The notes under the pieces were generated by a model, which did not search any database, had not been told where the DNA came from, and saw only the letters and a program-made list of their open reading frames with translations. A stretch of DNA of 64,000 nucleotides from Ignavibacteria bacterium RIFOXYB12_FULL_35_14 (lineage in GTDB: Bacteria > Bacteroidota > Ignavibacteria > Ignavibacteriales > Ignavibacteriaceae), in contig MHAR01000014.1 in the NCBI GenBank assembly GCA_001803045.1, positions 1 to 64,000 of the forward strand, written 5' to 3'. A program made the translations under genes and the position numbers. Shown in pieces: positions 1 to 64,000 of this stretch; the stretch's first letter is position 1; each line of letters opens with the position of its first letter.

Positions 1-73
1 CGGAGCTAAGTGGAGCGGGACTTAGAGCAGAATGTGTTATGAATCAATTTTATAAAAATATTTTTATAAAAAG

Positions 74-2427
74 TCAATTTTCACTTGAACCATTACAGTT
101 ATTAGTGATGTTACAATTACTAATTATTGGATTTGAGTTTGATGTATAAATACCGTAATAGGCATTTTTAATATCGCAGTATTGTAAATTTCCAGTTGAC
201 CCGGAATTAAATTGTATACCACCCCAATAACCTGTTGTTCCGCTTCTGTAAAATTTAATTTTATTTGAAGCGTTACCAGTTGCATTTAATATACCGTTTA
301 TAATTAAAGATTTTCCCGGTGCAAATTTTAGCGTTGCACCAGGGTTAATAATTAAGCTGGCACCCGGATTAACAGTAATATTCTGATTTATGGTATAAGT
401 ACAAGCACCACTAATTGTGAGTGTTGCACCGGATTCGACAGTCATTTCCCCTAAAAGAGTAACAGTTCCAGTTATGGTTTCATTGGTTTTTATCTTACCA
501 CCATATTTTACCACCGGTGCAACTTGATATAACTTTCCATCACCAGCTTGTAAGGTTTGATCTGGCAAAGTAACTTGAGCATTTTGTGGATACACACTGT
601 TATGTCTAAGGACTGATCTTCAACACTCCTAACTCTTAAGTTGTTATATCCAGAATTGTTGGTGATTAATAATTCAGCAGTTTTACTTGCCTCAGTATTA
701 AGATTCACCAATAAAAAATATTCATTATCCGAGTAAGTTTTATCATTTAATAAACCTGCATGCCAGTTATAATATGAGTCATTATCTTGGATTGTCAAAA
801 AATCCCATGTGATTATAGGATCGTATGGACTAGTTGATGGAGTTCTTTTTGCATACTGTCCCAGGTAATTAAGTTTAAGTAGTGTAGTACCTAAGATTCC
901 ATTTAAGCGGGAAGAGATACTGTCTCTAATTCCATAATACAAAGTAGTTGGGTTATAATTAGTATCAACTATAGCATCTAACAAAGTATCTACACCGAGA
1001 GTTTGAGAGTAATAATTCCAGAAAAAGATACCCTTAGCACCATGAGCTAAAGCTAAATTTACTGATGCTTTTAATTGCCAGATTGATGGTTTTATCCAAT
1101 AATTATACTTCTCCAGTGGAGGATCTGTACCAAATGCTTGTGCAACAAAGTACCAATCACCTATTCCAAAACTGTGCTCCCATGGCTGCTGCATCACAAC
1201 TCGTTGAAATTCAAGCATTTGGGAATCATCCTCCTCGTAATAAAAAGGATAATAATAGTACATCACCCTTGCTGGCTGCACTTGTTCAACAAATCTCTTT
1301 AGATCTATCTCATTATCTCTGTAGCCATGCCACTCTGGATAGTAGGTCGTAATTAAGCGGGGGAAACCATTCACATTTAATATTGAATCTACAATCCTAT
1401 AAGGATCAAAATTATCAATTGTCTGGGGTTCGTCCAAACCGTACCAATACTTCAAATTTGGCCACTGAGTTTGAGGGTAGTTTGCTGCGTAGGTTGAACA
1501 ATTATATGCAACCTCACCTCTAAACTCGGGTCTAAGATCTTTGCCAATTCGATCATCGTATACTTCAATATAATCGACGTATAGTTCACGGTTGCCGAGC
1601 CAGATTACATTAAATCTAACACCCTGCCTTCCATTATAAGTATCATCTCTTTCTGGAAATCCGTCACCTTCAGGACTGGCATGATTAGCTGGAAATGCAT
1701 AGGAACCTATTGTTTCAGGAATTGTGTAATCCAATACTTTATCTACATAATTGTTGCTTAATTCGTTTGCCTTAAATGTTTGTTCTTTCAAAACTGAATA
1801 ATTCCCATTGGGTGCATAGTACACTACTTGTAACTTGCATACATTAATATTTTCGGTCGTATTACCGTCAATCTTTAAACGAAATTTTACATTGTATGTA
1901 ATATCCCCACCCGAATATGGCCAAAATCGATGTTCTCTATTTTGATAGTAATCAGGTCCGGTAATTAGGTATTCTCCAATATGAGATGGTACGATTGCAC
2001 CGCTTTTCCAGCAATCATTACCAATGCCACCAAGCTCACCAAACTCATGTTTGATTCCAGGATAATTTGCTGAAAGTGGGACTGTATTCTCTTCAGCTTC
2101 CCATCTGCTGTAGTAACCTGAGGCATATTTTGCTATCTGATCAGTTTCATAATGTGTATTAAATCCTATCAAATTCGTATAGCGCTGAAGGTCAAGTCGA
2201 TTATCTTGTGTAATAAACTGAATAACTCCATTCACCCCCATAGCTTCTATTTGAGAATGATTTTGTGAAGGATAATGGTGATTAACATAATCATCCGGTC
2301 CTAAATTTGTGAAAACACCTACTGGAAATTCCTCAGCTTGTGGTTTTATGTCTGCAATGTTTAAGATGGTTATCACCATCGCATATTGCAAATAAAGTAA
2401 CCAATGTTCAAATATTTTTGGTAACAT
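74..2427 (-). pseudogene. Secreted glycoside-hydrolase-like protein with beta-helix tail, frameshifted
   Basis: The N-terminal part (2427 to about 600) has a hydrophobic leader and a region that reads like a TIM-barrel glycoside hydrolase: a GLDEP motif that could carry a catalytic acid, an FWNY strand, and many Trp/Tyr. I cannot assign a family. The reading frame breaks near 592-603 in a GTGTGT run. Past the break, another frame continues naturally (ITV/YPQNAQVTLPDQTLQ) into a right-handed beta-helix region rich in Asn/Gly/Ile rungs, which stops at 74. No T9SS C-terminal domain is found, so the 3' end is probably also lost or shifted. A strong AAGGAGG Shine-Dalgarno lies 8 nt before the ATG at 2427, unusual for this group. 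It may be a real pseudogene or an assembly/sequencing error. Confidence 0.6.
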
Positions 2428-2490
2428 ATCGTGCCTCCTTATTTGTTTAATGATATTTTATGCTTTTCAATTAAATGAGACTTTTTAAGA

Positions 2491-4266
2491 TCATTTTATA
2501 TACAACATTTTTCCGGAAGCAGAATAAATCGGAGTATTATCACTATTTCTCACATATAGCCGATATATGTAGATTCCGCTCGATAACCGGTAAGCATCTC
2601 TGCCAGAGGCAGATCCGCTTTCGGCGGAAAACACTTCTTCGTAATAACCGCTTTCTTTTGTTTCATTCGTTAATACTCTTATGATCTCTCCCTTAACATC
2701 ATACACTATCAGTTTTACGTAGCTTGTTCCTTTTATACGGTAGCCAATTCTTGTAGTCGAATTGAACGGATTTGGATAATTAGGATATAAATGATAATCC
2801 TCTGTTATAATAATTGGTTCATTTACATCGGATATTACAACTGTAATCTCTTCGCTCCCAGCAGATTCGTTCCCTTGACTGTCAACTGCAGTAATTTTGT
2901 AGTAAAGAATATTTTGCCGATTTGAAATGCTTTCTTCAAATACCGTATCGATTATTTCTGCAATCAGTTTGGTTGAGTCTATGACGAAACCTTTAGTAGT
3001 ATCACGGTAAACTCTATATCTAAAGAAATCTGCTTCTGTGTTCTTTTTCCAGCTGACAGAGACAAGACCTGAATCAATTGCAGAAATTATTCCTCGTGGT
3101 GAGTGTGGGGGTAAATCCAGATACTCATATAATTTTCCTAATGGTCCACCATAAGCACCGATATCACTTCTGCTTCCGTCTGCATCAAGTATTTGAGGAT
3201 CACCAGCATCAATCATTGGCGAATGCATTTGCAGATGAACATCACCGCTGTCTTCGCTTACTATCATAGGATCAACTGATAAATTTGTACTGTCAGGTAT
3301 AAATCCAATGTAAGGATCTGTCACATTCCACAAGTTGTTATACTTAAAATCAAAGGTGTTGTTTTGATAAACCGATGCACCGTGACTTGTATTCATAACT
3401 AAATTATTTATGACTTGATAATTTCCATATCGAAAATGAAAAGCTCCGTATGAATCAAGAATGTCATGTCCGAGTAATAAATTATTTCTAACATTTCCGT
3501 CTAATGTAAATGTATAACCTCTCAGAACATTATCTTCAGCTATAACAATATTGTTTGCGGTTAAGGGAGTTTTGACTATGACATCGAGACCGCTCGAATA
3601 TTGATAATTCAGATAAATTATATTATTTGTAATTGTTGGCTGGCAGCCGCTGAAATCAAAAATTCCCATAGACGATGGATAGAGAATTATATTGTTATCG
3701 ATTACTGGAAAGTAACCATAAGTAAAACAATCAAAGCTGATACTTAGATTGGTATTACTAAATTGGTTTTCCGAAATAGAAAAGTTAATGTTGGATAGCA
3801 ACATTCCAGTCGATGCATTTCGTATATGGTTTTGGGTAAATTTTGAGTTATTAGATAGTATATTTATTCCCAAGACTCCTGTTCCGTAAGCTGCATTTGA
3901 AACAATTACTTGAAAACCACAAAAATTACAACTATCCTTAAAAGTAATTGCATAAAAATCTGTTGGTGTTACCAATTCTTGGGTATCAATAATACAGCTA
4001 TCCATACCGCTACCAATTAGGGATAATCCAGGTATCATTACTATTTTTTCCTTGTACACACCGTTAGCTACATAAACAGTATCTCCACTTTGGCAAATGT
4101 TAATGCACTTCTGTATACTGTCGCTTGCGGTTATCCAACTCGTGTAGGGCGGTGAGCTGCTGCCGGTTTTGCTTACATAGCGTGTGGTCGCATTGGCTTC
4201 AAGTAAAAAGACGAAAGTAAAAAGTAAAAAGGAGAAAAGAATTTGGTTAGTGATTTGGGGTTTCAT
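2491..4266 (-). CDS. T9SS-sorted right-handed beta-helix surface protein
   Basis: About 591 residues. I start at the second in-frame ATG (4266) because an AAAGGAT ribosome site precedes it and it begins a clean signal peptide (MKPQITNQ..LLEANA); an ATG 24 nt upstream is possible. Order: signal peptide; Asn/Ile-rich right-handed parallel beta-helix repeats (about 30-360, the fold of pectate-lyase-like and adhesin proteins); a fibronectin-III-like domain (about 385-480); and a C-terminal T9SS type A sorting domain (YPNYPNPFNSTTRIGY ... SSGIYIYRLYV). The product should be exported across the outer membrane and anchored or released; its ligand is unknown. The sorting domain holds an extra stretch of about 10 residues encoded by palindromic micro-repeats (see 2600-2628). 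Confidence 0.8.
   Translation of the reverse strand: MKPQITNQILFSFLLFTFVFLLEANATTRYVSKTGSSSPPYTSWITASDSIQKCINICQSGDTVYVANGVYKEKIVMIPGLSLIGSGMDSCIIDTQELVTPTDFYAITFKDSCNFCGFQVIVSNAAYGTGVLGINILSNNSKFTQNHIRNASTGMLLSNINFSISENQFSNTNLSISFDCFTYGYFPVIDNNIILYPSSMGIFDFSGCQPTITNNIIYLNYQYSSGLDVIVKTPLTANNIVIAEDNVLRGYTFTLDGNVRNNLLLGHDILDSYGAFHFRYGNYQVINNLVMNTSHGASVYQNNTFDFKYNNLWNVTDPYIGFIPDSTNLSVDPMIVSEDSGDVHLQMHSPMIDAGDPQILDADGSRSDIGAYGGPLGKLYEYLDLPPHSPRGIISAIDSGLVSVSWKKNTEADFFRYRVYRDTTKGFVIDSTKLIAEIIDTVFEESISNRQNILYYKITAVDSQGNESAGSEEITVVISDVNEPIIITEDYHLYPNYPNPFNSTTRIGYRIKGTSYVKLIVYDVKGEIIRVLTNETKESGYYEEVFSAESGSASGRDAYRLSSGIYIYRLYVRNSDNTPIYSASGKMLYIK
2600..2628. repeat. Two palindromic micro-repeats inside a coding region
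   Basis: CTGCCAGAGGCAG (2600-2612) is followed at once by TCCGCTTTCGGCGGA (2614-2628). Both belong to a GCC-N-GGC palindrome family also seen at 23052-23070, 37053-37067, 38529-38542 and 41631-41688. Here they are translated in frame as extra residues (about SAESGSASGR) between conserved strands of a T9SS sorting domain. Confidence 0.75.
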
Positions 4267-4410
4267 TGACGGTATCCTTTCATTAAACATAGATTTGAAG
4301 TGTGCGGTAAGCAGGTAGGTAAATTAGGGAATTCAAAATAGTCATTTTCACACCCCACAATATTTTTCAAATCTGGAAGAAACTTAAAAAATAAAATAGA
4401 GAAAGGCAAT

Positions 4411-4440
4411 CGTAAAATAAAAAGCGGTCCTAAGACCGCT
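4411..4440 (-). terminator. Rho-independent terminator of the YCF48-like T9SS gene
   Basis: Perfect 7-bp stem AGCGGTC/GACCGCT (4423-4429 and 4434-4440) with a 4-nt loop. On the minus strand it is followed by TTTTTATTTTA. It lies 57 nt past the stop codon at 4497. Confidence 0.85.
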
Positions 4441-4496
4441 GGAATTCTGAAGCTTAATTTTATCTTTAACTTTAGTAAGGGAAAAGAGCTATCATT

Positions 4497-5831
4497 CTAT
4501 CGAACCAACATTATTTTTCTTGTCGCTGAATAATTTTCAGTCGTCAATTTGTAAAAGTATACACCGCTTGGAAGATTACTTGCATTAAAAGTTACTTTAT
4601 AATTTCCAGGTTCCTTCACTTCATCAAATAAAGTTTTTACCTCGTTGCCTAATACATCGTAAATCTTAAGCAGTACAAGTGAATTAATTTCTGTTCCTTG
4701 TGGTATTGAAAATTCAATAACGGTTGTTGGATTAAATGGATTTGGATAATTTTGTTTAAGCTCAAATCCCAATGACTTACCAAACACCTCTGTTTTAATA
4801 TCGGTTGGTGTTCGGCTGAAGAATTTATAAACAGTTCTTCCCATAGCATATCCAACAGAGTCGTTTAACATTCTAAATCTATTTACTCTGTAGCCAAAAC
4901 CGGCATCATGCCATGTTTCGCCGCCGTCGGTTGTTTCATAAGTAGTATAAGTGCTGTTTCCACCTGCCCATCCTAAAGTGTCGTTTGCAAATCCCATTCC
5001 CTGAACATAATATGCAAAATTCGTAAATTGTTTTTCAAACCATGTTTGTCCGCCATCAGTGGTTTTAATAAAATTAACCGGTGAACCAACGTTACGCTGC
5101 AATGAAACATATCCAACGTTCTTACTAGGGAAGCTAATCTTCCAGCACCATTCACCTAATTGAGAAGATGTGAAAACATTTGCCCATGTATTCCCGGCAT
5201 CTGATGTGTAAAGGATAATTCCATTTGAATTTTGATTTGGATTTCCATTACCTCCCACTATAAATCCGGTATCCGAAGAAGTAAAATAAATGTCCATCAA
5301 ATCAACAGCATACTGCTCCATATTTTCAGTTAACCAAGTTAATCCCTTATCTGTGCTTTTAAGAAAGTAGACGGGACCCCGAACTCTGCCGACACCATAG
5401 ATTACGGAATCATTAACGACACTAATTCCGCATACACCCCGTGGTTTTGTACCGATAAAATTGTTTATTGGGTTCCATGAAACGCCGCCGTTTGTTGTGC
5501 GGTAGATTAGGTTGGTGTCAGTTTGTCCACCAAATTCATCAGTACCAAGATTTCCGGCGATACCGTAAAGCGAATCGAAAAATCCTACGGATCTAAAATA
5601 AATTGTGCTTTTATCAAATTGCTTTATCCAGGTATCACCGCCATTAGTTGTTTTCCAAATTTGTCCGTTTCCATTTACAACCCAGCCGAGATTTTCATTT
5701 ATGAAATAACCGTCATCATGTCTTGGTCCGCTTGGTGCAGTTGGTACTTCCTGCCATGACGGTTGTGCAAATGACTTATTTAATAATTGAATCGTAATTA
5801 TAAAGCAAGCACAAAGAATTAAGTTTTTCAA
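4497..5831 (-). CDS. T9SS-sorted YCF48/BNR-type beta-propeller protein
   Basis: 444 residues. A signal peptide (to about residue 22, ..NKSFAQP) is followed by repeated blades with the signature IWKTTNGGDTW, YRTTNGGVSW, LKSTDKGLTW, LYTSDAGNTW, IKTTDGGQTW and YETTDGGETW (about residues 25-350), as in YCF48-like/sialidase-type propellers. The C-terminal 85 residues form a T9SS type A sorting domain (LKQNYPNPFNPTTVIEFSIP ... PSGVYFYKL ... KIMLVR). The start is TTG with GGAG eight nt upstream. Such proteins are abundant and poorly characterised in Ignavibacteria; a surface or extracellular location is the safe inference. It is transcribed divergently from ispH and closed by a hairpin at 4411-4440. 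Confidence 0.85.
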   Translation of the reverse strand: MKNLILCACFIITIQLLNKSFAQPSWQEVPTAPSGPRHDDGYFINENLGWVVNGNGQIWKTTNGGDTWIKQFDKSTIYFRSVGFFDSLYGIAGNLGTDEFGGQTDTNLIYRTTNGGVSWNPINNFIGTKPRGVCGISVVNDSVIYGVGRVRGPVYFLKSTDKGLTWLTENMEQYAVDLMDIYFTSSDTGFIVGGNGNPNQNSNGIILYTSDAGNTWANVFTSSQLGEWCWKISFPSKNVGYVSLQRNVGSPVNFIKTTDGGQTWFEKQFTNFAYYVQGMGFANDTLGWAGGNSTYTTYETTDGGETWHDAGFGYRVNRFRMLNDSVGYAMGRTVYKFFSRTPTDIKTEVFGKSLGFELKQNYPNPFNPTTVIEFSIPQGTEINSLVLLKIYDVLGNEVKTLFDEVKEPGNYKVTFNASNLPSGVYFYKLTTENYSATRKIMLVR

Positions 5832-6057
5832 ATTGTCTCCATCTTAAAAATAAAATAAACAAACTATCAAGTATCATTTGATAAGTCAGATCTCAATTAT
5901 TTGGAATAATTATATGAATTATATTTTCCTTAACCAAGTATATTTAATTATTCCGGTTATATTTTTCAGGCACGATTTATCTACCAACTTTGTTATGCAA
6001 AGAGGGATATTATTTCTTAAATTTCCATGCAAAATATATTATTAACAATTACAATTA

Positions 6058-7284
6058 ATGAAAAAATTTGATATTCCGGCATTTTATCGAAGCACCATTA
6101 TTTCTAGGATTAAGCAATTCAGAAATCTTAAAGATCCGAGGAAAAAAGATCTTAAGCCTATCGCTTTGGATTTTGGTCCCGTAAGATTTTTTATTCCCCG
6201 TCATTTTGGCTTTTGTTACGGAGTGGAAAATGCAATTGAGATTGCCTATAAAACTCTTGAGAACAACCCCGATAAAAGAATTTTTCTATTAAGTGAGATG
6301 ATTCATAATCCCGGGGTGAATGAAGATTTATTTAATCGCGGAGTAAAATTTTTAATGGATACATCTGGAAATAATTTGATTGATTGGAACGAACTAAAAA
6401 GAGATGACATTGTAATTATACCGGCTTTTGGAACGACTCTAGAAATTCAACAAAAACTAAATCAGATTGGTATTAATGCCTACCAGTTTAACACAACTTG
6501 TCCTTTTGTTGAGAAAGTTTGGAATCGTTCATCCCAGCTTGGAACGGAAGATTTTACGATTATTATTCATGGGAAGCATTATCATGAAGAAACGCGTGCA
6601 ACATTTTCGCATAGTAAAATTCATGGTCCATCACTGATTGTTAGAAACTTAGAAGAAGCAAAGTACCTTGCAGATGTAATCTTAGGTGAAAAAAGCAAAG
6701 AAAATTTTTATTCATATTTTGATGGAAAATATTCTGAGGGTTTCGATCCAGAAAAGGATTTGCAAAAAATTGGAGTTGTAAATCAAACCACAATGCTTGC
6801 TACCGAAACACAGGAAATAGCTGATCATCTAAAGTCGGTAATGCAAAAAAAGTATGGGATGCAAAATTTAAGTTCACATTTTGCCGATACAAAAGATACT
6901 CTTTGCTATGCAACTTATGATAATCAGGAGGCAACGTATGGATTACTAGAAAGTCCGGTAGATTTAGCAATTGTTGTGGGAGGGTATAATAGCTCGAACA
7001 CGAGCCACATCGTAGAACTGTGCGAAGCTAAGCTGCCAACTTATTTTATATCATCCGCCGATAAGATAATTTCAGTAAATTCAATAAAGCATTTTAATAT
7101 TCATTCCAAAAGCGAACACGTTACAAAGAATTTTATTCCGCGAAAAGATATGGTTAGTATTCTTCTTACCAGCGGAGCTTCCTGTCCCGATTCGGTTGTT
7201 GATCAGGTATTGAGCAAGGTACACTCTTTTTTTGAAAAGGTTAAGAGTATCGAGGAAGTTCTAAATGAAATCGTAAAGGATTAA
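6058..7284 (+). CDS. ispH: 4-hydroxy-3-methylbut-2-enyl diphosphate reductase
   Basis: Last enzyme of the MEP isoprenoid pathway: it reduces HMBPP to IPP and DMAPP with a [4Fe-4S] cluster. The three cluster cysteines are visible: Cys53 (FGFCYGVENAI), Cys148 (TTCPFVEKVW) and Cys376 (SGASCPDSVV). HYHEETRATFSH, GGYNSSNTSH and the NQTTMLATET segment are also typical. At 408 residues it is longer than the roughly 310-residue E. coli enzyme; the extra length is an N-terminal extension and internal insertions, a form I associate with Bacteroidota-type and other deep lineages. It stands alone on the plus strand, but dxr and ispG are in the same window, so the pathway is well represented. Confidence 0.95.
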   Translation: MKKFDIPAFYRSTIISRIKQFRNLKDPRKKDLKPIALDFGPVRFFIPRHFGFCYGVENAIEIAYKTLENNPDKRIFLLSEMIHNPGVNEDLFNRGVKFLMDTSGNNLIDWNELKRDDIVIIPAFGTTLEIQQKLNQIGINAYQFNTTCPFVEKVWNRSSQLGTEDFTIIIHGKHYHEETRATFSHSKIHGPSLIVRNLEEAKYLADVILGEKSKENFYSYFDGKYSEGFDPEKDLQKIGVVNQTTMLATETQEIADHLKSVMQKKYGMQNLSSHFADTKDTLCYATYDNQEATYGLLESPVDLAIVVGGYNSSNTSHIVELCEAKLPTYFISSADKIISVNSIKHFNIHSKSEHVTKNFIPRKDMVSILLTSGASCPDSVVDQVLSKVHSFFEKVKSIEEVLNEIVKD

Positions 7285-7465
7285 CTAATTTAAATATGAA
7301 GTAATTTCAGTTAAAAACATGAGTGATTTCCACTGTTTTGTCACTTTGTTCATAGCCATTTAATACGATATCGAAACGAATCCGAGCATCCTTAATTCAT
7401 TTGTTATTCAGAAGCGCATTCGGTAATTTTGGGCGCTTTAATTCAAAAATCAACAATATTTTAAT

Positions 7466-8443
7466 ATGCGAGCAGTTATTCCTGTAGCCGGAATTGGCAC
7501 TAGACTCAAACCTCATACATACACCACACCAAAGGTTTTACTTAATGTTGGTGGTAAACCAATGTTAGGTCATATTCTCGAGAAGCTTTTGGAAGAAAAA
7601 GTTTACAAGGCAACATTTGTAATTGGTCATTTAGGTGACCAGATAAAAGATTATGTAAAAAAGGAATATCCTTCCATAAAAGCTGATTTTATCGAACAAA
7701 AAAAAATGGATGGTCTTGGTCATGCAATTTATACTGCCATTCCAACGTTCGATGATAAGGAAATTTTTATCATTCTTGGTGATACTGTGTTTGATGTTTA
7801 TTTGAAAGATGTTTTCAAAGACAAGCAATCGGCATTGGGAGTTAAGAAAGTAGATGATCCAAGCCGTTTTGGTGTTGCCGTTTTGGAGAATGGTTACATA
7901 AACAAGTTAGTTGAAAAACCGACTACTCCAATTTCTAACTTAGCATTGGTTGGGCTTTATTACATTGCCAATTCAGATGCGTTGGTGAAAAGCTTGAATA
8001 ATCTTATCAAAAAAGATATTCGAACAAAAGGAGAACTTCAGCTAACAGATGCGCTTCAAATGATGCTCGATGATGGTGAAAAAATTAAAACGTTTGATGT
8101 TAATGGCTGGTACGATTGCGGTAAACCAGAGACCCTGTTATCAACAAATAGATTTTTACTTGATCAAAAAAGCGTAACTAAAAAGTTTGAAAATGTTGTA
8201 GTAAATCCACCAGTCTTTATTGCCGAAGACGCTAAGATTGAGAACTCGGTAATCGGTCCTTATGCAACAATTGATAAGGGCTGTATTATCAAAGAAAGCG
8301 TCATAAAAAATTCAATCGTCGGAACAAATTCGCAAGTAAGCAAAGCTATGCTTAACGGTTCAATAATTGGCAATAATACTATTGTTAAAGGTGCATTTAA
8401 AAAGTTAAATATTGGCGATTCAACAGAGATAGATTTTTATTAA
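7466..8443 (+). CDS. Sugar-phosphate nucleotidyltransferase
   Basis: 325 residues. The N-terminal Rossmann-like nucleotidyltransferase domain (1-225) shows the pyrophosphorylase signature AGIGTRLKPHTYTTPKVLL and GKPM; LGDTVFD carries the metal-binding Asp. The C-terminal 90 residues are left-handed beta-helix hexapeptide repeats (VFIAEDAKIENSVIGPYATI ...). It would make an NDP-sugar from a sugar 1-phosphate and NTP. The layout fits the glucose-1-phosphate thymidylyl-/uridylyl- or mannose-1-phosphate guanylyltransferase-like groups; the exact sugar and nucleotide cannot be read from sequence. It lies between ispH and metK with no obvious partner. Confidence 0.85.
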   Translation: MRAVIPVAGIGTRLKPHTYTTPKVLLNVGGKPMLGHILEKLLEEKVYKATFVIGHLGDQIKDYVKKEYPSIKADFIEQKKMDGLGHAIYTAIPTFDDKEIFIILGDTVFDVYLKDVFKDKQSALGVKKVDDPSRFGVAVLENGYINKLVEKPTTPISNLALVGLYYIANSDALVKSLNNLIKKDIRTKGELQLTDALQMMLDDGEKIKTFDVNGWYDCGKPETLLSTNRFLLDQKSVTKKFENVVVNPPVFIAEDAKIENSVIGPYATIDKGCIIKESVIKNSIVGTNSQVSKAMLNGSIIGNNTIVKGAFKKLNIGDSTEIDFY

Positions 8444-8480
8444 ATACATTTATCCGTGTGTGAATGAATTAAAATTTTTA

Positions 8481-8569
8481 GGACTAAAGTCCAAGTTTTT
8501 CGTAGTACTTACTAACCCCAGACTTAAGTCTGGGGTTAAAAGAAAATCAAAATGCTTCTGGCTTTAGCC
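8481..8569. repeat. Triple-palindrome dispersed element, copy 1
   Basis: Three separate perfect or near-perfect palindromes in fixed order: GGACTAAAGTCC (8481-8492), a 24-nt palindrome with half-site AACCCCAGACTT (8514-8537), and GGCTTTAGCC (8560-8569). The same trio, with a 21-nt first gap and similar second gap, recurs at 42366-42452. It fills the gap upstream of metK and could fold into three hairpins in RNA. Confidence 0.85.
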
Positions 8570-8625
8570 ACAATTTACTAACAGAAAAATTATTTTTATA
8601 AACTAATTAAGGTAGAAGATAAATC

Positions 8626-9768
8626 ATGTCCTTTCTTTTCACGTCCGAATCCGTTTCCGAAGGCCATCCCGATAAAATATGCGATGCTATTTCCGATAGT
8701 GTTCTTGATGCAATATTAGAAAAAGATCCGAAAGCAAGAGTGGCTTGCGAAACTTTTGTAACAACAGGATTAGTTCTTGTTGGCGGTGAAATTACAACGA
8801 AAGCTTATATCGAAGTCCCTGAAGTGGTAAGGGAAACTGTAAGAAGAATTGGTTACACAAGCGCTGATTATAAATTTGATGCTGATTCATGTTCAGTGTT
8901 GAATGCAATACACTCCCAGTCTCCTGATATTGCCATGGGAGTTGATACAGGCGGTGCAGGCGATCAAGGATTAATGTTCGGCTATGCTTGCGACCAAACT
9001 CCCGAACTAATGCCAATGCCCATTATGTATGCTCATAAGCTGGTAAAAAAATTAGCAGACATCAGAAAACGAAATAACGAATTGATGTCTTACCTTCGAC
9101 CTGATGCAAAATCTCAAGTTACAATTGAGTACGATGGTAAGAATAAACCAAAGCGTGTTGATACAGTTGTAGTATCAACCCAGCACGATGGCGATGCAAA
9201 ACAGAAGAGAATAAAAGAAGATGTAATCGAAAATGTAGTTAAAAAAATTATTCCCGCAGAATTTCTTGACAAGAAAACCAAATACTTTGTCAATCCAACC
9301 GGAAAATTTGAAATTGGCGGACCACATGGCGATAGCGGACTAACCGGCAGAAAAATTATAGTTGATACTTACGGCGGTTGGGCTCCTCACGGTGGCGGTG
9401 CATTTTCCGGAAAAGATCCTTCTAAAGTTGATAGAAGCGCTTCTTACGCAGCACGTCATATTGCAAAAAATATAGTTGCAGCTAAGTTGGCAACAGAATG
9501 TCTTGTTCAAATTGCTTATGCAATCGGTGTCGCTGAACCGGTTTCGGTTTACGTAAAGACTTATGGAACGGGAGTTATTCCTGATAAAGAAATTTCGAAA
9601 ATAATAAATAAAGAAATTGATTTAACTCCTAAAGGAATAATTTCCAGGTTAAATTTACTACGACCCATATACCGTAAAACATCAGCATATGGTCATTTTG
9701 GACGAAATGAAAAGGAGTTCAGTTGGGAACATTTAGACCTGGTTCCTTTGTTCAAGAAGTACGCATAA
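8626..9768 (+). CDS. metK: S-adenosylmethionine synthetase
   Basis: 380 residues, the usual family length. It converts methionine and ATP to SAM, PPi and Pi. Visible motifs: the N-terminal GHPDK ([16 protein letters not shown]), the [12 protein letters not shown] loop that contacts ATP/methionine, and the [16 protein letters not shown] phosphate-binding loop near the C-terminal third. It precedes ahcY by 32 nt in the same direction, so both steps of the activated methyl cycle are probably co-transcribed. I looked for a SAM riboswitch upstream; the gap instead contains the triple-palindrome repeat. Confidence 0.97.
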
Positions 9769-9800
9769 TAAATTTTAGTAATAAAGTGAGGTAAATTATA

Positions 9801-11129
9801 ATGGCTCAAGTGCTCGAAAAACCCGGAGTGAAAAAAGTTAATTATAAAGTAAAAGATATTTCCTTAGCTGAATGGGGAAGAAAGGAAATTAATTTAGCCG
9901 AAGCCGAAATGCCGGGACTTATGGCAATCAGAAAAGAATTTGGTTCATCAAAACCACTAAAAGGTGCAAGGATTGCCGGCTGTCTACATATGACAATTCA
10001 AACAGCGGTGTTAATTGAAACTTTGATTGAACTGGGTGCTGATGTTCAATGGTCATCGTGCAATATTTTCTCAACGCAAGACCACGCTGCCGCTGCAATT
10101 GCCGCAAATGGAATTCCAGTTTTTGCATGGAAAGGTGAAACTTTAGAGGAATACGATTGGTGCATCGAACAAACTTTATTTTTTGGCGATGATAAAAAAT
10201 CCCTGAGCATGATTTTAGATGATGGCGGCGATCTTACAAATCTTGTGCTTGATAAATATCCTGAATTAGTTTCGGGAATAAGGGGAATTACAGAAGAAAC
10301 AACCACAGGTGTTCATCGTTTGTATGAAAGAATGACGAAGGGAGCTCTTCCTGTTCCGGCAATTAACGTTAATGATTCTGTTACAAAATCTAAATTTGAT
10401 AATAAGTATGGATGCCGCGAATCATTAGTGGATGCATTGCGCAGAGCCACTGACTTGATGATGGCAGGTAAAGTTGCAGTGGTTGCCGGTTTTGGTGATG
10501 TTGGCAAAGGTTCCGCTGAATCATTAAGCAATTCAGGCGTAAGAGTAATAGTGACAGAAATAGATCCTATCTGTGCGCTTCAGGCATCTATGAGCGGTTA
10601 TGAAGTAAAGAAAATGATCAATGCGATTCCCGAAGCAGATATTATTGTTACTGCCACTGGAAACTTAAACGTTGTTAACGAAAAACATTTTAGATTGATG
10701 AAAGATAAAGCAATAGTTTGTAACATCGGACATTTTGATAATGAAATTGATATGGCTTGGCTAAATAAAAATTATGGCAACACAAAAGACACAATCAAAC
10801 CTCAGGTTGACAAGTACACAATCAATGGAAAAGATATTATTGTTCTTGCAGAAGGCAGATTGGTGAATTTAGGCTGCGCTACAGGCCACCCTTCTTTTGT
10901 TATGTCAAACTCATTCTCAAATCAAACACTCGCACAGATTGAGCTTTGGACAAATCCTGGTAAATATGAAAACAAAGTTTATGTTCTTCCAAAACATTTA
11001 GATGAAAAAGTTGCTAAGCTTCACTTAGAAAAGTTGGGTGTTGAATTAGAGGAGCTGACCGAAGAACAAGCGAAGTATATCGGTGTGCCGGCCAAAGGTC
11101 CATTTAAACCGGATTATTACAGATACTAA
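9801..11129 (+). CDS. ahcY: Adenosylhomocysteinase
   Basis: 442 residues. It hydrolyses S-adenosylhomocysteine to adenosine and homocysteine using tightly bound NAD. Signatures: the substrate region [15 protein letters not shown] and [13 protein letters not shown], the [10 protein letters not shown] segment, [19 protein letters not shown], the NAD-binding GFGDVGKG, and the C-terminal KPDYYRY that completes the neighbouring subunit's site. It follows metK closely and is terminated by a long-stem hairpin at 11153-11208, consistent with a metK-ahcY unit that makes and recycles SAM. Confidence 0.97.
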
Positions 11130-11152
11130 GAAACAACTTTACACGAACATAC

Positions 11153-11208
11153 AAACCCAGTTTCTAAACAATCGAAGCAAGCGTTCCAAGAAACTGGGTT
11201 TATTATTT
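11153..11208 (+). terminator. Terminator of metK-ahcY
   Basis: A 13-bp stem (AAACCCAGTTTCT at 11153-11165 with AGAAACTGGGTTT at 11189-11201) and a 23-nt loop, followed by ATTATTT. It starts 24 nt after the ahcY stop. Confidence 0.75.
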
Positions 11209-11215
11209 CCCCCAA

Positions 11216-12142
11216 CTAGCTATTATTTCCAAGTAAATTTTTCAAAGCATCCTCTAACTTGTCAAACTTAAATTTGAACCCATGCTCAATCAATTTCTTA
11301 GGAATTACTCTTTGACTTGAAACAATTGTCGATGTAACTTCACCGACTAAAATTCTCAAAGCAAATTCCGGTACGTTAAAGATTGCAGGTCGTTTAAGAA
11401 TCCTTCCTAAGGTTTTAGCAAACTCACTCATTTTTACATTTTCTGGAGATACAACATTCACTGGTCCCGAAATCTCAGCATTATTAAGAATGAACAAATA
11501 AACGGCGATGAGATCGTGAATATGAATCCATGGAAACCATTGTTTTCCATTTCCTAAAGAACCTCCAATAAAAAAATGAAATGGGGGTAAGAACTTTTTT
11601 AATGCTCCTCCTTCTTTACTGAGTACTATTCCTTGTCGAAGCATTGCAGTTCTCACTCCAAAACTGTTTGCATTTTCTGTTTCTCTTTCCCAAACATTAC
11701 AAACACTTGCTAAAAAATCATCTCCTGGTTTTGAATCCTCAGTAAGCACATCATCGCCTCTGGAACCATAATAGCTAACACCGGATGAGCTTATGAATAA
11801 TTTAACCTTATTTTTAGTACTTCGTATCGCAGATACTAAATTTTTAGTGCTGAGTTCTCGACTTTCTAAAATGATCTTTTTGTATTTCTCTGTCCATCGT
11901 TTTCCAGACAAATTTGCACCAGCCAAATGAATCACTGTGTCTTTATTTTCTAAGTGCTTTGTCCATTCATTAGGATTATTATAATCCCATTTCACATACA
12001 AGAGTTTATCGCCGAGTATCTTTTTTGCTGATTCGATATTACGAGTGATGACAGTAACTACATCGCCTCTGCTAATTAGAGCATGGCAAAGTTGTGTTCC
12101 GATTAATCCTGTTGCTCCGGTTACTATAATTTTTTTATTCAT
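11216..12142 (-). CDS. TIGR01777-family SDR epimerase (YfcH/SDR39U1-like)
   Basis: 308 residues. The N-terminal NAD(P)-binding loop is VTGATGLIGTQL. The family-typical VIHLAGANLSGKRWTEKYKK, SSSGVSYYGSRGD and GKQWFPWIHIHDL segments follow, with a C-terminal DUF1731-like end (RPAIFNVPEFALRILVGEV ... VIPKKLIEHGFKFKF). Members are annotated as nucleoside-diphosphate sugar epimerases, but true substrates are mostly unknown. It sits convergent to ahcY and downstream of rseP on the minus strand, separated from rseP by a terminator, so it is probably a single-gene unit. Confidence 0.85.
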   Translation of the reverse strand: MNKKIIVTGATGLIGTQLCHALISRGDVVTVITRNIESAKKILGDKLLYVKWDYNNPNEWTKHLENKDTVIHLAGANLSGKRWTEKYKKIILESRELSTKNLVSAIRSTKNKVKLFISSSGVSYYGSRGDDVLTEDSKPGDDFLASVCNVWERETENANSFGVRTAMLRQGIVLSKEGGALKKFLPPFHFFIGGSLGNGKQWFPWIHIHDLIAVYLFILNNAEISGPVNVVSPENVKMSEFAKTLGRILKRPAIFNVPEFALRILVGEVTSTIVSSQRVIPKKLIEHGFKFKFDKLEDALKNLLGNNS

Positions 12143-12230
12143 AACTAATCTTACTCAATTTGTTACTTGATTTGAAAACCGTTAAAAGCGCTTCAATTTA
12201 TGTATTTATGGTATACGGTTTTTTATTACG

Positions 12231-12258
12231 AATTAAAAAGGCGATCGTATTGATCGCC
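12231..12258 (-). terminator. Terminator of dxr-rseP
   Basis: Perfect 7-bp stem GGCGATC/GATCGCC (12240-12246, 12252-12258) with a 5-nt loop. On the minus strand it is followed by TTTTTAATTCG. It lies 28 nt after the rseP stop. Confidence 0.88.
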
Positions 12259-12286
12259 TTATGAGTTCATAAAAAATTTAAGTTTG

Positions 12287-13642
12287 TTAAATGTTCAAAA
12301 TATCATTGTAAAGAATGAATGCCATAAGCAGCAGAAGTAACACAAATCCAACATTTTGAATTGCCACTTTAACCTTAACAGGAATTTCTCTTCTGAAGAT
12401 CGATTCAATTATTATTATCACTAAATGTCCGCCATCCAGAACAGGGAAAGGCATTATATTAATTATTGCCAAACTTAAGCTAAGAAGTGCTAAGAATTTT
12501 AAGAAATTTAAAATTCCCGAGTCGGCATATTCTGCAGCAAACTGAGCAATCTTAATTGGTCCGCCAAATGCTTTCCCGAACTCAATATTTCCGCTGATTA
12601 CTTTTCCAATCATTCGGAAGGTGAGTACGGTCATTCTGTTTATCTCGAGCCAGCCAAGATAAAATGATTCGAAGAAACCCTGTGACTTTAATTCAACTGG
12701 GCCCGAATAGCTTTTCCTCATCAGAACACCGATTGTGCCGTCTTTTCCAGGAGTAATGCTTAAAATGACGGTATCTTGCCCGCGGAGCACAGTTAAAGGA
12801 AGTTGTTTATTTGGATTTGAGGTGACTATCTCATTTACTTGCTGTCTTAATTGAATAGGTGAATCGTTAAGCTTTAAAAATGTATCGCCAGAAACGATAC
12901 CTGCTTTTTCGGCAGGAGAGTTTTTAATTACACTATCAATAACGGGGCGGTTTAATCCGGCAGGAAGCAGAAAAATTGTACTTGGCTTTTCAGGTATTCG
13001 TTCTCGGGGAATATTTATTAAAGCCACATTACTATTTCTACTCACTTCAAGATTTACATCTTCTCCAATGGCATTGATATAAACCTCATTTGTAACATCC
13101 TGCCAAGAAGTTACACCGTTACTATTTACAGAAATAATTTTGTCATTAGATTTTAATCCTAACGAATCGGCAATACTGCCAGGAAGTACTTCGCTTATTG
13201 TTGTGGTTTTCCAATATTCTCTTTCATGGAAAAAATTTTCACCCCAGAAAATAAGCCAAGCAAGAAGAAGATTCATCAATACGCCTGCGGTTATTACAAA
13301 TATTTTTCTCGGAAGCGACTTTGATCTGAATTCGTAAGGCTTCGGCGGTTGATTGAGTGCTTCGGTATCCATGCTCTCGTCAACCATTCCGGCAATTTTA
13401 ACATAGCCGCCTAAAGGTAAAAGGCATAACCTGTAATCCGTGTGTCCTTGTCCGTCAAAATCTTTTGGAAGATCGCCAAAACTGAAACCGGATATTTTAT
13501 TCCAGCCGAATAATCTTTTTCCGAATCCAATAGCAAAAACATCAGCATGCATCCCGCTAAGTTTTGCAGCTGCAAAGTGACCGAATTCATGTACAAATAC
13601 TAAAATTGCGATAGTGATCGCAAAATAAATGATGTAATCCAT
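12287..13642 (-). CDS. rseP: RseP-type site-2 intramembrane metalloprotease
   Basis: 451 residues. The zinc site HEFGH (His18-Glu19, His22) is in the first membrane segment; the second motif NIMPFPVLDGGH in the last third supplies the zinc-binding Asp. Two PDZ-like domains lie between (about 125-205 and 210-285; ..LPGSIADSLGLKSNDKIISVN.. and ..NSPAEKAGIVSGDTFLKLN..). In characterised bacteria it cuts anti-sigma factors after a first cleavage and clears signal peptides. It follows dxr with a 21-nt gap, a pairing common in bacteria. An ECF sigma/anti-sigma pair starts only about 330 nt beyond dxr; whether that anti-sigma is its substrate is speculation. Confidence 0.93.
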   Translation of the reverse strand: MDYIIYFAITIAILVFVHEFGHFAAAKLSGMHADVFAIGFGKRLFGWNKISGFSFGDLPKDFDGQGHTDYRLCLLPLGGYVKIAGMVDESMDTEALNQPPKPYEFRSKSLPRKIFVITAGVLMNLLLAWLIFWGENFFHEREYWKTTTISEVLPGSIADSLGLKSNDKIISVNSNGVTSWQDVTNEVYINAIGEDVNLEVSRNSNVALINIPRERIPEKPSTIFLLPAGLNRPVIDSVIKNSPAEKAGIVSGDTFLKLNDSPIQLRQQVNEIVTSNPNKQLPLTVLRGQDTVILSITPGKDGTIGVLMRKSYSGPVELKSQGFFESFYLGWLEINRMTVLTFRMIGKVISGNIEFGKAFGGPIKIAQFAAEYADSGILNFLKFLALLSLSLAIINIMPFPVLDGGHLVIIIIESIFRREIPVKVKVAIQNVGFVLLLLLMAFILYNDILNI

Positions 13643-13663
13643 TAATTAGTTATCTCCGCTTAT

Positions 13664-14803
13664 TTATAGTTGTGCTGTTAATTCTCGAGCAAGCTTATCA
13701 CATTCAAAAATAGTTTCTATATCCGGTGATTTATGGTTCTCTATTTTCTCTAAAGCTTTGTTTATTAAAAATGGAATATATGATAATTTTATTTCTCCAT
13801 TCAAAAATCTTTCTACCGCAACTTCATTGGCTGCATTAAGAACACATGGGGCTGTTCCGCCCGAATCTAATGCTTCGTAAGCTAACTTAAGGCATTCAAA
13901 TTTTTCCATATCTGGTTCAATAAAATTCAGAGTATTTATTTCAGGCAAACAAGTTTTTTGAAAATTTGATTTCAATCGCTCTGGATAACCAAGTGCATAC
14001 TGAATTGGAAGCTTCATATCCGGCAATCCCATTTGCGCTTTAATGGAGCCGTCAATAAACTCTACCATCGAGTGAATTATTGATTGAGGATGAATTATAA
14101 CTTCAATTTTTTCTTTTGGTAGACTAAACAGCCAATGTGCTTCGATTACTTCCAATCCTTTATTCATCATTGATGCGGAATCAATTGTAACTTTATTTCC
14201 CATTTTCCATGTTGGATGATTCAGCGCATCTTTTACGGTAACGTTATTCAGTTCATCCTTTCTAAGATGCAGAAAAGGTCCACCGGAAGCAGTCAAAATT
14301 ATTTTCTGTACTGAATGGGCATTTTCCCCAACTAAGCATTGATATATTGCGCTATGTTCCGAATCAACAGGAATTATTTCCGAATTATGTTTTTTACAAA
14401 GTTCTGTTACGAGTTCACCGCCTACTACCAAAGTTTCTTTATTGGCTAATGCAATTCTTTTGCCTCGTTTTATTGCTTCCAATGTTGGAGCCAAACCTGC
14501 AAAACCAACCATTGCACCCAATAGAATGTCATAATCGAGGTTTGCGGCAGCCGAGATCAATCCATCAATACCTGCAAGAACTTCACACTTTATTGTTAGT
14601 CTTTTTCGTAGTTCGTCAGCAAGCTTTTCATTTTTAACGACAACTACCGGCGGTTTGAATTCCTGGATCTGTGGTTGGAGTAAGTCAATTCGAGTGTTTA
14701 CTGTAAGTGCCGCAACTGCAAATCTATCCCGAAATTGCCTTATTATGTTAAGCGTATTCACCCCAATTGAACCGGTAGAACCTAAAACTAAAACTTTCTT
14801 CAT
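13664..14803 (-). CDS. dxr: 1-deoxy-D-xylulose 5-phosphate reductoisomerase
   Basis: 379 residues. It catalyses the committed step of the MEP pathway, DXP to MEP with NADPH. Seen: the nucleotide loop VLGSTGSIGVNTL at the N-terminus, metal ligands in PVDSEHSAIYQCL, ASGGPF, the NHPTWKMGNKVTIDSASMMNKGLEVIEAHWLF substrate block, and HPQSIIHSMVE. Length and order match the family. First gene of a dxr-rseP unit, divergent from the sigma factor gene at 14976. Confidence 0.97.
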   Translation of the reverse strand: MKKVLVLGSTGSIGVNTLNIIRQFRDRFAVAALTVNTRIDLLQPQIQEFKPPVVVVKNEKLADELRKRLTIKCEVLAGIDGLISAAANLDYDILLGAMVGFAGLAPTLEAIKRGKRIALANKETLVVGGELVTELCKKHNSEIIPVDSEHSAIYQCLVGENAHSVQKIILTASGGPFLHLRKDELNNVTVKDALNHPTWKMGNKVTIDSASMMNKGLEVIEAHWLFSLPKEKIEVIIHPQSIIHSMVEFIDGSIKAQMGLPDMKLPIQYALGYPERLKSNFQKTCLPEINTLNFIEPDMEKFECLKLAYEALDSGGTAPCVLNAANEVAVERFLNGEIKLSYIPFLINKALEKIENHKSPDIETIFECDKLARELTAQL

Positions 14804-14975
14804 TTTCTTATTATTTACCGGTCAAAAGTATCAAAGTATGACAAGATTAGCAATGTAATTTAGATTTGCCGTATGTTAATAATCGTATGTTTTCGACATT
14901 AGGAAGAATATTTTTTACAAATCCGGAAACATTTGTTCACTTTTTTCATCTTTTAAATAATAGATTAGAGACGAA

Positions 14976-15500
14976 TTGCACGAAAAAGAAAGCCAAGTAA
15001 TCGAATTTACAATTCTTTTCAATAAGTACAAGAAAAGACTCTATAACTACGCTGTAAAAATGATCGGCGATAAGATGACTGCCGATGATGTTGTACAGGA
15101 TGTATTCATTAAGCTGTTTCAGAGTATGAATTCCATCCATAACAAACAAAGTATACAGTTTTGGCTGTTCAAAACGGCAAGAAATGAAATGCTCGCTTTC
15201 TTCAGAAATACGAAGAACAAAAAGCTTTACTCGGAAGCAGTGGATTTGGATGAAATTGAAATTCAAGCACCCGATTTGCTTTCCGAGCAAATTGAAAACA
15301 TTGAACTAAGCAAAATAATCTATAACGAGCTTAAGCTGATGAGTTTGGAATTTCAAGAAGTGTTTGTGCTGCGGGAATACTCAGGACTTACTTACAAAGA
15401 AATTTCGTCGCTATTGGATATTGATGAAGACCTAGTTAAAAGCAGATTGTACAAAGCACGGCAAAAGCTAATTGGTAAAATTTCAAAACTTGTTGAATAG
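14976..15500 (+). CDS. ECF-family RNA polymerase sigma factor
   Basis: 174 residues. Region 2 (about 10-75) has the core-binding/-10 motif TADDVVQDVFIKLFQ. Region 4 (about 115-170) has the helix-turn-helix EFQEVFVLREYSGLTYKEISSLLDIDEDLVKSRLYKARQKL. The start is TTG at 14976 after TTAGAGA; no ATG fits. A small membrane protein of anti-sigma type follows 11 nt later, then a TonB-like lipoprotein, so the sigma factor is likely held inactive at the membrane and autoregulated. The signal is unknown. Confidence 0.9.
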   Translation: MHEKESQVIEFTILFNKYKKRLYNYAVKMIGDKMTADDVVQDVFIKLFQSMNSIHNKQSIQFWLFKTARNEMLAFFRNTKNKKLYSEAVDLDEIEIQAPDLLSEQIENIELSKIIYNELKLMSLEFQEVFVLREYSGLTYKEISSLLDIDEDLVKSRLYKARQKLIGKISKLVE

Positions 15501-15511
15501 GAGAATTTGTG

Positions 15512-15979
15512 ATGACGGAAGGTAAACTAATGAACATGATAAATCTTTACTTTGATGGCGAACTTGAAAAAAGTGAAGAAATAAATCTTTTCTCTTTACT
15601 AGCAAATGATAAAACCGGAAGAGAATATTTCAAGCAGCTAAGCTTAATTCGGAATGTTGTTGAAAATTCGACTGAAGAATTACCTGCAGACTTGGAAGAG
15701 AGAATTCTCAGATCGGTAGGATCGAAATCAAACCAAAAAACCGGGTGGTTTCCCAGCATTAAAATTTTCTCTGCCATAACTTATGCGGCAGCATTAATTT
15801 TATTATTCCTAAGTGGATATCTGTTCTTTAGAGTAACAAGCTACCAGGAGGAAATAGATAATCTTTCCCAGCAGATGATGATTCAATCCAGAACAATTCA
15901 AATGCTGTACAACAGCTTACCTGGAGTTGAGGTTCGCGCGACTTTTGATAATGAAATTGTTATTAAACCAAACATTTGA
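15512..15979 (+). CDS. Putative transmembrane anti-sigma factor
   Basis: 155 residues from the ATG at 15512 (GTG three nt earlier is possible; AGGAGA lies 8 nt before the ATG). The N-terminal 35 residues (MTEGKLMNMINLYFDGELEKSEEINLF) resemble the cytoplasmic sigma-binding segment of anti-sigma factors, but lack the HxxxCxxC zinc motif. One membrane helix (about 92-110, ITYAAALILLFLSGYLFF) is followed by a short coiled coil and a periplasmic tail. Position directly behind an ECF sigma gene is the main evidence. Confidence 0.75.
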   Translation: MTEGKLMNMINLYFDGELEKSEEINLFSLLANDKTGREYFKQLSLIRNVVENSTEELPADLEERILRSVGSKSNQKTGWFPSIKIFSAITYAAALILLFLSGYLFFRVTSYQEEIDNLSQQMMIQSRTIQMLYNSLPGVEVRATFDNEIVIKPNI

Positions 15980-15987
15980 GGTATAAA

Positions 15988-16734
15988 ATGAAAATTAAAT
16001 TATTTCTTCCGTTATTTCTTTCTTTAATTCTGCTAAGTTGTAAGGAAGAAAAGAAAATTGAGATAATTCCCGACTATGATAGAATCTATCTGCCTTCAAA
16101 TCAATTAACTGAAACACCTCAATTACTCGCCGGAAAAGATAAGCAACTGCTAGATAGTATGCTTCAGTTTTATGGAAAAATCTACGGCGTAAAGTATGCG
16201 GATTCGAAGTGGAAAAAAGATAAACCAACGATGGAATACAAGTTCATGATTGATGAAACAGGTGTGATCGAAAAAATTTTTATGGGAAAAAATAACGATG
16301 AAAAAATTAACCAACTTGTTCTATCTGCGATAAAGAGTTGGAAATTCAAACCGGCTGTGAAAGATGGTAAAATAGTTAAATCCCAGTACCCGATGATTTT
16401 ATGGTTCGAATCAGATAAGCCCATAAATGAAAGCGAATACCTACCCATTGCCGAAAATATGCCCGGACCAATTGGCGGTATGTTTGCCATTCAACAAAAA
16501 ATAAAATATCCAGAAATTGCTAGGCGAGCGGGTTTACAAGGTAAAGTCCTAATTCAGGCGTTTATTGATGAGAAAGGGAATGTTGTTTACACGAAAGTTA
16601 TAAAGGGTTTGGGGGGCGGTATTGATGAAATGGCTTCGGATGCTGTTAAAATTACTAAGTTTAACCCGGGAAGACAAAATGGTGAACCCGTAAAAGTACA
16701 GGTCACAATTCCAATTCAATTTACACTTCAGTAA
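15988..16734 (+). CDS. TonB C-terminal-domain lipoprotein
   Basis: 248 residues from the ATG at 15988, chosen because TGAGGT precedes it and it opens a lipoprotein signal (MKIKLFLPLFLSLILLSCKEE, lipobox LLSC). Two regions resemble TonB C-terminal domains: one at about 55-135 (weak) and a clear one at about 155-248 (IKYPEIARRAGLQGKVLIQAFIDEKGNVVYTKVIKGLGGGIDEMASDAV). Unlike TonB, it has a lipid anchor instead of an N-terminal membrane helix and proline linker, so it is probably not the energy transducer itself. It overlaps nothing but starts 8 nt after the anti-sigma stop, so it likely belongs to the sigma operon. Confidence 0.75.
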   Translation: MKIKLFLPLFLSLILLSCKEEKKIEIIPDYDRIYLPSNQLTETPQLLAGKDKQLLDSMLQFYGKIYGVKYADSKWKKDKPTMEYKFMIDETGVIEKIFMGKNNDEKINQLVLSAIKSWKFKPAVKDGKIVKSQYPMILWFESDKPINESEYLPIAENMPGPIGGMFAIQQKIKYPEIARRAGLQGKVLIQAFIDEKGNVVYTKVIKGLGGGIDEMASDAVKITKFNPGRQNGEPVKVQVTIPIQFTLQ

Positions 16735-16744
16735 AAAGATTGTG

Positions 16745-16790
16745 TCGGGACGTTTTCAAAAGACATAGGTCTGAGAACGTCTCGATTTAC
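16745..16790 (+). terminator. Hairpin after the sigma operon
   Basis: An imperfect stem pairs GACGTTTTCA with TGAGAACGTC (roughly 16748-16781) around an inner GAC/GTC, followed by GATTTACTTATTTC. The T-tract is weak. No gene is visible in the rest of 16735-16997. Confidence 0.5.
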
Positions 16791-16997
16791 TTATTTCATC
16801 TCTTAACATTTTTTCCCATAGCACAACGCTTAATAAATCACATCAGGTTTAAAAGATGATCTAAAATTAATCTTGTTGGCACTTTTTTTAATCTCACCGC
16901 ACTATGTTGAAGCAGCAGTGATCATTATATCATTGTTTGTAACAATTTTCTGATAAATTCCACAATCATAATTCTAACAGTTAGCTTAGGAGATTCT

Positions 16998-18134
16998 ATG
17001 AAGATGTACGTCATATTCTACATAATTTCATTTCTATTTTTGTTCGTTGCCGAAGCCATTTCTCTGCCGCGTTTCGCATTAAGGGAAAACAGCTCATGTA
17101 TCGATTGCCATGTTAATCCAACCGGCGGGATAATTCGAAATAGGGGTGGATGGTCATACAGCAAAAACATGATGGCAATGATTTCGCCGAGAAGCGATTT
17201 CGAAATGAGTAATAAAATCAGCGAGAATATTAACTTTGGCTTTGATGTACGAGGACAATATCTATTGCAAATGACGGACTCCACAAAAAAAACCGATTTC
17301 CAAAAGATGAATGCTTCGCTTTACACAAACATTGATCTTTCAGAAGATATTTCATTTGTAGCCCGTTATGATTTTATTCAAGATATCTGGGAGGGTTATG
17401 GAATTGCACATCTCATTCCAGAAGTGCTTTATGTGAAGGGTGGAACTTTTTCTCCCAATTTCGGAATTCGAGTGGACGATCATACGGCTTACACAAGAGG
17501 CGGAGATTTTGGTTTGCTTTTTACAACCGGAACTAAACAAGGATTGATTTACAACCCGATGTATGTTGAATCGGGAATTGAAGTTGGAGTTAATTTATTC
17601 GAGAAAGCATTCTTAACTGCGAGTGTTGGAAACCAGGGCGCAGCACTTTTTTCTGAAGATCCTTCATTCACCACGAACTTAAAAATATCTCCTGCCATAA
17701 GTGATGAAGTCGGTTTATTTTTTGGAGGCTCACTTGGGATCTACAGAGATAGACGATCTTCAGGTGCGCCATCATTTCAGATAATTTATCCCCAAGTTAA
17801 AATGTACGGCGGTTATTTCGGATTTGGTTATGAGGGCTTTACATTGATGGCTGAATATGATATAGCCGATGAGTACCGGGCTAATAAAATCAAATCATCT
17901 TTTTCAATGGTGGAAGCCAGCTTCACAATATTCAAAGGACTTGATGCAGTAATTCGCTGGGATAGATTTGACCCCGATACAAAAAATGATGACGATGACT
18001 TTAACCGATATGTAATGGGTTTTGAATTTTTCCTTTACAGCTTTATTGAAATTCGTCCGCAATATCGAATTCAATCCGAGAATCCATCGGTGACGAATAA
18101 CTCAGCGCTGATTCAATTTCATATTTGGTATTGA
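16998..18134 (+). CDS. Outer-membrane beta-barrel with N-terminal CxxCH haem motif
   Basis: 378 residues; TTAGGAGATTCT precedes the ATG. After a signal peptide (to about Ala20) comes LPRFALRENSSCIDCHVNPTGG, in which Cys34-x-x-Cys37-His38 is a c-type haem attachment site. The rest (about 55-378) is alternating aromatic/polar beta-strands ending in FHIWY, the terminal aromatic typical of outer-membrane barrels. The protein looks like a porin with one covalently bound haem on its periplasmic N-terminus. A role in electron transfer or redox sensing is inference; the barrel could also be a plain porin. It appears monocistronic. Confidence 0.75.
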   Translation: MKMYVIFYIISFLFLFVAEAISLPRFALRENSSCIDCHVNPTGGIIRNRGGWSYSKNMMAMISPRSDFEMSNKISENINFGFDVRGQYLLQMTDSTKKTDFQKMNASLYTNIDLSEDISFVARYDFIQDIWEGYGIAHLIPEVLYVKGGTFSPNFGIRVDDHTAYTRGGDFGLLFTTGTKQGLIYNPMYVESGIEVGVNLFEKAFLTASVGNQGAALFSEDPSFTTNLKISPAISDEVGLFFGGSLGIYRDRRSSGAPSFQIIYPQVKMYGGYFGFGYEGFTLMAEYDIADEYRANKIKSSFSMVEASFTIFKGLDAVIRWDRFDPDTKNDDDDFNRYVMGFEFFLYSFIEIRPQYRIQSENPSVTNNSALIQFHIWY

Positions 18135-18236
18135 AATAGAGCCGTTCTTAATGGCTCGTTACAGAAGTGGGTACGTCTTTGCGAGTACCGACGATAGTCA
18201 GAACGAAGCAATGGCATTGCTATCACTTCTTCCGAT

Positions 18237-18362
18237 GAGGCTGTCTCATTACTTCAAAATTGTCAGTCAGAGTGGCAATGCCATCGAAGAATGACAATTT
18301 GAATTATAATCACACTTCGACGAGCTCAGTGTGACAGTAAAAATTACTTTTGAGACAGCCTC
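18237..18362. mobile_element. MITE-like element with 12-bp terminal inverted repeats
   Basis: Perfect inverted ends GAGGCTGTCTCA (18237-18248) and TGAGACAGCCTC (18351-18362) bound a 126-bp unit. Inside are a second inverted pair AAATTGTCA (18257-18265)/TGACAATTT (18292-18300) and the hairpin around CACTTCGACGAGCTCAGTG. No open reading frame. Target-site duplications are not obvious. Confidence 0.7.
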
Positions 18363-18421
18363 GTTAGAATCGTGATGACGATAACAATTATGAAGTACTT
18401 CTAAGTGGGTTATTCTTTCCC

Positions 18422-18451
18422 TTGATAGCACTTTCCAATTTGCTATCTTTG
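18422..18451 (+). promoter_or_regulatory. Bacteroidota-type promoter, TTG-N19-TATCTTTG
   Basis: TTG at 18422-18424 and TATCTTTG at 18444-18451 with 19 nt between match the Bacteroidota sigma-ABfr -33/-7 consensus (TTG / TAnnTTTG). Transcription would start about at the ATG (18456), implying little or no leader on the TPR-gene mRNA. Confidence 0.7.
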
Positions 18452-18455
18452 AGCC

Positions 18456-20300
18456 ATGAAAATTGCATTCATAGCAACAATTACATTCCTAATATTTAAT
18501 CGAACCCTCATTCCGCAGGTTGATATCAATAATAAAATCATGCTTGCGCAAAGCTTTGAGCAAGCCGGTAATTATGATAGAGCTGTAAAACTATTTGAAG
18601 AAATTTACTCTATCCAGCCGCAAAACTACCTGGTATTTGAATCGTTGAACCGGGTTTATATTCAATCAAAAAAATATGAAAGCTCGATTAAGCTGATTGA
18701 AGCAAAAATGAAACTAAATCCTCAGGATGTTAATCTTTTTGGTATGCTTGGTACAACTTTTTATATGATGGGAGAAGAACAGAAAGCTTATGAAACCTGG
18801 GAACAAGGAATCGAAATTTCGCCAGAGAATCATATGCAGTATCGGATAATTGCAAATTATGCAATTCAGAGAAGAGCATTTGATAAGGCAATCGAGTATT
18901 TCAGGCGAGGAAAAGCGGTTTCTAAAAATCCGGAAATGTTTTCTTATGATCTTGCAAATATTTATTCTCTCACAATGCAATTTAAGGAAGCTGCTGAAGA
19001 GTATTGCTTTATACTGGACCTTCAGCCAACACAATTGAGCACTGTAGAAAATAGAATTTTATCTTACTCGAATAAACCCGGAGCTTTAACACAAACAATA
19101 GAGGTGTTTGAGAATTGGAAGAAAGGAGATAAAATCAGCTATGATTATCTGCTTTCGCGATTATACGTTGAAGCAAAATCTTTTGACCAAGCATATACTG
19201 TCTATATAAAAATTGATGAAAGACAACAAAACAAAGGATTGGAGCTTTACAACTTTGCTCAGTTGGTTTTTAATGAAGGCGAATATCAATTAGCGGTTAA
19301 GGTTTATGAAGATATCACAAAAAAATATCCCGATTCTCCTTATTCATCGGGATCAAAACTTGGTTATGCAAAATGCTTGGAAGCCATTTTAGAAAAAGAA
19401 ACTTCTATAGCTAATCCCAATTGGAAACCTCTGTCTCAATCTTATCTTACTGATGCAACCCAAACAAACAGCGTAATTAATTCGTACATTGAGCTATCCA
19501 ATGCTTATCCTTATTCAGACATAGCTTTTGAATCTTATTTTAGAATAGGGAAAATTTATTTTACTAAGATTGGTAACCTTAGCGAAGCGAAAAAATATTT
19601 CGAGAGAATAACAAAAGACGCATCATTGTCCCGGTTTGCTGTTGAATCATTAGAGCAGCTTGGGAAAATATTTATTATTGAAGGTGATCTTAAAAAAGCA
19701 AAAGATAATTTTGAAAAAATCATCAGCAATGCCAGAGCTTTAGATGAAAACAGGAACTATGCAAATTATCAGATAGCTAGAATAAATTTATTCGAAGGCA
19801 ACTTCACGGAAGCAAAAGCACGGTTAAGTAAAATCATTACTAACCTAAAAGATAATACAACAAACGATGCAATTGAGCTTTCTCTTCATTTGAACACAGC
19901 TTCTTCTGATTCGTCTAATCTATTGAAATTTGGTAATGCAGAATTCTTGACCGAACAGAAAAAATATTCGGAAGCTTCTGAAGGGTATAAGAAAATTGCT
20001 TCAGATCCAAATGCTTTCATTTTGCATCATATTTCCAAGTTAAGAGAAGCAGAAGTTGAATTGGCGATGGATAATCTTGATAAATCTATTGGATTGCTGG
20101 AGAAAATTACCGAAGAAGCTGAGAAGAATATTTATGCCGACAAAGCACTATATTTGCTGAGCAGAATTTATCAATATGGTAAAAAGAATTATCCTAAAGC
20201 AATAGAATCTTACGAACTATTGCTGGCAAAGTTTCCTAACTCTCTATATCAGGATGATTCGAGGAATGCAATAATAGAATTAAGAAACAAATTGAGTTAA
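18456..20300 (+). CDS. Exported tetratricopeptide-repeat protein
   Basis: 614 residues. A hydrophobic leader (1-20, MKIAFIATITFLIFNRTLIP) is followed by about a dozen TPR-like helical hairpins: AQSFEQAGNYDRAVKLFEEIYSI, MGEEQKAYETWEQGIEI, YPDSPYSSGSKLGYAKCLEA, YFERITKDASLSRFAVESLEQL, and others. The second half resembles BamD/YbgF-type TPRs that act in envelope complexes. No catalytic domain. The promoter abuts the start codon, and no ribosome site is evident. clpX starts 7 nt after the stop and may be co-transcribed. Specific partner unknown. Confidence 0.8.
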   Translation: MKIAFIATITFLIFNRTLIPQVDINNKIMLAQSFEQAGNYDRAVKLFEEIYSIQPQNYLVFESLNRVYIQSKKYESSIKLIEAKMKLNPQDVNLFGMLGTTFYMMGEEQKAYETWEQGIEISPENHMQYRIIANYAIQRRAFDKAIEYFRRGKAVSKNPEMFSYDLANIYSLTMQFKEAAEEYCFILDLQPTQLSTVENRILSYSNKPGALTQTIEVFENWKKGDKISYDYLLSRLYVEAKSFDQAYTVYIKIDERQQNKGLELYNFAQLVFNEGEYQLAVKVYEDITKKYPDSPYSSGSKLGYAKCLEAILEKETSIANPNWKPLSQSYLTDATQTNSVINSYIELSNAYPYSDIAFESYFRIGKIYFTKIGNLSEAKKYFERITKDASLSRFAVESLEQLGKIFIIEGDLKKAKDNFEKIISNARALDENRNYANYQIARINLFEGNFTEAKARLSKIITNLKDNTTNDAIELSLHLNTASSDSSNLLKFGNAEFLTEQKKYSEASEGYKKIASDPNAFILHHISKLREAEVELAMDNLDKSIGLLEKITEEAEKNIYADKALYLLSRIYQYGKKNYPKAIESYELLLAKFPNSLYQDDSRNAIIELRNKLS

Positions 20301-20307
20301 ATAAGAG

Positions 20308-21561
20308 ATGGCAAAAAAAATCAATCAGAAAATTGTTAAATGTTCATTTTGCGGAAGAGATGGAAGCGAAGTTGGCAGCATGATTGCCGGTCCCGATGTA
20401 TACATCTGTGATATTTGCATTGGCAGCAGTGTTGATATTCTTAAAAATAATCTTGCTGCATTTAACAACACAAAATCTAAAAGTTTTAAACAGCAAACTC
20501 CCAAGTCATTAAAGAAAACACTTGACGAGTATGTTATTGGACAAGATAGAGCAAAAAAGATTTTAGCAGTTGCAGTATACAATCATTATAAGCGGATAAA
20601 TTCCAAATCAACCTTTTTTGAATTAGATGATGTTGAAATCGAGAAGAGCAATATTCTTCTTATTGGTCCTACTGGTGTTGGTAAAACACTTCTTGCTCAA
20701 ACGCTGGCAAAAATTTTAGAAGTTCCTTTTGCTATTGCAGATGCAACCACTTTAACCGAAGCCGGTTATGTCGGTGATGATGTTGAAACTGTTTTGGTTC
20801 ACTTACTTCAAGCCGCTGACTATAATTTAGAGAGAGCCCAAAAAGGAATTGTTTATATTGATGAAATAGACAAGATTGCCCGCAAGAGTGAAAGCACATC
20901 AATTACACGCGATGTGTCCGGTGAGGGTGTTCAGCAGGCATTATTAAAAATTTTGGAGGGAACAGTGGCAGGAGTCCCGCCCAAAGGCGGCAGAAAGCAT
21001 CCCGAACAAAATCTAATAAATGTAAACACGAAAAATATTCTGTTCATCGTCGGCGGTGCTTTTGATGGTATCGATAAAATAATTGCCTCGCGAATTAACA
21101 AAAACAAAATGGGATTTGCTGCCGATGCTTCCCGCGATAAAATTACTGATGAAGTACTGTTAAACAGTGTTTTACCTGAAGATTTGCTGCGCTTTGGGTT
21201 AATTCCCGAACTCATTGGTCGGCTTCCCGTTATTGCACCTTTGCACGCATTATCACGCGAGGCATTAAAAAATATTCTAACTGAACCAAAGAATGCAATT
21301 CTGAAACAGTATAAGAAATTATTCCTAATGGAAAACATCGACTTGGAGTTTGAAGATTCTTCGCTGGATTCAATTGTGGAAAAAGCTATGGAGAGAAAAA
21401 CCGGTGCCCGCGCACTCCGGTCAATAGTTGAAGACTTTATGCTGGACATTATGTATCATCTTCCCAACAAAGAAAATGTTGAGAAGTGCATTATTACTAA
21501 AGAAGTAATTGAGAGCGGCAAAGAACCAATATTTTTAGAATCCGATAGAAAATCTGCTTAG
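20308..21561 (+). CDS. clpX: ATP-dependent Clp protease ATP-binding subunit ClpX
   Basis: 417 residues. The N-terminal zinc-binding domain has two CxxC pairs ([10 protein letters not shown] ... CDICI) that recruit substrates and adaptors. The AAA+ domain has Walker [16 protein letters not shown] and Walker [13 protein letters not shown], followed by sensor segments and the C-terminal [19 protein letters not shown]. It unfolds tagged proteins for ClpP, which is not in this window. It lies 7 nt behind the TPR gene. Confidence 0.97.
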
Positions 21562-21574
21562 ATAGTATAGCTGC

Positions 21575-21657
21575 TTTGTCAAGCTGAACTTGTTTCAGCT
21601 TCTCATTTATGCTTGAAATTAAAATAATGGATTCCGAAACAAGTTCGGAATGACAAA
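21575..21657. repeat. TTTGTCA...TGACAAA palindromic element
   Basis: Inverted ends TTTGTCA (21575-21581) and TGACAAA (21651-21657) enclose GCTGAA..TTCAGC and TTCCGAAACAAGTTCGGAA hairpins. A related unit occupies 24106-24212 (GTCATGCTGAA..TTCAGCATC, CCGAAACAAGTTCGG, GTGACAAA). It fills the space after clpX and is non-coding. Confidence 0.7.
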
Positions 21658-21692
21658 CCTGGAACAACCGCATTTTAGTTTAACTGAATTAC

Positions 21693-22955
21693 TTGAAAAG
21701 TATAAATAAAATAGTTTTACTTGCTGTAATTACTCTCATTTCCATCTTCCCTCAATCTAAAATTCTAATCTTCATGGATTTGAAGCAGACCGATCACCTA
21801 AAAGCTTACGGAGTAACTTTTCACGCCTTAACTAAAGGATTAAAAGCTGATTGGCTTTTGAATTACCGCGGCGGATCTTTTATGATTGACTATTCTGATG
21901 ATTTAGCTGTTGAATGCAGAGTTGACGGTGTTTCCTTCGAAACGCTTACTTCATCACAAGTCACTGAGATTTATTCGTTTGTTCAAAGTGATGATAATAA
22001 TATGGATGTTGTGCGATTAGAAAAAGCTCCAAAGATTGCTGTTTATGTTCCCCCGGGATTTCAGCCGTGGGATGACGCTGTTACTCTTGTTTTGGAATAT
22101 GCTAAAGTTCCTTATGATAAAATTTGGAACTATGAAATTCTTAGAGGAGATTTGGAGAAATACGATTGGCTTCATCTTCATCATGAGGATTTCACAGGTC
22201 AGTACGGAAAATTTTATGCGAGCTTTGCCAATGCACAATGGTATATCGATCAGCAAATTCAGTATGAGAATAATGCAAAGAAGAACGGTTTCAAAAAAGT
22301 TTCTGAGATGATGAAAGCGGTTAGTTTGACAATTAAAAATTATATTGCTCAAGGCGGATTCTTATTTGCAATGTGCTCGGCCACAGATTCTTATGATATT
22401 TCTTTGGCAGCTATGAATCTTGACATCTGTGCGGAGATGTATGACGGCGATGCGGCAGATTCAAAAGCACAAGGTAAGCTAGATTTTACTAATTCATTAG
22501 CTTTTCAAAACTTTAAGTTGGAGAATAATCCTTACTTTTACGAGTATAGCGATATTGACATACAGCCGCTTGAGATAGGCAATTTTGAAAATGATTATTT
22601 CACTTTGTTCGATTTCTCAGCGAAGTATGATCCCGTTCCAACAATGCTGACTCAGAATCATGCGAATGTGATTAAAGGATTTATGGGGCAGACAACAATG
22701 TTCAGAAGGGAATTGATTAAAACTTCTGTTATTAATTTGGCAGAAAGACAGGGAACAGATCAAGTAAAATATATTCATGGGAATTTTGGGAGAGGAACGT
22801 TTACTTTTTATGGTGGACACGATCCCGAAGATTATCAACATGCGGTTGGTGATCCACCGACGGATTTAGCGTTATACAAAAATTCTCCCGGATACAGATT
22901 AATTCTAAATAATGTTCTCTTTCCGGCAGCAACTAAGAAGAAACAAAAAACGTGA
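21693..22955 (+). CDS. Exported protein with a class-I glutamine-amidotransferase-like region
   Basis: 420 residues, TTG start, hydrophobic leader 1-20. The central segment YIAQGGFLFAMCSATDSYDI (about 210-235) resembles the nucleophile-elbow region of GATase1/DJ-1-like folds, with Cys in MCSAT; the HGNFGRGTFTFYGGHDPEDY region near the C-terminus resembles their late catalytic His area. I cannot name a family or substrate. No synthetase domain is present, so annotation as asparagine synthetase would not be supported by what I see. It stands alone between two repeat-rich gaps. Confidence 0.6.
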   Translation: MKSINKIVLLAVITLISIFPQSKILIFMDLKQTDHLKAYGVTFHALTKGLKADWLLNYRGGSFMIDYSDDLAVECRVDGVSFETLTSSQVTEIYSFVQSDDNNMDVVRLEKAPKIAVYVPPGFQPWDDAVTLVLEYAKVPYDKIWNYEILRGDLEKYDWLHLHHEDFTGQYGKFYASFANAQWYIDQQIQYENNAKKNGFKKVSEMMKAVSLTIKNYIAQGGFLFAMCSATDSYDISLAAMNLDICAEMYDGDAADSKAQGKLDFTNSLAFQNFKLENNPYFYEYSDIDIQPLEIGNFENDYFTLFDFSAKYDPVPTMLTQNHANVIKGFMGQTTMFRRELIKTSVINLAERQGTDQVKYIHGNFGRGTFTFYGGHDPEDYQHAVGDPPTDLALYKNSPGYRLILNNVLFPAATKKKQKT

Positions 22956-22977
22956 CTCACATAAATAACAATTAACA

Positions 22978-23150
22978 AACCCCAAAATCCAAATAAATCT
23001 CAATGCCAAAATTCCAATTTTCAAAAATTTTTAACTCAGATTCCGAAATAATCCGCCTGAGGCAAACGGAACAGGTTTTGAATTTGTTTGATATTTAAAA
23101 TTTGTCTTTTGGTGTTTATTTGTTATTTGGAGATTGTGTTTTGGAATTTA
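22978..23150. repeat. Degenerate inverted CAAAATTCCAAATAA-type arms
   Basis: The left part (22978-23030) is rich in CCAAAATCCAAATAAA words and the right part (23094-23150) in their complements (TTTATTTGTTATTTGGA). The centre carries TCCGCCTGAGGCAAACGGA (23052-23070) of the GCC-N-GGC family. A related, better preserved structure is at 24020-24310; the two bracket the FAH gene. Confidence 0.5.
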
Positions 23151-23185
23151 TTAAACTCTACTCAAATCCATCATTCTAAATATTT

Positions 23186-23845
23186 ATGAAAACAATTAGC
23201 ATTAAGAACTCTAACCAGCAATATACAGTTGGTAAAATTGTTTGTGTGGGCCGAAACTATGCCGAGCACGCAAAAGAATTAGGAAATGAAATCCCCGAGA
23301 AGCCAGTAATATTTCTCAAACCAGCTTCCGCACTTATTCACTCGAGAGAAAAAATAATACATCCGACTTTCTCAAAAGATATGCACCACGAAGTTGAGTT
23401 AGTTCTGCTTATCGGCAAGACAGTAAAGGATGCCAACAAAAACGAAGCTGAAGATGCAATCAAAGGTTACGGCGTTGGATTAGATATGACTCTCCGCGAT
23501 ATTCAAAATGAGTTGAGAAAAAAAGGAAATCCTTGGACAATTGCAAAATCCTTTGATACTTCTGCTGTTGTTTCAGATTTTGTTCGTAAGTCAGATTACA
23601 GCCTAACTCTTGATGAAGAAATTTCGTTATCAGTTAACGGACAGGTAAGACAAAAAGAAAAGCTGAACAAAATGTTATTCCATCCTGCCGAAATAGTTGA
23701 ATACATTTCTTCTCTCATGACACTTGAAGAAGGTGATTTAGTTTACACCGGAACTCCGGCTGGTGTAGGAAAGGTGGAAGTTGGAGATAAATTGGTGGGG
23801 AAAATTGATGGAGTTGGGGAGTTGGAAGTGGTGGTTGGGCAATAA
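23186..23845 (+). CDS. Fumarylacetoacetate hydrolase-family protein
   Basis: 219 residues. FAH-fold signatures: GKIVCVGRNYAEHAKELGN at the N-terminus, PVIFLKPASALI, the metal ligands in HHEVELVLLIGK and GYGVGLDMTLRD, and the C-terminal EGDLVYTGTPAGVGKVEVGD. The length fits the short acylpyruvate hydrolase/oxaloacetate tautomerase (YcgM/FAHD1-like) group, which acts on C-C bonds of beta-diketo acids with Mg2+. Exact substrate unknown. It lies alone, bracketed by two inverted AT-rich repeat structures. Confidence 0.88.
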   Translation: MKTISIKNSNQQYTVGKIVCVGRNYAEHAKELGNEIPEKPVIFLKPASALIHSREKIIHPTFSKDMHHEVELVLLIGKTVKDANKNEAEDAIKGYGVGLDMTLRDIQNELRKKGNPWTIAKSFDTSAVVSDFVRKSDYSLTLDEEISLSVNGQVRQKEKLNKMLFHPAEIVEYISSLMTLEEGDLVYTGTPAGVGKVEVGDKLVGKIDGVGELEVVVGQ

Positions 23846-24019
23846 TTAAAATTTCCGACTTCAATATTCCCTGTTCATTATTCGTTATTTAGTTGAATAT
23901 CGAATGTAGAACACCGAATTATGAATTTTGAAGTGTTTTAGGTAAACCGTCGTTCTCCGAAGGACATCTGCAAAGGCATGAGTTCAATTATTTAAGATAT
24001 ACTTTTCACACAATTTCTT

Positions 24020-24310
24020 AAATATTGATGCCTCCCAAAATTCCAAATACCGAAAGGCAAATGACAAACAAGCCCAAGTGCCAAAATTCAATTAACCAAA
24101 GAGAGTGTTGCATAAGTTTTAAATGTCATGCTGAATTAATTTCAGCATCTAAATTTTTACTATAATAAGACCCCGAAACAAGTTCGGCGTGACAAATTCG
24201 AGTTACGCAACAGACCCCAAACACAACTGAAACTTTGCTTTTTTGAATTTAGTGCTTTGATTTTGAAATTTATTTGTTATTTGGTTCTTGACCTTTGGAA
24301 TTTTAAGAGT
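24020..24310. repeat. Long degenerate inverted repeat
   Basis: AAAATTCCAAA (24037-24047) is exactly complementary to TTTGGAATTTT (24294-24304), and the sequences inward of both keep partial complementarity (for example TTGAATTTAGTGC against GTGCCAAAATTCAA). The inner region holds the separate element at 24106-24212. Confidence 0.6.
24106..24212. mobile_element. MITE-like element nested inside the inverted repeat
   Basis: Ends TGTTGCATAA (24106-24115) and TTACGCAACA (24203-24212) are inverted with one mismatch. Inside are GTCATGCTGAA..TTCAGCATC and CCGAAACAAGTTCGG hairpins as in the element at 21575-21657. No coding capacity. Confidence 0.6.
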
Positions 24311-24396
24311 TGTCTTTTAAGAATTTAGTTGTATAGTAACCGCCCTTTTTTTATGTTAAACCCGAAAACATTCTTTTACTTATTATTTCGGCACAA

Positions 24397-25239
24397 TTGA
24401 AAAATTTTCTTATTGTTGAAGATGATGAATTAGCAACACCATCTGTTGGGCCTTGGGCTAAAACTAAGTACCAAATAATTTATGATTACATGGTCCTATT
24501 TTCTTCGGGGATGAAAAAACACTGGGCAAACAGAATTTACATTGATATATATGCGGGAGCGGGAAAAGCCAAAATTGAAAAAACTAATGAGATTTTGTAT
24601 TCTTCCCCAATGCTTGCTTTAAAAGTTGATGATCCATTTGATAAATACATATTTTGTGAGAAGGATAAAAAGTTATATCAAGCGCTTGAACAAAGAATTA
24701 AAAATGAGCATTTCGAAGAGAGTCATGTTATTTTTAATGGAGATTGTAACGAAATAGCAGATACTATTTTGAAGGAAATACCCCAGCATTCTCGTAAAAA
24801 TAATGTTCTAAGTTTTTGTTTTGTTGACCCGTTCTCTTTAAAAATAGAATTTGAAACTATTAAAAAGCTAAGTACAAAGTTTATGGATTTTCTTGTATTA
24901 CTTGCGTTTGGAATGGATGGCAAAAGAAATATTACTCATTACGTAAAAGACAACAATAAAAGAATAGATAAATTTTTAGGCCTTGAAGACTGGAGAAGTA
25001 GATGGGAAATCGCCAATAAAAAACATATAAATCTAGTTGAATTTCTTGCTAAAGAATTCACGCAACAGATGGTAAATCTAGGTTATCTTGAAGAGGCAAT
25101 TGACAATTTTATTGCGATACATTCTGATGAGAGGAATTTACCCTTATATTACTTAGCCTTTTATTCTAGAAATAAGATAGGATATGATTTTTGGAACAAA
25201 GTGAAAATGAGAAATACAGATCCAACATTATTTGACTAA
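24397..25239 (+). CDS. tcmP: Three-Cys-motif partner protein TcmP
   Basis: 280 residues, TTG start. The GPWAKTKYQIIYDYM, RIYIDIYAGAGKAKI and FCFVDPFSLKIEFETIKKL segments are typical of TcmP proteins, which look like degenerate Rossmann methyltransferases (IDIYAGAG at the SAM-loop position). The family is defined by constant pairing with a three-Cys DUF5131/Gp37-Gp68 protein, which is exactly the next gene (3 nt gap). Biochemical role unknown; the pair is widespread in mobile and defence-rich regions. It opens the accessory block upstream of livK. Confidence 0.85.
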   Translation: MKNFLIVEDDELATPSVGPWAKTKYQIIYDYMVLFSSGMKKHWANRIYIDIYAGAGKAKIEKTNEILYSSPMLALKVDDPFDKYIFCEKDKKLYQALEQRIKNEHFEESHVIFNGDCNEIADTILKEIPQHSRKNNVLSFCFVDPFSLKIEFETIKKLSTKFMDFLVLLAFGMDGKRNITHYVKDNNKRIDKFLGLEDWRSRWEIANKKHINLVEFLAKEFTQQMVNLGYLEEAIDNFIAIHSDERNLPLYYLAFYSRNKIGYDFWNKVKMRNTDPTLFD

Positions 25240-25242
25240 AAC

Positions 25243-25965
25243 ATGGCAAAAAATTCATCCATAGAGTGGACAGAATCTACATGGAATCCGATTACTGGAT
25301 GCACAAAGGTTAGTCCCGGCTGCAAGTTTTGTTATGCAGAACGCATGGCAAAAAGATTAAAGGCAATGGGCTCGGCTAACTATGAGAATGGATTTAAGTT
25401 AACTCTGCACGAACATGTTTTAGAACTCCCCTTGACCTGGAAAAAACCCCAGACAATCTTTGTTAATTCTATGAGCGATCTCTTTCATAAGAATGTTCCG
25501 CTTGAGTTTATTCAAAAGATGTTTGATGTAATGAACAAAGCTTACTGGCATAAATTTCAAATCCTAACAAAACGCTCCGAAAGATTATTTGAGTTTGATC
25601 CGATGCTTAGTTGGACTGATAACATTTGGATGGGAGTGAGTGTAGAAAACCAAAATTACACTTACCGAATAGACCATTTGAGATATACCAACGCAAAAGT
25701 TAAATTTATATCTATCGAACCATTGATAGGACCAATACAACATCTTGATTTGTCAAATATAAACTGGATAATTGTTGGCGGCGAATCTGGTCCCGGGGCA
25801 AGACCAATGAAAGAAGAATGGGTAGTTACTATTAGAGACGAGTGCAAGAGAGCAAAAGTACCATTCTTTTTTAAGCAATGGGGTGGAGTAAATAAAAAGA
25901 AAAACGGCAGAGTTCTAAAAGGAAGAACTTGGGAAGAAATGCCGAAACTTGGAAAGATAGTATGA
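25243..25965 (+). CDS. DUF5131/phage Gp37-Gp68 three-Cys protein (TcmP partner)
   Basis: 240 residues. The N-terminus has [16 protein letters not shown] with Cys20, Cys27 and Cys30 in [16 protein letters not shown], a radical-SAM-like CxxxxxxCxxC iron-sulphur site. [37 protein letters not shown] and [12 protein letters not shown] are family hallmarks, and the end FFFKQWGG is typical. The radical-SAM-like fold is known for the family; its substrate is not. Coupled to tcmP. Confidence 0.88.
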
Positions 25966-25997
25966 AAAATAAAAACAATATGGGGAAATAGTTTAAA

Positions 25998-26594
25998 GTG
26001 GGACACAAATGCTTCATTGCAATCAAAGCTGAAGATAAAATTTACAAAGAATATATCCAGAAAAACTTGTCTATTGATATGATTGATAAATCTTTAAATG
26101 AAGCTATTGATTCTTATGATGAAGATTATATTATGCAAAGGATACGTAAAGATTACCTATCTGATTCAACAGTAACTATTCATCTTATCGGACAATATGG
26201 CGCAGAAAATAGAGGATTTTGGGAACAAAGATATATAAAGAGAGAACTTCAAGCATCTTTATATGATGGACAGAATAATTCAAGGAGTGGAATTCTGGGT
26301 GTTGTATTACCATCAATGTATGATACTGTTTATAAAGGAAGCTATAACTGTTCAATTTGTAATCCAACTCATAGTATTTCTTTTGTAAATATAAATGATT
26401 CAAGTACAATAAAAGAATTTAGTTACAATTATTACATTCCACATAATAAATGTTCTTGGGCAGAAGAAGATAGGTATTGCGTATTGGTTAAATGGGAAGA
26501 TTTTTGTAAAAGTCCAGAGACTTATATTGATAAGGCATTTAATAAAAGAACAGATCCAATTTCAAAGAAAGTCAAGGTACGTCCAGAATTATGA
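25998..26594 (+). CDS. ThsB-like TIR protein (MTH538/DUF1863 type)
   Basis: 198 residues, GTG start, weak ribosome site. It begins HKCFIAIKAEDKIYKEYIQ and contains YLSDSTVTIHLIGQYGAENRGFWEQRYIKRELQAS followed by SGILGVVLPSMYD. This matches the TIR-like pattern of Thoeris ThsB proteins (a 'T-x-x-LIG-x-x-x...W...E' block and a GxxGI strand); Glu83 in YIKRELQ sits at the catalytic position. ThsB enzymes turn NAD into a cyclic ADP-ribose signal after phage infection. No ThsA is present; the nearby SLATT membrane protein could replace it. C-terminal Cys residues (CSICNP) are extra. Confidence 0.7.
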   Translation: MGHKCFIAIKAEDKIYKEYIQKNLSIDMIDKSLNEAIDSYDEDYIMQRIRKDYLSDSTVTIHLIGQYGAENRGFWEQRYIKRELQASLYDGQNNSRSGILGVVLPSMYDTVYKGSYNCSICNPTHSISFVNINDSSTIKEFSYNYYIPHNKCSWAEEDRYCVLVKWEDFCKSPETYIDKAFNKRTDPISKKVKVRPEL

Positions 26595-26633
26595 TAAATA
26601 ATCAACAATTATATTCTTTTTCTATACTGTAAA

Positions 26634-27137
26634 ATGAAAATCCCAATATTTATTTCTTGTCCATCTTCATTAAATAGCGATCAAGAGACCAGTAAAAAAC
26701 TAATATTAAAGGAACTAGATAAACAAGGTTTGGAACCAAGACAATTAGGTAAATCTGATTATCCAACCGAATCTCCATTAAATGAAGTTTTAAGTATTGC
26801 CAAACACTGTGCTGGAGGAATAATTTTAGGGTTCGAACAATTAAAGGTAAGTACAGGAATTAGGAAACGTGGTACAAACACTGAAACTAAGCTTAAAAAA
26901 CCCATAATTCTTCCCACTGAATGGAATCACCTGGAAGCAGGAATTTTATTTTCATTGAAATTGCCAATATTGGTTTTTAAAGAAGATGGTATAAATGGTG
27001 GTATTTTCGACTACGGAGTAACAGATGTTTTTATTCATAAAATGCCAAACAATTCATTTTCCAGAGCAGAAAAAAAAGTTTTTACCGGTATATTTCTTAA
27101 GTGGCAAAGTGATGTTCGACAAAAGTATTATAAATAA
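26634..27137 (+). CDS. TIR/SLOG-like Rossmann protein
   Basis: 167 residues. It starts with a beta-strand FISCPSS, then an alpha/beta pattern with GGIILGFEQ and PTEWNHLEAGILFSLKLPILVF. The W-N-H-x-E-A-G motif (Glu101) corresponds to the conserved Glu of TIR and nucleoside-deoxyribosyltransferase-like domains that cleave or bind NAD-like nucleotides. No membrane segment. It sits 25 nt before a SLATT gene. Small proteins of this type often pair with SLATT effectors, where they may sense or produce a nucleotide signal. Exact family uncertain. Confidence 0.5.
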   Translation: MKIPIFISCPSSLNSDQETSKKLILKELDKQGLEPRQLGKSDYPTESPLNEVLSIAKHCAGGIILGFEQLKVSTGIRKRGTNTETKLKKPIILPTEWNHLEAGILFSLKLPILVFKEDGINGGIFDYGVTDVFIHKMPNNSFSRAEKKVFTGIFLKWQSDVRQKYYK

Positions 27138-27162
27138 ATTTATAAAATAAAAGGTAAGTCAA

Positions 27163-27615
27163 ATGAATGCCGAAGAATATCTTAAAAATAGAGTGCAAGA
27201 CCAAATTGATTGGTATGATAGAAAAAGTAGTTCTAACAGGAAGATGTTTAAATCTTTACGTCTATCTGAAATAATATTATCTGCCTTAATTCCTTTTCTA
27301 AGCGGAATCACAGCAATTTTAGCTTCTTATGAAAAAGAAGGAATAATAATTATAAGTTTGTTTGGTGTTATTATTGCGTGTATGGCAGGAATACTTAGTT
27401 TGGGGCAATTCCAAGAGCATTGGATTGAATATAGAACGACAGCGGAAGGTTTAAAGAAAGAAAAATACTTGTTTCAAACTATGGTTGAACCTTACAATAA
27501 AGAAGATTCCTTTTCTATTTTTGTCCAAAAAATTGAGACTCTAGTATCGAAAGAAAATACTAATTGGTCTCAATATATGATGAAAAGAAAAGAGGGTGAT
27601 AAGAAAAATGATTAG
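27163..27615 (+). CDS. SLATT/DUF4231 two-helix membrane protein
   Basis: 150 residues; AAGGTAAGTCAA ribosome site. The N-terminal helix YLKNRVQDQIDWYDRKSSSNRKMFKSLRLSE leads into two membrane helices (about 42-62 and 66-86), then the WIEYRTTAEGLKKEKYLFQT signature and a short coiled tail. This is the DUF4231 branch of the SLATT family, predicted pore-forming effectors of nucleotide-triggered conflict systems. Placed between two TIR-type proteins, it is the likely killing arm of the set. Confidence 0.8.
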   Translation: MNAEEYLKNRVQDQIDWYDRKSSSNRKMFKSLRLSEIILSALIPFLSGITAILASYEKEGIIIISLFGVIIACMAGILSLGQFQEHWIEYRTTAEGLKKEKYLFQTMVEPYNKEDSFSIFVQKIETLVSKENTNWSQYMMKRKEGDKKND

Positions 27616-27637
27616 CTTTATTTAGTGGAGCTAAATA

Positions 27638-28180
27638 ATGGCTTATTTAACTTTTGATTACCTCAATCAAAGAAGTGGAATCCTTAAAGAAGCATTTGAA
27701 AATAGATCGATGTATAACTTCGACGACTTTGAGCAAAATAGGGTCTTTTTATCGCATAGGCATAGAGACATAGACATTGTTAAAAATGTGATAGGGTTTT
27801 TACAAGAACTTGGGGGGACAATTTATGTTGATTATTTAGATGATGTATTACCAGATAAAACCAATTTTGAAACTGCTGCCATTTTAAGAAACCGGATAGA
27901 TTCGTGTGCAAAGTTTATTCTGCTAGCCTCCCCAAATAGTAGTGAATCCAAATGGATTCCATGGGAATTAGGTATAGGTGATAGAAAGGGATTAAACAAT
28001 GTAGCGATTCTTCCTCTTGTTGAAAACAGAGATAATTGGAAAGAAAGAGAGTATTATCAAATCTATGGTTCGATTCAAATATCTCAGCAGGGTAATTGGT
28101 GTTTTTTTACACCACAAAAAAGTAAAGGTATCAAACTTACTGAATGGTTAACCAATAGTTCATTATTATTAGAAGGATAA
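27638..28180 (+). CDS. TIR-domain protein
   Basis: 180 residues; GGAG six to eight nt before the ATG. After a 30-residue lead the TIR fold is clear: RVFLSHRHRDIDIVKNVIGFLQELGGTIYVDY (first strand and helix), CAKFILLASPNSSESKWIPWELGIGDR with Glu110 in the WxxWE position used for NAD cleavage, and VAILPLV. Likely an NAD-hydrolysing or signalling enzyme. It ends 5 nt before livK and its end carries livK's AAGGAT ribosome site. Confidence 0.8.
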   Translation: MAYLTFDYLNQRSGILKEAFENRSMYNFDDFEQNRVFLSHRHRDIDIVKNVIGFLQELGGTIYVDYLDDVLPDKTNFETAAILRNRIDSCAKFILLASPNSSESKWIPWELGIGDRKGLNNVAILPLVENRDNWKEREYYQIYGSIQISQQGNWCFFTPQKSKGIKLTEWLTNSSLLLEG

Positions 28181-28185
28181 ATAAA

Positions 28186-29316
28186 ATGAAAAGAAAAATA
28201 ATTATTCCAGTAATATTCATTTTGATAATTGTAACTGTTTTAATTCTTTTCCTAAATAAAGAAAAGGTGAATACAATTACAATTGGTGCAGCAATGCCTT
28301 TATCAGGTGATGGAGCCATCTACGGAGTGCCACAGCGCAATGCTGCCGAATTGGCTATCGAAGAGATTAATGCAAAAGGTGGATTGCTAGGGCAAAAAGT
28401 TATTCTTGATGCTCAAGACGATCAAGCAAATCCTACTCTGGCAGTTAACGTAGCAAGATACTTTGTTTCTAATAAAAATGTTGTTGGTGTTATTGGTTTT
28501 CCTAATAGTGGAAATGCAATTGCTGCTGCAAAAATCTTTAATGAAAATAATATGCCTTATGTCGCCAGTTCGCCTACGAATCCGATACTGACCCAATTAG
28601 GTTATAAAAATGTATTTAGGTTTGCCCCTACAGATGATATGCAAGGAATATCGGATGCTGAATTTATTCATAATAAGCTTGGTATAAATCATTTGGTTAT
28701 TCTGAATGACAACCAAGCTTATGGTAATGGGTTGGCTACACAAGTAAAAAATCATTTTGAGAAATTAGGGGGAAAAATCTTACTCTTTGATAACATTGTT
28801 GCTGCTCAAAAAGACTATAGAAATATTTTAACAAAGGTAAAAACATTAAAACCGAAAGTTGTTTTTTTTGGTGGTATGCTCGAGGAAGGTGCAAAACTTG
28901 TAAAGCAAGCTGAGGAGATAGGGCTAAAAACGAATTTTGTTTTCGGCGATGGTTGCTTTGATGAAAAGTTTAAAGAGCTATCAGGAACAGATTGTAAAAA
29001 TGTATTCATCAGCTTTCTTGCCCCCCCTTGGGATGAAATTCCAACGGCTAAACAATTTGTTGAAAAGTATAAATCAAAGTATGGACATGATGTTCCTCCT
29101 TTTGCTCCTTATGGATACGATGCAATTTTCGTATTATCAGAAGCTATAGAAAAAAGCAAATCAATGAATAAAGGAGAAATAATAAATCAATTAAGACAAA
29201 ATAATTTTAAAACTGATGGAATTACTGGGATTATCGAATTTGATGAAAATGGTCAATCATTGAAAAAAGCTTTTTATTTTTATGGCTTTAAAGAGAACTT
29301 CCTTAAACTTTATTAG
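28186..29316 (+). CDS. livK: Branched-chain amino-acid ABC transporter substrate-binding protein
   Basis: 376 residues. N-terminal membrane anchor (5-24) without a lipobox Cys, then a type I periplasmic binding fold: ITIGAAMPLSGDGAIYGVPQRNAAELAIEEINAKGGLLGQ, VVGVIGFPNSGNAIAAAKIF, PYVASSPTNP, YGNGLATQVKNHFEKLGG, GYDAIFVLSEAIEKS. It would capture leucine/isoleucine/valine-like amino acids and deliver them to LivHM. The rest of the operon lies 5-12 kb away behind insertions: livH' 33790, livH 36133, livM 38599, livG 39518, livF 40328. Confidence 0.9.
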   Translation: MKRKIIIPVIFILIIVTVLILFLNKEKVNTITIGAAMPLSGDGAIYGVPQRNAAELAIEEINAKGGLLGQKVILDAQDDQANPTLAVNVARYFVSNKNVVGVIGFPNSGNAIAAAKIFNENNMPYVASSPTNPILTQLGYKNVFRFAPTDDMQGISDAEFIHNKLGINHLVILNDNQAYGNGLATQVKNHFEKLGGKILLFDNIVAAQKDYRNILTKVKTLKPKVVFFGGMLEEGAKLVKQAEEIGLKTNFVFGDGCFDEKFKELSGTDCKNVFISFLAPPWDEIPTAKQFVEKYKSKYGHDVPPFAPYGYDAIFVLSEAIEKSKSMNKGEIINQLRQNNFKTDGITGIIEFDENGQSLKKAFYFYGFKENFLKLY

Positions 29317-29328
29317 AGAGATAAGTAC

Positions 29329-31299
29329 GTGCCAGAAGAATCGAATTCAAATCCGGATTTAAGTAAAAAAAATTATGTTACGAATAAAGATAATCCAAAA
29401 TTTTCAAATGCAGGTCAAACTTTTGTTATTAGACCTTGGACCGACAATTCATTTATCAGTGAAGAATTTAGAAAGAAATGGGAGGAAGAATTAGGTTTAC
29501 CCCAAATTGATGAGTATAATTATTTACTTCAAGGGGAGCCTCTATATACTGAACTCATTGAAAAAATATCTAATGCCTCAATTATAATAATTGATCTGAG
29601 TTGGGGATTAACAAATGTATATTTTGAATATGGTATTGCCCTAACTCTTAAAAAACCAATAATTATTTTTAACAGAAACCAAGAACAAAATTCTAATCTG
29701 TTAAAAACTTTGCTTGATGAAATATCCAAAATGAAAGATGAGTTGTATAAAGATAAATTTACAGAGATAACAAAAAGATATTTCGGAATGGGAAGCGATG
29801 TTGCGGGTATTATTACTTTAAACAATTTTTCACAGTTGGAAAAACAAGTAACTAAAACTATCAAAAGCATTACAAAAAAGCCTCAATACAGCAGCATAAA
29901 CGAATTTCAATTAGAAGAGTATCTGAAAGTAGTACAAGAATCAAAAGAGTACGATAAAATAACTCTATATTTCAATTATATGGCTAATGATAAAATTGTT
30001 GAAGATCTTTATAATAAATATTTGGAAAAACTTATTGAAAACAATCAACTTACTATTGACAAATGTTATGTGCATTTTGAAATTGATTTAATAGATGATA
30101 ATACGTTAGCTAACTCCTCTAAAGAAATTGAAATTCCAATTTATGAAGACTTTTTTAAAAAACTTATTTATAAAGATCAATTCGATTTTTATCTAACTAT
30201 ACATAATCTAAAATGTAGGTTATTATTAATTGGTAAAGATTTCATTTTCCATTTTATTGATAATGGGCAATATATTTTTGAAAAATTGACTAATACTAAT
30301 AAAACAGATAGTCTTAGGAATATTCTAGATGGTTCTTCAGTAAGAGTAGATACTTTTACTATTTTGAAATCATTAATTAAAATAAAAGATCATCTAAACA
30401 TCAATAATATCAAAATCATTGACAAAAAGGGTTTCTCCTTTTATACTTATTCGGGTTTATGGTTTACTCCGCAAATAGATATTCTTAATTGCTTTACTAG
30501 TATTAACTCAGAAGTAGCAAAATTAAAAAACATTATTGATGATCATGTTACTTACAATTTTGAAAAGTTTTTTTTTGAATATAAGGAGCACGTTAAATTA
30601 ATCATCGCCGTTTGGCCATTATCATTTAGCAGCATTTCTTTAGGAACGAACCAGAATGTAAGGAATTGGATAAGTACGTCGAAAATATGGTATAAGAAAA
30701 AAACGACAGAAAAAACTAAAGAAAATTTAATAAGAAGATATTTTATAGTCCCACCCAAATACTCGATTCTTAATTTAGATGAAGAAAGGATAATGATCGA
30801 TATTAGTAAAAATGAAAACATGGAATATTTAAAATTAATATTGCGATTCTTTTATGATGATTTTAAGTATCAAGAATGTCCTTATCTTGATCATTGTTAT
30901 GTACTTTTACAAAGTAAAGAGTTGTTGATTGATATATTTGGTGAAGTATCGCAAATATTTGATTTAAATACTATATTATTTTCTCAAAATAATTATGATG
31001 ATTTATACCATGACAATTATTATAAACTACCAAGCAAAGGCATTATTCAAACAGAATTACCCATTCCAATAGATGCAACGCAACAAGAAATATTCAATCT
31101 ACATTATTCTTTTGTATCGCGAAATCAAAACGGAAATTTAGAAATAAAAAAGACTGTCAAACATTTAATGCAATTAGAATTATATAGATTGAGCCCTAAT
31201 AAGAAATTTGATACTTTTAATTTTATTCCTCTTGAATTATTTCTCAAAACAATAAAATCTTGTCTAGATAATAATGAAAATTTTATTTATCCAACCTAA
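29329..31299 (+). CDS. Large protein with N-terminal deoxyribosyltransferase/TIR-like domain
   Basis: 656 residues, GTG start behind TTAGAGAG, 12 nt after livK. Residues about 25-115 read as a nucleoside 2-deoxyribosyltransferase/TIR-like Rossmann domain: GQTFVIRPWTDN, LYTELIEKISNASIIIIDLSW and NVYFEYGIALTLKKPIIIF, with Glu100 at the catalytic position. Residues about 170-656 match nothing I know: mixed alpha/beta, rich in Lys, Asn, Ile and Phe, with no membrane segment. The DNA is far more AT-rich than the flanks (about 22% GC in the stretch 30001-30060). Its last 26 nt overlap the start of a radical-SAM gene, so the three genes are translationally coupled. Confidence 0.6.
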   Translation: MPEESNSNPDLSKKNYVTNKDNPKFSNAGQTFVIRPWTDNSFISEEFRKKWEEELGLPQIDEYNYLLQGEPLYTELIEKISNASIIIIDLSWGLTNVYFEYGIALTLKKPIIIFNRNQEQNSNLLKTLLDEISKMKDELYKDKFTEITKRYFGMGSDVAGIITLNNFSQLEKQVTKTIKSITKKPQYSSINEFQLEEYLKVVQESKEYDKITLYFNYMANDKIVEDLYNKYLEKLIENNQLTIDKCYVHFEIDLIDDNTLANSSKEIEIPIYEDFFKKLIYKDQFDFYLTIHNLKCRLLLIGKDFIFHFIDNGQYIFEKLTNTNKTDSLRNILDGSSVRVDTFTILKSLIKIKDHLNINNIKIIDKKGFSFYTYSGLWFTPQIDILNCFTSINSEVAKLKNIIDDHVTYNFEKFFFEYKEHVKLIIAVWPLSFSSISLGTNQNVRNWISTSKIWYKKKTTEKTKENLIRRYFIVPPKYSILNLDEERIMIDISKNENMEYLKLILRFFYDDFKYQECPYLDHCYVLLQSKELLIDIFGEVSQIFDLNTILFSQNNYDDLYHDNYYKLPSKGIIQTELPIPIDATQQEIFNLHYSFVSRNQNGNLEIKKTVKHLMQLELYRLSPNKKFDTFNFIPLELFLKTIKSCLDNNENFIYPT

Positions 31300-32734
31300 G
31301 TCTATTAATCGAGTAATTGAAAATGCAAATCATATTTATAACTTTGAACCATTAGGTATATACTACTTAGCGTCTTTAATGCTTGCAGAATATGAAATTG
31401 ATTTTTTAGATTTAATAAATGAAAGTACAGATTTAGGTGAGTCTGAGATTGTTTCAAATAAAATAAAACACTTCAATCCAGGGATAATTGTATTTTCTGC
31501 TCTCACATCAGTAAGAACATCATCAATAAATAAATCTTGTAAATTAATTAAGAATATTAATAGTGATATAATTACAATTGTTGGCGGTCCTCATGCATTT
31601 CTAATGCCAAATGATTTCAATAATGATTTTATTGATTTTTTAGTAACTAAAAATTCTATTCCTTTTTTTGTACAAATAATTTCTATGCTTTCCAAAGGAT
31701 TCTCCGTTCAACAAGTGAAAGAAACAATTACTGGTTCGTGTCTTCTGGAAAAATCAAAACTTAAGGAACTACCAATACCTCATCGAGAAATAGGTGTTAG
31801 ATATAAAAGCAAGTACTCAATTGCTATAGGTAAACCAGGTATACAGAAAATAAAGGAACCGATCAGTTCAATAAAGACATCTTCGGGTTGTCCATTCAGA
31901 TGCAATTTCTGTTGTCTATGGCAATTATATCCTAAATATGAAAAAAGGGAAGTGGATCCAATAATAGATGAATTGAAAATTATTGAAACAGATTATGTTT
32001 TTTTTGCAGATGATGAATCAATGATCGATATGAATTTTATGAATCAATTGGCTGATAAAATAATTGAGAACAATATTTCAAAAAAATATGTAATGTATTC
32101 TAGGGTTGATTCTATCGTTAGAAATGAAAAGATTATTGAAAAATGGGCTCAAGTTGGATTTACTCAAATATGGTTAGGTTTAGAAGGATGTACGGATTTA
32201 CAATTAAAAAGGTATGAAAAGAAAAATCACATTTTCGATCAAGAAAAAGCAATTAAGATAGCCAGAAAATATAATATTAGTGTTCACGCTACAGCCTTAG
32301 TCGACTATACATTTTCAAAAAGTGATTTCAATCGTATGTTGGATTATACTAAAAATCATTTAGGACTCACCTCTTGCCATTTTTTTATTTTAACACCATT
32401 CAGGGGAACAAAGTATCATAGTGAATTGATCAAATCACAACCCGAATTATTTTTAACCCACAATCCGGATCATTATTCAATTAGACAATCCGTATTAAAA
32501 CCTGAAAAAATGAGTATAGATGAATTCCATTTTGAATATGCAGAACTTCAAAGAAAATTCAATAGTGATACGATTCCATTTGAGTGTAATTCTTTTGAAA
32601 AAAAGGAATATGAAGATGAATTTAAAGAGTTAAAAAAAATGAATATGCCTCTTTATGAAAACATCTTAAATTCTCATCTAGAATATGAAACAACTTCCGC
32701 GAATAATCTGATTACTGAATATGCACTATATTGA
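31274..32734 (+). CDS. Radical-SAM protein with N-terminal B12-binding-like domain
   Basis: 486 residues. The first 170 resemble a cobalamin-binding domain of the B12-radical-SAM class (MKILFIQPKS ... PLGIYYLASLM ... IIVFSALTSVRT ... IVGGPHAFL), though the classic DxHxxG Co-ligand motif is not seen. The radical-SAM core follows with Cys206-x3-Cys210-x2-Cys213 (SGCPFRCNFC), FFADDESMID, and GLEGCTDLQLKRYEKK. It should cut SAM to a 5'-deoxyadenosyl radical; substrate unknown. It overlaps both neighbours (26 and 14 nt). Confidence 0.8.
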   Translation: MKILFIQPKSINRVIENANHIYNFEPLGIYYLASLMLAEYEIDFLDLINESTDLGESEIVSNKIKHFNPGIIVFSALTSVRTSSINKSCKLIKNINSDIITIVGGPHAFLMPNDFNNDFIDFLVTKNSIPFFVQIISMLSKGFSVQQVKETITGSCLLEKSKLKELPIPHREIGVRYKSKYSIAIGKPGIQKIKEPISSIKTSSGCPFRCNFCCLWQLYPKYEKREVDPIIDELKIIETDYVFFADDESMIDMNFMNQLADKIIENNISKKYVMYSRVDSIVRNEKIIEKWAQVGFTQIWLGLEGCTDLQLKRYEKKNHIFDQEKAIKIARKYNISVHATALVDYTFSKSDFNRMLDYTKNHLGLTSCHFFILTPFRGTKYHSELIKSQPELFLTHNPDHYSIRQSVLKPEKMSIDEFHFEYAELQRKFNSDTIPFECNSFEKKEYEDEFKELKKMNMPLYENILNSHLEYETTSANNLITEYALY

Positions 32735-33776
32735 ACATTATGAAATTCGTCAAAAATCTGAACTATTGAAAGATAAATATGAGTTTGGTTACCATGGTGG
32801 CACATTTAACGATAGTGATATTAAAGAAGCTCTAATTAAAGGTTATCCATTAACGCTTGACATTGCAATACCCGGTAAATGCTTAAATGATTGTGTCTAT
32901 TGCGGCTATTATGAAGTGAACTCAAACAACAAATTAAAATATGAAGAAATAAAAAATATTTTTAAAAATTTTGGAAAACTCGGCGGTAAAAGTATAAAGA
33001 TTTTAGGTGAAGGAGAGCCTCTTTTAAGAAAAGATATCATTTCAGTTTTAGAAGAAATCATTAATAATGGTCTTATTCCGGTTTTATTTACTTCAGGCGA
33101 TGTTCTTGGTGACGAGTCTCTCTGTACGAAAATACACGGTATCTCCAATGTTCAATTAATCCAAAAATTAAATGCGCTAAAATGTACTATAGTGATTAAA
33201 TATGAAGCTCAGGGGATTAAACAAGATTTAATAGTTAATAAGTTCGGCTATACTGAAAAACGTGATAGAGCTCTCGATCTATTAATGAGATATGGTTTTA
33301 ATGAAGAAAGAACTACTAGACTTGGATTCGGAATAGTACTTTTAAGAGATAATTACTTAGATGTTCCTTTAATATTTAATTTTGCCTTACAGCATAACAT
33401 ATATCCATTAGTCTGTCCATTGATGCCTATCGGTAAAATGAAATCTATAAATAATCGGGAATGCTTATCACCAACAAAAAATGAAATACGGGAGCTCAAA
33501 GCAAATCTTTGTAATTGTAAAAAAGCAAATGGATATGATAATTCATACGAATCTGATTTCCCGGGTGGAAAACCATGTGATATATCAAGAACTGGTTTCT
33601 ATATCGATGATATCGGCAATGCCTTTGTATGTGAATCAGATGACTTTGTTGGAAATGTGCGCGATTTTTCTTTGAAAGAAATTTGGGATCAAATCAATGT
33701 GAGAAAATGGAAAAAATATGGTAATGCAAGAAATTTAGGTTTATGTTTCCCCAAACGAAAAGCACAAATTATTTGA
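32721..33776 (+). CDS. Radical-SAM protein with SPASM-like C-terminus
   Basis: 351 residues. The radical-SAM cluster site is Cys54-x3-Cys58-x2-Cys61 (GKCLNDCVYCGYYE), followed by a GEGEPLLRKDI strand typical of the SAM-binding region. The C-terminal 100 residues have several Cys (NLCNCKKA, GGKPCDIS, AFVCESDD, LGLCFP) and FYIDDIGNAFVCESDD..GNVRDFSLKEIWD, resembling SPASM/Twitch auxiliary-cluster domains of peptide- or sugar-modifying enzymes. It is the third gene of the coupled AT-rich trio and ends 13 nt before the truncated livH. Confidence 0.8.
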   Translation: MHYIEHYEIRQKSELLKDKYEFGYHGGTFNDSDIKEALIKGYPLTLDIAIPGKCLNDCVYCGYYEVNSNNKLKYEEIKNIFKNFGKLGGKSIKILGEGEPLLRKDIISVLEEIINNGLIPVLFTSGDVLGDESLCTKIHGISNVQLIQKLNALKCTIVIKYEAQGIKQDLIVNKFGYTEKRDRALDLLMRYGFNEERTTRLGFGIVLLRDNYLDVPLIFNFALQHNIYPLVCPLMPIGKMKSINNRECLSPTKNEIRELKANLCNCKKANGYDNSYESDFPGGKPCDISRTGFYIDDIGNAFVCESDDFVGNVRDFSLKEIWDQINVRKWKKYGNARNLGLCFPKRKAQII

Positions 33777-33789
33777 TGATCATGTTATA

Positions 33790-34164
33790 ATGACAATACA
33801 ATTATTTTTCAACGGCCTCATCACTTTTTCGATCTACATTATTCTTGCCATTGGTTTTGACATCATTTATAGAGTAAATAAGTTTTTCCACTTCGCCCAC
33901 GCAGTAGTTTTCACATCCGGGGCTTACTTTACTTTTTTATTTATTCAAATATTGGGATGGTCTTATTACACAGCAATTCCTGCAGCAATACTAGTTGCAT
34001 GTTTGATTGGATGTATGACTGAATGGTTTATTTATAAGCCACTAAGGCAAAGGAAATCTTCTGCAATTGTTTTGCTGCTTGCTTCACTCGGTATTTATAT
34101 TGTTCTTCAAAACTTAATTTCGCTTTTCTTTGGGGATGATACAAAATCCATCCGCACCAGGTAA
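33790..34164 (+). pseudogene. livH: Truncated livH permease copy
   Basis: 124 residues covering only the first three or so membrane helices of LivH. It matches the intact copy at 36133 (FFHFAHAVVFT.GAYFTFLF, ASLGIYIVLQNLISLFFGD) up to IRT, then the sequence departs at about 34158 into a TAA stop and the GGATACTGG repeat. About 165 residues of the permease are missing, so it cannot form a transporter subunit. The divergence from the intact copy is too large for a recent duplication. Confidence 0.85.
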
Positions 34165-34332
34165 GCTGGATACTGGATTCTTGATACTAGAGATGGTTAC
34201 TTGTCCGCCCCTGGAGGACTGCTTGCCACTATGTGGAATACTTGATTTCAACCTTCGGTTGATAAACTGCCTGACACTATGTGGGATATTGGTAGCTGGT
34301 AGAAACCCGAGACTATAATCCAGGGACAAGCA
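34165..34332. repeat. Junction repeat block after truncated livH
   Basis: Begins with GCTGGATACTGGATTCTTGAT (first words of the CCAGTATCC family, here reversed), then an inverted pair CTTGTCCgcccCTGGA (34200-34215)/TCCAGGGACAAG (34319-34330). Between these lie two reverse-strand copies of the CCCACATAGTGGCAGG word (34221-34240 and 34267-34288) and a CAACC/GGTTG hairpin. Non-coding; the gap to abiEi also holds two operators. Confidence 0.7.
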
Positions 34333-34373
34333 ACAATTAGTTCAAAACTAAATCTTTGGTTTTTTATTGAATA

Positions 34374-34392
34374 TGTGAGTTATAATCTCACA
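34374..34392. promoter_or_regulatory. Operator candidate 1 for AbiEi
   Basis: Palindrome TGTGAGTTATAATCTCACA. A second, nearly identical site lies 74 nt downstream. AbiEi-type antitoxins are known to repress their own promoters by binding upstream repeats, which fits this placement. Confidence 0.6.
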
Positions 34393-34447
34393 ATTTCCGT
34401 ATATTGAATTATTAGGGATTTTATTTCATACTATTTTATAGTAATAT

Positions 34448-34466
34448 TGTGAGTTATAAAATCACA
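34448..34466. promoter_or_regulatory. Operator candidate 2 for AbiEi
   Basis: TGTGAGTTATAAAATCACA differs from site 1 at only two or three positions and ends 8 nt before the abiEi start, where bound protein would block transcription or translation. Confidence 0.6.
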
Positions 34467-34474
34467 TTTAAGAT

Positions 34475-35290
34475 ATGAACAAGCATATATCGTACAGATC
34501 TTCTGAGCTTCTAACTTCGCTGCTGCAAAATGGTAAATCATTTTTTACGTTGGCCGAAGCGGGTAAAATTCTTAGTAAAAGTGATCCGGCTGCAGTCCGC
34601 AGGTTAGTAAGCGATATGACAAAAAGAGGATTGATACTGAGAATAAAAGACGGACTTTATACAATAATTCCTTATGAAAAGGATGCCGAAAACTTTTGCC
34701 CCGACTGGCATCTTACTGCTGAAGCTCTTGTGCAGCCGCAAAAGTATTATATAGGATTTTACAGTGCACTGGATATACACGGCTTAATTACGCAGCCATC
34801 ATTAATCGAACAGGTTGTAACCGAAAAGCAAGTAGTTCCCAAATACAGAACAATAAAGAAAGTAAGATTTGAGTTTATAACAATGGGCAAACGTTTCTTC
34901 GGCTGCGATAAAACATGGATTGATGATTTTAATAAAGTTTATTGCAGCGATCTGGAAAAAACTATTCTAGATTGCGTGTACTTACCCGGTAAGGCAAACG
35001 GTGTTGCGGAAATTATTAAGGCAATAAATAAAAGCATAAGCAAAATAAACGAGGAAAAGCTGATAGCTTACCTCAACAAATTTGAGTCTCAAGCTGTAAC
35101 CAAAAGATTGGGATTTATTTTAGAAAACATGAATGAACTGAAAGACGTGAGAGAAAAAATAAACAATGAGATCAGCAGTTCATATACTCTATTGGATTCA
35201 TCGCTGCCTAAAAAGGGCAAGCATAATGCTCGCTGGAAGATAATAGATAATGTCGGAATTGATTCTGCACTAAAATCTGTAATGACTTAA
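34475..35290 (+). CDS. abiEi: AbiEi-family antitoxin/transcriptional repressor
   Basis: 271 residues. The N-terminal winged helix (about 8-65: SELLTSLLQNGKSFFTLAEAGKIL ... VRRLVSDMTKRGLILRIKDGLYTI) is followed by the AbiEi-type middle (YYIGFYSALDIHGLITQPS) and C-terminal antitoxin domain (DLEKTILDCVYLPGKANGV). It should bind its own promoter and neutralise the nucleotidyltransferase toxin encoded next (2 nt gap). AbiE systems are type IV toxin-antitoxins that abort phage infection. The pair is inserted between two livH copies. Confidence 0.88.
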   Translation: MNKHISYRSSELLTSLLQNGKSFFTLAEAGKILSKSDPAAVRRLVSDMTKRGLILRIKDGLYTIIPYEKDAENFCPDWHLTAEALVQPQKYYIGFYSALDIHGLITQPSLIEQVVTEKQVVPKYRTIKKVRFEFITMGKRFFGCDKTWIDDFNKVYCSDLEKTILDCVYLPGKANGVAEIIKAINKSISKINEEKLIAYLNKFESQAVTKRLGFILENMNELKDVREKINNEISSSYTLLDSSLPKKGKHNARWKIIDNVGIDSALKSVMT

Positions 35291-35292
35291 TT

Positions 35293-36108
35293 ATGATCAC
35301 ACCGGGAGAGATACAGCAAATAGCTGGCAGTTTGGGTCTCAGAGCTACCCAAATAGAAAAAGACTATATTATCGGGTGGGTATTAAAAGGAATTTCGAGC
35401 AATGAATATCTTAAGAAACGGTTGCTTTTCAAGGGAGGAACAGCTTTAAGAAAAATATATTTTCATGGTTATCGTTTATCCGAAGACCTTGATTTTACCT
35501 ATGCTGGTGATGATTACAGCACAAAAGAAATTAAAAAGCATTTTGAAGAATTAATTGTCTTATTGAAAGAAGAAGCACGGATTACTTTAAATATCCAGGA
35601 CGAAATAGTTCATCAAACCGGCAATTATAATTTCTATCTGGGTTACACAGGTCCTCTTGGCGGGACAAGAGCAAATAAAAGCATAAAAGTAGATATTGCT
35701 AATGATGAATTGCTCTGTGACGATCCGATTGAGAAAAATGTTAACAATGAATACTCTGATTTAAAAGAGGAGTTTAGTATTTTTTGTTATACGCTTGGAG
35801 AAATCATTACCGAGAAAATGAGATCCCTTATGCAAAGAACATTTCCGCGAGATGTTTATGATATCTGGTATTTGTTTGAAATAAAAAATGAAAATATTGA
35901 AGATTATGTTTTTAATTTCAATAAAAAAACGGAGTTTAAGAAATTAAATCCGCATGATTTTCTAAGCACTGTTCGAAATAAAAAAGATACATTTAAACAC
36001 CAGTGGAACGAACATTTGGTTAACCAGATAAGTGAAGTACCCGACTTTGAGGAAGTCTGGAGAGGATTAGGTAAACACTGGAGAAAATTTGAGCGTCTTC
36101 AAAAATGA
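35293..36108 (+). CDS. abiEii: AbiEii nucleotidyltransferase toxin
   Basis: 271 residues. DUF1814-type nucleotidyltransferase: an N-terminal QIEKDYIIGWVLK helix, the motif FKGGTALRKIYF, and the metal-binding SEDLDFTY. It should transfer nucleotides to an RNA target and arrest growth when AbiEi is lost. The end (DVYDIWYLFEIKN) is also typical. It stops 24 nt before the intact livH; no repeat block is seen at that junction. Confidence 0.9.
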   Translation: MITPGEIQQIAGSLGLRATQIEKDYIIGWVLKGISSNEYLKKRLLFKGGTALRKIYFHGYRLSEDLDFTYAGDDYSTKEIKKHFEELIVLLKEEARITLNIQDEIVHQTGNYNFYLGYTGPLGGTRANKSIKVDIANDELLCDDPIEKNVNNEYSDLKEEFSIFCYTLGEIITEKMRSLMQRTFPRDVYDIWYLFEIKNENIEDYVFNFNKKTEFKKLNPHDFLSTVRNKKDTFKHQWNEHLVNQISEVPDFEEVWRGLGKHWRKFERLQK

Positions 36109-36132
36109 AGCAAAGAAGATTTAGCAGTTGAA

Positions 36133-37011
36133 ATGACAAGCCAGATAATAATAAATATAATTATATCCTTCAGCATTTTTACTTTAGCTGCTATCAGCTT
36201 CTCACTCATCTACCAAACCACCCGTTTCTTCCACTTCGCTCATGCAGTAGTATTCACATTCGGTGCGTACTTTACTTTTTTATTTAGTCAATTAATTGGG
36301 TGGTCCTTAGTCTCGGCAATTCTTACAGCCATTGTTGCTGCATGTTTGATTGGTTGTATGGCTGAATGGTTTATTTATAGACCACTTCGTAAAAAAGAAT
36401 CTTCTTCTATCGTCTTACTTCTCGCCTCTCTCGGTATTTATATCGTTCTTCAAAACCTAATTTCTCTTTTCTTCGGGGACGAAACAAAATTCATCCGTAC
36501 ATGGGAAGTGCGGGAAGGGATTGAGATTGCTGGGGCGTATGTTACTCCCGTGCAAATCGTGATAATCGCGACGAGTATAGCAATCGTGATACTGGTTTCT
36601 GGATACTTGATGCTGGCAAAAACAGGGAAGGCAATGAGAGCAGTTGCAAGTGACAGCGAGCTTTCAAAATTATCAGGTATTAAAAGCGACAGGATAATTT
36701 TAATTTCGTTTGCAATCGGCTCTGCATTAGCCGGTATTGCAGGCATTCTCGTTGCGCTGGATGTTGATATGACTCCCACCATGGGAATGAACATGCTTTT
36801 AATGGGAGTAGTTGCAATGATAATCGGCGGTGTCGGCAGCATTTGGGGGATTGTTCTCGGTTCGCTTCTTCTTGCAACAGCACAAAATCTTGCTGTGTGG
36901 TACATCAGCTCCCAATGGATGGATGCAACAGCGTTTGCAATACTTCTACTGTTTCTGCTATTTAAGCCGGAAGGGTTTATGGGGAAGAAGATTCGTAGGA
37001 CGGAAGTCTGA
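36133..37011 (+). CDS. livH: Branched-chain amino-acid ABC permease LivH
   Basis: 292 residues with about eight membrane helices. Family signatures: FFHFAHAVVFTFGAYFTFLF, PLRKKESSSIVLLLASLGIYIVLQN, GKAMRAVASDSELSKLSGI (the cytoplasmic coupling loop), GSALAGIAGILVALDVDMTPTMGMNMLLMGVVAMIIGGVGS. Full length, so this is the working copy; it would pair with LivM. Upstream is the AbiE pair, downstream a repeat-flanked four-helix-bundle gene. Confidence 0.93.
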   Translation: MTSQIIINIIISFSIFTLAAISFSLIYQTTRFFHFAHAVVFTFGAYFTFLFSQLIGWSLVSAILTAIVAACLIGCMAEWFIYRPLRKKESSSIVLLLASLGIYIVLQNLISLFFGDETKFIRTWEVREGIEIAGAYVTPVQIVIIATSIAIVILVSGYLMLAKTGKAMRAVASDSELSKLSGIKSDRIILISFAIGSALAGIAGILVALDVDMTPTMGMNMLLMGVVAMIIGGVGSIWGIVLGSLLLATAQNLAVWYISSQWMDATAFAILLLFLLFKPEGFMGKKIRRTEV

Positions 37012-37110
37012 TACTGGATACTGGATACTAGATACTGAATTCTAGATATTTATCCGCCTCAGGCGGACTGGATACTTGAAATGCAATGCGGGATGCCTGA
37101 TACTGGATTC
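37012..37110. repeat. CCAGTATCC-family repeat block after livH
   Basis: Tandem-like GATACTGGATACTGGATACTAG words, then TCCGCCTCAGGCGGA (37053-37067) and GATACTGGATTCTTGATGG. TACTGGATTCTTGAT is shared exactly with the block after truncated livH. The rest of the 319-nt gap (37111-37271) is plain AT-rich sequence. Confidence 0.75.
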
Positions 37111-37271
37111 TTGATGGTTGATGAACTTAGATTTACGAACTAATAAGAACAGTGCTTCAGTTAATTTTGTAATTATTAAAATTTGAAAATCAAATGAAAA
37201 TCATTTTTTACAATATTTAATTCAGAATACAATTTAAGCTGCTATGTATGCTTTTTACTTTCCTAAGAATC

Positions 37272-37321
37272 CCGAAGCCAGTATCCAGAATCGAGTATCC
37301 AGAAACCCGATTCTTGCCTGG
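37272..37321. repeat. CCAGTATCC-family block before the four-helix gene
   Basis: GCCAGTATCCAGAATCGAG and TATCCAGAAACCCGATTCTTGCC words, opposite in orientation to the block at 37012-37110. AGAAACCCGA also occurs at about 34301 in the earlier junction block. Confidence 0.75.
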
Positions 37322-37330
37322 AGTTGAGAA

Positions 37331-37708
37331 TTGAATTATAAACAACTTGAAATTTGGCAGATAGCAAAAGAACTCGTAATTGATATTCATAAAATGACTT
37401 TGGAAAAGTTACCTAAATTCGAGATGTATAAAGAAGGCAGCCAAATTAGACGATCTTCCAAATCTATTAAATCAAATATTGTGGAAGGTTATGGAAGAAG
37501 AAACTATAAACAAGATTTTATAAAGCATTTGATAATTGCACTTGCTTCAAATGATGAGACTATTGATCATCTTGAAACCCTTTTCGAAACCAAATCTCTA
37601 ACTGATGAAAATCTCTTTAAAAATCTTTCAGTGAGATTAAATGAATTAGGAAAGAAAGTAAATAAATTTATTCAAGCTGTGGAAAAAGAACATCTAAGTA
37701 AAAAATGA
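37331..37708 (+). CDS. Four-helix-bundle protein (S23/23S rRNA intervening-sequence family)
   Basis: 125 residues, TTG start. [43 protein letters not shown] and a helical C-terminus ([19 protein letters not shown]) are diagnostic. The family forms pentameric four-helix bundles, is often encoded inside 23S rRNA intervening sequences, and is related to the Avd accessory protein of diversity-generating retroelements. Here there is no rRNA; the gene is bracketed by opposing CCAGTATCC repeat blocks, suggesting a transposable cassette. Function unknown. Confidence 0.85.
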
Positions 37709-37715
37709 TTCGAAT

Positions 37716-37765
37716 TATCCAGAATCAAATATCCAGTATCCGGTATCCGGTATCTAGTTTCCAGC
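37716..37765. repeat. CCAGTATCC-family block after the four-helix gene
   Basis: TTATCCAGAATCAAATATCC, then AGTATCCGGTATCCGGTATC and TTTCCAGCAAC. Same orientation as 37272-37321. It starts 8 nt past the stop codon of the four-helix gene. Confidence 0.75.
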
Positions 37766-37786
37766 AACAAGCCCTTGTCCGTTCAT

Positions 37787-37818
37787 ATACTAAAGTATAT
37801 ATTTATATACAAAAGTAT
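37787..37818. promoter_or_regulatory. Operator candidate for the ParE-type toxin-antitoxin pair
   Basis: ATACTAAAGTATATA (37787-37801) and TATATACAAAAGTAT (37804-37818) form a near-palindrome (12 of 15 pairs) with core GTATATATTTATATAC. It lies 52 nt before the antitoxin start, a usual place for autorepression. Confidence 0.45.
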
Positions 37819-37869
37819 ACGAAGCTTGTTGAAAGAATTAGTTAAAATTATTTATAACGCTAGGTATCA

Positions 37870-38112
37870 ATGTCAATAAATGAATTGAAGAACTTGATTC
37901 ACAATCTTGTGGATAAGTCAGAGAATAAGTACCTGCTGGAACTGATTCATAATCTCTTTTCTTTTTCTGAATCGAAAAGCGGTGAAAATCATTGGGAAAA
38001 ATTATCTGAAAGTCAAAGGGAAATGGTACTAAAAGCGTTTGAACAAAGCGAATCTGAAAGCAATTTGATGAGTCATAATTCAGTTATGTCGCAAATAAGA
38101 AATGAATTATAA
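37870..38112 (+). CDS. Putative antitoxin of a ParE/RelE pair
   Basis: 80 residues, acidic and helical (ELKNLIHNLVDKSENKYLLELIHNLF ... EKLSESQREMVLKAFEQSESE). No clear DNA-binding fold; it resembles small addiction-module antitoxins of Bacteroidota that end in a flexible toxin-binding tail. Its last 11 nt overlap the toxin start, the classic coupling of such pairs. Assignment rests on that context and on the upstream palindrome. Confidence 0.7.
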   Translation: MSINELKNLIHNLVDKSENKYLLELIHNLFSFSESKSGENHWEKLSESQREMVLKAFEQSESESNLMSHNSVMSQIRNEL

Positions 38113-38425
38113 AGTAAGCTGGACAACCATTGCTTGCTCCGATTTTTCTCAGATAGTCCAGTACATTAAAGAAACCTGGGGTAAAACATCAGCAGAAGAT
38201 TTTATTAAGCAAGTAGATTCGGTTATCAATATTCTCTCAATTTATCCGCAGCTTGGAAAAATAATTCATCAGCAAAAACAAATCAGAGCATTAGTCATCT
38301 CAAAACAAATAAGCTTAATTTATAGAATCAAATCAGGCACCATAATTATTCTTAACCTTTTTGATAACAGGCAGGAACCGGATAAACTGAAAGTAAATGA
38401 AAGCATTGGCAAATATGAGATTTAA
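38102..38425 (+). CDS. ParE/RelE-superfamily toxin
   Basis: 107 residues. YKVSWTTIACSDFSQIVQYIKETWGKTSAEDFIKQVDSVINILSIYPQLGK, then the core strands RALVISKQISLIYRIKSGTIIILNLFDNRQEPDKL, match the RelE/ParE fold. The LFDNRQ-P ending is typical of ParE-like gyrase toxins in this phylum; no RelE catalytic set is evident. Overlaps the antitoxin. Confidence 0.82.
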   Translation: MNYKVSWTTIACSDFSQIVQYIKETWGKTSAEDFIKQVDSVINILSIYPQLGKIIHQQKQIRALVISKQISLIYRIKSGTIIILNLFDNRQEPDKLKVNESIGKYEI

Positions 38426-38487
38426 AATTACTCTCCGGTTGTCATACTTTACAGAACCACTTGAAATTAGAGGTAATTACAAGTGTC

Positions 38488-38598
38488 CGGAATCCCACAT
38501 AGTGGCAGGCAGTATCCGGCATCCAGTCCCTCAGAGGCGGATAAACATCCAGTATCCAGAATCTAGCATCCAGTATCAAGTAACCAGTAACCAGTAAC
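38488..38598. repeat. CCAGTATCC-family block before livM
   Basis: CCCACATAGTGGCAGGCAG (about 38495-38513), then GTATCCGGCATCCAG, CCTCAGAGGCGGAT (38529-38542), and ATCCAGTATCCAGAATCTAG with CCAGTATCAAGTAACCAG up to the livM start. It combines three words seen in other junction blocks. Confidence 0.75.
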
Positions 38599-39528
38599 AT
38601 GGAATACCTACTTCACATATTAATTCTTATTTGTATATATATAATTCTTTCTCTTTCACTTAATCTGCTTGTTGGCTACACAGGTATACTCTCTATTGCA
38701 CACGCTGCTTTTTATGGAGTCGGAGCGTATGTTACCGCTTTAATGGCTTTAAGATTAGAAACTCCATTTTTGCTTAACATTGTACTTGCTGTCATCGCTG
38801 CCGGTGTGTTCGGTGCGGTCGTAGGTATTCCTTCATTAAGATTAAAAGATGATTACTTTGTCATTGCGACTTTCGCTTTTCAAATTATTATGTTCAGCGT
38901 TCTTAACAATTTAGTTGAGTTTACTGGAGGTCCTCTTGGTTTACCCGGAATTCCTCAGCCGAATATTTTTGGATATGAAATATCTACTCATATTGAATTC
39001 CTAATTCTTTCTTTATTGTTAGCGGGATTAGTTTATTGGGTTTCAAACCGAATTGTAAAATCACCTTTCGGAAGACTGCTTAAATCAATAAGAGAGGATG
39101 AAGTTTTTGTTAAAGCAGTTGGTAGAGATATTTCAGCAGCTAAGGTAAAAATATTTATTATCAGTGCTTCTCTGGCTTCGTTAGCGGGAGTTATTTACGC
39201 AACCTACATCACCTATATAGATCCAACCAGCTTTACAGTGATGGAATCAATCTTCATTATTTCGATAGTTATCATCGGTGGTGCAGCAAATCTAAAAGGT
39301 TCTATTCTTGGGGCAGCATTTTTAGTAGCATTGCCTGAGTTGCTGAGATTCATCGGGCTGCCGAATTCAATTGCTGCTAATGTCAGGCAAATTCTTTACG
39401 GTGCATTACTTGTTATCATGATGATGTGGAGACCGCAAGGGTTTTTAGGTGAGTATGCGTTTGGGAAGAGTTCAGAAGATAGGATACATAAGTTAGGAGA
39501 TAGAAGTAAAAGGGGAAATGATGCTTAA
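38599..39528 (+). CDS. livM: Branched-chain amino-acid ABC permease LivM
   Basis: 309 residues, eight to nine membrane helices. YIILSLSLNLLVGYTGILSIAHAAFYGVGAYVTAL, the G-IPSLRLKDDYFVIATFAFQII segment, GRLLKSIREDEVFVKAVGRDISAAKVKIF (coupling loop) and VIIGGAANLKGSILGAAFLVALPELLR are LivM hallmarks. It directly abuts a repeat block, with no clean ribosome site, so its expression may depend on read-through or on sequence supplied by the repeat. livG overlaps its end by 11 nt. Confidence 0.93.
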   Translation: MEYLLHILILICIYIILSLSLNLLVGYTGILSIAHAAFYGVGAYVTALMALRLETPFLLNIVLAVIAAGVFGAVVGIPSLRLKDDYFVIATFAFQIIMFSVLNNLVEFTGGPLGLPGIPQPNIFGYEISTHIEFLILSLLLAGLVYWVSNRIVKSPFGRLLKSIREDEVFVKAVGRDISAAKVKIFIISASLASLAGVIYATYITYIDPTSFTVMESIFIISIVIIGGAANLKGSILGAAFLVALPELLRFIGLPNSIAANVRQILYGALLVIMMMWRPQGFLGEYAFGKSSEDRIHKLGDRSKRGNDA

Positions 39529-40267
39529 AGTTTCAAATCTTAATAAAAATTTTAATGGAGTGACTGCTCTAAAAGAATTTTCATTTGAGATGAAAGAAAA
39601 TGAAATTCTTGGAATGATTGGTCCTAATGGTGCAGGTAAAACCACATTCTTCAATGTACTCTCGGGGTTTATCAAACCGGAAAGCGACAAGCTAGAATTT
39701 CTCGGAAAAGACATCACCAATTTAAGTTCTCACAAGATTGTATCAAGCGGAATATCAAGAACTTTTCAAGATCTTAGGTTAATTAGGCAAATTTCTGTAA
39801 TTGATAACGTCCTACTTTCTTTCAATCATCAGACTGGCGAGAATTTTTACAATATATTGTTTAAGCAGAAATCATGGCAGGAAACCGAAGAGTTAGATAA
39901 ACACAAAGCTTTGAAACTGCTTGAATACGCAGGTATTAAAGATAAAGCATTTGATCTGGCGAATGATCTTTCCTATGGTCAGCAAAAACTGTTAAGCATT
40001 ACCTGCTGTCTTGCGGCAGATGCAAAGCTGTTGCTGCTTGATGAACCGATTGCAGGTATCAATCCTGAGATGAGAGAAAAAATTTTAAGAATAATTTCTG
40101 AATTACCATCAAAAGGAAAATCAGCAATTATTATTGAGCACGATATGGATTTTATAGAAAGGATTTGTGACCGTGTGATTTTTATGGATATGGGTGAAAA
40201 GATAAGTGAAGGAACTTCTGAAGAAGTTAGGAATGATCCAAAAGTAATAGAAGCGTATCTGGAATAA
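39518..40267 (+). CDS. livG: Branched-chain amino-acid ABC ATPase LivG
   Basis: 249 residues. Walker A GPNGAGKTT, LivG-type SGISRTFQDLRLIRQISVIDNVLLSF, signature LSYGQQKLLSI (the C-loop is LSYGQ, as in LivG), Walker B LLLLDEPIAGINPEMREKIL and the switch His in IIEHDMDFIERICDRV. One of two ATPases driving LivHM. Start overlaps livM. Confidence 0.94.
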   Translation: MMLKVSNLNKNFNGVTALKEFSFEMKENEILGMIGPNGAGKTTFFNVLSGFIKPESDKLEFLGKDITNLSSHKIVSSGISRTFQDLRLIRQISVIDNVLLSFNHQTGENFYNILFKQKSWQETEELDKHKALKLLEYAGIKDKAFDLANDLSYGQQKLLSITCCLAADAKLLLLDEPIAGINPEMREKILRIISELPSKGKSAIIIEHDMDFIERICDRVIFMDMGEKISEGTSEEVRNDPKVIEAYLE

Positions 40268-40282
40268 ACAACTCTCTTACTT

Positions 40283-40305
40283 CCCCTCTCCTTTTAAGAG
40301 AGGGG
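40283..40305. repeat. Perfect hairpin between livG and livF
   Basis: CCCCTCTC (40283-40290)/GAGAGGGG (40298-40305), loop CTTTTAA. It may trim or attenuate the message between the two ATPase genes; it also looks like a dispersed purine/pyrimidine repeat (..GGGGATTGAGGGGTGAG). Confidence 0.6.
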
Positions 40306-40327
40306 ATTGAGGGGTGAGTTCAAAAAG

Positions 40328-41029
40328 ATGTTAGAAATAAAAAATTTAAATACCGGTTACGATAAGAAGCAAGTTGTTTTCAATGTCTCGATGAATGTCT
40401 TACAAGGTGAAATTGTTTCTTTAATCGGGCCTAATAGCGCAGGTAAATCTACAATTCTTAAGGCAATATGTGGATTGATTCCTTCTTGGTCAGGAGAAAT
40501 TGCATTCAACTCGAAAAAAATGAATGGTAACGAACCACCTGAGAATTTGAAGCTTGGAATTAGTTTTTGTCCTCAGGGTAATCGTGTTTTTGATGAACTT
40601 ACCGTACGTGAGAATTTAGAAATTGGTGGATATATTCTTAAAAAAGATAAAACTAGTCAACGCATTCATGAGGTATTAGAAATCTTTCCAGCTCTAAAGG
40701 ATAGAATAAAACAAACTGCCGGTTCATTGAGCGGTGGTGAACAGCAAATGCTTGCAGTTGCACGAGCACTTATTCCAGAACCAAAACTCCTACTTCTTGA
40801 TGAACCATCCCTTGGATTAGCACCAAACTTGGTGAAAGAACTCTTTGATAAGTTTATCGAATTAAATAAGAAACTTGGAATTACAATATTAATAGTCGAG
40901 CAAAAAGTTAGAGAAGTATTAGCTATTTCAAATAGAGTTTACTCGTTGAAACTTGGTAAAGTTGCTTACGAAGGAAGGTCTGGGGATTTATTAAGTAATA
41001 AGGAAGAGCTGAAAACCTTATTCTTATAG
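40328..41029 (+). CDS. livF: Branched-chain amino-acid ABC ATPase LivF
   Basis: 233 residues from the ATG at 40328, chosen over an upstream TTG because MLEIKNLNTGY is the normal LivF start and GAGGGGTGAG precedes it. Walker A GPNSAGKST, SFCPQGNRVFDELTVRENLEIGGY, signature LSGGEQQMLAVARAL, Walker B LLLLDEPSLGLAP and IVEQKVREVL. Last gene of the liv operon; it is convergent with ruvA 4 nt beyond. Confidence 0.94.
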   Translation: MLEIKNLNTGYDKKQVVFNVSMNVLQGEIVSLIGPNSAGKSTILKAICGLIPSWSGEIAFNSKKMNGNEPPENLKLGISFCPQGNRVFDELTVRENLEIGGYILKKDKTSQRIHEVLEIFPALKDRIKQTAGSLSGGEQQMLAVARALIPEPKLLLLDEPSLGLAPNLVKELFDKFIELNKKLGITILIVEQKVREVLAISNRVYSLKLGKVAYEGRSGDLLSNKEELKTLFL

Positions 41030-41033
41030 TTTC

Positions 41034-41615
41034 TTACCTATTCAACTCACCCAATGCTTTCTTGATCAATTCTTCGAGTGAGAGTGTAGGTTGAGTTTGA
41101 AGGATGTTTCTTACCACGTTATCTGCGAACTTAGAGTTATAACCCAATGTTGATAGAGCTGAAACAGCTTCACTTTTTACACTTAATGGAATTGCGAGCA
41201 CTCCTTCTTCCTTAATCTGATCGACTTTAGTTTTAAGCTCTAAAACTAATCGCTCTGCTGTTTTTCGTCCGATGCCGGGAACAGCAATAATCCGCGAAAT
41301 ATCTGATGACTGAATTGCATTTTTTAAATCGTCAGTCTGAATACCTGAAAGCAAGCTTAAGGCGATTTTGGGTCCGATGCCGCTGACTGAGATTAAAAGT
41401 TCAAACATTTCTTTCTCTGCTTCGGAGTGAAATCCGAATAGAGAAATTGAATCCTCTTTCACACTCGTGTGTATGAACAATGAAGCAATTTCTTTTCCAC
41501 TTATCTTTTCAAAAGTATTTATGGATATACCAACGATGTAGCCAACGCCGTTCACATCCAACATAACTTTTGTTGGTTTAGATGAAATTATTTTTCCTGT
41601 TAAAAAACCGATCAT
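41034..41615 (-). CDS. ruvA: Holliday junction DNA helicase subunit RuvA
   Basis: 193 residues. N-terminal OB fold (MIGFLTGKIISSKPTKVMLDVNGVGYIVGIS), two helix-hairpin-helix motifs that grip the junction (SVSGIGPKIALSLL and AVPGIGRKTAERLVLELK), and a C-terminal domain III (SEAVSALSTLGYNSKFADNVV) that binds RuvB. ruvB is not in the window. It follows ruvC, separated by a palindrome array. Confidence 0.95.
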   Translation of the reverse strand: MIGFLTGKIISSKPTKVMLDVNGVGYIVGISINTFEKISGKEIASLFIHTSVKEDSISLFGFHSEAEKEMFELLISVSGIGPKIALSLLSGIQTDDLKNAIQSSDISRIIAVPGIGRKTAERLVLELKTKVDQIKEEGVLAIPLSVKSEAVSALSTLGYNSKFADNVVRNILQTQPTLSLEELIKKALGELNR

Positions 41616-41630
41616 GATTTATTCTCAATT

Positions 41631-41688
41631 TCCGCCAAAGGCGGATCTCAGCCTGAGGCTGATGCGCCTCTGGTGCAAGCCTCTGGCT
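41631..41688. repeat. Array of four different GCC-N-GGC palindromes
   Basis: TCCGCCAAAGGCGGA (41631-41645), CAGCCTGAGGCTG (41649-41661), GCGCCTCTGGTGC (41664-41676, imperfect) and AGCCTCTGGCT (41678-41688), almost back to back between ruvC and ruvA. The arms differ but the GCCTNNGGC core is kept. Confidence 0.75.
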
Positions 41689-41800
41689 GAAAAAATTAAA
41701 AAGTCTGTCCCAAATTTATTTCGGGATCAAAATTAAAAAGGATCTTAATGTTATTAAACAATAAATGACAACAAATGACTTTAATGACAATTCTATTCCT

Positions 41801-42337
41801 CTATTCAATAACTCTTTCAGGATTTGCTTCAATAAACGACTTCCAATCCTTATTCTTGCTTTTTCGCCTGGTCATCCTAAAAGCATGACACAAAGCTACC
41901 GCTAATGCATCCGTTTCGTCAAATTTCATTTTTTCTTTTTTTATATCTAGCAGATTTTTCACCATAAAGTAAACCTGCTGCTTTGAAGCTGCACCCTTTC
42001 CAACAACTGATTTCTTTATCTCCCTTGGTGAATATTCACTCGTTGGAATTTGATTGTGTGCAGCAGCTAATATCGAAACACCTTTTGCATAACCAATCTT
42101 CATTGCAGATTGTGCATTCTTTCCGTAAAAAGCTGTTTCAATTGCAAATTCGCTTGGCTTGTAAATCTTAATTAACTTATCAAGCTCGTTATAAATTGTC
42201 TCAAGCTTTTGAGGGAGATTTTGTTTTTGGGGAAGCTTAATGCTGCCGCTTGCAATTCTTCGGCAAGTAGAAAAATTTTGTCTTATGATTCCATAACCTG
42301 TAATTATCGTTCCGGGATCAATGCCGAGAATTATCAT
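41801..42337 (-). CDS. ruvC: Crossover junction endodeoxyribonuclease RuvC
   Basis: 178 residues. RNase H-like fold with catalytic acids visible in ILGIDPGTIITGYG (Asp7), AIETAFYGKNAQSAMKIGYAKG (Glu) and KFDETDALAVALCHA (two Asp). It cleaves Holliday junctions with RuvAB. Part of a minus-strand yebC-ruvC-ruvA line. Confidence 0.95.
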   Translation of the reverse strand: MIILGIDPGTIITGYGIIRQNFSTCRRIASGSIKLPQKQNLPQKLETIYNELDKLIKIYKPSEFAIETAFYGKNAQSAMKIGYAKGVSILAAAHNQIPTSEYSPREIKKSVVGKGAASKQQVYFMVKNLLDIKKEKMKFDETDALAVALCHAFRMTRRKSKNKDWKSFIEANPERVIE

Positions 42338-42365
42338 ATTATTTTATTGTTTGACATTTTCTTTT

Positions 42366-42452
42366 GGACTAAAGTCCATATTGTCGGCGGCATCCGGTAA
42401 CCCCAGACTTAAGTCTGGGGTTAATATACAACAAGTGAAATTGGCTCTAGCC
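42366..42452. repeat. Triple-palindrome dispersed element, copy 2
   Basis: GGACTAAAGTCC (42366-42377), the identical 24-nt palindrome with half-site AACCCCAGACTT (42399-42422), and GGCTCTAGCC (42443-42452; copy 1 has GGCTTTAGCC). First spacer 21 nt as in copy 1. Spacer sequences are not conserved. Lies between yebC and ruvC. Confidence 0.85.
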
Positions 42453-42482
42453 ATTATCGTGTTTTCTCCTAGTGTCTTCGAT

Positions 42483-43220
42483 TTATTTCAGTGAATTTAA
42501 ATCAAAATCTGCATTTGTGTAAACGTTTTGAACATCATCATTATCTTCCAGAGATTCGATTAGCTTAATGACTTTTTCAGCATCTTCACCTTTTACAGCT
42601 ATGCTGTTCTTAGCAATCCATTGAAGCGATGCATTCTCAACTGTTAATCTTTTATCTATTAAAGTTTTTCTAACATTCTCAAAATTTTCCAGTGATGTCT
42701 GCACCTCATAATATTGATCTTCGGATTGAAAGTCATCCGCACCGGCATCAAGCACCAATTCCATAATTTCATCTTCACTTTTACTTTGCTTTGGCATTAT
42801 GATCACGCCTTTCCTATCAAACATCCATGCAACAGAACCTGTCTCGGCGAGCGTCCCTCCGTTTTTACTAAAGAAATGTCGAACTTCGGCTACAGTTCTG
42901 TTCTTATTATCTGTCGCTACTTCAACAATAACCGCAACTCCCGCAGGACCATAGCCCTCGTAATTTAATTCGTGATAAGTTGTTCCCTCTAATTCTCCAG
43001 TAGCTTTTTTTATTGCTCTTTCAATATTGTCCTGAGGCATGTTTTGAGCTTTAGCATTATCGACAGCAAGTCTAAGTCTAGGATTACCATTAATATCTCC
43101 GCCGCCTTCTCTTGCAGCAATGGTAATTTCTTTAATAAGCTTGGTGAAAATTTTTCCTCGCTTTGCATCAATTACCGCTTTCTTTCTTTTAGTGGTTGCC
43201 CATTTTGAATGCCCGGACAT
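42483..43220 (-). CDS. yebC: YebC/PmpR-family regulatory or translation factor
   Basis: 245 residues. [67 protein letters not shown] and [13 protein letters not shown] are universal YebC signatures. Family members act as transcriptional regulators or help ribosomes through difficult proline stretches; which one applies here is not clear. It sits in its usual place upstream of ruvC, and overlaps the recJ stop by one base. Confidence 0.95.
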
Positions 43221-44950
43221 TAGTTGCTCTCCTGATTTTTATCGTTAATATGTATATCTTTTAGTTTTAATTGCGGAAATGTTTTTCCGTCTTTAGTATA
43301 CTTATCAATGCTGAACACAGCTTCAATTGAAGCCTGATTTTTAGTCAGCGCTTCGCACATTTCGCCCATGTTAAATCCTATGCAATCTAACACTCTATCC
43401 GAACCATTTTGTTTTAGGTTGATAATTAAATGATTGTTGCCGACAAATCTTGGTTTACCCTCAACATGTAGATCTTCTGCAAGAAAAACGGGTCTCATAT
43501 TTCCAGGGCCAAATGGAGCGAACTGATCAATAATTTTGAAAAACTTAGGTGTGAGATCCGAGAACTTTAGTTTTGCATCAATATGAACTTCCGGCAGAAA
43601 TTCATCTTCGCCTAAAGTTTCTTTTACAATCTGATTGAACTTCGATCTGAAATCATCAATCTTATCAACCTCAACTGCTAAACCGGCGGCTGATTGATGA
43701 CCACCGAAGTGGAGAAGTAAATCCTCGCACTTCTTTAGTGCTTCATAAATATTAAAGTTGCCTGTGCTTCGTGCGGAACCTTTCGCGACTCCATCAACAG
43801 TGGTTAACATAATCGTTGGGCGATAATATTTTTCAACAAGTCTTGATGCAACAATACCAATCACTCCCGGATGCCACGATTCTTCATGAAGAATGATAGC
43901 GAGATTTTTATCCAGGTCTAGTGAACCTTCAACAAGGTCGAGTGCCTGGAAGAATGTATCTTCATCTATTTTTCTTCTCTCATAATTTTCAGATTCCAAT
44001 ACTGCTGCCAGCGTAAATGCCTCATCAATATTATTAGTGATGAGCAGTTTAACTGCTCGTTCAGCATCACCCAACCGGCCTACTGCATTTATTCTCGGTG
44101 CAATAGTAAAAACAATTTGCCCCGATGTTAAATCGCCAGGTTCCAAATGACTGTTTTTTATTAATGCGCTTATTCCTGGTCTTGGAGAATGATTTATCTG
44201 GTTCAAACCTTCTTTGACAAGAACTCGATTTTCATCTGTAAGAGAAACTATATCTGCAGAGGCAGCAAGCGCAACTAGGTCAAGATATTTCAGAGGCAAT
44301 TCGCGCTTGCCGATTCTTTCGGCAACACCTTGAGCAAGCTTAAATGCAATTCCTGCACCGGATAAATATTTAAACGGATAATTACAGTTTGGCTTTAAAG
44401 GATCGAGCACCGCATAAGCTTGAGGTAATTCTTCCTTTGGCTGATGGTGATCGCATATAATAACGCTCATCCCGAGTTCATTAGCAAGCTGAGTTTCTTC
44501 AACGGCAGTAATTCCGCAATCAACCGAAATAAGGAGAGAGGTTCCTCTTTCTTTCACGTGTTCTATACCAATTTTTGAAATTCCATATCCTTCGGTAAGG
44601 CGTTTGGGGATATAGAAATCAACTTGAGCGCCCAATTCCTTTAGAAACATGTATAGCAAAGCAGTTGCGCAAGTACCGTCCACATCATAATCACCATAAA
44701 TACAAATCAATTCATTTTCAGTTATAGCTGTAATTACCCGTGTGGTGGCGCATTCCATTCCATTCATTAGGAAAGGATCGGGAAGTGAATCTAAGGAAGG
44801 TCGGAAAAAAGCTTTTGCTTGCTGGTAATTTTTTATATCTCGGAGGACTAAAAGTCTGGCAAGCGTTTCTGAAATGTTAAGTGATTCAACAAGAGATTTA
44901 ACCGTGAATTCATCAGGTTGCGGTTTTATTTTCCAGACTTTTTTAGGCAT
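43220..44950 (-). CDS. recJ: Single-stranded-DNA exonuclease RecJ
   Basis: 576 residues. The DHH phosphoesterase motifs are [25 protein letters not shown] and [12 protein letters not shown]; the DHHA1 motif is [14 protein letters not shown]; the C-terminal third is the RecJ OB-fold ([16 protein letters not shown]). It degrades ssDNA 5' to 3' in recombination and repair, in keeping with its ruv neighbours. Its start lies about 34 nt past the 3' end of rnpB on the same strand. Confidence 0.95.
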
Positions 44951-44983
44951 AAGTGTTTCTGTTTTACAAATTCAAAGAACAAA

Positions 44984-45552
44984 AGTAAGCTCAAACCTAT
45001 AAGCCGAATTCTGTACGGATTGACCATATTATACTTCGTAAAAACTTTGTGTCCGTCAATTGACTGATTGAGACTCCGTGGCAGACAGTCTGATTTCGTT
45101 TGAAAAGAATCTATTTGCCACTAAGACACCAAGACTCGAAGGAATACTAAGAACGCATAATAATTTAGTCAACCCTGGCAATTATTTGTCTGGTTTCCGA
45201 ATTACTTCGGAATTCTAGCGGTCCACCCGAAAATCATTCAAAGCGAACAACTTTGTTCCGTCAGCTGACGGAAAGATTTTCCTACTTGACCTTGCTTCGA
45301 GTGGGGTTTACCTTGTTCCGCAAAGCGGAATCCCAAAGGGACCAACAATGTTACCATTGCTGCGGTAGGCTCTTACCCTGCCTTTTCACCTTTACCCCGA
45401 CTTAAAGCCGGAGTTGTATATTTTCTGTGGCACTTTCCGTATCCCGATTTTATTCGGAATCCCGGGTGTTACCCGGCACTCTGTTCTGTGAAGTTCGGAC
45501 TTTCCTCCCCTCCCGATACATCGGGAGAAGCAATTGCCCGGTATGAGCTACT
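44984..45552 (-). ncRNA. rnpB: RNase P RNA with an extra arm
   Basis: Catalytic RNA that matures tRNA 5' ends. On the minus strand: P1 AGTAGCTCATACC (45552-45540) pairs with GGTTTGAGCTTACT (44997-44984); P2 GGCAATT (45538-45532) pairs with AATTGCC (45183-45177); conserved GAGGAAAGTCCG (45507-45496), GGTGAAAAGGCAGGGTAAGAG, and the 3' ACAGAATTCGGCTTAT (45014-44999). About 569 nt, against roughly 380-400 for ordinary bacterial type A. Most of the excess is an insertion between P2 and the 3' conserved block (45015-45176). A TATATTTG at 45614-45607 could be its -7 element. Confidence 0.92.
45015..45176 (-). other. Insertion arm in rnpB at the P2-P4 junction
   Basis: Where most bacteria have about 4 nt, this gene has 162. 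The arm is closed by an 8-bp helix, GGGTTGAC (45175-45168) with GTCAATCC (45024-45017), one G-U pair. It contains TTAGTGTC/CTTGGTGTCTTAGTGGC-like repeat words and a CAGACTGTCTG hairpin. Confidence 0.7.
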
Positions 45553-46154
45553 TTTATTCTAAAAACTCTTTTTAGTATTGATTAATAAATTATTTTCTAA
45601 CTGAGGCAAATATAAGAAATTACTTGTGTTAAATCAGTAGAAGGAAAATGTACCGGGTATGTTTCCGCTAATTGTTGGTTTGAATCATTGCTATCCAAAA
45701 TAATTATGAAACAAAAAAAAGTTTTTCTAATAATCTAAATCGGCAGGATCCTAATTATTTTCGAGTTCAATCCCTCTCTAATTTAATTCTTCTCTCTTCC
45801 TCTTAAAGAAAAACCTTCTTGATATCGGAAAGAATTTAAAATAATAAGATTATTCTCAAATTATGATAAGAGGGTGATAAGGTTGAAGAAGCTTATCTTG
45901 TTATATATTACTAAGGTTAAGATTTTTAGACATCTAATCAGCAGTTGGAGAAATATTTTTCTCAAACCTTAGTAAAGCAAATAACCTAATGAAATAAAAC
46001 CTTATCATCATATTTCTTTTGTATGCAGAGTGTGATACAACTTTAAAATAATAACAACCTGGCATTTATTTTGGACATGTATGGTTTGAATAGAATAAGA
46101 AAACTTGAGCTTTTTGCTGCTTTTTAATTCAGAATAAAAGAGAAAGAGCAAATG
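45553..46154. other. Gene-free gap upstream of rnpB, with nested inverted repeats
   Basis: No reading frame of note and no tRNA that I can fold. The centre (45875-46007) carries nested inverted repeats: TGATAAGGTT (45875-45884)/AACCTTATCA (45998-46007) outside, TTACTAAGGTT (45908-45918)/AACCTTAGTAA (45965-45975) inside, and a GAGAAATATTTTTCTC hairpin in the innermost loop. The rest is AT-rich. Confidence 0.6.
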
Positions 46155-46877
46155 CTAATCAGTCAATCCCGCAACTTCTGCTGAGACAAGTATTCTGCCG
46201 CAATACTCACAAAAGAAAAGCTTGTTGTTTCTACGGATTTCCAATTGTCTTTGTGACGGAACAATATTATGACAGCCCGAGCAAGCAGCGCGTCTGATTG
46301 TTACAACGGCTTTTCCTTTTTTAGCTTTTCGGATTCTCATGTAGGCAGCGTAATCCGGTTTTTTGGTTTCATCAACAATCTTTTTTCGTTTTTCTTTCAG
46401 CTTAGCTTCTTCTTTTTCATTTGCCTTACTAATCTCTTTCAGCTCAGCTTCTTTTATTTTTAGCTCTGCTTTAAGCTCTTCGAGCTGTGGGGCAACACTT
46501 TCGATATCTATTGCCAGACCTTTACTCGTATCTGCTAATGCATTATTCTCTGCCTCCAATTTATTTATAAGCTCTTCAGAATTATCTATTTCCTTTGTAA
46601 GAGCATCATACTCTTTGTTATTTCTAACCTGGTAAAGCTGTGTTTTAAATTTCTTTTGATTTGCTCTCAGCTTTTCTATTCCCTCTTCGTTGTCCTCGCG
46701 CTTTTCTAATGATTCTTTTCTTTTTAATTCTTTCTCCTCGGTCTCCTCTTTAAGAGACTTTATTTTCATTTCAAGATCTTCAACTGTGTGTGGAAGATCG
46801 CCCCGAAGCTCTTCAAGATCATCAAGCTGATCGTCTAATATTTGTAATTCATACAGTGTTTTTAATCTGTTAATCAA
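46155..46877 (-). CDS. Coiled-coil protein with C4 zinc ribbon (DUF164/CdsZ-like)
   Basis: 240 residues. Residues about 10-175 are a long antiparallel coiled coil, very rich in Glu, Lys and Leu. The C-terminus is a zinc ribbon with CSGCHNIVPSQ and FFCEYCGRIL (four Cys). Family members are widespread and implicated in protein-protein roles; one from Chlamydia (CdsZ) serves secretion assembly, but that does not transfer here. ATG overlaps the nif3-like stop (ATGA), so the two are co-translated. Confidence 0.85.
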   Translation of the reverse strand: MINRLKTLYELQILDDQLDDLEELRGDLPHTVEDLEMKIKSLKEETEEKELKRKESLEKREDNEEGIEKLRANQKKFKTQLYQVRNNKEYDALTKEIDNSEELINKLEAENNALADTSKGLAIDIESVAPQLEELKAELKIKEAELKEISKANEKEEAKLKEKRKKIVDETKKPDYAAYMRIRKAKKGKAVVTIRRAACSGCHNIVPSQRQLEIRRNNKLFFCEYCGRILVSAEVAGLTD

Positions 46878-48004
46878 TTTACATGACTCCTCTTTTTATT
46901 ATAAATATTGATCGGGTTTGTATTCCCGCTAAACTTTAAAATTTTAATATTACTTTTTTCTTTAACGAGTTTAGATAATCTTCTCTGCATTTCATCAATC
47001 ACATGAATTTCAGTTTCGTAATGACCTGCATCAATAAGCAAAATCTTATTTTTGGCTGAATGAAATGAATGATACTTAATGTCCGCAGTTACGAGGGCAT
47101 CAGCACCGCTGCTAATTGCATTGTCAATAAGATCGCTACCCGACCCCCCGCAAACCGCAACTTTTTTTATTCTGTTAGTTGAACCGTGAATATAGCGTAA
47201 ATTTTTAGCGCCAAGCTTTTTTGAAACCATTGCTAATGTTTCAGCCGGTGATAAGCTTTTCTCAAAATTACCAATGGCTCCGGCACCATAGTTTACATTG
47301 TAATTTTCAAGAGGATAAATATCGTAAGCAGGTTCTTCGTATGGATGAGCAGCCTTCAAAGCGCTAAGAACATCATTTAGTTTCCATGAATCAACTAATA
47401 CTTCAAATTTAATTTCTTTTATGTTTTCGTATTTGCCTTTGATTCCAATTGTGGGATTTGAAATGCTTGAACCTTTAAATGTTCCCTCACCTTCAGATCT
47501 GAAACTGCAGCTTGAATATTCACCAATAATTCCGCCACCAGCATTAAACAATGCAGCTGCAACTTTTTCAACATGTTTGGCAGGAATAAATACCGAAAGC
47601 TTGTATTGATTTGATTTTTGGTTTTTCAGAAATGTGATGTTTTTAAGTCCTAATTTTTTTGCAAGCTGAAAGCTTACGCCGTGTTTTGTAAAATCTAAAT
47701 TTGTATGTGCCGAGTAAAGAGTAATTTCATTCTTAATAAGCTTTTCTATCAGCTGAGCATTTGGATCTTTAGTGAAGTCAAGCTTTTTTATCGGGTGGAA
47801 GATTAAGGGATGATGCGTGATTATCAAATTACATTTTTTTTTGATTGCCTGGTTTGCCACATCGGCAGTTAACTCTAGGCTTAGCAGAATACTTGTAACT
47901 TTTCTATTGGTATTTCCAATTTGAACTCCGACATTATCATTCTGCCAGGCAATTTCCTTAGGTGCCCAGTCTTCCAAATATTTAATTACTTCTTTGCAAG
48001 TCAT
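46874..48004 (-). CDS. Nif3/DUF34-family dinuclear-metal protein
   Basis: 376 residues from the ATG at 48004 (MTCKEVIKYLEDWAPKEIAW is the family start; an ATG 15 nt upstream is inside a hairpin). Metal-binding motifs: THHPLIFHPIKKLDF, LYSAHTNLDFTKHGV and LLIDAGHYETE. It has the central insert domain found in longer Nif3 proteins (YKLSVFIPAKHVEKVAAALFNAGGG ... HPYEEPAYDIYPL). Sometimes annotated as GTP cyclohydrolase I type 2, but function is unsettled. Coupled to the zinc-ribbon gene, a conserved pairing. Confidence 0.9.
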   Translation of the reverse strand: MTCKEVIKYLEDWAPKEIAWQNDNVGVQIGNTNRKVTSILLSLELTADVANQAIKKKCNLIITHHPLIFHPIKKLDFTKDPNAQLIEKLIKNEITLYSAHTNLDFTKHGVSFQLAKKLGLKNITFLKNQKSNQYKLSVFIPAKHVEKVAAALFNAGGGIIGEYSSCSFRSEGEGTFKGSSISNPTIGIKGKYENIKEIKFEVLVDSWKLNDVLSALKAAHPYEEPAYDIYPLENYNVNYGAGAIGNFEKSLSPAETLAMVSKKLGAKNLRYIHGSTNRIKKVAVCGGSGSDLIDNAISSGADALVTADIKYHSFHSAKNKILLIDAGHYETEIHVIDEMQRRLSKLVKEKSNIKILKFSGNTNPINIYNKKRSHVN

Positions 48005-48006
48005 AC

Positions 48007-48037
48007 AAAAAAAATGCACTTCTAAAATTGAAGTGCA
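48007..48037 (-). terminator. Terminator of ispG abutting the Nif3 start
   Basis: TGCACTTC/GAAGTGCA stem (48030-48037, 48015-48022) with a 7-nt loop and an 8-T run on the minus strand (48014-48007). The T-run ends 2 nt before the Nif3 ATG, so it occupies the place of the Nif3 ribosome site. Confidence 0.75.
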
Positions 48038-48201
48038 CTTTTGAAAATCCTTTTTATTTTTTGTGCTACATTGTCTGCAGGTAAATATCTATGAAACTTT
48101 TTTTTGTGGGCTATTGTCATCGTATTTTATTTTAACAAATATAACCTTTAATCATATAATTTTCAATTTATTTATCCTTAAAAAATCAGCGTTTTTATAA
48201 T

Positions 48202-50205
48202 TTATTCAGGTTCAACCCAGTTTTCGTCTCCTTTAATGATGTCGATTAAAGAATCTACCGCAAATTCTGCATTAATATTTCTTTGAACAATATCCTTTCC
48301 CCGGTAAAGAGTGATTTTATCAATTCCTGAGCCTACGTAACCATAATCAGCATCTGCCATTTCACCCGGACCATTAACTATACAGCCCATTATTGCAATT
48401 TTTACACCTTTAAGATGTTCGGTTCTTTTGCGGATCATTTCGGTAGTTTCTTGAAGATCAAACAAAGTTCTTCCGCACGAAGGGCAAGCGATGTATTCAG
48501 TTTTTGAAATTCTTACTCTAGCTGCTTGAAGGATTCCAAACAAAGTTCTATTGATAAGCGATTCATTTGATTCCTTTTTACGGATTAGATTTTTAACATA
48601 AATATCATTTTGGTCAGCTTTTTCCCAAAAATCATTTGCTTGAAGCCAAACACCATCTCCAAAACCATCAATCAGCAATGCACCAACATCGGTGGAGGAA
48701 TATAATCGCAGTTCATCGAGATTCAAATTCTCATACGATCTTTTTATGATAACAGGTTTCTTTACATCATTTTCAAGTAGCTTCATAAAAACTCTTCGCT
48801 GTTCAGCCATTCCATGTAAATTGGATGTTACCAGAACGATGATGACTTTTTTATCGTTTTTAATTTTTACCATCAAAGCTTGATTGAGCAATTCGATATC
48901 AAGTTGGATAAAGCTCAGAGTGTCAGACTTTTGATTATCCGACAAGTAATCTTCAACGCTCATCAGTGGAAATGATTTATTTTTATCTTCAAGCTTCAGC
49001 CAGTGTTCATAATCATAGACTGCTTTCATTCCTATTGGAATATCAAACGGTGAGTTTTGGTTTCCTAAATAAATTAAATCTGCAGCCAAATCAGTCATAT
49101 TCCACTTATCAGAAACTTGATCGTAAGAATATCCGACATCTGATAAATCTTTAGGCGATTTTATTTTTCTTTTCGAATAATCTGCAAACACTCTCGGAAC
49201 ATTACTTCCTCCAATTCCAAGCGCTTCAAATGTACGTCTGCGAGAATAATTCAAAGGATCAAAAGGAATTCGATTTACCTCTTCAATTTCTTTATGAGGG
49301 ATTCGGCTTTTGTATCGGTTAGCCAATGAGATTGCGATAGGTGCTTCGAACTCCGGATCTTCAGTTAACGATACTCTTATTGTATCTCCAATTCCGTCCT
49401 CAAGCAAACTTCCAATTCCGAGTGCAGATTTTATTCTGCCGTCTTCACCCCCGCCCGCTTCGGTTACTCCAAGATGTAAAGGATAATTCATTCCTTCATC
49501 CTGCATTTTTGTAATAAGCAGGCGATAAGCTTGAATCATAACTTGCGGGTTACTTGCTTTCATTGAAAGAACGATGTTGTAGTAATTTAATTCCTCACAA
49601 ATCCTTACAAACTCAAGTGCAGATTCAACCATGCCGAGCGGAGTATCACCGTACCGGCTCATTATTCTATCTGAAAGCGAACCGTGGTTTGTTCCGATTC
49701 GCATTGCTGTTCCATACTCTTTACAAATTTTTACAAGCGGAGAAAATCTTTCTCTTATTCTATCTATCTCGGCGTAGTAAGCTTCGTCTGAATATTCAAT
49801 TGTTTCAAACTTCTTCTTATCAACATAATTTCCCGGGTTGATTCGCACTTTTTCAACTATTCTTGCAGAAATTTCAGCAGCATTTGGCGTAAAATGAATA
49901 TCGGCGATTAGAGGTACACTATAACCCCTGGCCCTCAATTCTTTTTTAATGTTCGCGAGATTTTCGGCTTCCGATTTGCTTGGGGCAGTTATTCTAACGT
50001 ATTCGCATCCGGCATTAACCATTCTGATTGTTTGTTCAACAGTCGCCTTGGTATCCATCGTGTTTGTGGTCGTCATGGATTGAATTCGGATAGGGTTGTT
50101 TGCACCGAGCGGTATGTCGCCAATAAAGACCTCTCGGGTTTTATATCGGCTGTATTTAGTTAAGCTGTTGCAGTATTTTTTTGAATGAGTAATATTTTCA
50201 GTCAT
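48202..50205 (-). CDS. ispG: 4-hydroxy-3-methylbut-2-enyl diphosphate synthase, long form
   Basis: 667 residues. It converts MEcPP to HMBPP, just before IspH in the MEP pathway. The N-terminal TIM barrel has IPLGANNPIRIQSMTTTNTMDT and VRITAPSKSEAENL; the C-terminal iron-sulphur domain has CPSCGRTLFDLQET and MGCIVNGPGEMADADYGYVGS (three cluster Cys). A large extra domain (about 360-560) lies between them, the form found in Bacteroidota, Chlorobi, Chlamydiae and plants rather than the short E. coli type. Separated from the Nif3 gene by a terminator. Confidence 0.96.
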   Translation of the reverse strand: MTENITHSKKYCNSLTKYSRYKTREVFIGDIPLGANNPIRIQSMTTTNTMDTKATVEQTIRMVNAGCEYVRITAPSKSEAENLANIKKELRARGYSVPLIADIHFTPNAAEISARIVEKVRINPGNYVDKKKFETIEYSDEAYYAEIDRIRERFSPLVKICKEYGTAMRIGTNHGSLSDRIMSRYGDTPLGMVESALEFVRICEELNYYNIVLSMKASNPQVMIQAYRLLITKMQDEGMNYPLHLGVTEAGGGEDGRIKSALGIGSLLEDGIGDTIRVSLTEDPEFEAPIAISLANRYKSRIPHKEIEEVNRIPFDPLNYSRRRTFEALGIGGSNVPRVFADYSKRKIKSPKDLSDVGYSYDQVSDKWNMTDLAADLIYLGNQNSPFDIPIGMKAVYDYEHWLKLEDKNKSFPLMSVEDYLSDNQKSDTLSFIQLDIELLNQALMVKIKNDKKVIIVLVTSNLHGMAEQRRVFMKLLENDVKKPVIIKRSYENLNLDELRLYSSTDVGALLIDGFGDGVWLQANDFWEKADQNDIYVKNLIRKKESNESLINRTLFGILQAARVRISKTEYIACPSCGRTLFDLQETTEMIRKRTEHLKGVKIAIMGCIVNGPGEMADADYGYVGSGIDKITLYRGKDIVQRNINAEFAVDSLIDIIKGDENWVEPE

Positions 50206-50279
50206 CTTTATCTTTTTAACTTTACATTACAATCGCAAAATGAACATAATAAGTTCCAAAGTAATCGGTGTAAAAAAGA

Positions 50280-50837
50280 TTATGGTCGATAATTGATCTG
50301 GTGACTTGCTTTTATTTGAATGAGCGAATCTTGCAGATCGCTCGGTTCCAATTGCCTTTTTTTAAGTTCAAACATAAAATCATCCCAGTAACAATTTAGC
50401 CAATATGAAGTTTGGCGTTTATTCATAAATTCAACTCTTAAAATTCCATACTCTTGTAATGCTGCCTTACAGAGTTGACATGGTTCAGTTGTTGACATAA
50501 CAATAATGGAATTTTTATCTAAAGCATTAAATTGTTTCCAACCATTACTTTTTACAGCGTCATTTAATGCGTTGATGACAGCATGCCCGACTGCATTTGT
50601 ATCTGAGAGGAGAGTATTATATCCCCGTCCAATCAGGCTATAATTGTAAAGAACGACTGCCGAAACCGGTTCATCACCTTTTCCAATAGCTTGAATAGCT
50701 GCATTTCTCAATTCGCGTTTTGAAAGAGATACTAACTCAGTGTCGGGAAAAATTCGGAAAAACTCTGAACGCAACAGATAGACAATTGCGAAGAAAATGA
50801 ATGCTAAAAGCAACACTATGTAAATAGATTTTTTCAT
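50280..50837 (-). CDS. Membrane-anchored cytidine-deaminase-like protein lacking catalytic Glu
   Basis: 185 residues. One N-terminal membrane helix (4-22), then a cytidine/tRNA-adenosine deaminase-like domain. The second zinc motif is intact (TTEPCQLCKAAL, Cys120 and Cys123). The first, normally HAE, reads GHAVINAL: His85-Ala86-Val87, so the proton-shuttling Glu is replaced by Val. Deamination by the usual mechanism is not expected. It could be a zinc-binding pseudoenzyme facing the periplasm. It is the gene upstream of ispG on the same strand (74 nt gap) and diverges from dnaG. Confidence 0.7.
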   Translation of the reverse strand: MKKSIYIVLLLAFIFFAIVYLLRSEFFRIFPDTELVSLSKRELRNAAIQAIGKGDEPVSAVVLYNYSLIGRGYNTLLSDTNAVGHAVINALNDAVKSNGWKQFNALDKNSIIVMSTTEPCQLCKAALQEYGILRVEFMNKRQTSYWLNCYWDDFMFELKKRQLEPSDLQDSLIQIKASHQINYRP

Positions 50838-50977
50838 TACAAAAACTCTTTATTTTTAATGGTATTAATATAAAATAAACTTTTGGATAATTATTATTAC
50901 TTAAATGATTGGATGAAAAAATGATTATTTTTATCAGTAAGATCAATTTGATAAAAATTATTTATTAAAAAATATAG

Positions 50978-52861
50978 ATGCGAATTCCAGAAAACAAAAT
51001 AGAAGAAATAAGATCTGCTGCAGATATTGTAGATGTTATTTCCGAGTTCGTCCAATTACGAAAAAGAGGAAAGAACTTTATTGGGCTTTGTCCATTTCAC
51101 AGCGAAAAAACTCCTTCTTTTACAGTTAGCGAGGATAAGCAAATATTCCATTGCTTTGGATGTCATATGGGGGGAAACATCTATAAGTTTTTAATGGAGT
51201 ATGAAAAAATATCTTTTATTGAAGCCGTTCAAGAGGTTGCAGCAAGAGTTGGGATAAATCTTGAGTATGAAGAAGATACAACCGGCAAAGAAAGTGAACA
51301 GGAAATTCTATATGAGATAAATGTTCAAGCGGCAAGATATTTTTCCGATAATCTGCTTAATTCGCCTGAAGGGGAAGTTGCGAGAAAATACTTTGTAGAA
51401 AGAAAAATAAAACCGCAAACAATGCGGGCATTTGGACTTGGTTATGCTCTTAACGGCTGGGAATATTTTGTTGAGTATGCTAAAACACAAAAAATTGATC
51501 TTGAACGGGCAATTCAATTAGGTTTGATAGGACAGCAGAATGATGGTCGCTTATTCGATAAATTTTCAGACCGAATAATCTTTCCCATATTTTCTGCAAA
51601 CGGAAGAGTGATTGCATTTGCTGGAAGGATTCTTGAGAACAGAGAAGGATCTGCTAAATATTTGAATTCGCCTGAATCACTGATTTATGTGAAAGGTCGC
51701 ATTCTCTACGGGTTGTCTTTTGCGAAAGATGAAATAAGAAAGCTTGATAAAGCAATCCTCGTTGAAGGTTATATGGATTTAATTTCCTTATATCAAAACG
51801 GAATTAAAAATGTTGTTGCTGTTTCAGGAACAGCATTGACAGAAGATCAAGTTCAGCTTTTATCTAGATACACAAAAAATGTTGTTCTGTTGTTTGATGC
51901 CGATGCAGCGGGCATTAAAGCTTCGATGAGGAGTATTGAGCTTTTGCTTAAACGTGATATTGAAGTAAAAATTGTAACTCTCCCGTCAGGGGAAGATCCC
52001 GATTCTTACATTAACAAATATGGTAAAGTAGAATTTGACGAACTTATCCGTAAAGCACAGAATTTTTTAGAGTATCAAACTGCATATTTTGAATCGCAAG
52101 GATATTTTGAGGATCACAACAAAACTGCCGAAGCAATTCGTGAGCTTGTCAAGCTGCTCGCTCTTATCGATGATGAATTAAAAAGAAATTTATTGTTAAA
52201 GTCTGTTGCGAAAAAATTCAATCTCCGTGAGAAACTTTTGGAGACTGAATTAGATAAAACCCTAAAGCGGCAGGTTAAAGATGAATCATCAAGGCAAGCT
52301 GTAAAAGATGGCAGACCAAATAAAGAAAAAACAGGATTGCACTTTGCCACATTAGAAAACAAATCGGATTCTAATTATATACTTGAAAAGGAATTGGTGA
52401 AACTTCTCTATGAAGGAAATAAAGAAATTATTGAGCTAATCTTTGCTCACTTTTCTCCTGATGACTTTAATTATCAATTTCATCAAGAGCTAGTAGCTGA
52501 AGTTTATGAAGCACATCAAAATTCCGAGGATTTAACTGCAAGCACATTGGTCGCAAAAGTTAAAGCTGAAGAGCAGCAAGCATATCTTTTAGAAATTACG
52601 TTCGACAAATATTCCATCAGCAAAACCTGGGATGAATTAAATCCCGTTTTCGAGGACGAAAAACTGCTTTATAAATTTGCTATGGATACAATCAGAAATT
52701 TTAAAATTGCCAAGATCGAAGAAAAGATGGCGGCAAATCATGACAAAATAGAGCGTGCTGAGAGTGAAAATGAGAAGCTCGAGTTAATGAAGGAAAATAT
52801 GGAGTTGGAGAAGGAAAAGAAGATTGTAAGAGAGGAGAGTGGTAGTGAAAGTAGAGTCTAG
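50978..52861 (+). CDS. dnaG: DNA primase
   Basis: 627 residues. N-terminal CHC2 zinc finger (GLCPFHSEKTPSFTVSEDKQIFHCFGC), the RNA-polymerase core with RIIFPIFSANGRVIAFAGR, TOPRIM motifs VEGYMDLISLYQ and VLLFDADAAG with catalytic Glu and Asp, and a C-terminal helical DnaB-binding region ending in a charged coiled coil. It makes RNA primers for replication. It stands alone (no rpoD follows). Confidence 0.96.
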   Translation: MRIPENKIEEIRSAADIVDVISEFVQLRKRGKNFIGLCPFHSEKTPSFTVSEDKQIFHCFGCHMGGNIYKFLMEYEKISFIEAVQEVAARVGINLEYEEDTTGKESEQEILYEINVQAARYFSDNLLNSPEGEVARKYFVERKIKPQTMRAFGLGYALNGWEYFVEYAKTQKIDLERAIQLGLIGQQNDGRLFDKFSDRIIFPIFSANGRVIAFAGRILENREGSAKYLNSPESLIYVKGRILYGLSFAKDEIRKLDKAILVEGYMDLISLYQNGIKNVVAVSGTALTEDQVQLLSRYTKNVVLLFDADAAGIKASMRSIELLLKRDIEVKIVTLPSGEDPDSYINKYGKVEFDELIRKAQNFLEYQTAYFESQGYFEDHNKTAEAIRELVKLLALIDDELKRNLLLKSVAKKFNLREKLLETELDKTLKRQVKDESSRQAVKDGRPNKEKTGLHFATLENKSDSNYILEKELVKLLYEGNKEIIELIFAHFSPDDFNYQFHQELVAEVYEAHQNSEDLTASTLVAKVKAEEQQAYLLEITFDKYSISKTWDELNPVFEDEKLLYKFAMDTIRNFKIAKIEEKMAANHDKIERAESENEKLELMKENMELEKEKKIVREESGSESRV

Positions 52862-52961
52862 ATTAAAAGAGAAAGTTTTGTAACGGGGTTTTTCTTCTTA
52901 TTCACTAAATTTTATATATTAAAATCAGAATTAAATTATTCTAATTTATATATCAACCAAA

Positions 52962-53294
52962 ATGAATCCAAAGAAAATTGACTTATCCCAAATTATTAAT
53001 GCCATATTAAGAGAAGTTGATGCTGAAAAGGTTATCTTATTTGGTTCACGTGCTAGGGGAGACAACAAACCTACCTCTGATCTTGATCTTTTAGTAATTG
53101 AGAAAGGAAAGTTTAGCAAAGAAAGAAGCCGTTGGAATGAAACTAAAAAAATAAGAATGGCTTTAAAGGATTATAAAATTTCCAAAGACATTTTGGTTTT
53201 TACCGAGGAGGAAGTAAACTATTGGAAAGATTCAATTAATCATATTATTCCTACCTGCTTAGAAGAGGGGAAAGTGCTTTATGAAAGATCCTAA
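52962..53294 (+). CDS. MNT-type nucleotidyltransferase (antitoxin of HEPN/MNT pair)
   Basis: 110 residues. The minimal nucleotidyltransferase motif VILFGSRARGDNKPTSDLDLLV gives GS-x10-D-x-D. It overlaps the HEPN gene by 14 nt. In characterised HEPN/MNT pairs, this partner inactivates the HEPN toxin by adding nucleotides (oligo-AMPylation) to it. Confidence 0.88.
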   Translation: MNPKKIDLSQIINAILREVDAEKVILFGSRARGDNKPTSDLDLLVIEKGKFSKERSRWNETKKIRMALKDYKISKDILVFTEEEVNYWKDSINHIIPTCLEEGKVLYERS

Positions 53295-53670
53295 GAACGC
53301 TAAGAAAATGTTTAAGCTAGCAGCTAAGGATTTCAAAGCTCTTCAAAACATGGCAGATGAAGCTTTGTTTGATGTTGAGATATTTGGGTTTCATGCACAG
53401 CAAACAGTTGAAAAATTACTTAAAGCATGGCTAAGCAGCTTAGGCGTCAAATATGAAAGAACGCATGATCTTCAAAATTTATTTTCACTATTGAGAGATA
53501 ATAATCAGATTGTGCCTGCTAGTTTTGAAGAACTAGATTATCTTACTGACTTTGCGGTGAGTTTTAGATACGATTCTTTTGAATCCTTTGATGCGAATAT
53601 TAATAGGAAAGAATTGATAGAAAAAATAAAGCAATTAATAAATCTTGTACAAAAGATTATCTCTGGCTGA
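53281..53670 (+). CDS. HEPN-domain protein (putative RNase toxin)
   Basis: 129 residues, all helical. AKKMFKLAAKDFKALQNMADEALFDVEIFGFHAQQTVEKLLKAWLSSLG, then the YERTHDLQNLFSLL segment, are the typical HEPN helices. I do not see an unambiguous R-x4-6-H nuclease motif; the Arg-Thr-His-Asp in helix 3 is the closest. Start overlaps the MNT gene, so the pair acts as toxin and antidote. Confidence 0.85.
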   Translation: MKDPKNAKKMFKLAAKDFKALQNMADEALFDVEIFGFHAQQTVEKLLKAWLSSLGVKYERTHDLQNLFSLLRDNNQIVPASFEELDYLTDFAVSFRYDSFESFDANINRKELIEKIKQLINLVQKIISG

Positions 53671-53772
53671 TAGTTTTTGTATTGGGAAAAAGTTACCCAT
53701 CAATTGATCTAAGTCTAAAAACAGCTAATGAATTAATTGAAGTATTAATCAAGTAAGAACTGGGGTAAATTT

Positions 53773-55908
53773 TTGAACATCCTCTCCATAGAAAAAGCGC
53801 GAACTGAACTATTAAATTTTCTTGAGAACTCAAGCTCAAGAAGAATGAAGCTGAAAAGAATATGCGAGTTCTTCAAACTTTTTCCTGAGAGAAATTCACC
53901 CAAGCTTACCGAGTCCTACCTATTAGAAATTCTTCCTCGATACATTGATTATCTTAAAACTTATTCAGCGTTTGGAATACAACCGAGCTTTACACAAAGT
54001 ATCATTGATGTGAATGAAAAACTGTTGAACTTAGTTGAATTAAATGGATTAAAAGAACAGCTAATGCAATTGAATGAACAAATGAAATTCAAACTCCAAA
54101 GGCTTCTTGAAATTTTAAACGGCGGTGAAATTCCTGAGACAGAACTCAAAATATTATTCCCGGTTATCGAAGAAGCAGAAGAAAATGATACGGAGTTTGT
54201 TTTAGGAGCAGTTGATTCATTAACGATAAAAATCAGTAAGGCAAAAGAAAAGAATAAATTCATTTTAATTCCTAGCCAGAGTGAAAAGGATGAGAAGCTT
54301 GAGCAGCAGATAGAAATTTCATGGCAGAAAGCTAAAGAGCATTGTAAAAAGTATGTAAGAAAAATCTCGACACATCACGAAGTAATAGTCAGCTTTGATG
54401 AGAACCTCGGAATTTATAAAGGTGAATCGGTTGGGACAGCAATGGTGATTGGATTCATTGAGGAACTGCTTAGATTTTATAACTCTCAGACAATACTAAA
54501 ACCTATTGATAGTGTAGCTTTTACCGGAGGGTTAAACGAGAATGGAGAAGTATGTCAAATCTCGAAAGAAATAGCTGAGAATAAAGTTGAGATAGCTTTT
54601 TATTCAAGTTGTTCAGTACTTACGGTTCCAAAGGAAGATGAATTATTTGCGATTGATAAGCTCGTGGAAATGAAAAAAGAATATCCGAATCGCAATCTGA
54701 AGATAGTAGGTGTAAAAACCGTTGATGAGATTTTACTCCGCAGAGATTTAGTTGATATTAAGAAACAAAAGCTTGTAGTGCGAAGCGGAAAATTTGTTAT
54801 AAAAAATTGGGCGGGAGTGGTATTTGCGATTTTACTTACTATGCTGCTCACATACTTCTTTGCATTGGATTTTGATGATAATCCGGTATCCCTTACAGCT
54901 GACTTGAATACTTTATACGTGAAGAATAAAAATGGTAAACTTTTGTGGACAAAAAATGGGGTGTTTCCCGAGGATGTAAGAATGAATAGCCATATCGTGT
55001 TCGGTACATGCCGCCCCATTGATATAAATAATGACGGTAAAAATGAAGTTTTATATAGAAGTAGTATCAAATCAACAAGCTTGAATATTCATGAGGGTTC
55101 AGAGATAATATGCTGCAGCCATAAAGGAGATATGCTCTGGACATATACATTCTCCGATACTGTCAGCTCTGAGAGAGAAAAATTGGAATCATTTTATGGA
55201 ATAAATCTCATCTTAGATACAATATTTACTAATAATCAGAAATGCTTATTTGCAAATGCGACAAATGTTAACTCCTTTAGTTCGGCAATTTTTAGATTAG
55301 ATCTTCAAACAGGAAAAAGACTGCCTGGAACTCTTTGGTGTTCGGGTTTTACTGTTGATGGATTAATTAAAGATGTTGATAATGATGGCAAACGAGATAT
55401 TCTTGCAGTTGGTGTTGACAATGGATTTGAGGATATCGTAATATTTGTTTTTGATATTGACACGTTAACATCTGTTCGTCCATCCACAAAAGAATATTCG
55501 ATTAAAGGTTTTCCTGCAGCAAAGCTTAAAACCTATATCAGGTTAGCAAAGACAGATTATGATAATTATTTAGGAATACGTATGTCTAGTATTGAACTTG
55601 GGAGTTTCTATGATGATATGAGCGAAAGCAAATATGTATTTAAGACAACATCATCTGATCCTAAAAAACCGGCTCATCTTTGGATAAAGATTGATTATAA
55701 TCTAAAGGATTTCGATGTGATAGTTGATAACCAATATCGGGTAATTAGCGATACTCTTGTAGCTCATGGGAAACTTAATCTGCCATACACAGACACAAAA
55801 GAATATGTTGACATCTACAAAAGCAAAATCCTTTATTGGCATGTCTCGGCAAGTCAAGGACTTGACGGAAAAAATGGAAAGTGGGTTAAGAGGGAGGAGT
55901 TGGAATGA
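53773..55908 (+). CDS. Membrane-anchored Lon-like (S16) protease with VCBS/FG-GAP-like outer domain
   Basis: 711 residues, TTG start after GGGGTAA. The N-terminal 150 residues are helical. Residues about 150-325 match a Lon proteolytic domain: GESVGTAM carries Ser219 in the GPSAG position, and AFTGGLNENGEVCQI...ENK places Lys271 where Lon has its catalytic Lys (the loop is longer than in Lon). One membrane helix follows (about 346-366). The outer part has Ca-loop-like DINNDGKNEVLY and DVDNDGKRDILAV repeats. No AAA+ domain. A trans-envelope protease triggered by an outer sensor is a reasonable guess. It sits 102 nt behind the HEPN/MNT pair. Confidence 0.65.
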   Translation: MNILSIEKARTELLNFLENSSSRRMKLKRICEFFKLFPERNSPKLTESYLLEILPRYIDYLKTYSAFGIQPSFTQSIIDVNEKLLNLVELNGLKEQLMQLNEQMKFKLQRLLEILNGGEIPETELKILFPVIEEAEENDTEFVLGAVDSLTIKISKAKEKNKFILIPSQSEKDEKLEQQIEISWQKAKEHCKKYVRKISTHHEVIVSFDENLGIYKGESVGTAMVIGFIEELLRFYNSQTILKPIDSVAFTGGLNENGEVCQISKEIAENKVEIAFYSSCSVLTVPKEDELFAIDKLVEMKKEYPNRNLKIVGVKTVDEILLRRDLVDIKKQKLVVRSGKFVIKNWAGVVFAILLTMLLTYFFALDFDDNPVSLTADLNTLYVKNKNGKLLWTKNGVFPEDVRMNSHIVFGTCRPIDINNDGKNEVLYRSSIKSTSLNIHEGSEIICCSHKGDMLWTYTFSDTVSSEREKLESFYGINLILDTIFTNNQKCLFANATNVNSFSSAIFRLDLQTGKRLPGTLWCSGFTVDGLIKDVDNDGKRDILAVGVDNGFEDIVIFVFDIDTLTSVRPSTKEYSIKGFPAAKLKTYIRLAKTDYDNYLGIRMSSIELGSFYDDMSESKYVFKTTSSDPKKPAHLWIKIDYNLKDFDVIVDNQYRVISDTLVAHGKLNLPYTDTKEYVDIYKSKILYWHVSASQGLDGKNGKWVKREELE

Positions 55909-55988
55909 AAATAGCTCTCGTTCAGACTGAATATCCTAAAGACTACTCTTCAGAAACCACATGCTCAACAAACCGATTAGGTTGCTGA
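55905..55988 (+). pseudogene. Possible 5' fragment of a lost gene
   Basis: An ATG overlapping the preceding stop (ATGA) opens [20 protein letters not shown]..., which looks like a natural gene start, but the frame closes after about 27 codons, inside the 3' end of the oppositely oriented transferase pseudogene. It may be the stub of a gene cut off by rearrangement, or chance. Confidence 0.25.
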
Positions 55989-57067
55989 TTCTTGAAAATA
56001 GTAAAAACTAAGATGATGCTGGATAATTTTAACAACAGTTCCTTAGAAAAAATGTTTTGATAAATTTTCTTGTAATTCAATAGTAACTTTCTGATAAATA
56101 GTAGTATGAACGCAAGCAATGTGAAAAGAACAAGTCCGACAAGTTTATAATCTAAATAATAAAGTATTGATGCTGCAGCAAATAATATTGAAAAACAATG
56201 AAGAATAAATACAACCGCTTCGTGTCTAATATCAGCCTCTAAAATAATATGGTGTAGGTGTGAACGGTCAGCAAGAAAAGGATTTCGAGCTTGAAGTAAT
56301 CTAACTACCATGACTCTCAACGTATCGATAATTGGGACAGCAAGAAGGATTATAGAGAAAGTTAAATCTATATTTTGAGAGATTACATTCTTTGATGCAA
56401 TCAAAACAGAAGTGACTAAAAAGAAGCCTATTGTCAGTGATCCACTATCTCCTAAAAATATTCTTGCCGGAAAAGCATTAAATTTTAAAAAACCAAGCAG
56501 CGATCCGATTAAACCTGTGGAAAGAATTAAAAGTAGTTCATTATTTATAGACCAACCAATTGAAAAATTTATCAGAGTTACCAGTATAGAAAGTCATGTA
56601 ACAAGTCCATCTAAGCCATCATACAAATTAATTGCATTTATTATTCCGATAATGAAAAATAGAAGAACAAGCTGATCTAAAGGAGAGGGCAGTTTAACAC
56701 CAAAAAGAACTATCGTGTTGTAGTTCGGCACTAAATAAACCATCAAGAAAGCAGCAGAGATTAGCTGCATTATAAATTTCTTCTTGATAGTAACTCCCTC
56801 AAAATCATCGAGTATACCAATCAATAAAAGCAATGCTGAACCTATAATAAGAAATCTTATCTCGCTTAAATTATGGTAAAAGCCAATAACACATAAAATA
56901 GTGACTGTGTAAATAACTGCCCCGCCCATCCTTGGTATAGCCGTGCTGTTTATTCTTCTGCCTCCAGGTGAATCAAGTATTTTATGCTCTTTAAGAAACT
57001 CAATGAAAAATGGAATAAAATAGATGGTAAATAAGAAGGTTAGATAAAATGTTATTATTAAATGCAT
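55943..57067 (-). pseudogene. WecA/MraY-type glycosyl-1-phosphate transferase with in-frame TGA
   Basis: If read through, 374 residues and about ten membrane helices. [66 protein letters not shown] and [13 protein letters not shown] are the conserved motifs of polyprenyl-phosphate HexNAc-1-P transferases (O-antigen, teichoic acid or exopolysaccharide initiation). A single TGA at 56596-56594 interrupts the frame right after DGLDGLVT, at a place where relatives usually have Gly (GGA to TGA is one substitution). No other stop or shift is found, so decay is recent, or it is a sequence error. TGA is a normal stop elsewhere here. Confidence 0.85.
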
Positions 57068-57212
57068 GTATTAAATCTGTTTGCTATACTGCAGTTATTA
57101 ACTGCGAATTTTAAATATCATTACTAGAAATTTTATTCTACTTAAACCAAGCTTTCACCTGCCATGTAATATTCATTAGATAATTTCCATGATTCATAAT
57201 TTAATCGACATC

Positions 57213-57248
57213 TAACTTTAGCGGGCGGAGAGGCACCCGCCAAAGTTA
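57213..57248 (-). terminator. Hairpin downstream of the giant T9SS gene
   Basis: TAACTTTAGCGGG (57213-57225) pairs with CCCGCCAAAGTTA (57236-57248), one mismatch, short loop. It starts 20 nt after the stop codon on the minus strand. No T-run follows, so it could be a stabilising hairpin or a repeat. Confidence 0.5.
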
Positions 57249-57267
57249 AAATAACAAGGTGATTATG

Positions 57268-60200
57268 CTACTTGAGCAGCATCATTTTCTTTATTGAGGT
57301 GTAATCGCCTGCCTGAAGTTTGAATAGATAAATTCCAGTTGAAAGTTTTTCTCCACTAAATTCAACCTCAAAATTGCCAATTGGCTTTTCCTCATTTACT
57401 AAAGTACCAACTTCATTTCCAATTAAATCATAAATCTTGATAGTCACCTTACTGGCTTTTGGCAAGCTATACCTAATTGTCGTTGTTGGATTGAATGGAT
57501 TAGGATAGTTCTGGTAAAGTGTATACTCAGTCGGTATTACCTCAACTTCAACAACATCTGAGTAACTAAATTTTCCATCAGCATCAATTTGTTTTAGTCT
57601 GTACTGGAATTTAGTACCACCAATTAACTTATTATCTGTGAAATTATAAATCTTCGGTGAGTTGCTATTTCCGTTACCTTGAACAAATCCAATCTTCTTC
57701 CAACCCTGGATGGGCGTAGTTGAAGACGAAGCCCTCTCGATCTCAAAGCCATAATTATTTACTTCTGTCGCTGTTCCCCAGTTTAAATTTACTTTGTCAC
57801 TGTTTACATTTGCTGTAAATGAGGTTAGCTCAACTGGCAGGGGCGAAGTTACTGTAAAGGGATTACTAATAGTTCCCAATGCAGATTGATCTGCAAATGT
57901 GACAGGATAATTAGGATAATCAGGATTCTCATCAACTTGATCTAAACCTGCATGATATACTTTTAAGGTAACCTCTTCACCCGAACTTTGATTTGATGTG
58001 ACAGTTAAAAAGAATAAATTAGAAAATGGTGGAGTGCCAAGCGGACTTGCAATACCCCTGCATTCAGTACCTACGAAAGCTCCTATTATGTCGTTTGAGC
58101 TAGTTGAAACTTGACCATCCCATACAATCTCACCAATTATTGACATATTATACTGTTGGTTTTGAACTGGAGTCCAACTTGGAGGACTTTGAATTTCTGC
58201 CAGTTTTTTAGTTTGGTTCATTAACAAAGTATTGTTTGAGGGATATGTTAACGTACTGCTGTTTGTTACTTTAATCTTATATCCTTTTGCAGGTTCCATG
58301 TTTGCAAGTGAACCTATCCATTGGTTCCCCGCAGCATAGTAGACGGCAAAGTTTGTTTGTCCAATCAATCTATCGTTATCAGATGGACCTGGCGACATGT
58401 TTAGTAAGGATGAATTAATTGGATTAGATGATGATGGCAAATATCCCAACCAAGTATATCCTGCGCCAAGACTAATTGGATTAGTCTGAGGATCAACAGG
58501 TAATCCCTTCAGATTAAATGTTTGCCCATTTGTAAGCTTCATTATATACATTTTTTTAGGATCAATAGTTGTTAAACTTCCAATCCATTGACTCCCAGCT
58601 GCATAGTATACCGCAAAGTTTGTTTGCCCAATGATTCTGTCATTATCAACTGGATTTAAACCATTGAAAATAGTATTAACATTCCAATTACCTGGGTTTG
58701 CATTAACTGAAAACCATGTGTATCCAGTTCCAAAATTATATGCAACTTCAACTGCGCCGGCACGAAAAGCAAATGGATTATTAATCGTTCCGACTTCTCC
58801 CTGGCTTTGAAATGCCATAGTTTCAAGTATTAAGGATTCCTCACAATTATCAGATTTCCAAGCCTTGAAGATTATATCCTCGCCAGATTGAACATTGCTG
58901 CTTACGGTTAAAAATATTTTACCATTAAGAGAAGCGTTCGGTGATGCAACTCCCCGGCATTCATTTCCGACAAATGCGCCAACGATATCTTGTTCGTTCA
59001 ATGATAACTGATCATCAAAGTACAATTCGGCGATTATGTTCATGTTGTACTGTTGGTTCTGTACAGGTGACCAACCAGGCTCACAAATTTCTGAATGCAA
59101 AATCGTTCCCCATTCACCAACCGCCCAAACTTCACCGTATGAAAGCGCTTTGATTCCAAAGAGCAAGTTGGCACTTCCTGTTTCCTCTTCCGTCCATGTC
59201 GTTCCTCCGTTTTGTGTTCTAATTATAGAGAAACCCGCGGCTAAAGCATTATTGGCATCTATCATTGAGACTACTGGGAAATTATTAGGATGGTTTAATG
59301 TTGTCCATGTATTACCTCCGTCTGTTGTCTTATAAATGAGGAAAGTATTCATCGAAGCTATCATCCCGTTATTCATATCTGCAAAAGCAATTCCCGCCCA
59401 CCAACTACAACACCAATTACCTAATAGTTGACTAGCCCAATTTAATCCGCCATCCGTAGATTTTATTACCTGACCATCTGAGCTTACTGCAAAGATCGTA
59501 TTTGCATCCAGCATATGGACAGTTAATAAACTTGTAGAAATGGGATCAGTAAGCAAAGCCCAGCTTATACCGCCATCTGTAGTTTTGTAAATTTCTCCAT
59601 TCGCATTTACAACAATACCATTATTAACATCGGCAAATGAAATACCGTTGAGCCAGTAATTGCCAACTTGCTGTTGCGACCAAGTACTCCCTCCATCTTC
59701 ACTAATTAGCATTGAGTTTCCAGCTGCCACTATTTTATTAACGTTAATAACCTCCACACAATTTGCATCGAATCCTATTTGTGGACATACATTTGTCCAG
59801 GTTGTGCCTCCGTCAGTGGTTTTTAAGATGGTATTTCCATATCCAGCAACGAAACCATTATTTTGATCAATGAAATCAACTCCTCTTAGTGAATTTGTTG
59901 TATTACTGTTTTGATGTACCCAGTTTACCGGTTCACTTGGAGTTGAGAATGTATGATCATCGCCTGTAGTTGTGCCAGCTGAGTTTTGGGCTACAGCGCG
60001 GTAATGATAGAAAGTATTAGCTTGCAGTCCTGAAAGCTTATCTGAAGTAAAGTACCATTCATTTAAGCTATTTACGTTTGTAACTGCCACGAAGCTGTTT
60101 CCATAGCTTGAAGTTAATCCATACTCAATAGTTACGCTAGTGTTTAGCCCATTTGGATAAATCTGTCCCGAAAATCTTGTTGAGTTGTAGTTTACATCGG

Positions 60201-63200
60201 TTGCGTAGATATACCCAATGAGCGGTGCAGAAGGAATAAAATATGCAATCGTTAATCTATAATCGCCGCTTAACGCAAGCGGGGCATTTACTTCTTGTGT
60301 CCCCTTGTTTAATTTTTTAAGTCGATTTTTGTCATCAACTTGTCCATCGCCTTTTACAGCTATGTTGGGATAACTTCCCCAGTTATTCCAATTCGTATAC
60401 CTTATATAGTAAACCCCGCTATTTGGCAGTTCATATACAATTCTCTGTTTTGTTGGAGTGTTCATGAAATAACTGTTGTTGTATAATTGATTTCCATTCT
60501 GATCAAACAGCATTATCAATCCATACAAACCAGATCCGTTTCTTTCCTCTCCGTATATCTGTACTACATCACCAGCTGAGCCAGTGAACTTAAAGTAATC
60601 AATGTCATTCTGGGGACTTATAGTTCCATATATTTCATCAATTATCCCAACGTTCATAGCATCATTGGCAGTATTGTTTGGCTCTACTTCGGCTGTTACA
60701 CCGGCTGCTTTAATCTCAAATACTCCGTTGCTTTCATCACCAACTCCATTTCCAGTTTTTGTTATCTTCACTTTGCATTGAGTTGAAACAGCATTCGGGA
60801 TTGTCCATGTATATTTCCCGCTGCTTGCTGGTTGATTGGTTACTATGTTAGTCCAGTTAGTCCCGTTATCAGTGCTGTAAGCTAAATCTATATTATCAAC
60901 ACCGCTGTTATTCCATTTAATATCGTAACTTGATCCAACTTTCCATATCTCGCCACCGTTGGGGGAGTTTAATGAGAGGTAATCTACACTCCTTAATATT
61001 GTTGCATAATCTCCAACTATAGTTCCTTTGACGTTATAAAATATATCGAATAGCCATTGAGTAGTTCCACTATTTATTTGTGTCCAGCTATTTCCGCCGT
61101 TCACTGTTTTTAATATTATGCCTCCACTTCCAACTGCAGTACCATTATTTGCATCTGTGAAAAATACTCCGTATAGATTATACCAATTCCCTAAATTCTC
61201 AGCATTCCAAGTTGCTCCACCATCAGTAGTATGATATGCTTCATCTCCATTACCAACAGCACATCCGTTATTCGCGTCTGAAAAATGTAAGGCATATAAA
61301 GATCTCCCAGATGGTAGTGTTTGCATACTCCAATTTGAACCTCCATCTGTAGTGTTTAGTATTACTCCGTTGTAACCTACAATTGTTCCTTTATTTGCAT
61401 CCGAAAAATACACGCCTCTGAGATGTTCTGTTGTTGGGCTGTTACCTAAAACATTCCAACTTGCACCAGCATCTGTAGTTTTTAATATTGTTCCGTTATA
61501 TCCAACGGCATAACCTACGTTTGCATCTCCAAAACAATTTTTCAGTAGGAAGTTATTTGTTATTACCCCTTCTTGGCTGCTCCACGTTGTTCCACCATCT
61601 GTTGTTCTAGCTATTGTTCCATTCCATCCTACTGCAATTCCGATATTTGTTGTTGCGAAGCAAATATCACGCAATGAACTACCAACACTTATTTCTTGAT
61701 GAGTCCAATTTGTTCCAGCATTTGTTGTTTTTAAGATAAATCTATCTCCAACCGCATACCCATTATTCTCATCTATAAAATAAACACCTCGTAGTGAAAT
61801 GTTTTCATTAGTTAATCCGCTTTCTTGAAATACCCAACCCTCCGGTTCTGCTGGCGTAGTGAATGTTTGATCAACACTACTTTCTATTCCCTCACTATTT
61901 ACTGCTACCATATGAAAGTGGTACAAACTATTTGGTTGTAAACCAGTTGCCTTTACCGGGTTAGCACTAACCTCATAATATCCATCATATAATGCTGGAT
62001 TGGGTAATATTGTGTTTCCATAGCTAGTTGTTACTCCATATTCGTAGGCTACTTGTGTTGGTATACCATTAGGATATAAAGAGCCTCTGAACACAACCGA
62101 ATTGTATGTTATTGGATTTGTATAGGTATTAATTATAATGGGTTCAGAAGGAGTAAAATATCCAATCGTTAATCTGTAATCACCACTATATGCTAAAGGA
62201 GCATTTGCTTGTTGTGTCGATTCGGCTGCTTCTGATACTTTCTCCGTTTCATTGTCAGTATCTTTATCTTTTATTGCAATGTTGGGATAACCACCCCAAT
62301 TATTCTGATTTGTGTATCTGACATAATATATCCCGCTGTTAGGTAGTTGATATACGATTCTCTGCTTCGTTGGTGTATTGTTAAAATAAGTGTTGGAGGA
62401 TAATTGATTTCCATTCTGATCAAACAGCATAATCAATCCATATAAATCTGAACTGTTTCTTGCTTCGCCATATATCTGTACAACATCACCAGCCATTGCC
62501 GTGAACTTAAAATAGTCTACATCATTCTCGGGACTTATGGTTCCTTCTATTTCATCTATTATTCCTACATTCATTGCAATATCTGCTGTGTTGTTGGGTT
62601 CAACTTCCGCCGTTACTCCCGCTGCCTTTATCTCAAATAATCCGTTACTCTCATCTCCAACACCATTACCAGCCTTTGATATCTTTACTTTGCATTGGGA
62701 TGAAACTGCATTCGGGATTGTCCATATATATTTACCACTGCTTGCTGGTTGGCTACTTGCTATTGGGTTCCAAAAGCTTCCGTTATCTGTGCTGTATGTT
62801 AAATCAATATTATCAATATCATTGCTATTCCATTTAATATCGTGATTCTGTCCCACTTTCCATATCTCGCCGCCATTGGGTGAAAGCAAGGATAGAATAC
62901 CAGTGTACGCAAGCTGCAAATTATCTATCAAAAATGTGCCTATGGCTGTTGGGGAATTTACAGGTCCACCCGCAGTTGAGCATACTATGGCAACTTCAAA
63001 ACCTTTAATCTTATCTAACTGAAGTATTCCATCGCCGTTAATAAACTGAGGTGCAAATCCCAAATCAGAATTATCTGTTTGTTGTAGGGGCATTGAAACC
63101 TCTATCCAATTTCCAGATAAGTCTGAAAGATTAATGGAAGTCCGATGCAACCACAAATCTCGCTGACCAGACTCATTATATTCCGCAAGTTTAAATTCGA

Positions 63201-64000
63201 AATAAACAGTTCCAGTTTGAGATAAGCTTACTGGTGAAAGAATTTTATACCACAATTTAAGATGGTCGCCAGCAGATAAATCAATATATGGGAGTTGTGA
63301 TGTGTTAGCGTGGTTGTAGGTGCTTCTAACAACATAACCGCCCCAATCATCATACGCTTCAACTCGATAATCCACTCGAGTTGAACCTGTTCCCTCGATA
63401 TGCTCTGCATCGTCAGTAAGATTTAAATAAGCTGTTGGTCCATTAGTCCAAAAATTCTGATTAGCTACTGGTGGGTCAGGGAAAAAATTTCCTACTGCAT
63501 TATCAAAGGTCTCAATAGTGTGAGTAAAATATAATGGAACTATAGCAAATAGATTATTGCTTTCATCGAACACAGCAGAATTCAAAACATCAGATATTTT
63601 AACTTTGCATTGATCTGAAGGCGTATTTGGAATTGTCCAGTCATACTCTCCTGTACTTGCAGGGGTACTTGCAATAATTTCTATCCAGTTAGTTCCATTG
63701 TCAGACGTATATTCGAGTCTAACGTTATCTACTGAATAATTGCCCCATACATTTTTTTTAGTTGAACCCACCTTCCAAATTTCATTTCCATTTGGTTGAT
63801 TGAGATTAACAAAGCTGGGAACAGCGGATAATAGGAAGTTTGTAATCCCAGCCAGCAAATCATTTTTAGTACTGGGGGAGGCACCATCAACCAATTGTGA
63901 TAATGCATATGAAAAACAAAATGTTTTCTGTCCATAACTTCCCACATTTTGTACTGCCACATTACCATAACCTGATTCGATAAAGGACACAGCTCCAGTA
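57268..64000 (-). CDS. Giant multidomain T9SS surface protein, 3' part only
   Basis: At least 2240 residues; the frame is open to the window edge, so the true N-terminus (perhaps a peptidase domain, judging from GKT-like KTFCFSYALSQLVDGASPSTKND) is missing. Domains seen in order: an Ig-like module LNQPNGNEIWKVGS..; a jelly-roll-like domain (about 150-365); an IWKVGQNHDIKWNS module, a PPC-like domain (EVEPNNTADIAMNVG) and an Fn3-like domain (about 367-710); YCF48-type repeats (IARTTDGGTTW); a second copy of module-PPC-Fn3 (about 997-1300); more YCF48 repeats; two WxPVQNQQYNMNI..GAFVGNECRG modules; and the T9SS type A domain (LYQNYPNPFNPTTTIRYSLP). Likely an adhesin or large secreted enzyme. 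Confidence 0.8.
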   Translation of the reverse strand, partial: TGAVSFIESGYGNVAVQNVGSYGQKTFCFSYALSQLVDGASPSTKNDLLAGITNFLLSAVPSFVNLNQPNGNEIWKVGSTKKNVWGNYSVDNVRLEYTSDNGTNWIEIIASTPASTGEYDWTIPNTPSDQCKVKISDVLNSAVFDESNNLFAIVPLYFTHTIETFDNAVGNFFPDPPVANQNFWTNGPTAYLNLTDDAEHIEGTGSTRVDYRVEAYDDWGGYVVRSTYNHANTSQLPYIDLSAGDHLKLWYKILSPVSLSQTGTVYFEFKLAEYNESGQRDLWLHRTSINLSDLSGNWIEVSMPLQQTDNSDLGFAPQFINGDGILQLDKIKGFEVAIVCSTAGGPVNSPTAIGTFLIDNLQLAYTGILSLLSPNGGEIWKVGQNHDIKWNSNDIDNIDLTYSTDNGSFWNPIASSQPASSGKYIWTIPNAVSSQCKVKISKAGNGVGDESNGLFEIKAAGVTAEVEPNNTADIAMNVGIIDEIEGTISPENDVDYFKFTAMAGDVVQIYGEARNSSDLYGLIMLFDQNGNQLSSNTYFNNTPTKQRIVYQLPNSGIYYVRYTNQNNWGGYPNIAIKDKDTDNETEKVSEAAESTQQANAPLAYSGDYRLTIGYFTPSEPIIINTYTNPITYNSVVFRGSLYPNGIPTQVAYEYGVTTSYGNTILPNPALYDGYYEVSANPVKATGLQPNSLYHFHMVAVNSEGIESSVDQTFTTPAEPEGWVFQESGLTNENISLRGVYFIDENNGYAVGDRFILKTTNAGTNWTHQEISVGSSLRDICFATTNIGIAVGWNGTIARTTDGGTTWSSQEGVITNNFLLKNCFGDANVGYAVGYNGTILKTTDAGASWNVLGNSPTTEHLRGVYFSDANKGTIVGYNGVILNTTDGGSNWSMQTLPSGRSLYALHFSDANNGCAVGNGDEAYHTTDGGATWNAENLGNWYNLYGVFFTDANNGTAVGSGGIILKTVNGGNSWTQINSGTTQWLFDIFYNVKGTIVGDYATILRSVDYLSLNSPNGGEIWKVGSSYDIKWNNSGVDNIDLAYSTDNGTNWTNIVTNQPASSGKYTWTIPNAVSTQCKVKITKTGNGVGDESNGVFEIKAAGVTAEVEPNNTANDAMNVGIIDEIYGTISPQNDIDYFKFTGSAGDVVQIYGEERNGSGLYGLIMLFDQNGNQLYNNSYFMNTPTKQRIVYELPNSGVYYIRYTNWNNWGSYPNIAVKGDGQVDDKNRLKKLNKGTQEVNAPLALSGDYRLTIAYFIPSAPLIGYIYATDVNYNSTRFSGQIYPNGLNTSVTIEYGLTSSYGNSFVAVTNVNSLNEWYFTSDKLSGLQANTFYHYRAVAQNSAGTTTGDDHTFSTPSEPVNWVHQNSNTTNSLRGVDFIDQNNGFVAGYGNTILKTTDGGTTWTNVCPQIGFDANCVEVINVNKIVAAGNSMLISEDGGSTWSQQQVGNYWLNGISFADVNNGIVVNANGEIYKTTDGGISWALLTDPISTSLLTVHMLDANTIFAVSSDGQVIKSTDGGLNWASQLLGNWCCSWWAGIAFADMNNGMIASMNTFLIYKTTDGGNTWTTLNHPNNFPVVSMIDANNALAAGFSIIRTQNGGTTWTEEETGSANLLFGIKALSYGEVWAVGEWGTILHSEICEPGWSPVQNQQYNMNIIAELYFDDQLSLNEQDIVGAFVGNECRGVASPNASLNGKIFLTVSSNVQSGEDIIFKAWKSDNCEESLILETMAFQSQGEVGTINNPFAFRAGAVEVAYNFGTGYTWFSVNANPGNWNVNTIFNGLNPVDNDRIIGQTNFAVYYAAGSQWIGSLTTIDPKKMYIMKLTNGQTFNLKGLPVDPQTNPISLGAGYTWLGYLPSSSNPINSSLLNMSPGPSDNDRLIGQTNFAVYYAAGNQWIGSLANMEPAKGYKIKVTNSSTLTYPSNNTLLMNQTKKLAEIQSPPSWTPVQNQQYNMSIIGEIVWDGQVSTSSNDIIGAFVGTECRGIASPLGTPPFSNLFFLTVTSNQSSGEEVTLKVYHAGLDQVDENPDYPNYPVTFADQSALGTISNPFTVTSPLPVELTSFTANVNSDKVNLNWGTATEVNNYGFEIERASSSTTPIQGWKKIGFVQGNGNSNSPKIYNFTDNKLIGGTKFQYRLKQIDADGKFSYSDVVEVEVIPTEYTLYQNYPNPFNPTTTIRYSLPKASKVTIKIYDLIGNEVGTLVNEEKPIGNFEVEFSGEKLSTGIYLFKLQAGDYTSIKKMMLLK

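Follow-up and report, generated by a model that had tools for sequence, protein, structure and literature searches.

In the comQXP and agr loci, pherotypes switch by swapping. In the Lsr (AI-2) and Opp-Phr/Rap systems, an ABC transporter brings the signal back into the cell, where it is perceived. Liv-type importers usually transport amino acids and amides. The locus described here was compared with these systems. It lies in a stretch of 64,000 nucleotides (the window; contig MHAR01000014.1, positions 1 to 64,000) from Ignavibacteria bacterium RIFOXYB12_FULL_35_14, and contains three coupled genes (the trio) among the genes of a Liv-type importer. Such additional genes within or beside a liv operon are referred to as the payload, and the permeases as the chassis.

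The similarity to comQXPA and agr lies in a hypervariable synthesis enzyme and its putative cognate receptor forming a cassette within a conserved operon. In contrast to these systems, the window has no peptide pheromone gene, the receptor side is the binding protein of an ABC importer, and both the enzyme class and the output class are exchangeable among payload loci. Import-based sensing of a signal via an ABC transporter, as proposed here from sequence, would be shared with Lsr and Opp-Phr/Rap; in payload loci, however, a single mobile operon carries enzyme, importer and output, its specificity is exchangeable, and the transporter is of the Liv type. All five subunits of a LIV-I/HAAT importer (livKHMGF) are present with matching Pfam families (a Peripla_BP_6 LivK, two BPD_transp_2 permeases and two ABC ATPases), but the LivH proteins of payload loci form a separate clade, the payload lies between livK and livH, and LivK is decoupled from the permease. 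Thus, the locus is not an ordinary liv operon, in which livK and livH are contiguous and LivK diverges together with the permease. CBASS, Thoeris and further defence systems of the signal-effector kind also pair a small-molecule enzyme with an exchangeable effector such as TIR, and TIR and SLATT genes are found near the trio, but the core of payload loci is an importer with its binding protein. ThsB-like proteins are present, and neither a ThsA nor a CD-NTase match was found among the 19 window proteins scanned.

The trio is one version of a widespread and apparently undescribed type of mobile gene island. The first-pass annotation, made from the window sequence, knew of no described system with such a composition, and no description of importer-payload islands was found in the open-access full text searched.

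The trio and the island that carries it

The trio (Table 1) encodes proteins of 656 (GTG start), 486 and 351 residues. Its coordinates and its overlaps of 26 and 14 nt agree with those first reported, as does its description as an AT-rich unit (GC 28.0% versus about 36% in the flanks) in which a nucleotide-glycosidase-like protein and two radical-SAM enzymes are encoded as an operon. livK ends 12 nt upstream and a truncated livH begins 13 nt downstream. Since the successive gaps are 12, −26, −14 and 13 nt, there is no space for a precursor peptide gene, none of which was visible in the first-pass annotation, and from livK to the truncated livH the locus does not have the precursor that defines a RiPP cluster. 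The broken livH reported earlier is indeed truncated; however, an intact livH that had gone unmentioned is located further downstream, with AbiEi and AbiEii between the two copies. These two genes are in tandem and constitute an AbiE type IV toxin-antitoxin pair.

Table 1. Features of the island, in window coordinates.
Feature	Coordinates	Strand	Basis
Whole island: conflict genes, livK, trio, truncated livH, AbiE, livH, IVS protein/ParE pair, livMGF	23846..41030	.	G001 comparison
TcmP (three-Cys-motif partner), candidate defence PDC-M41A	24397..25239	+	NCBIfam TIGR04474 6e-38, PADLOC 2e-26
DUF5131, PDC-M41B	25243..25965	+	Pfam 1.5e-103, PADLOC 5e-126
ThsB-like TIR protein (a)	25998..26594	+	Pfam ThsB_TIR 3e-7, PADLOC ThsB 6e-12
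167-aa protein, TIR/SLOG-like by eye only	26634..27137	+	no Pfam, PADLOC or NCBIfam match
SLATT_1 two-TM protein	27163..27615	+	NCBIfam 6e-41
ThsB-like TIR protein (c), ends 5 nt 5' of livK	27638..28180	+	PADLOC ThsB 2e-45
LivK periplasmic binding protein, variable specificity subunit	28186..29316	+	Pfam Peripla_BP_6 1e-61
656-aa protein, presumed output	29329..31299	+	NDT/TIR-like N-terminal domain and ~490 orphan residues
B12-binding radical-SAM enzyme (HpnR/BchE-like), presumed part of enzyme module	31274..32734	+	Pfam; NCBIfam below cut-off
Radical-SAM enzyme, SPASM-like end, MoaA-like core, presumed part of enzyme module	32721..33776	+	Pfam, NCBIfam
Truncated second livH copy, 124 aa	33790..34164	+	69% identity to full copy
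AbiEi antitoxin	34475..35290	+	PADLOC 7e-79
AbiEii nucleotidyltransferase toxin	35293..36108	+	Pfam 1e-34, PADLOC 8e-81
LivH permease (chassis), payload clade	36133..37011	+	Pfam BPD_transp_2 5e-38; clade support 100/99
23S rRNA IVS-type four-helix protein	37331..37708	+	Pfam 2e-27
Small ORF (80 aa) and ParE/RelE-family toxin (107 aa)	37870..38425	+	Pfam ParE_toxin 3e-7, second ORF
LivM permease (chassis)	38599..39528	+	Pfam 2e-49; 84% identity in L045 and L048
LivG ATPase	39518..40267	+	Pfam ABC_tran 5e-29, BCA_ABC_TP_C 3e-10
LivF ATPase	40307..41029	+	Pfam ABC_tran 4e-33

The 656-residue protein contains a putative NDT/TIR-like domain at about residues 30–170. Pfam returned no family match for its N-terminus except one that is spurious, and the PADLOC TIR model matches weakly (E = 0.02). 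Alignment with three distant N-terminal relatives showed that Glu100 in the VYFEYGIAL segment, highlighted previously, is invariant; Asn96 and Gly102 are likewise invariant in all four sequences. A nucleotide- or NAD-directed response is therefore plausible, given this residue and the resemblance to the nucleoside-deoxyribosyltransferase/TIR group. Searches of plasmids, phages, viral contigs, 59 relatives and 296 genomes of the phylum returned no full-length relative, and the matches in these sets are confined to the N-terminal domain. The C-terminal region gave nothing significant against the payloads of other loci (BLAST, phmmer and hhalign) or against PDB sequences, so the approximately 490 unrecognized residues are still orphan. 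An AlphaFold model from the single sequence (pLDDT 34) was too low in confidence for use. Its position and the weakly matched N-terminal domain suggest that this protein is probably the output of the circuit proposed below.

The second protein is of the B12 type, as first proposed (Pfam B12-binding 2e-11 and Radical_SAM 1e-14), with the sole C-x3-C-x2-C motif at residues 206–213. Its best NCBIfam models are HpnR (2e-37) and BchE (1e-35), at 129 bits against a cut-off of 650, and one weak sequence relative, AprD4, is found in the PDB. The third protein likewise has a single C-x3-C-x2-C motif (residues 54–61) and matches Radical_SAM (2e-10) with a MoaA-like core. The SPASM-like end ascribed to it does produce a match, but at a sub-threshold value (0.001). 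This protein is not a full-length prokaryotic viperin, the group with which the module was first compared in spirit: the pVip match covers just 93 N-terminal residues (E = 3.5e-6), and MoaA and other SPASM models score higher. In 198 genomes of the phylum, its two best relatives (in G073 and G210) are both located within liv operons.

The liv genes and the payload are one mobile island of 17 kb, which is missing from a genome of the same genus (G001). On one side the island is bordered by an FAH-family gene, whose end is at 23845, and on the other by ruvA (41034); these two genes are only 12 bp apart in G001, and DNA homology to G001 ends at 23803 and restarts at 41031. The adjacency of the flanks and this break in homology indicate that the transporter arrived together with the payload. 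The FAH/ruvA pair is also found close together in several further members of the family. In the nearest relative of the chassis (G029; LivH 85% and LivM 84% identity), the chassis locus is followed by a diaminopimelate-epimerase-like gene and lies on a different contig from the FAH/ruvA pair; the trio therefore did not enter a liv operon that was already resident. Hence the original view of a trio inserted in a liv operon has to be revised, since the liv genes are themselves inside the inserted island and a payload is standard in this LivH clade (see below).

The genes from TcmP through livF are co-directional. The trio adjoins conflict genes (TIR, SLATT, AbiE and TcmP/DUF5131), and these genes together with the toxin-antitoxin pairs fit the picture of a mobile conflict island. 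A DUF5131 gene or remnant is likewise found 5' of livK in three other loci (L038, L045 and L104), and AbiEi copies occur in L038 (75% identity) and L053 (67%). The island LivK has a hydrophobic N-terminal segment that resembles an uncleaved anchor. Both the truncated and the intact livH are followed by the same GATACTGG-type repeat, and the truncated copy is probably a scar left when cassettes were exchanged at the livH 5' end. The split livH genes of L104 and L114 were considered as similar duplicated scars and rejected, being broken single copies.

A LivH clade with embedded payloads

A LivH search of 247 genomes gave identities of 48–71% in a few genomes, followed by a drop to at most 39%. 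In the tree, 64 payload-type LivH sequences group with 100/99 support, apart from 16 ordinary LivH; one control on a long branch, L043, which also has extra genes beside its livK, groups within the payload clade. Both kinds of LivH are present in three genomes (G101, G210 and G247). A LivH-motif scan of 84,980 species genomes yielded 70 loci in many phyla. These loci were picked by the LivH motif and not by the payload, and the scan is biased to loci close to the clade of the window.

Extra genes are embedded in every one of the 54 nonredundant loci in which livK and livH are both present; they are located between livK and livH in 45 and directly 5' of livK in nine. The gaps in the payloads are mostly very short, or the reading frames overlap. 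In ordinary liv loci of the same phylum, by contrast, livK and livH are contiguous in 12 of 15 cases (Fisher p = 1e-6 to 1e-5, depending on the counting of the antisense case). The co-occurrence check proposed at the outset did not recover the exact trio a second time in the sets searched.

A typical payload consists of one or two biosynthetic enzymes and one or more differing response-type proteins, with enzyme and output labels partly set by hand. Where LivK and LivH are both near-complete (49 loci), the first labels gave an enzyme in 43; L064, with a YcaO protein and a nitroreductase, and L113, with an EgtD-like methyltransferase, were later added by Pfam. Radical-SAM enzymes, with or without a B12 domain, are the commonest, and the others include class-I and EgtD-type methyltransferases, class-II tRNA-synthetase-like proteins, polyprenyl synthases and SDR enzymes. 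Among the response-type proteins are TIR, GGDEF, RelA_SpoT, sigma-54 activator, metallophosphoesterase, DUF4062/NPHP3 NTPase, caspase and CHASE2-cyclase proteins; many others are membrane proteins that belong to no family, and family matches are lacking for many outputs. One sigma-54 type output family (about 700 residues) is paired with three types of enzyme: a polyprenyl synthase (L065), a B12 radical-SAM enzyme (L074) and an SDR (L100).

A cluster of four membrane outputs is predicted, with modest confidence (mean pLDDT 54), to consist of transmembrane helices and a PLD/TrmB-like domain (VIA-align Z about 11 against phospholipase D and the TrmB ligand domain; Foldseek E > 0.05). The HxK(x4)D motif is missing in members L067, L068 and L103, and an iterated HMM from this cluster did not spread to other membrane outputs. 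Toxin-antitoxin pairs recur inside the payload operons, and toxin-antitoxin and IVS genes gather between livH and livM across loci.

Covariation of LivK with the payload enzyme

Where LivM is at least 80% identical, LivK identity is 32% in payload loci (34 pairs) versus 88% in ordinary liv operons. For example, L063 and L068 share 99% identity in LivM and 34% in LivK, L102 and L103 share 96% and 27%, and two loci within one genome (L040 and L041) share 90% and 29%. If LivK binds something that the enzyme makes or uses, it would be expected to track the enzyme, not the permease. With LivH regressed out, LivK identity correlates with enzyme similarity (r = 0.45, p = 0.0002, permutation test), and the correlation persists among pairs with unrelated outputs (r = 0.27, p = 0.0002). 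The corresponding value for LivK versus output similarity among pairs with unrelated enzymes is r = 0.04 (p = 0.10). For inter-phylum pairs only, in which a few unassigned MAGs were each treated as their own phylum, LivK still follows the enzyme (r = 0.41, p = 0.0002; LivK identity 52% versus 31% at equal LivH).

Adjacency alone is not the cause of this covariation, because the middle gene is replaced in two pairs of loci. L040 and L051 have the order radical SAM, middle gene, livK; the radical-SAM enzymes are 48% and the LivK proteins 54% identical, whereas the middle gene of one locus encodes a TIR protein and that of the other a membrane protein unrelated to it. In L079 and L108 the middle gene is swapped as well, with both LivK and the enzyme kept. 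The permease is a fixed chassis, LivK and the enzyme covary, and response proteins and chassis are exchanged. The window LivK is at most 35% identical to any other LivK of the clade that was compared, and the pairing of LivK and enzyme in the window is putative.

Proposed circuit and alternatives

The trio is interpreted, with a probability of roughly 0.55, as the exchangeable payload of a small-molecule circuit that is polymorphic, mobile and built on an importer, and that makes, imports and responds to a compound. The B12 radical-SAM and radical-SAM pair would make or modify a small molecule; on the outer side of the inner membrane, LivK would capture this molecule or a precursor of it; and LivHMGF would import it. 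Import, or the molecule itself, would then switch a cytosolic or membrane output, here the 656-residue protein, which may alter the state of the cell or halt growth. A swap of LivK and enzyme would change the molecule recognized, much like pherotype switching, and a swap of the output would change the response. Release of the enzyme product and its binding by LivK, as in quorum sensing, would fit the LivK-enzyme covariation. More tentatively, and somewhat short of even odds, these loci may represent a kind of polymorphic chemical recognition that is categorically new and extends over many bacterial phyla. Its mobile islands would have a Liv receiver, LivK and a natural-product-type enzyme as a swappable "chemical allele", and a swappable effector drawn from many (TIR, caspase, RelA, sigma-54 activator or NDT-like), and would act in kin recognition or population-level immunity through many novel signal molecules.

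The covariation fits import followed by modification as well as it fits synthesis followed by import, since LivK may match a substrate of the enzyme as well as a product. An environmental amino-acid-like compound might thus be imported and converted by the enzyme, with the output reporting on it and no signal reaching neighbors. This sensing or scavenging role is rather unlikely: turnover of LivK and enzyme on a nearly identical chassis would be odd for nutrient uptake, and TIR, caspase, RelA and sigma-54 proteins, not catabolic genes, are found among the outputs.

Anti-phage or abortive-infection immunity, in which the importer would receive a damage or kin alarm molecule and an output (TIR, NDT-like, caspase or RelA) would stop growth, is improbable. 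Conflict genes are co-directional with and immediately 5' of livK in the window and in L038, an AriA/Gabija-type ATPase occupies the same place in a sister locus (L045/L140; PADLOC 1e-70), and toxin-antitoxin pairs recur as described above; but most outputs are not known defence effectors, and no relative was found in phage or viral collections. A mere hot spot for unrelated selfish or defence genes, with no functional link to the transporter, would account for the genes piled up between livH and livM and for the AT-rich trio, but was rejected as very improbable on the occupancy of all 54 loci, the enzymes in most payloads, the tight overlaps and the covariation of LivK with the enzyme and not with the gene between them.

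If the make-import-respond circuit is correct, each locus would supply its own enzyme, binding protein and output, and covariation would point out the cognate pairs. The islands would then give access to many novel small molecules carrying radical-SAM, methyl, prenyl or YcaO modifications, for which the neighboring LivK is the likely receptor, and amino-acid-type importers would have become the receivers of an immune alarm or of a chemical language that is hypervariable. Under the alternative explanations, too, the decoupling of a binding protein from the permease it serves (LivM 99%, LivK 34%) strikingly illustrates how transporters can evolve as modules.

Modules in the operon gaps and their repeats

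A two-gene pair of about 345 and 265 aa, nucleotidyltransferase-like as judged by eye, recurs in five liv loci (L054, L058, L060, L064 and L072), where it lies in either the livH-livM or the livM-livG gap. That part of the operon is occupied in the window by the IVS-protein/ParE genes, and in L053 by AbiE. These gaps seem to be favored sites for toxin-antitoxin-like modules. Imperfect repeats lie 3' of each of the two livH copies and flank the IVS-protein/ParE module in the livH-livM interval, the flanking copies forming an inverted pair (84%). Such repeats may mediate module exchange.

Coordinates of repeats and genes in the window and compared loci
Feature	Coordinates	Place
GATACTGGATACTGG-type imperfect repeat	34150-34191	window, 3' of livH
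GATACTGGATACTGG-type imperfect repeat	36991-37032	window, 3' of livH
GATACTGGATACTGG-type imperfect repeat	37012-37073	window, flanking IVS-protein/ParE
GATACTGGATACTGG-type imperfect repeat	38521-38582	window, flanking IVS-protein/ParE
TcmP + DUF5131	24397-25965	window
AriA/Gabija-type ATPase	440-2302	L045/L140
liv operon	9470-19324	L043 (G093)

Genes around livK

The gene run starts with TcmP and DUF5131 (PADLOC candidate PDC-M41), and DUF5131, whole or as a remnant, is also found 5' of livK in L038, L045 and L104. L045/L140, the closest chassis relative, encodes a 620-aa AriA/Gabija-type ATPase (PADLOC 1e-70) adjoining a livK cut to 158 aa; this locus may have been turned into a PARIS/OLD-type defense gene or disrupted by one.

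L043 is a more distant liv operon, with a LivH of 38% identity, and it too has extra genes after livK. These encode a dehydratase-like enzyme of PLP type, along with a methyltransferase and an 1181-aa protein. The payload habit may reach outside the LivH clade.

Payload loci in Porphyromonas and Prevotellaceae

The hosts of four payload loci (L097, L098, L102 and L103) are named species of Porphyromonas and a Prevotellaceae MAG. Between P. crevioricanis and P. canoris, LivM is 96% identical whereas LivK is 27% identical, and the enzymes differ (EgtD-like against tRNA-synthetase-like). The named Porphyromonas loci place payloads in cultured strains that are open to tests.
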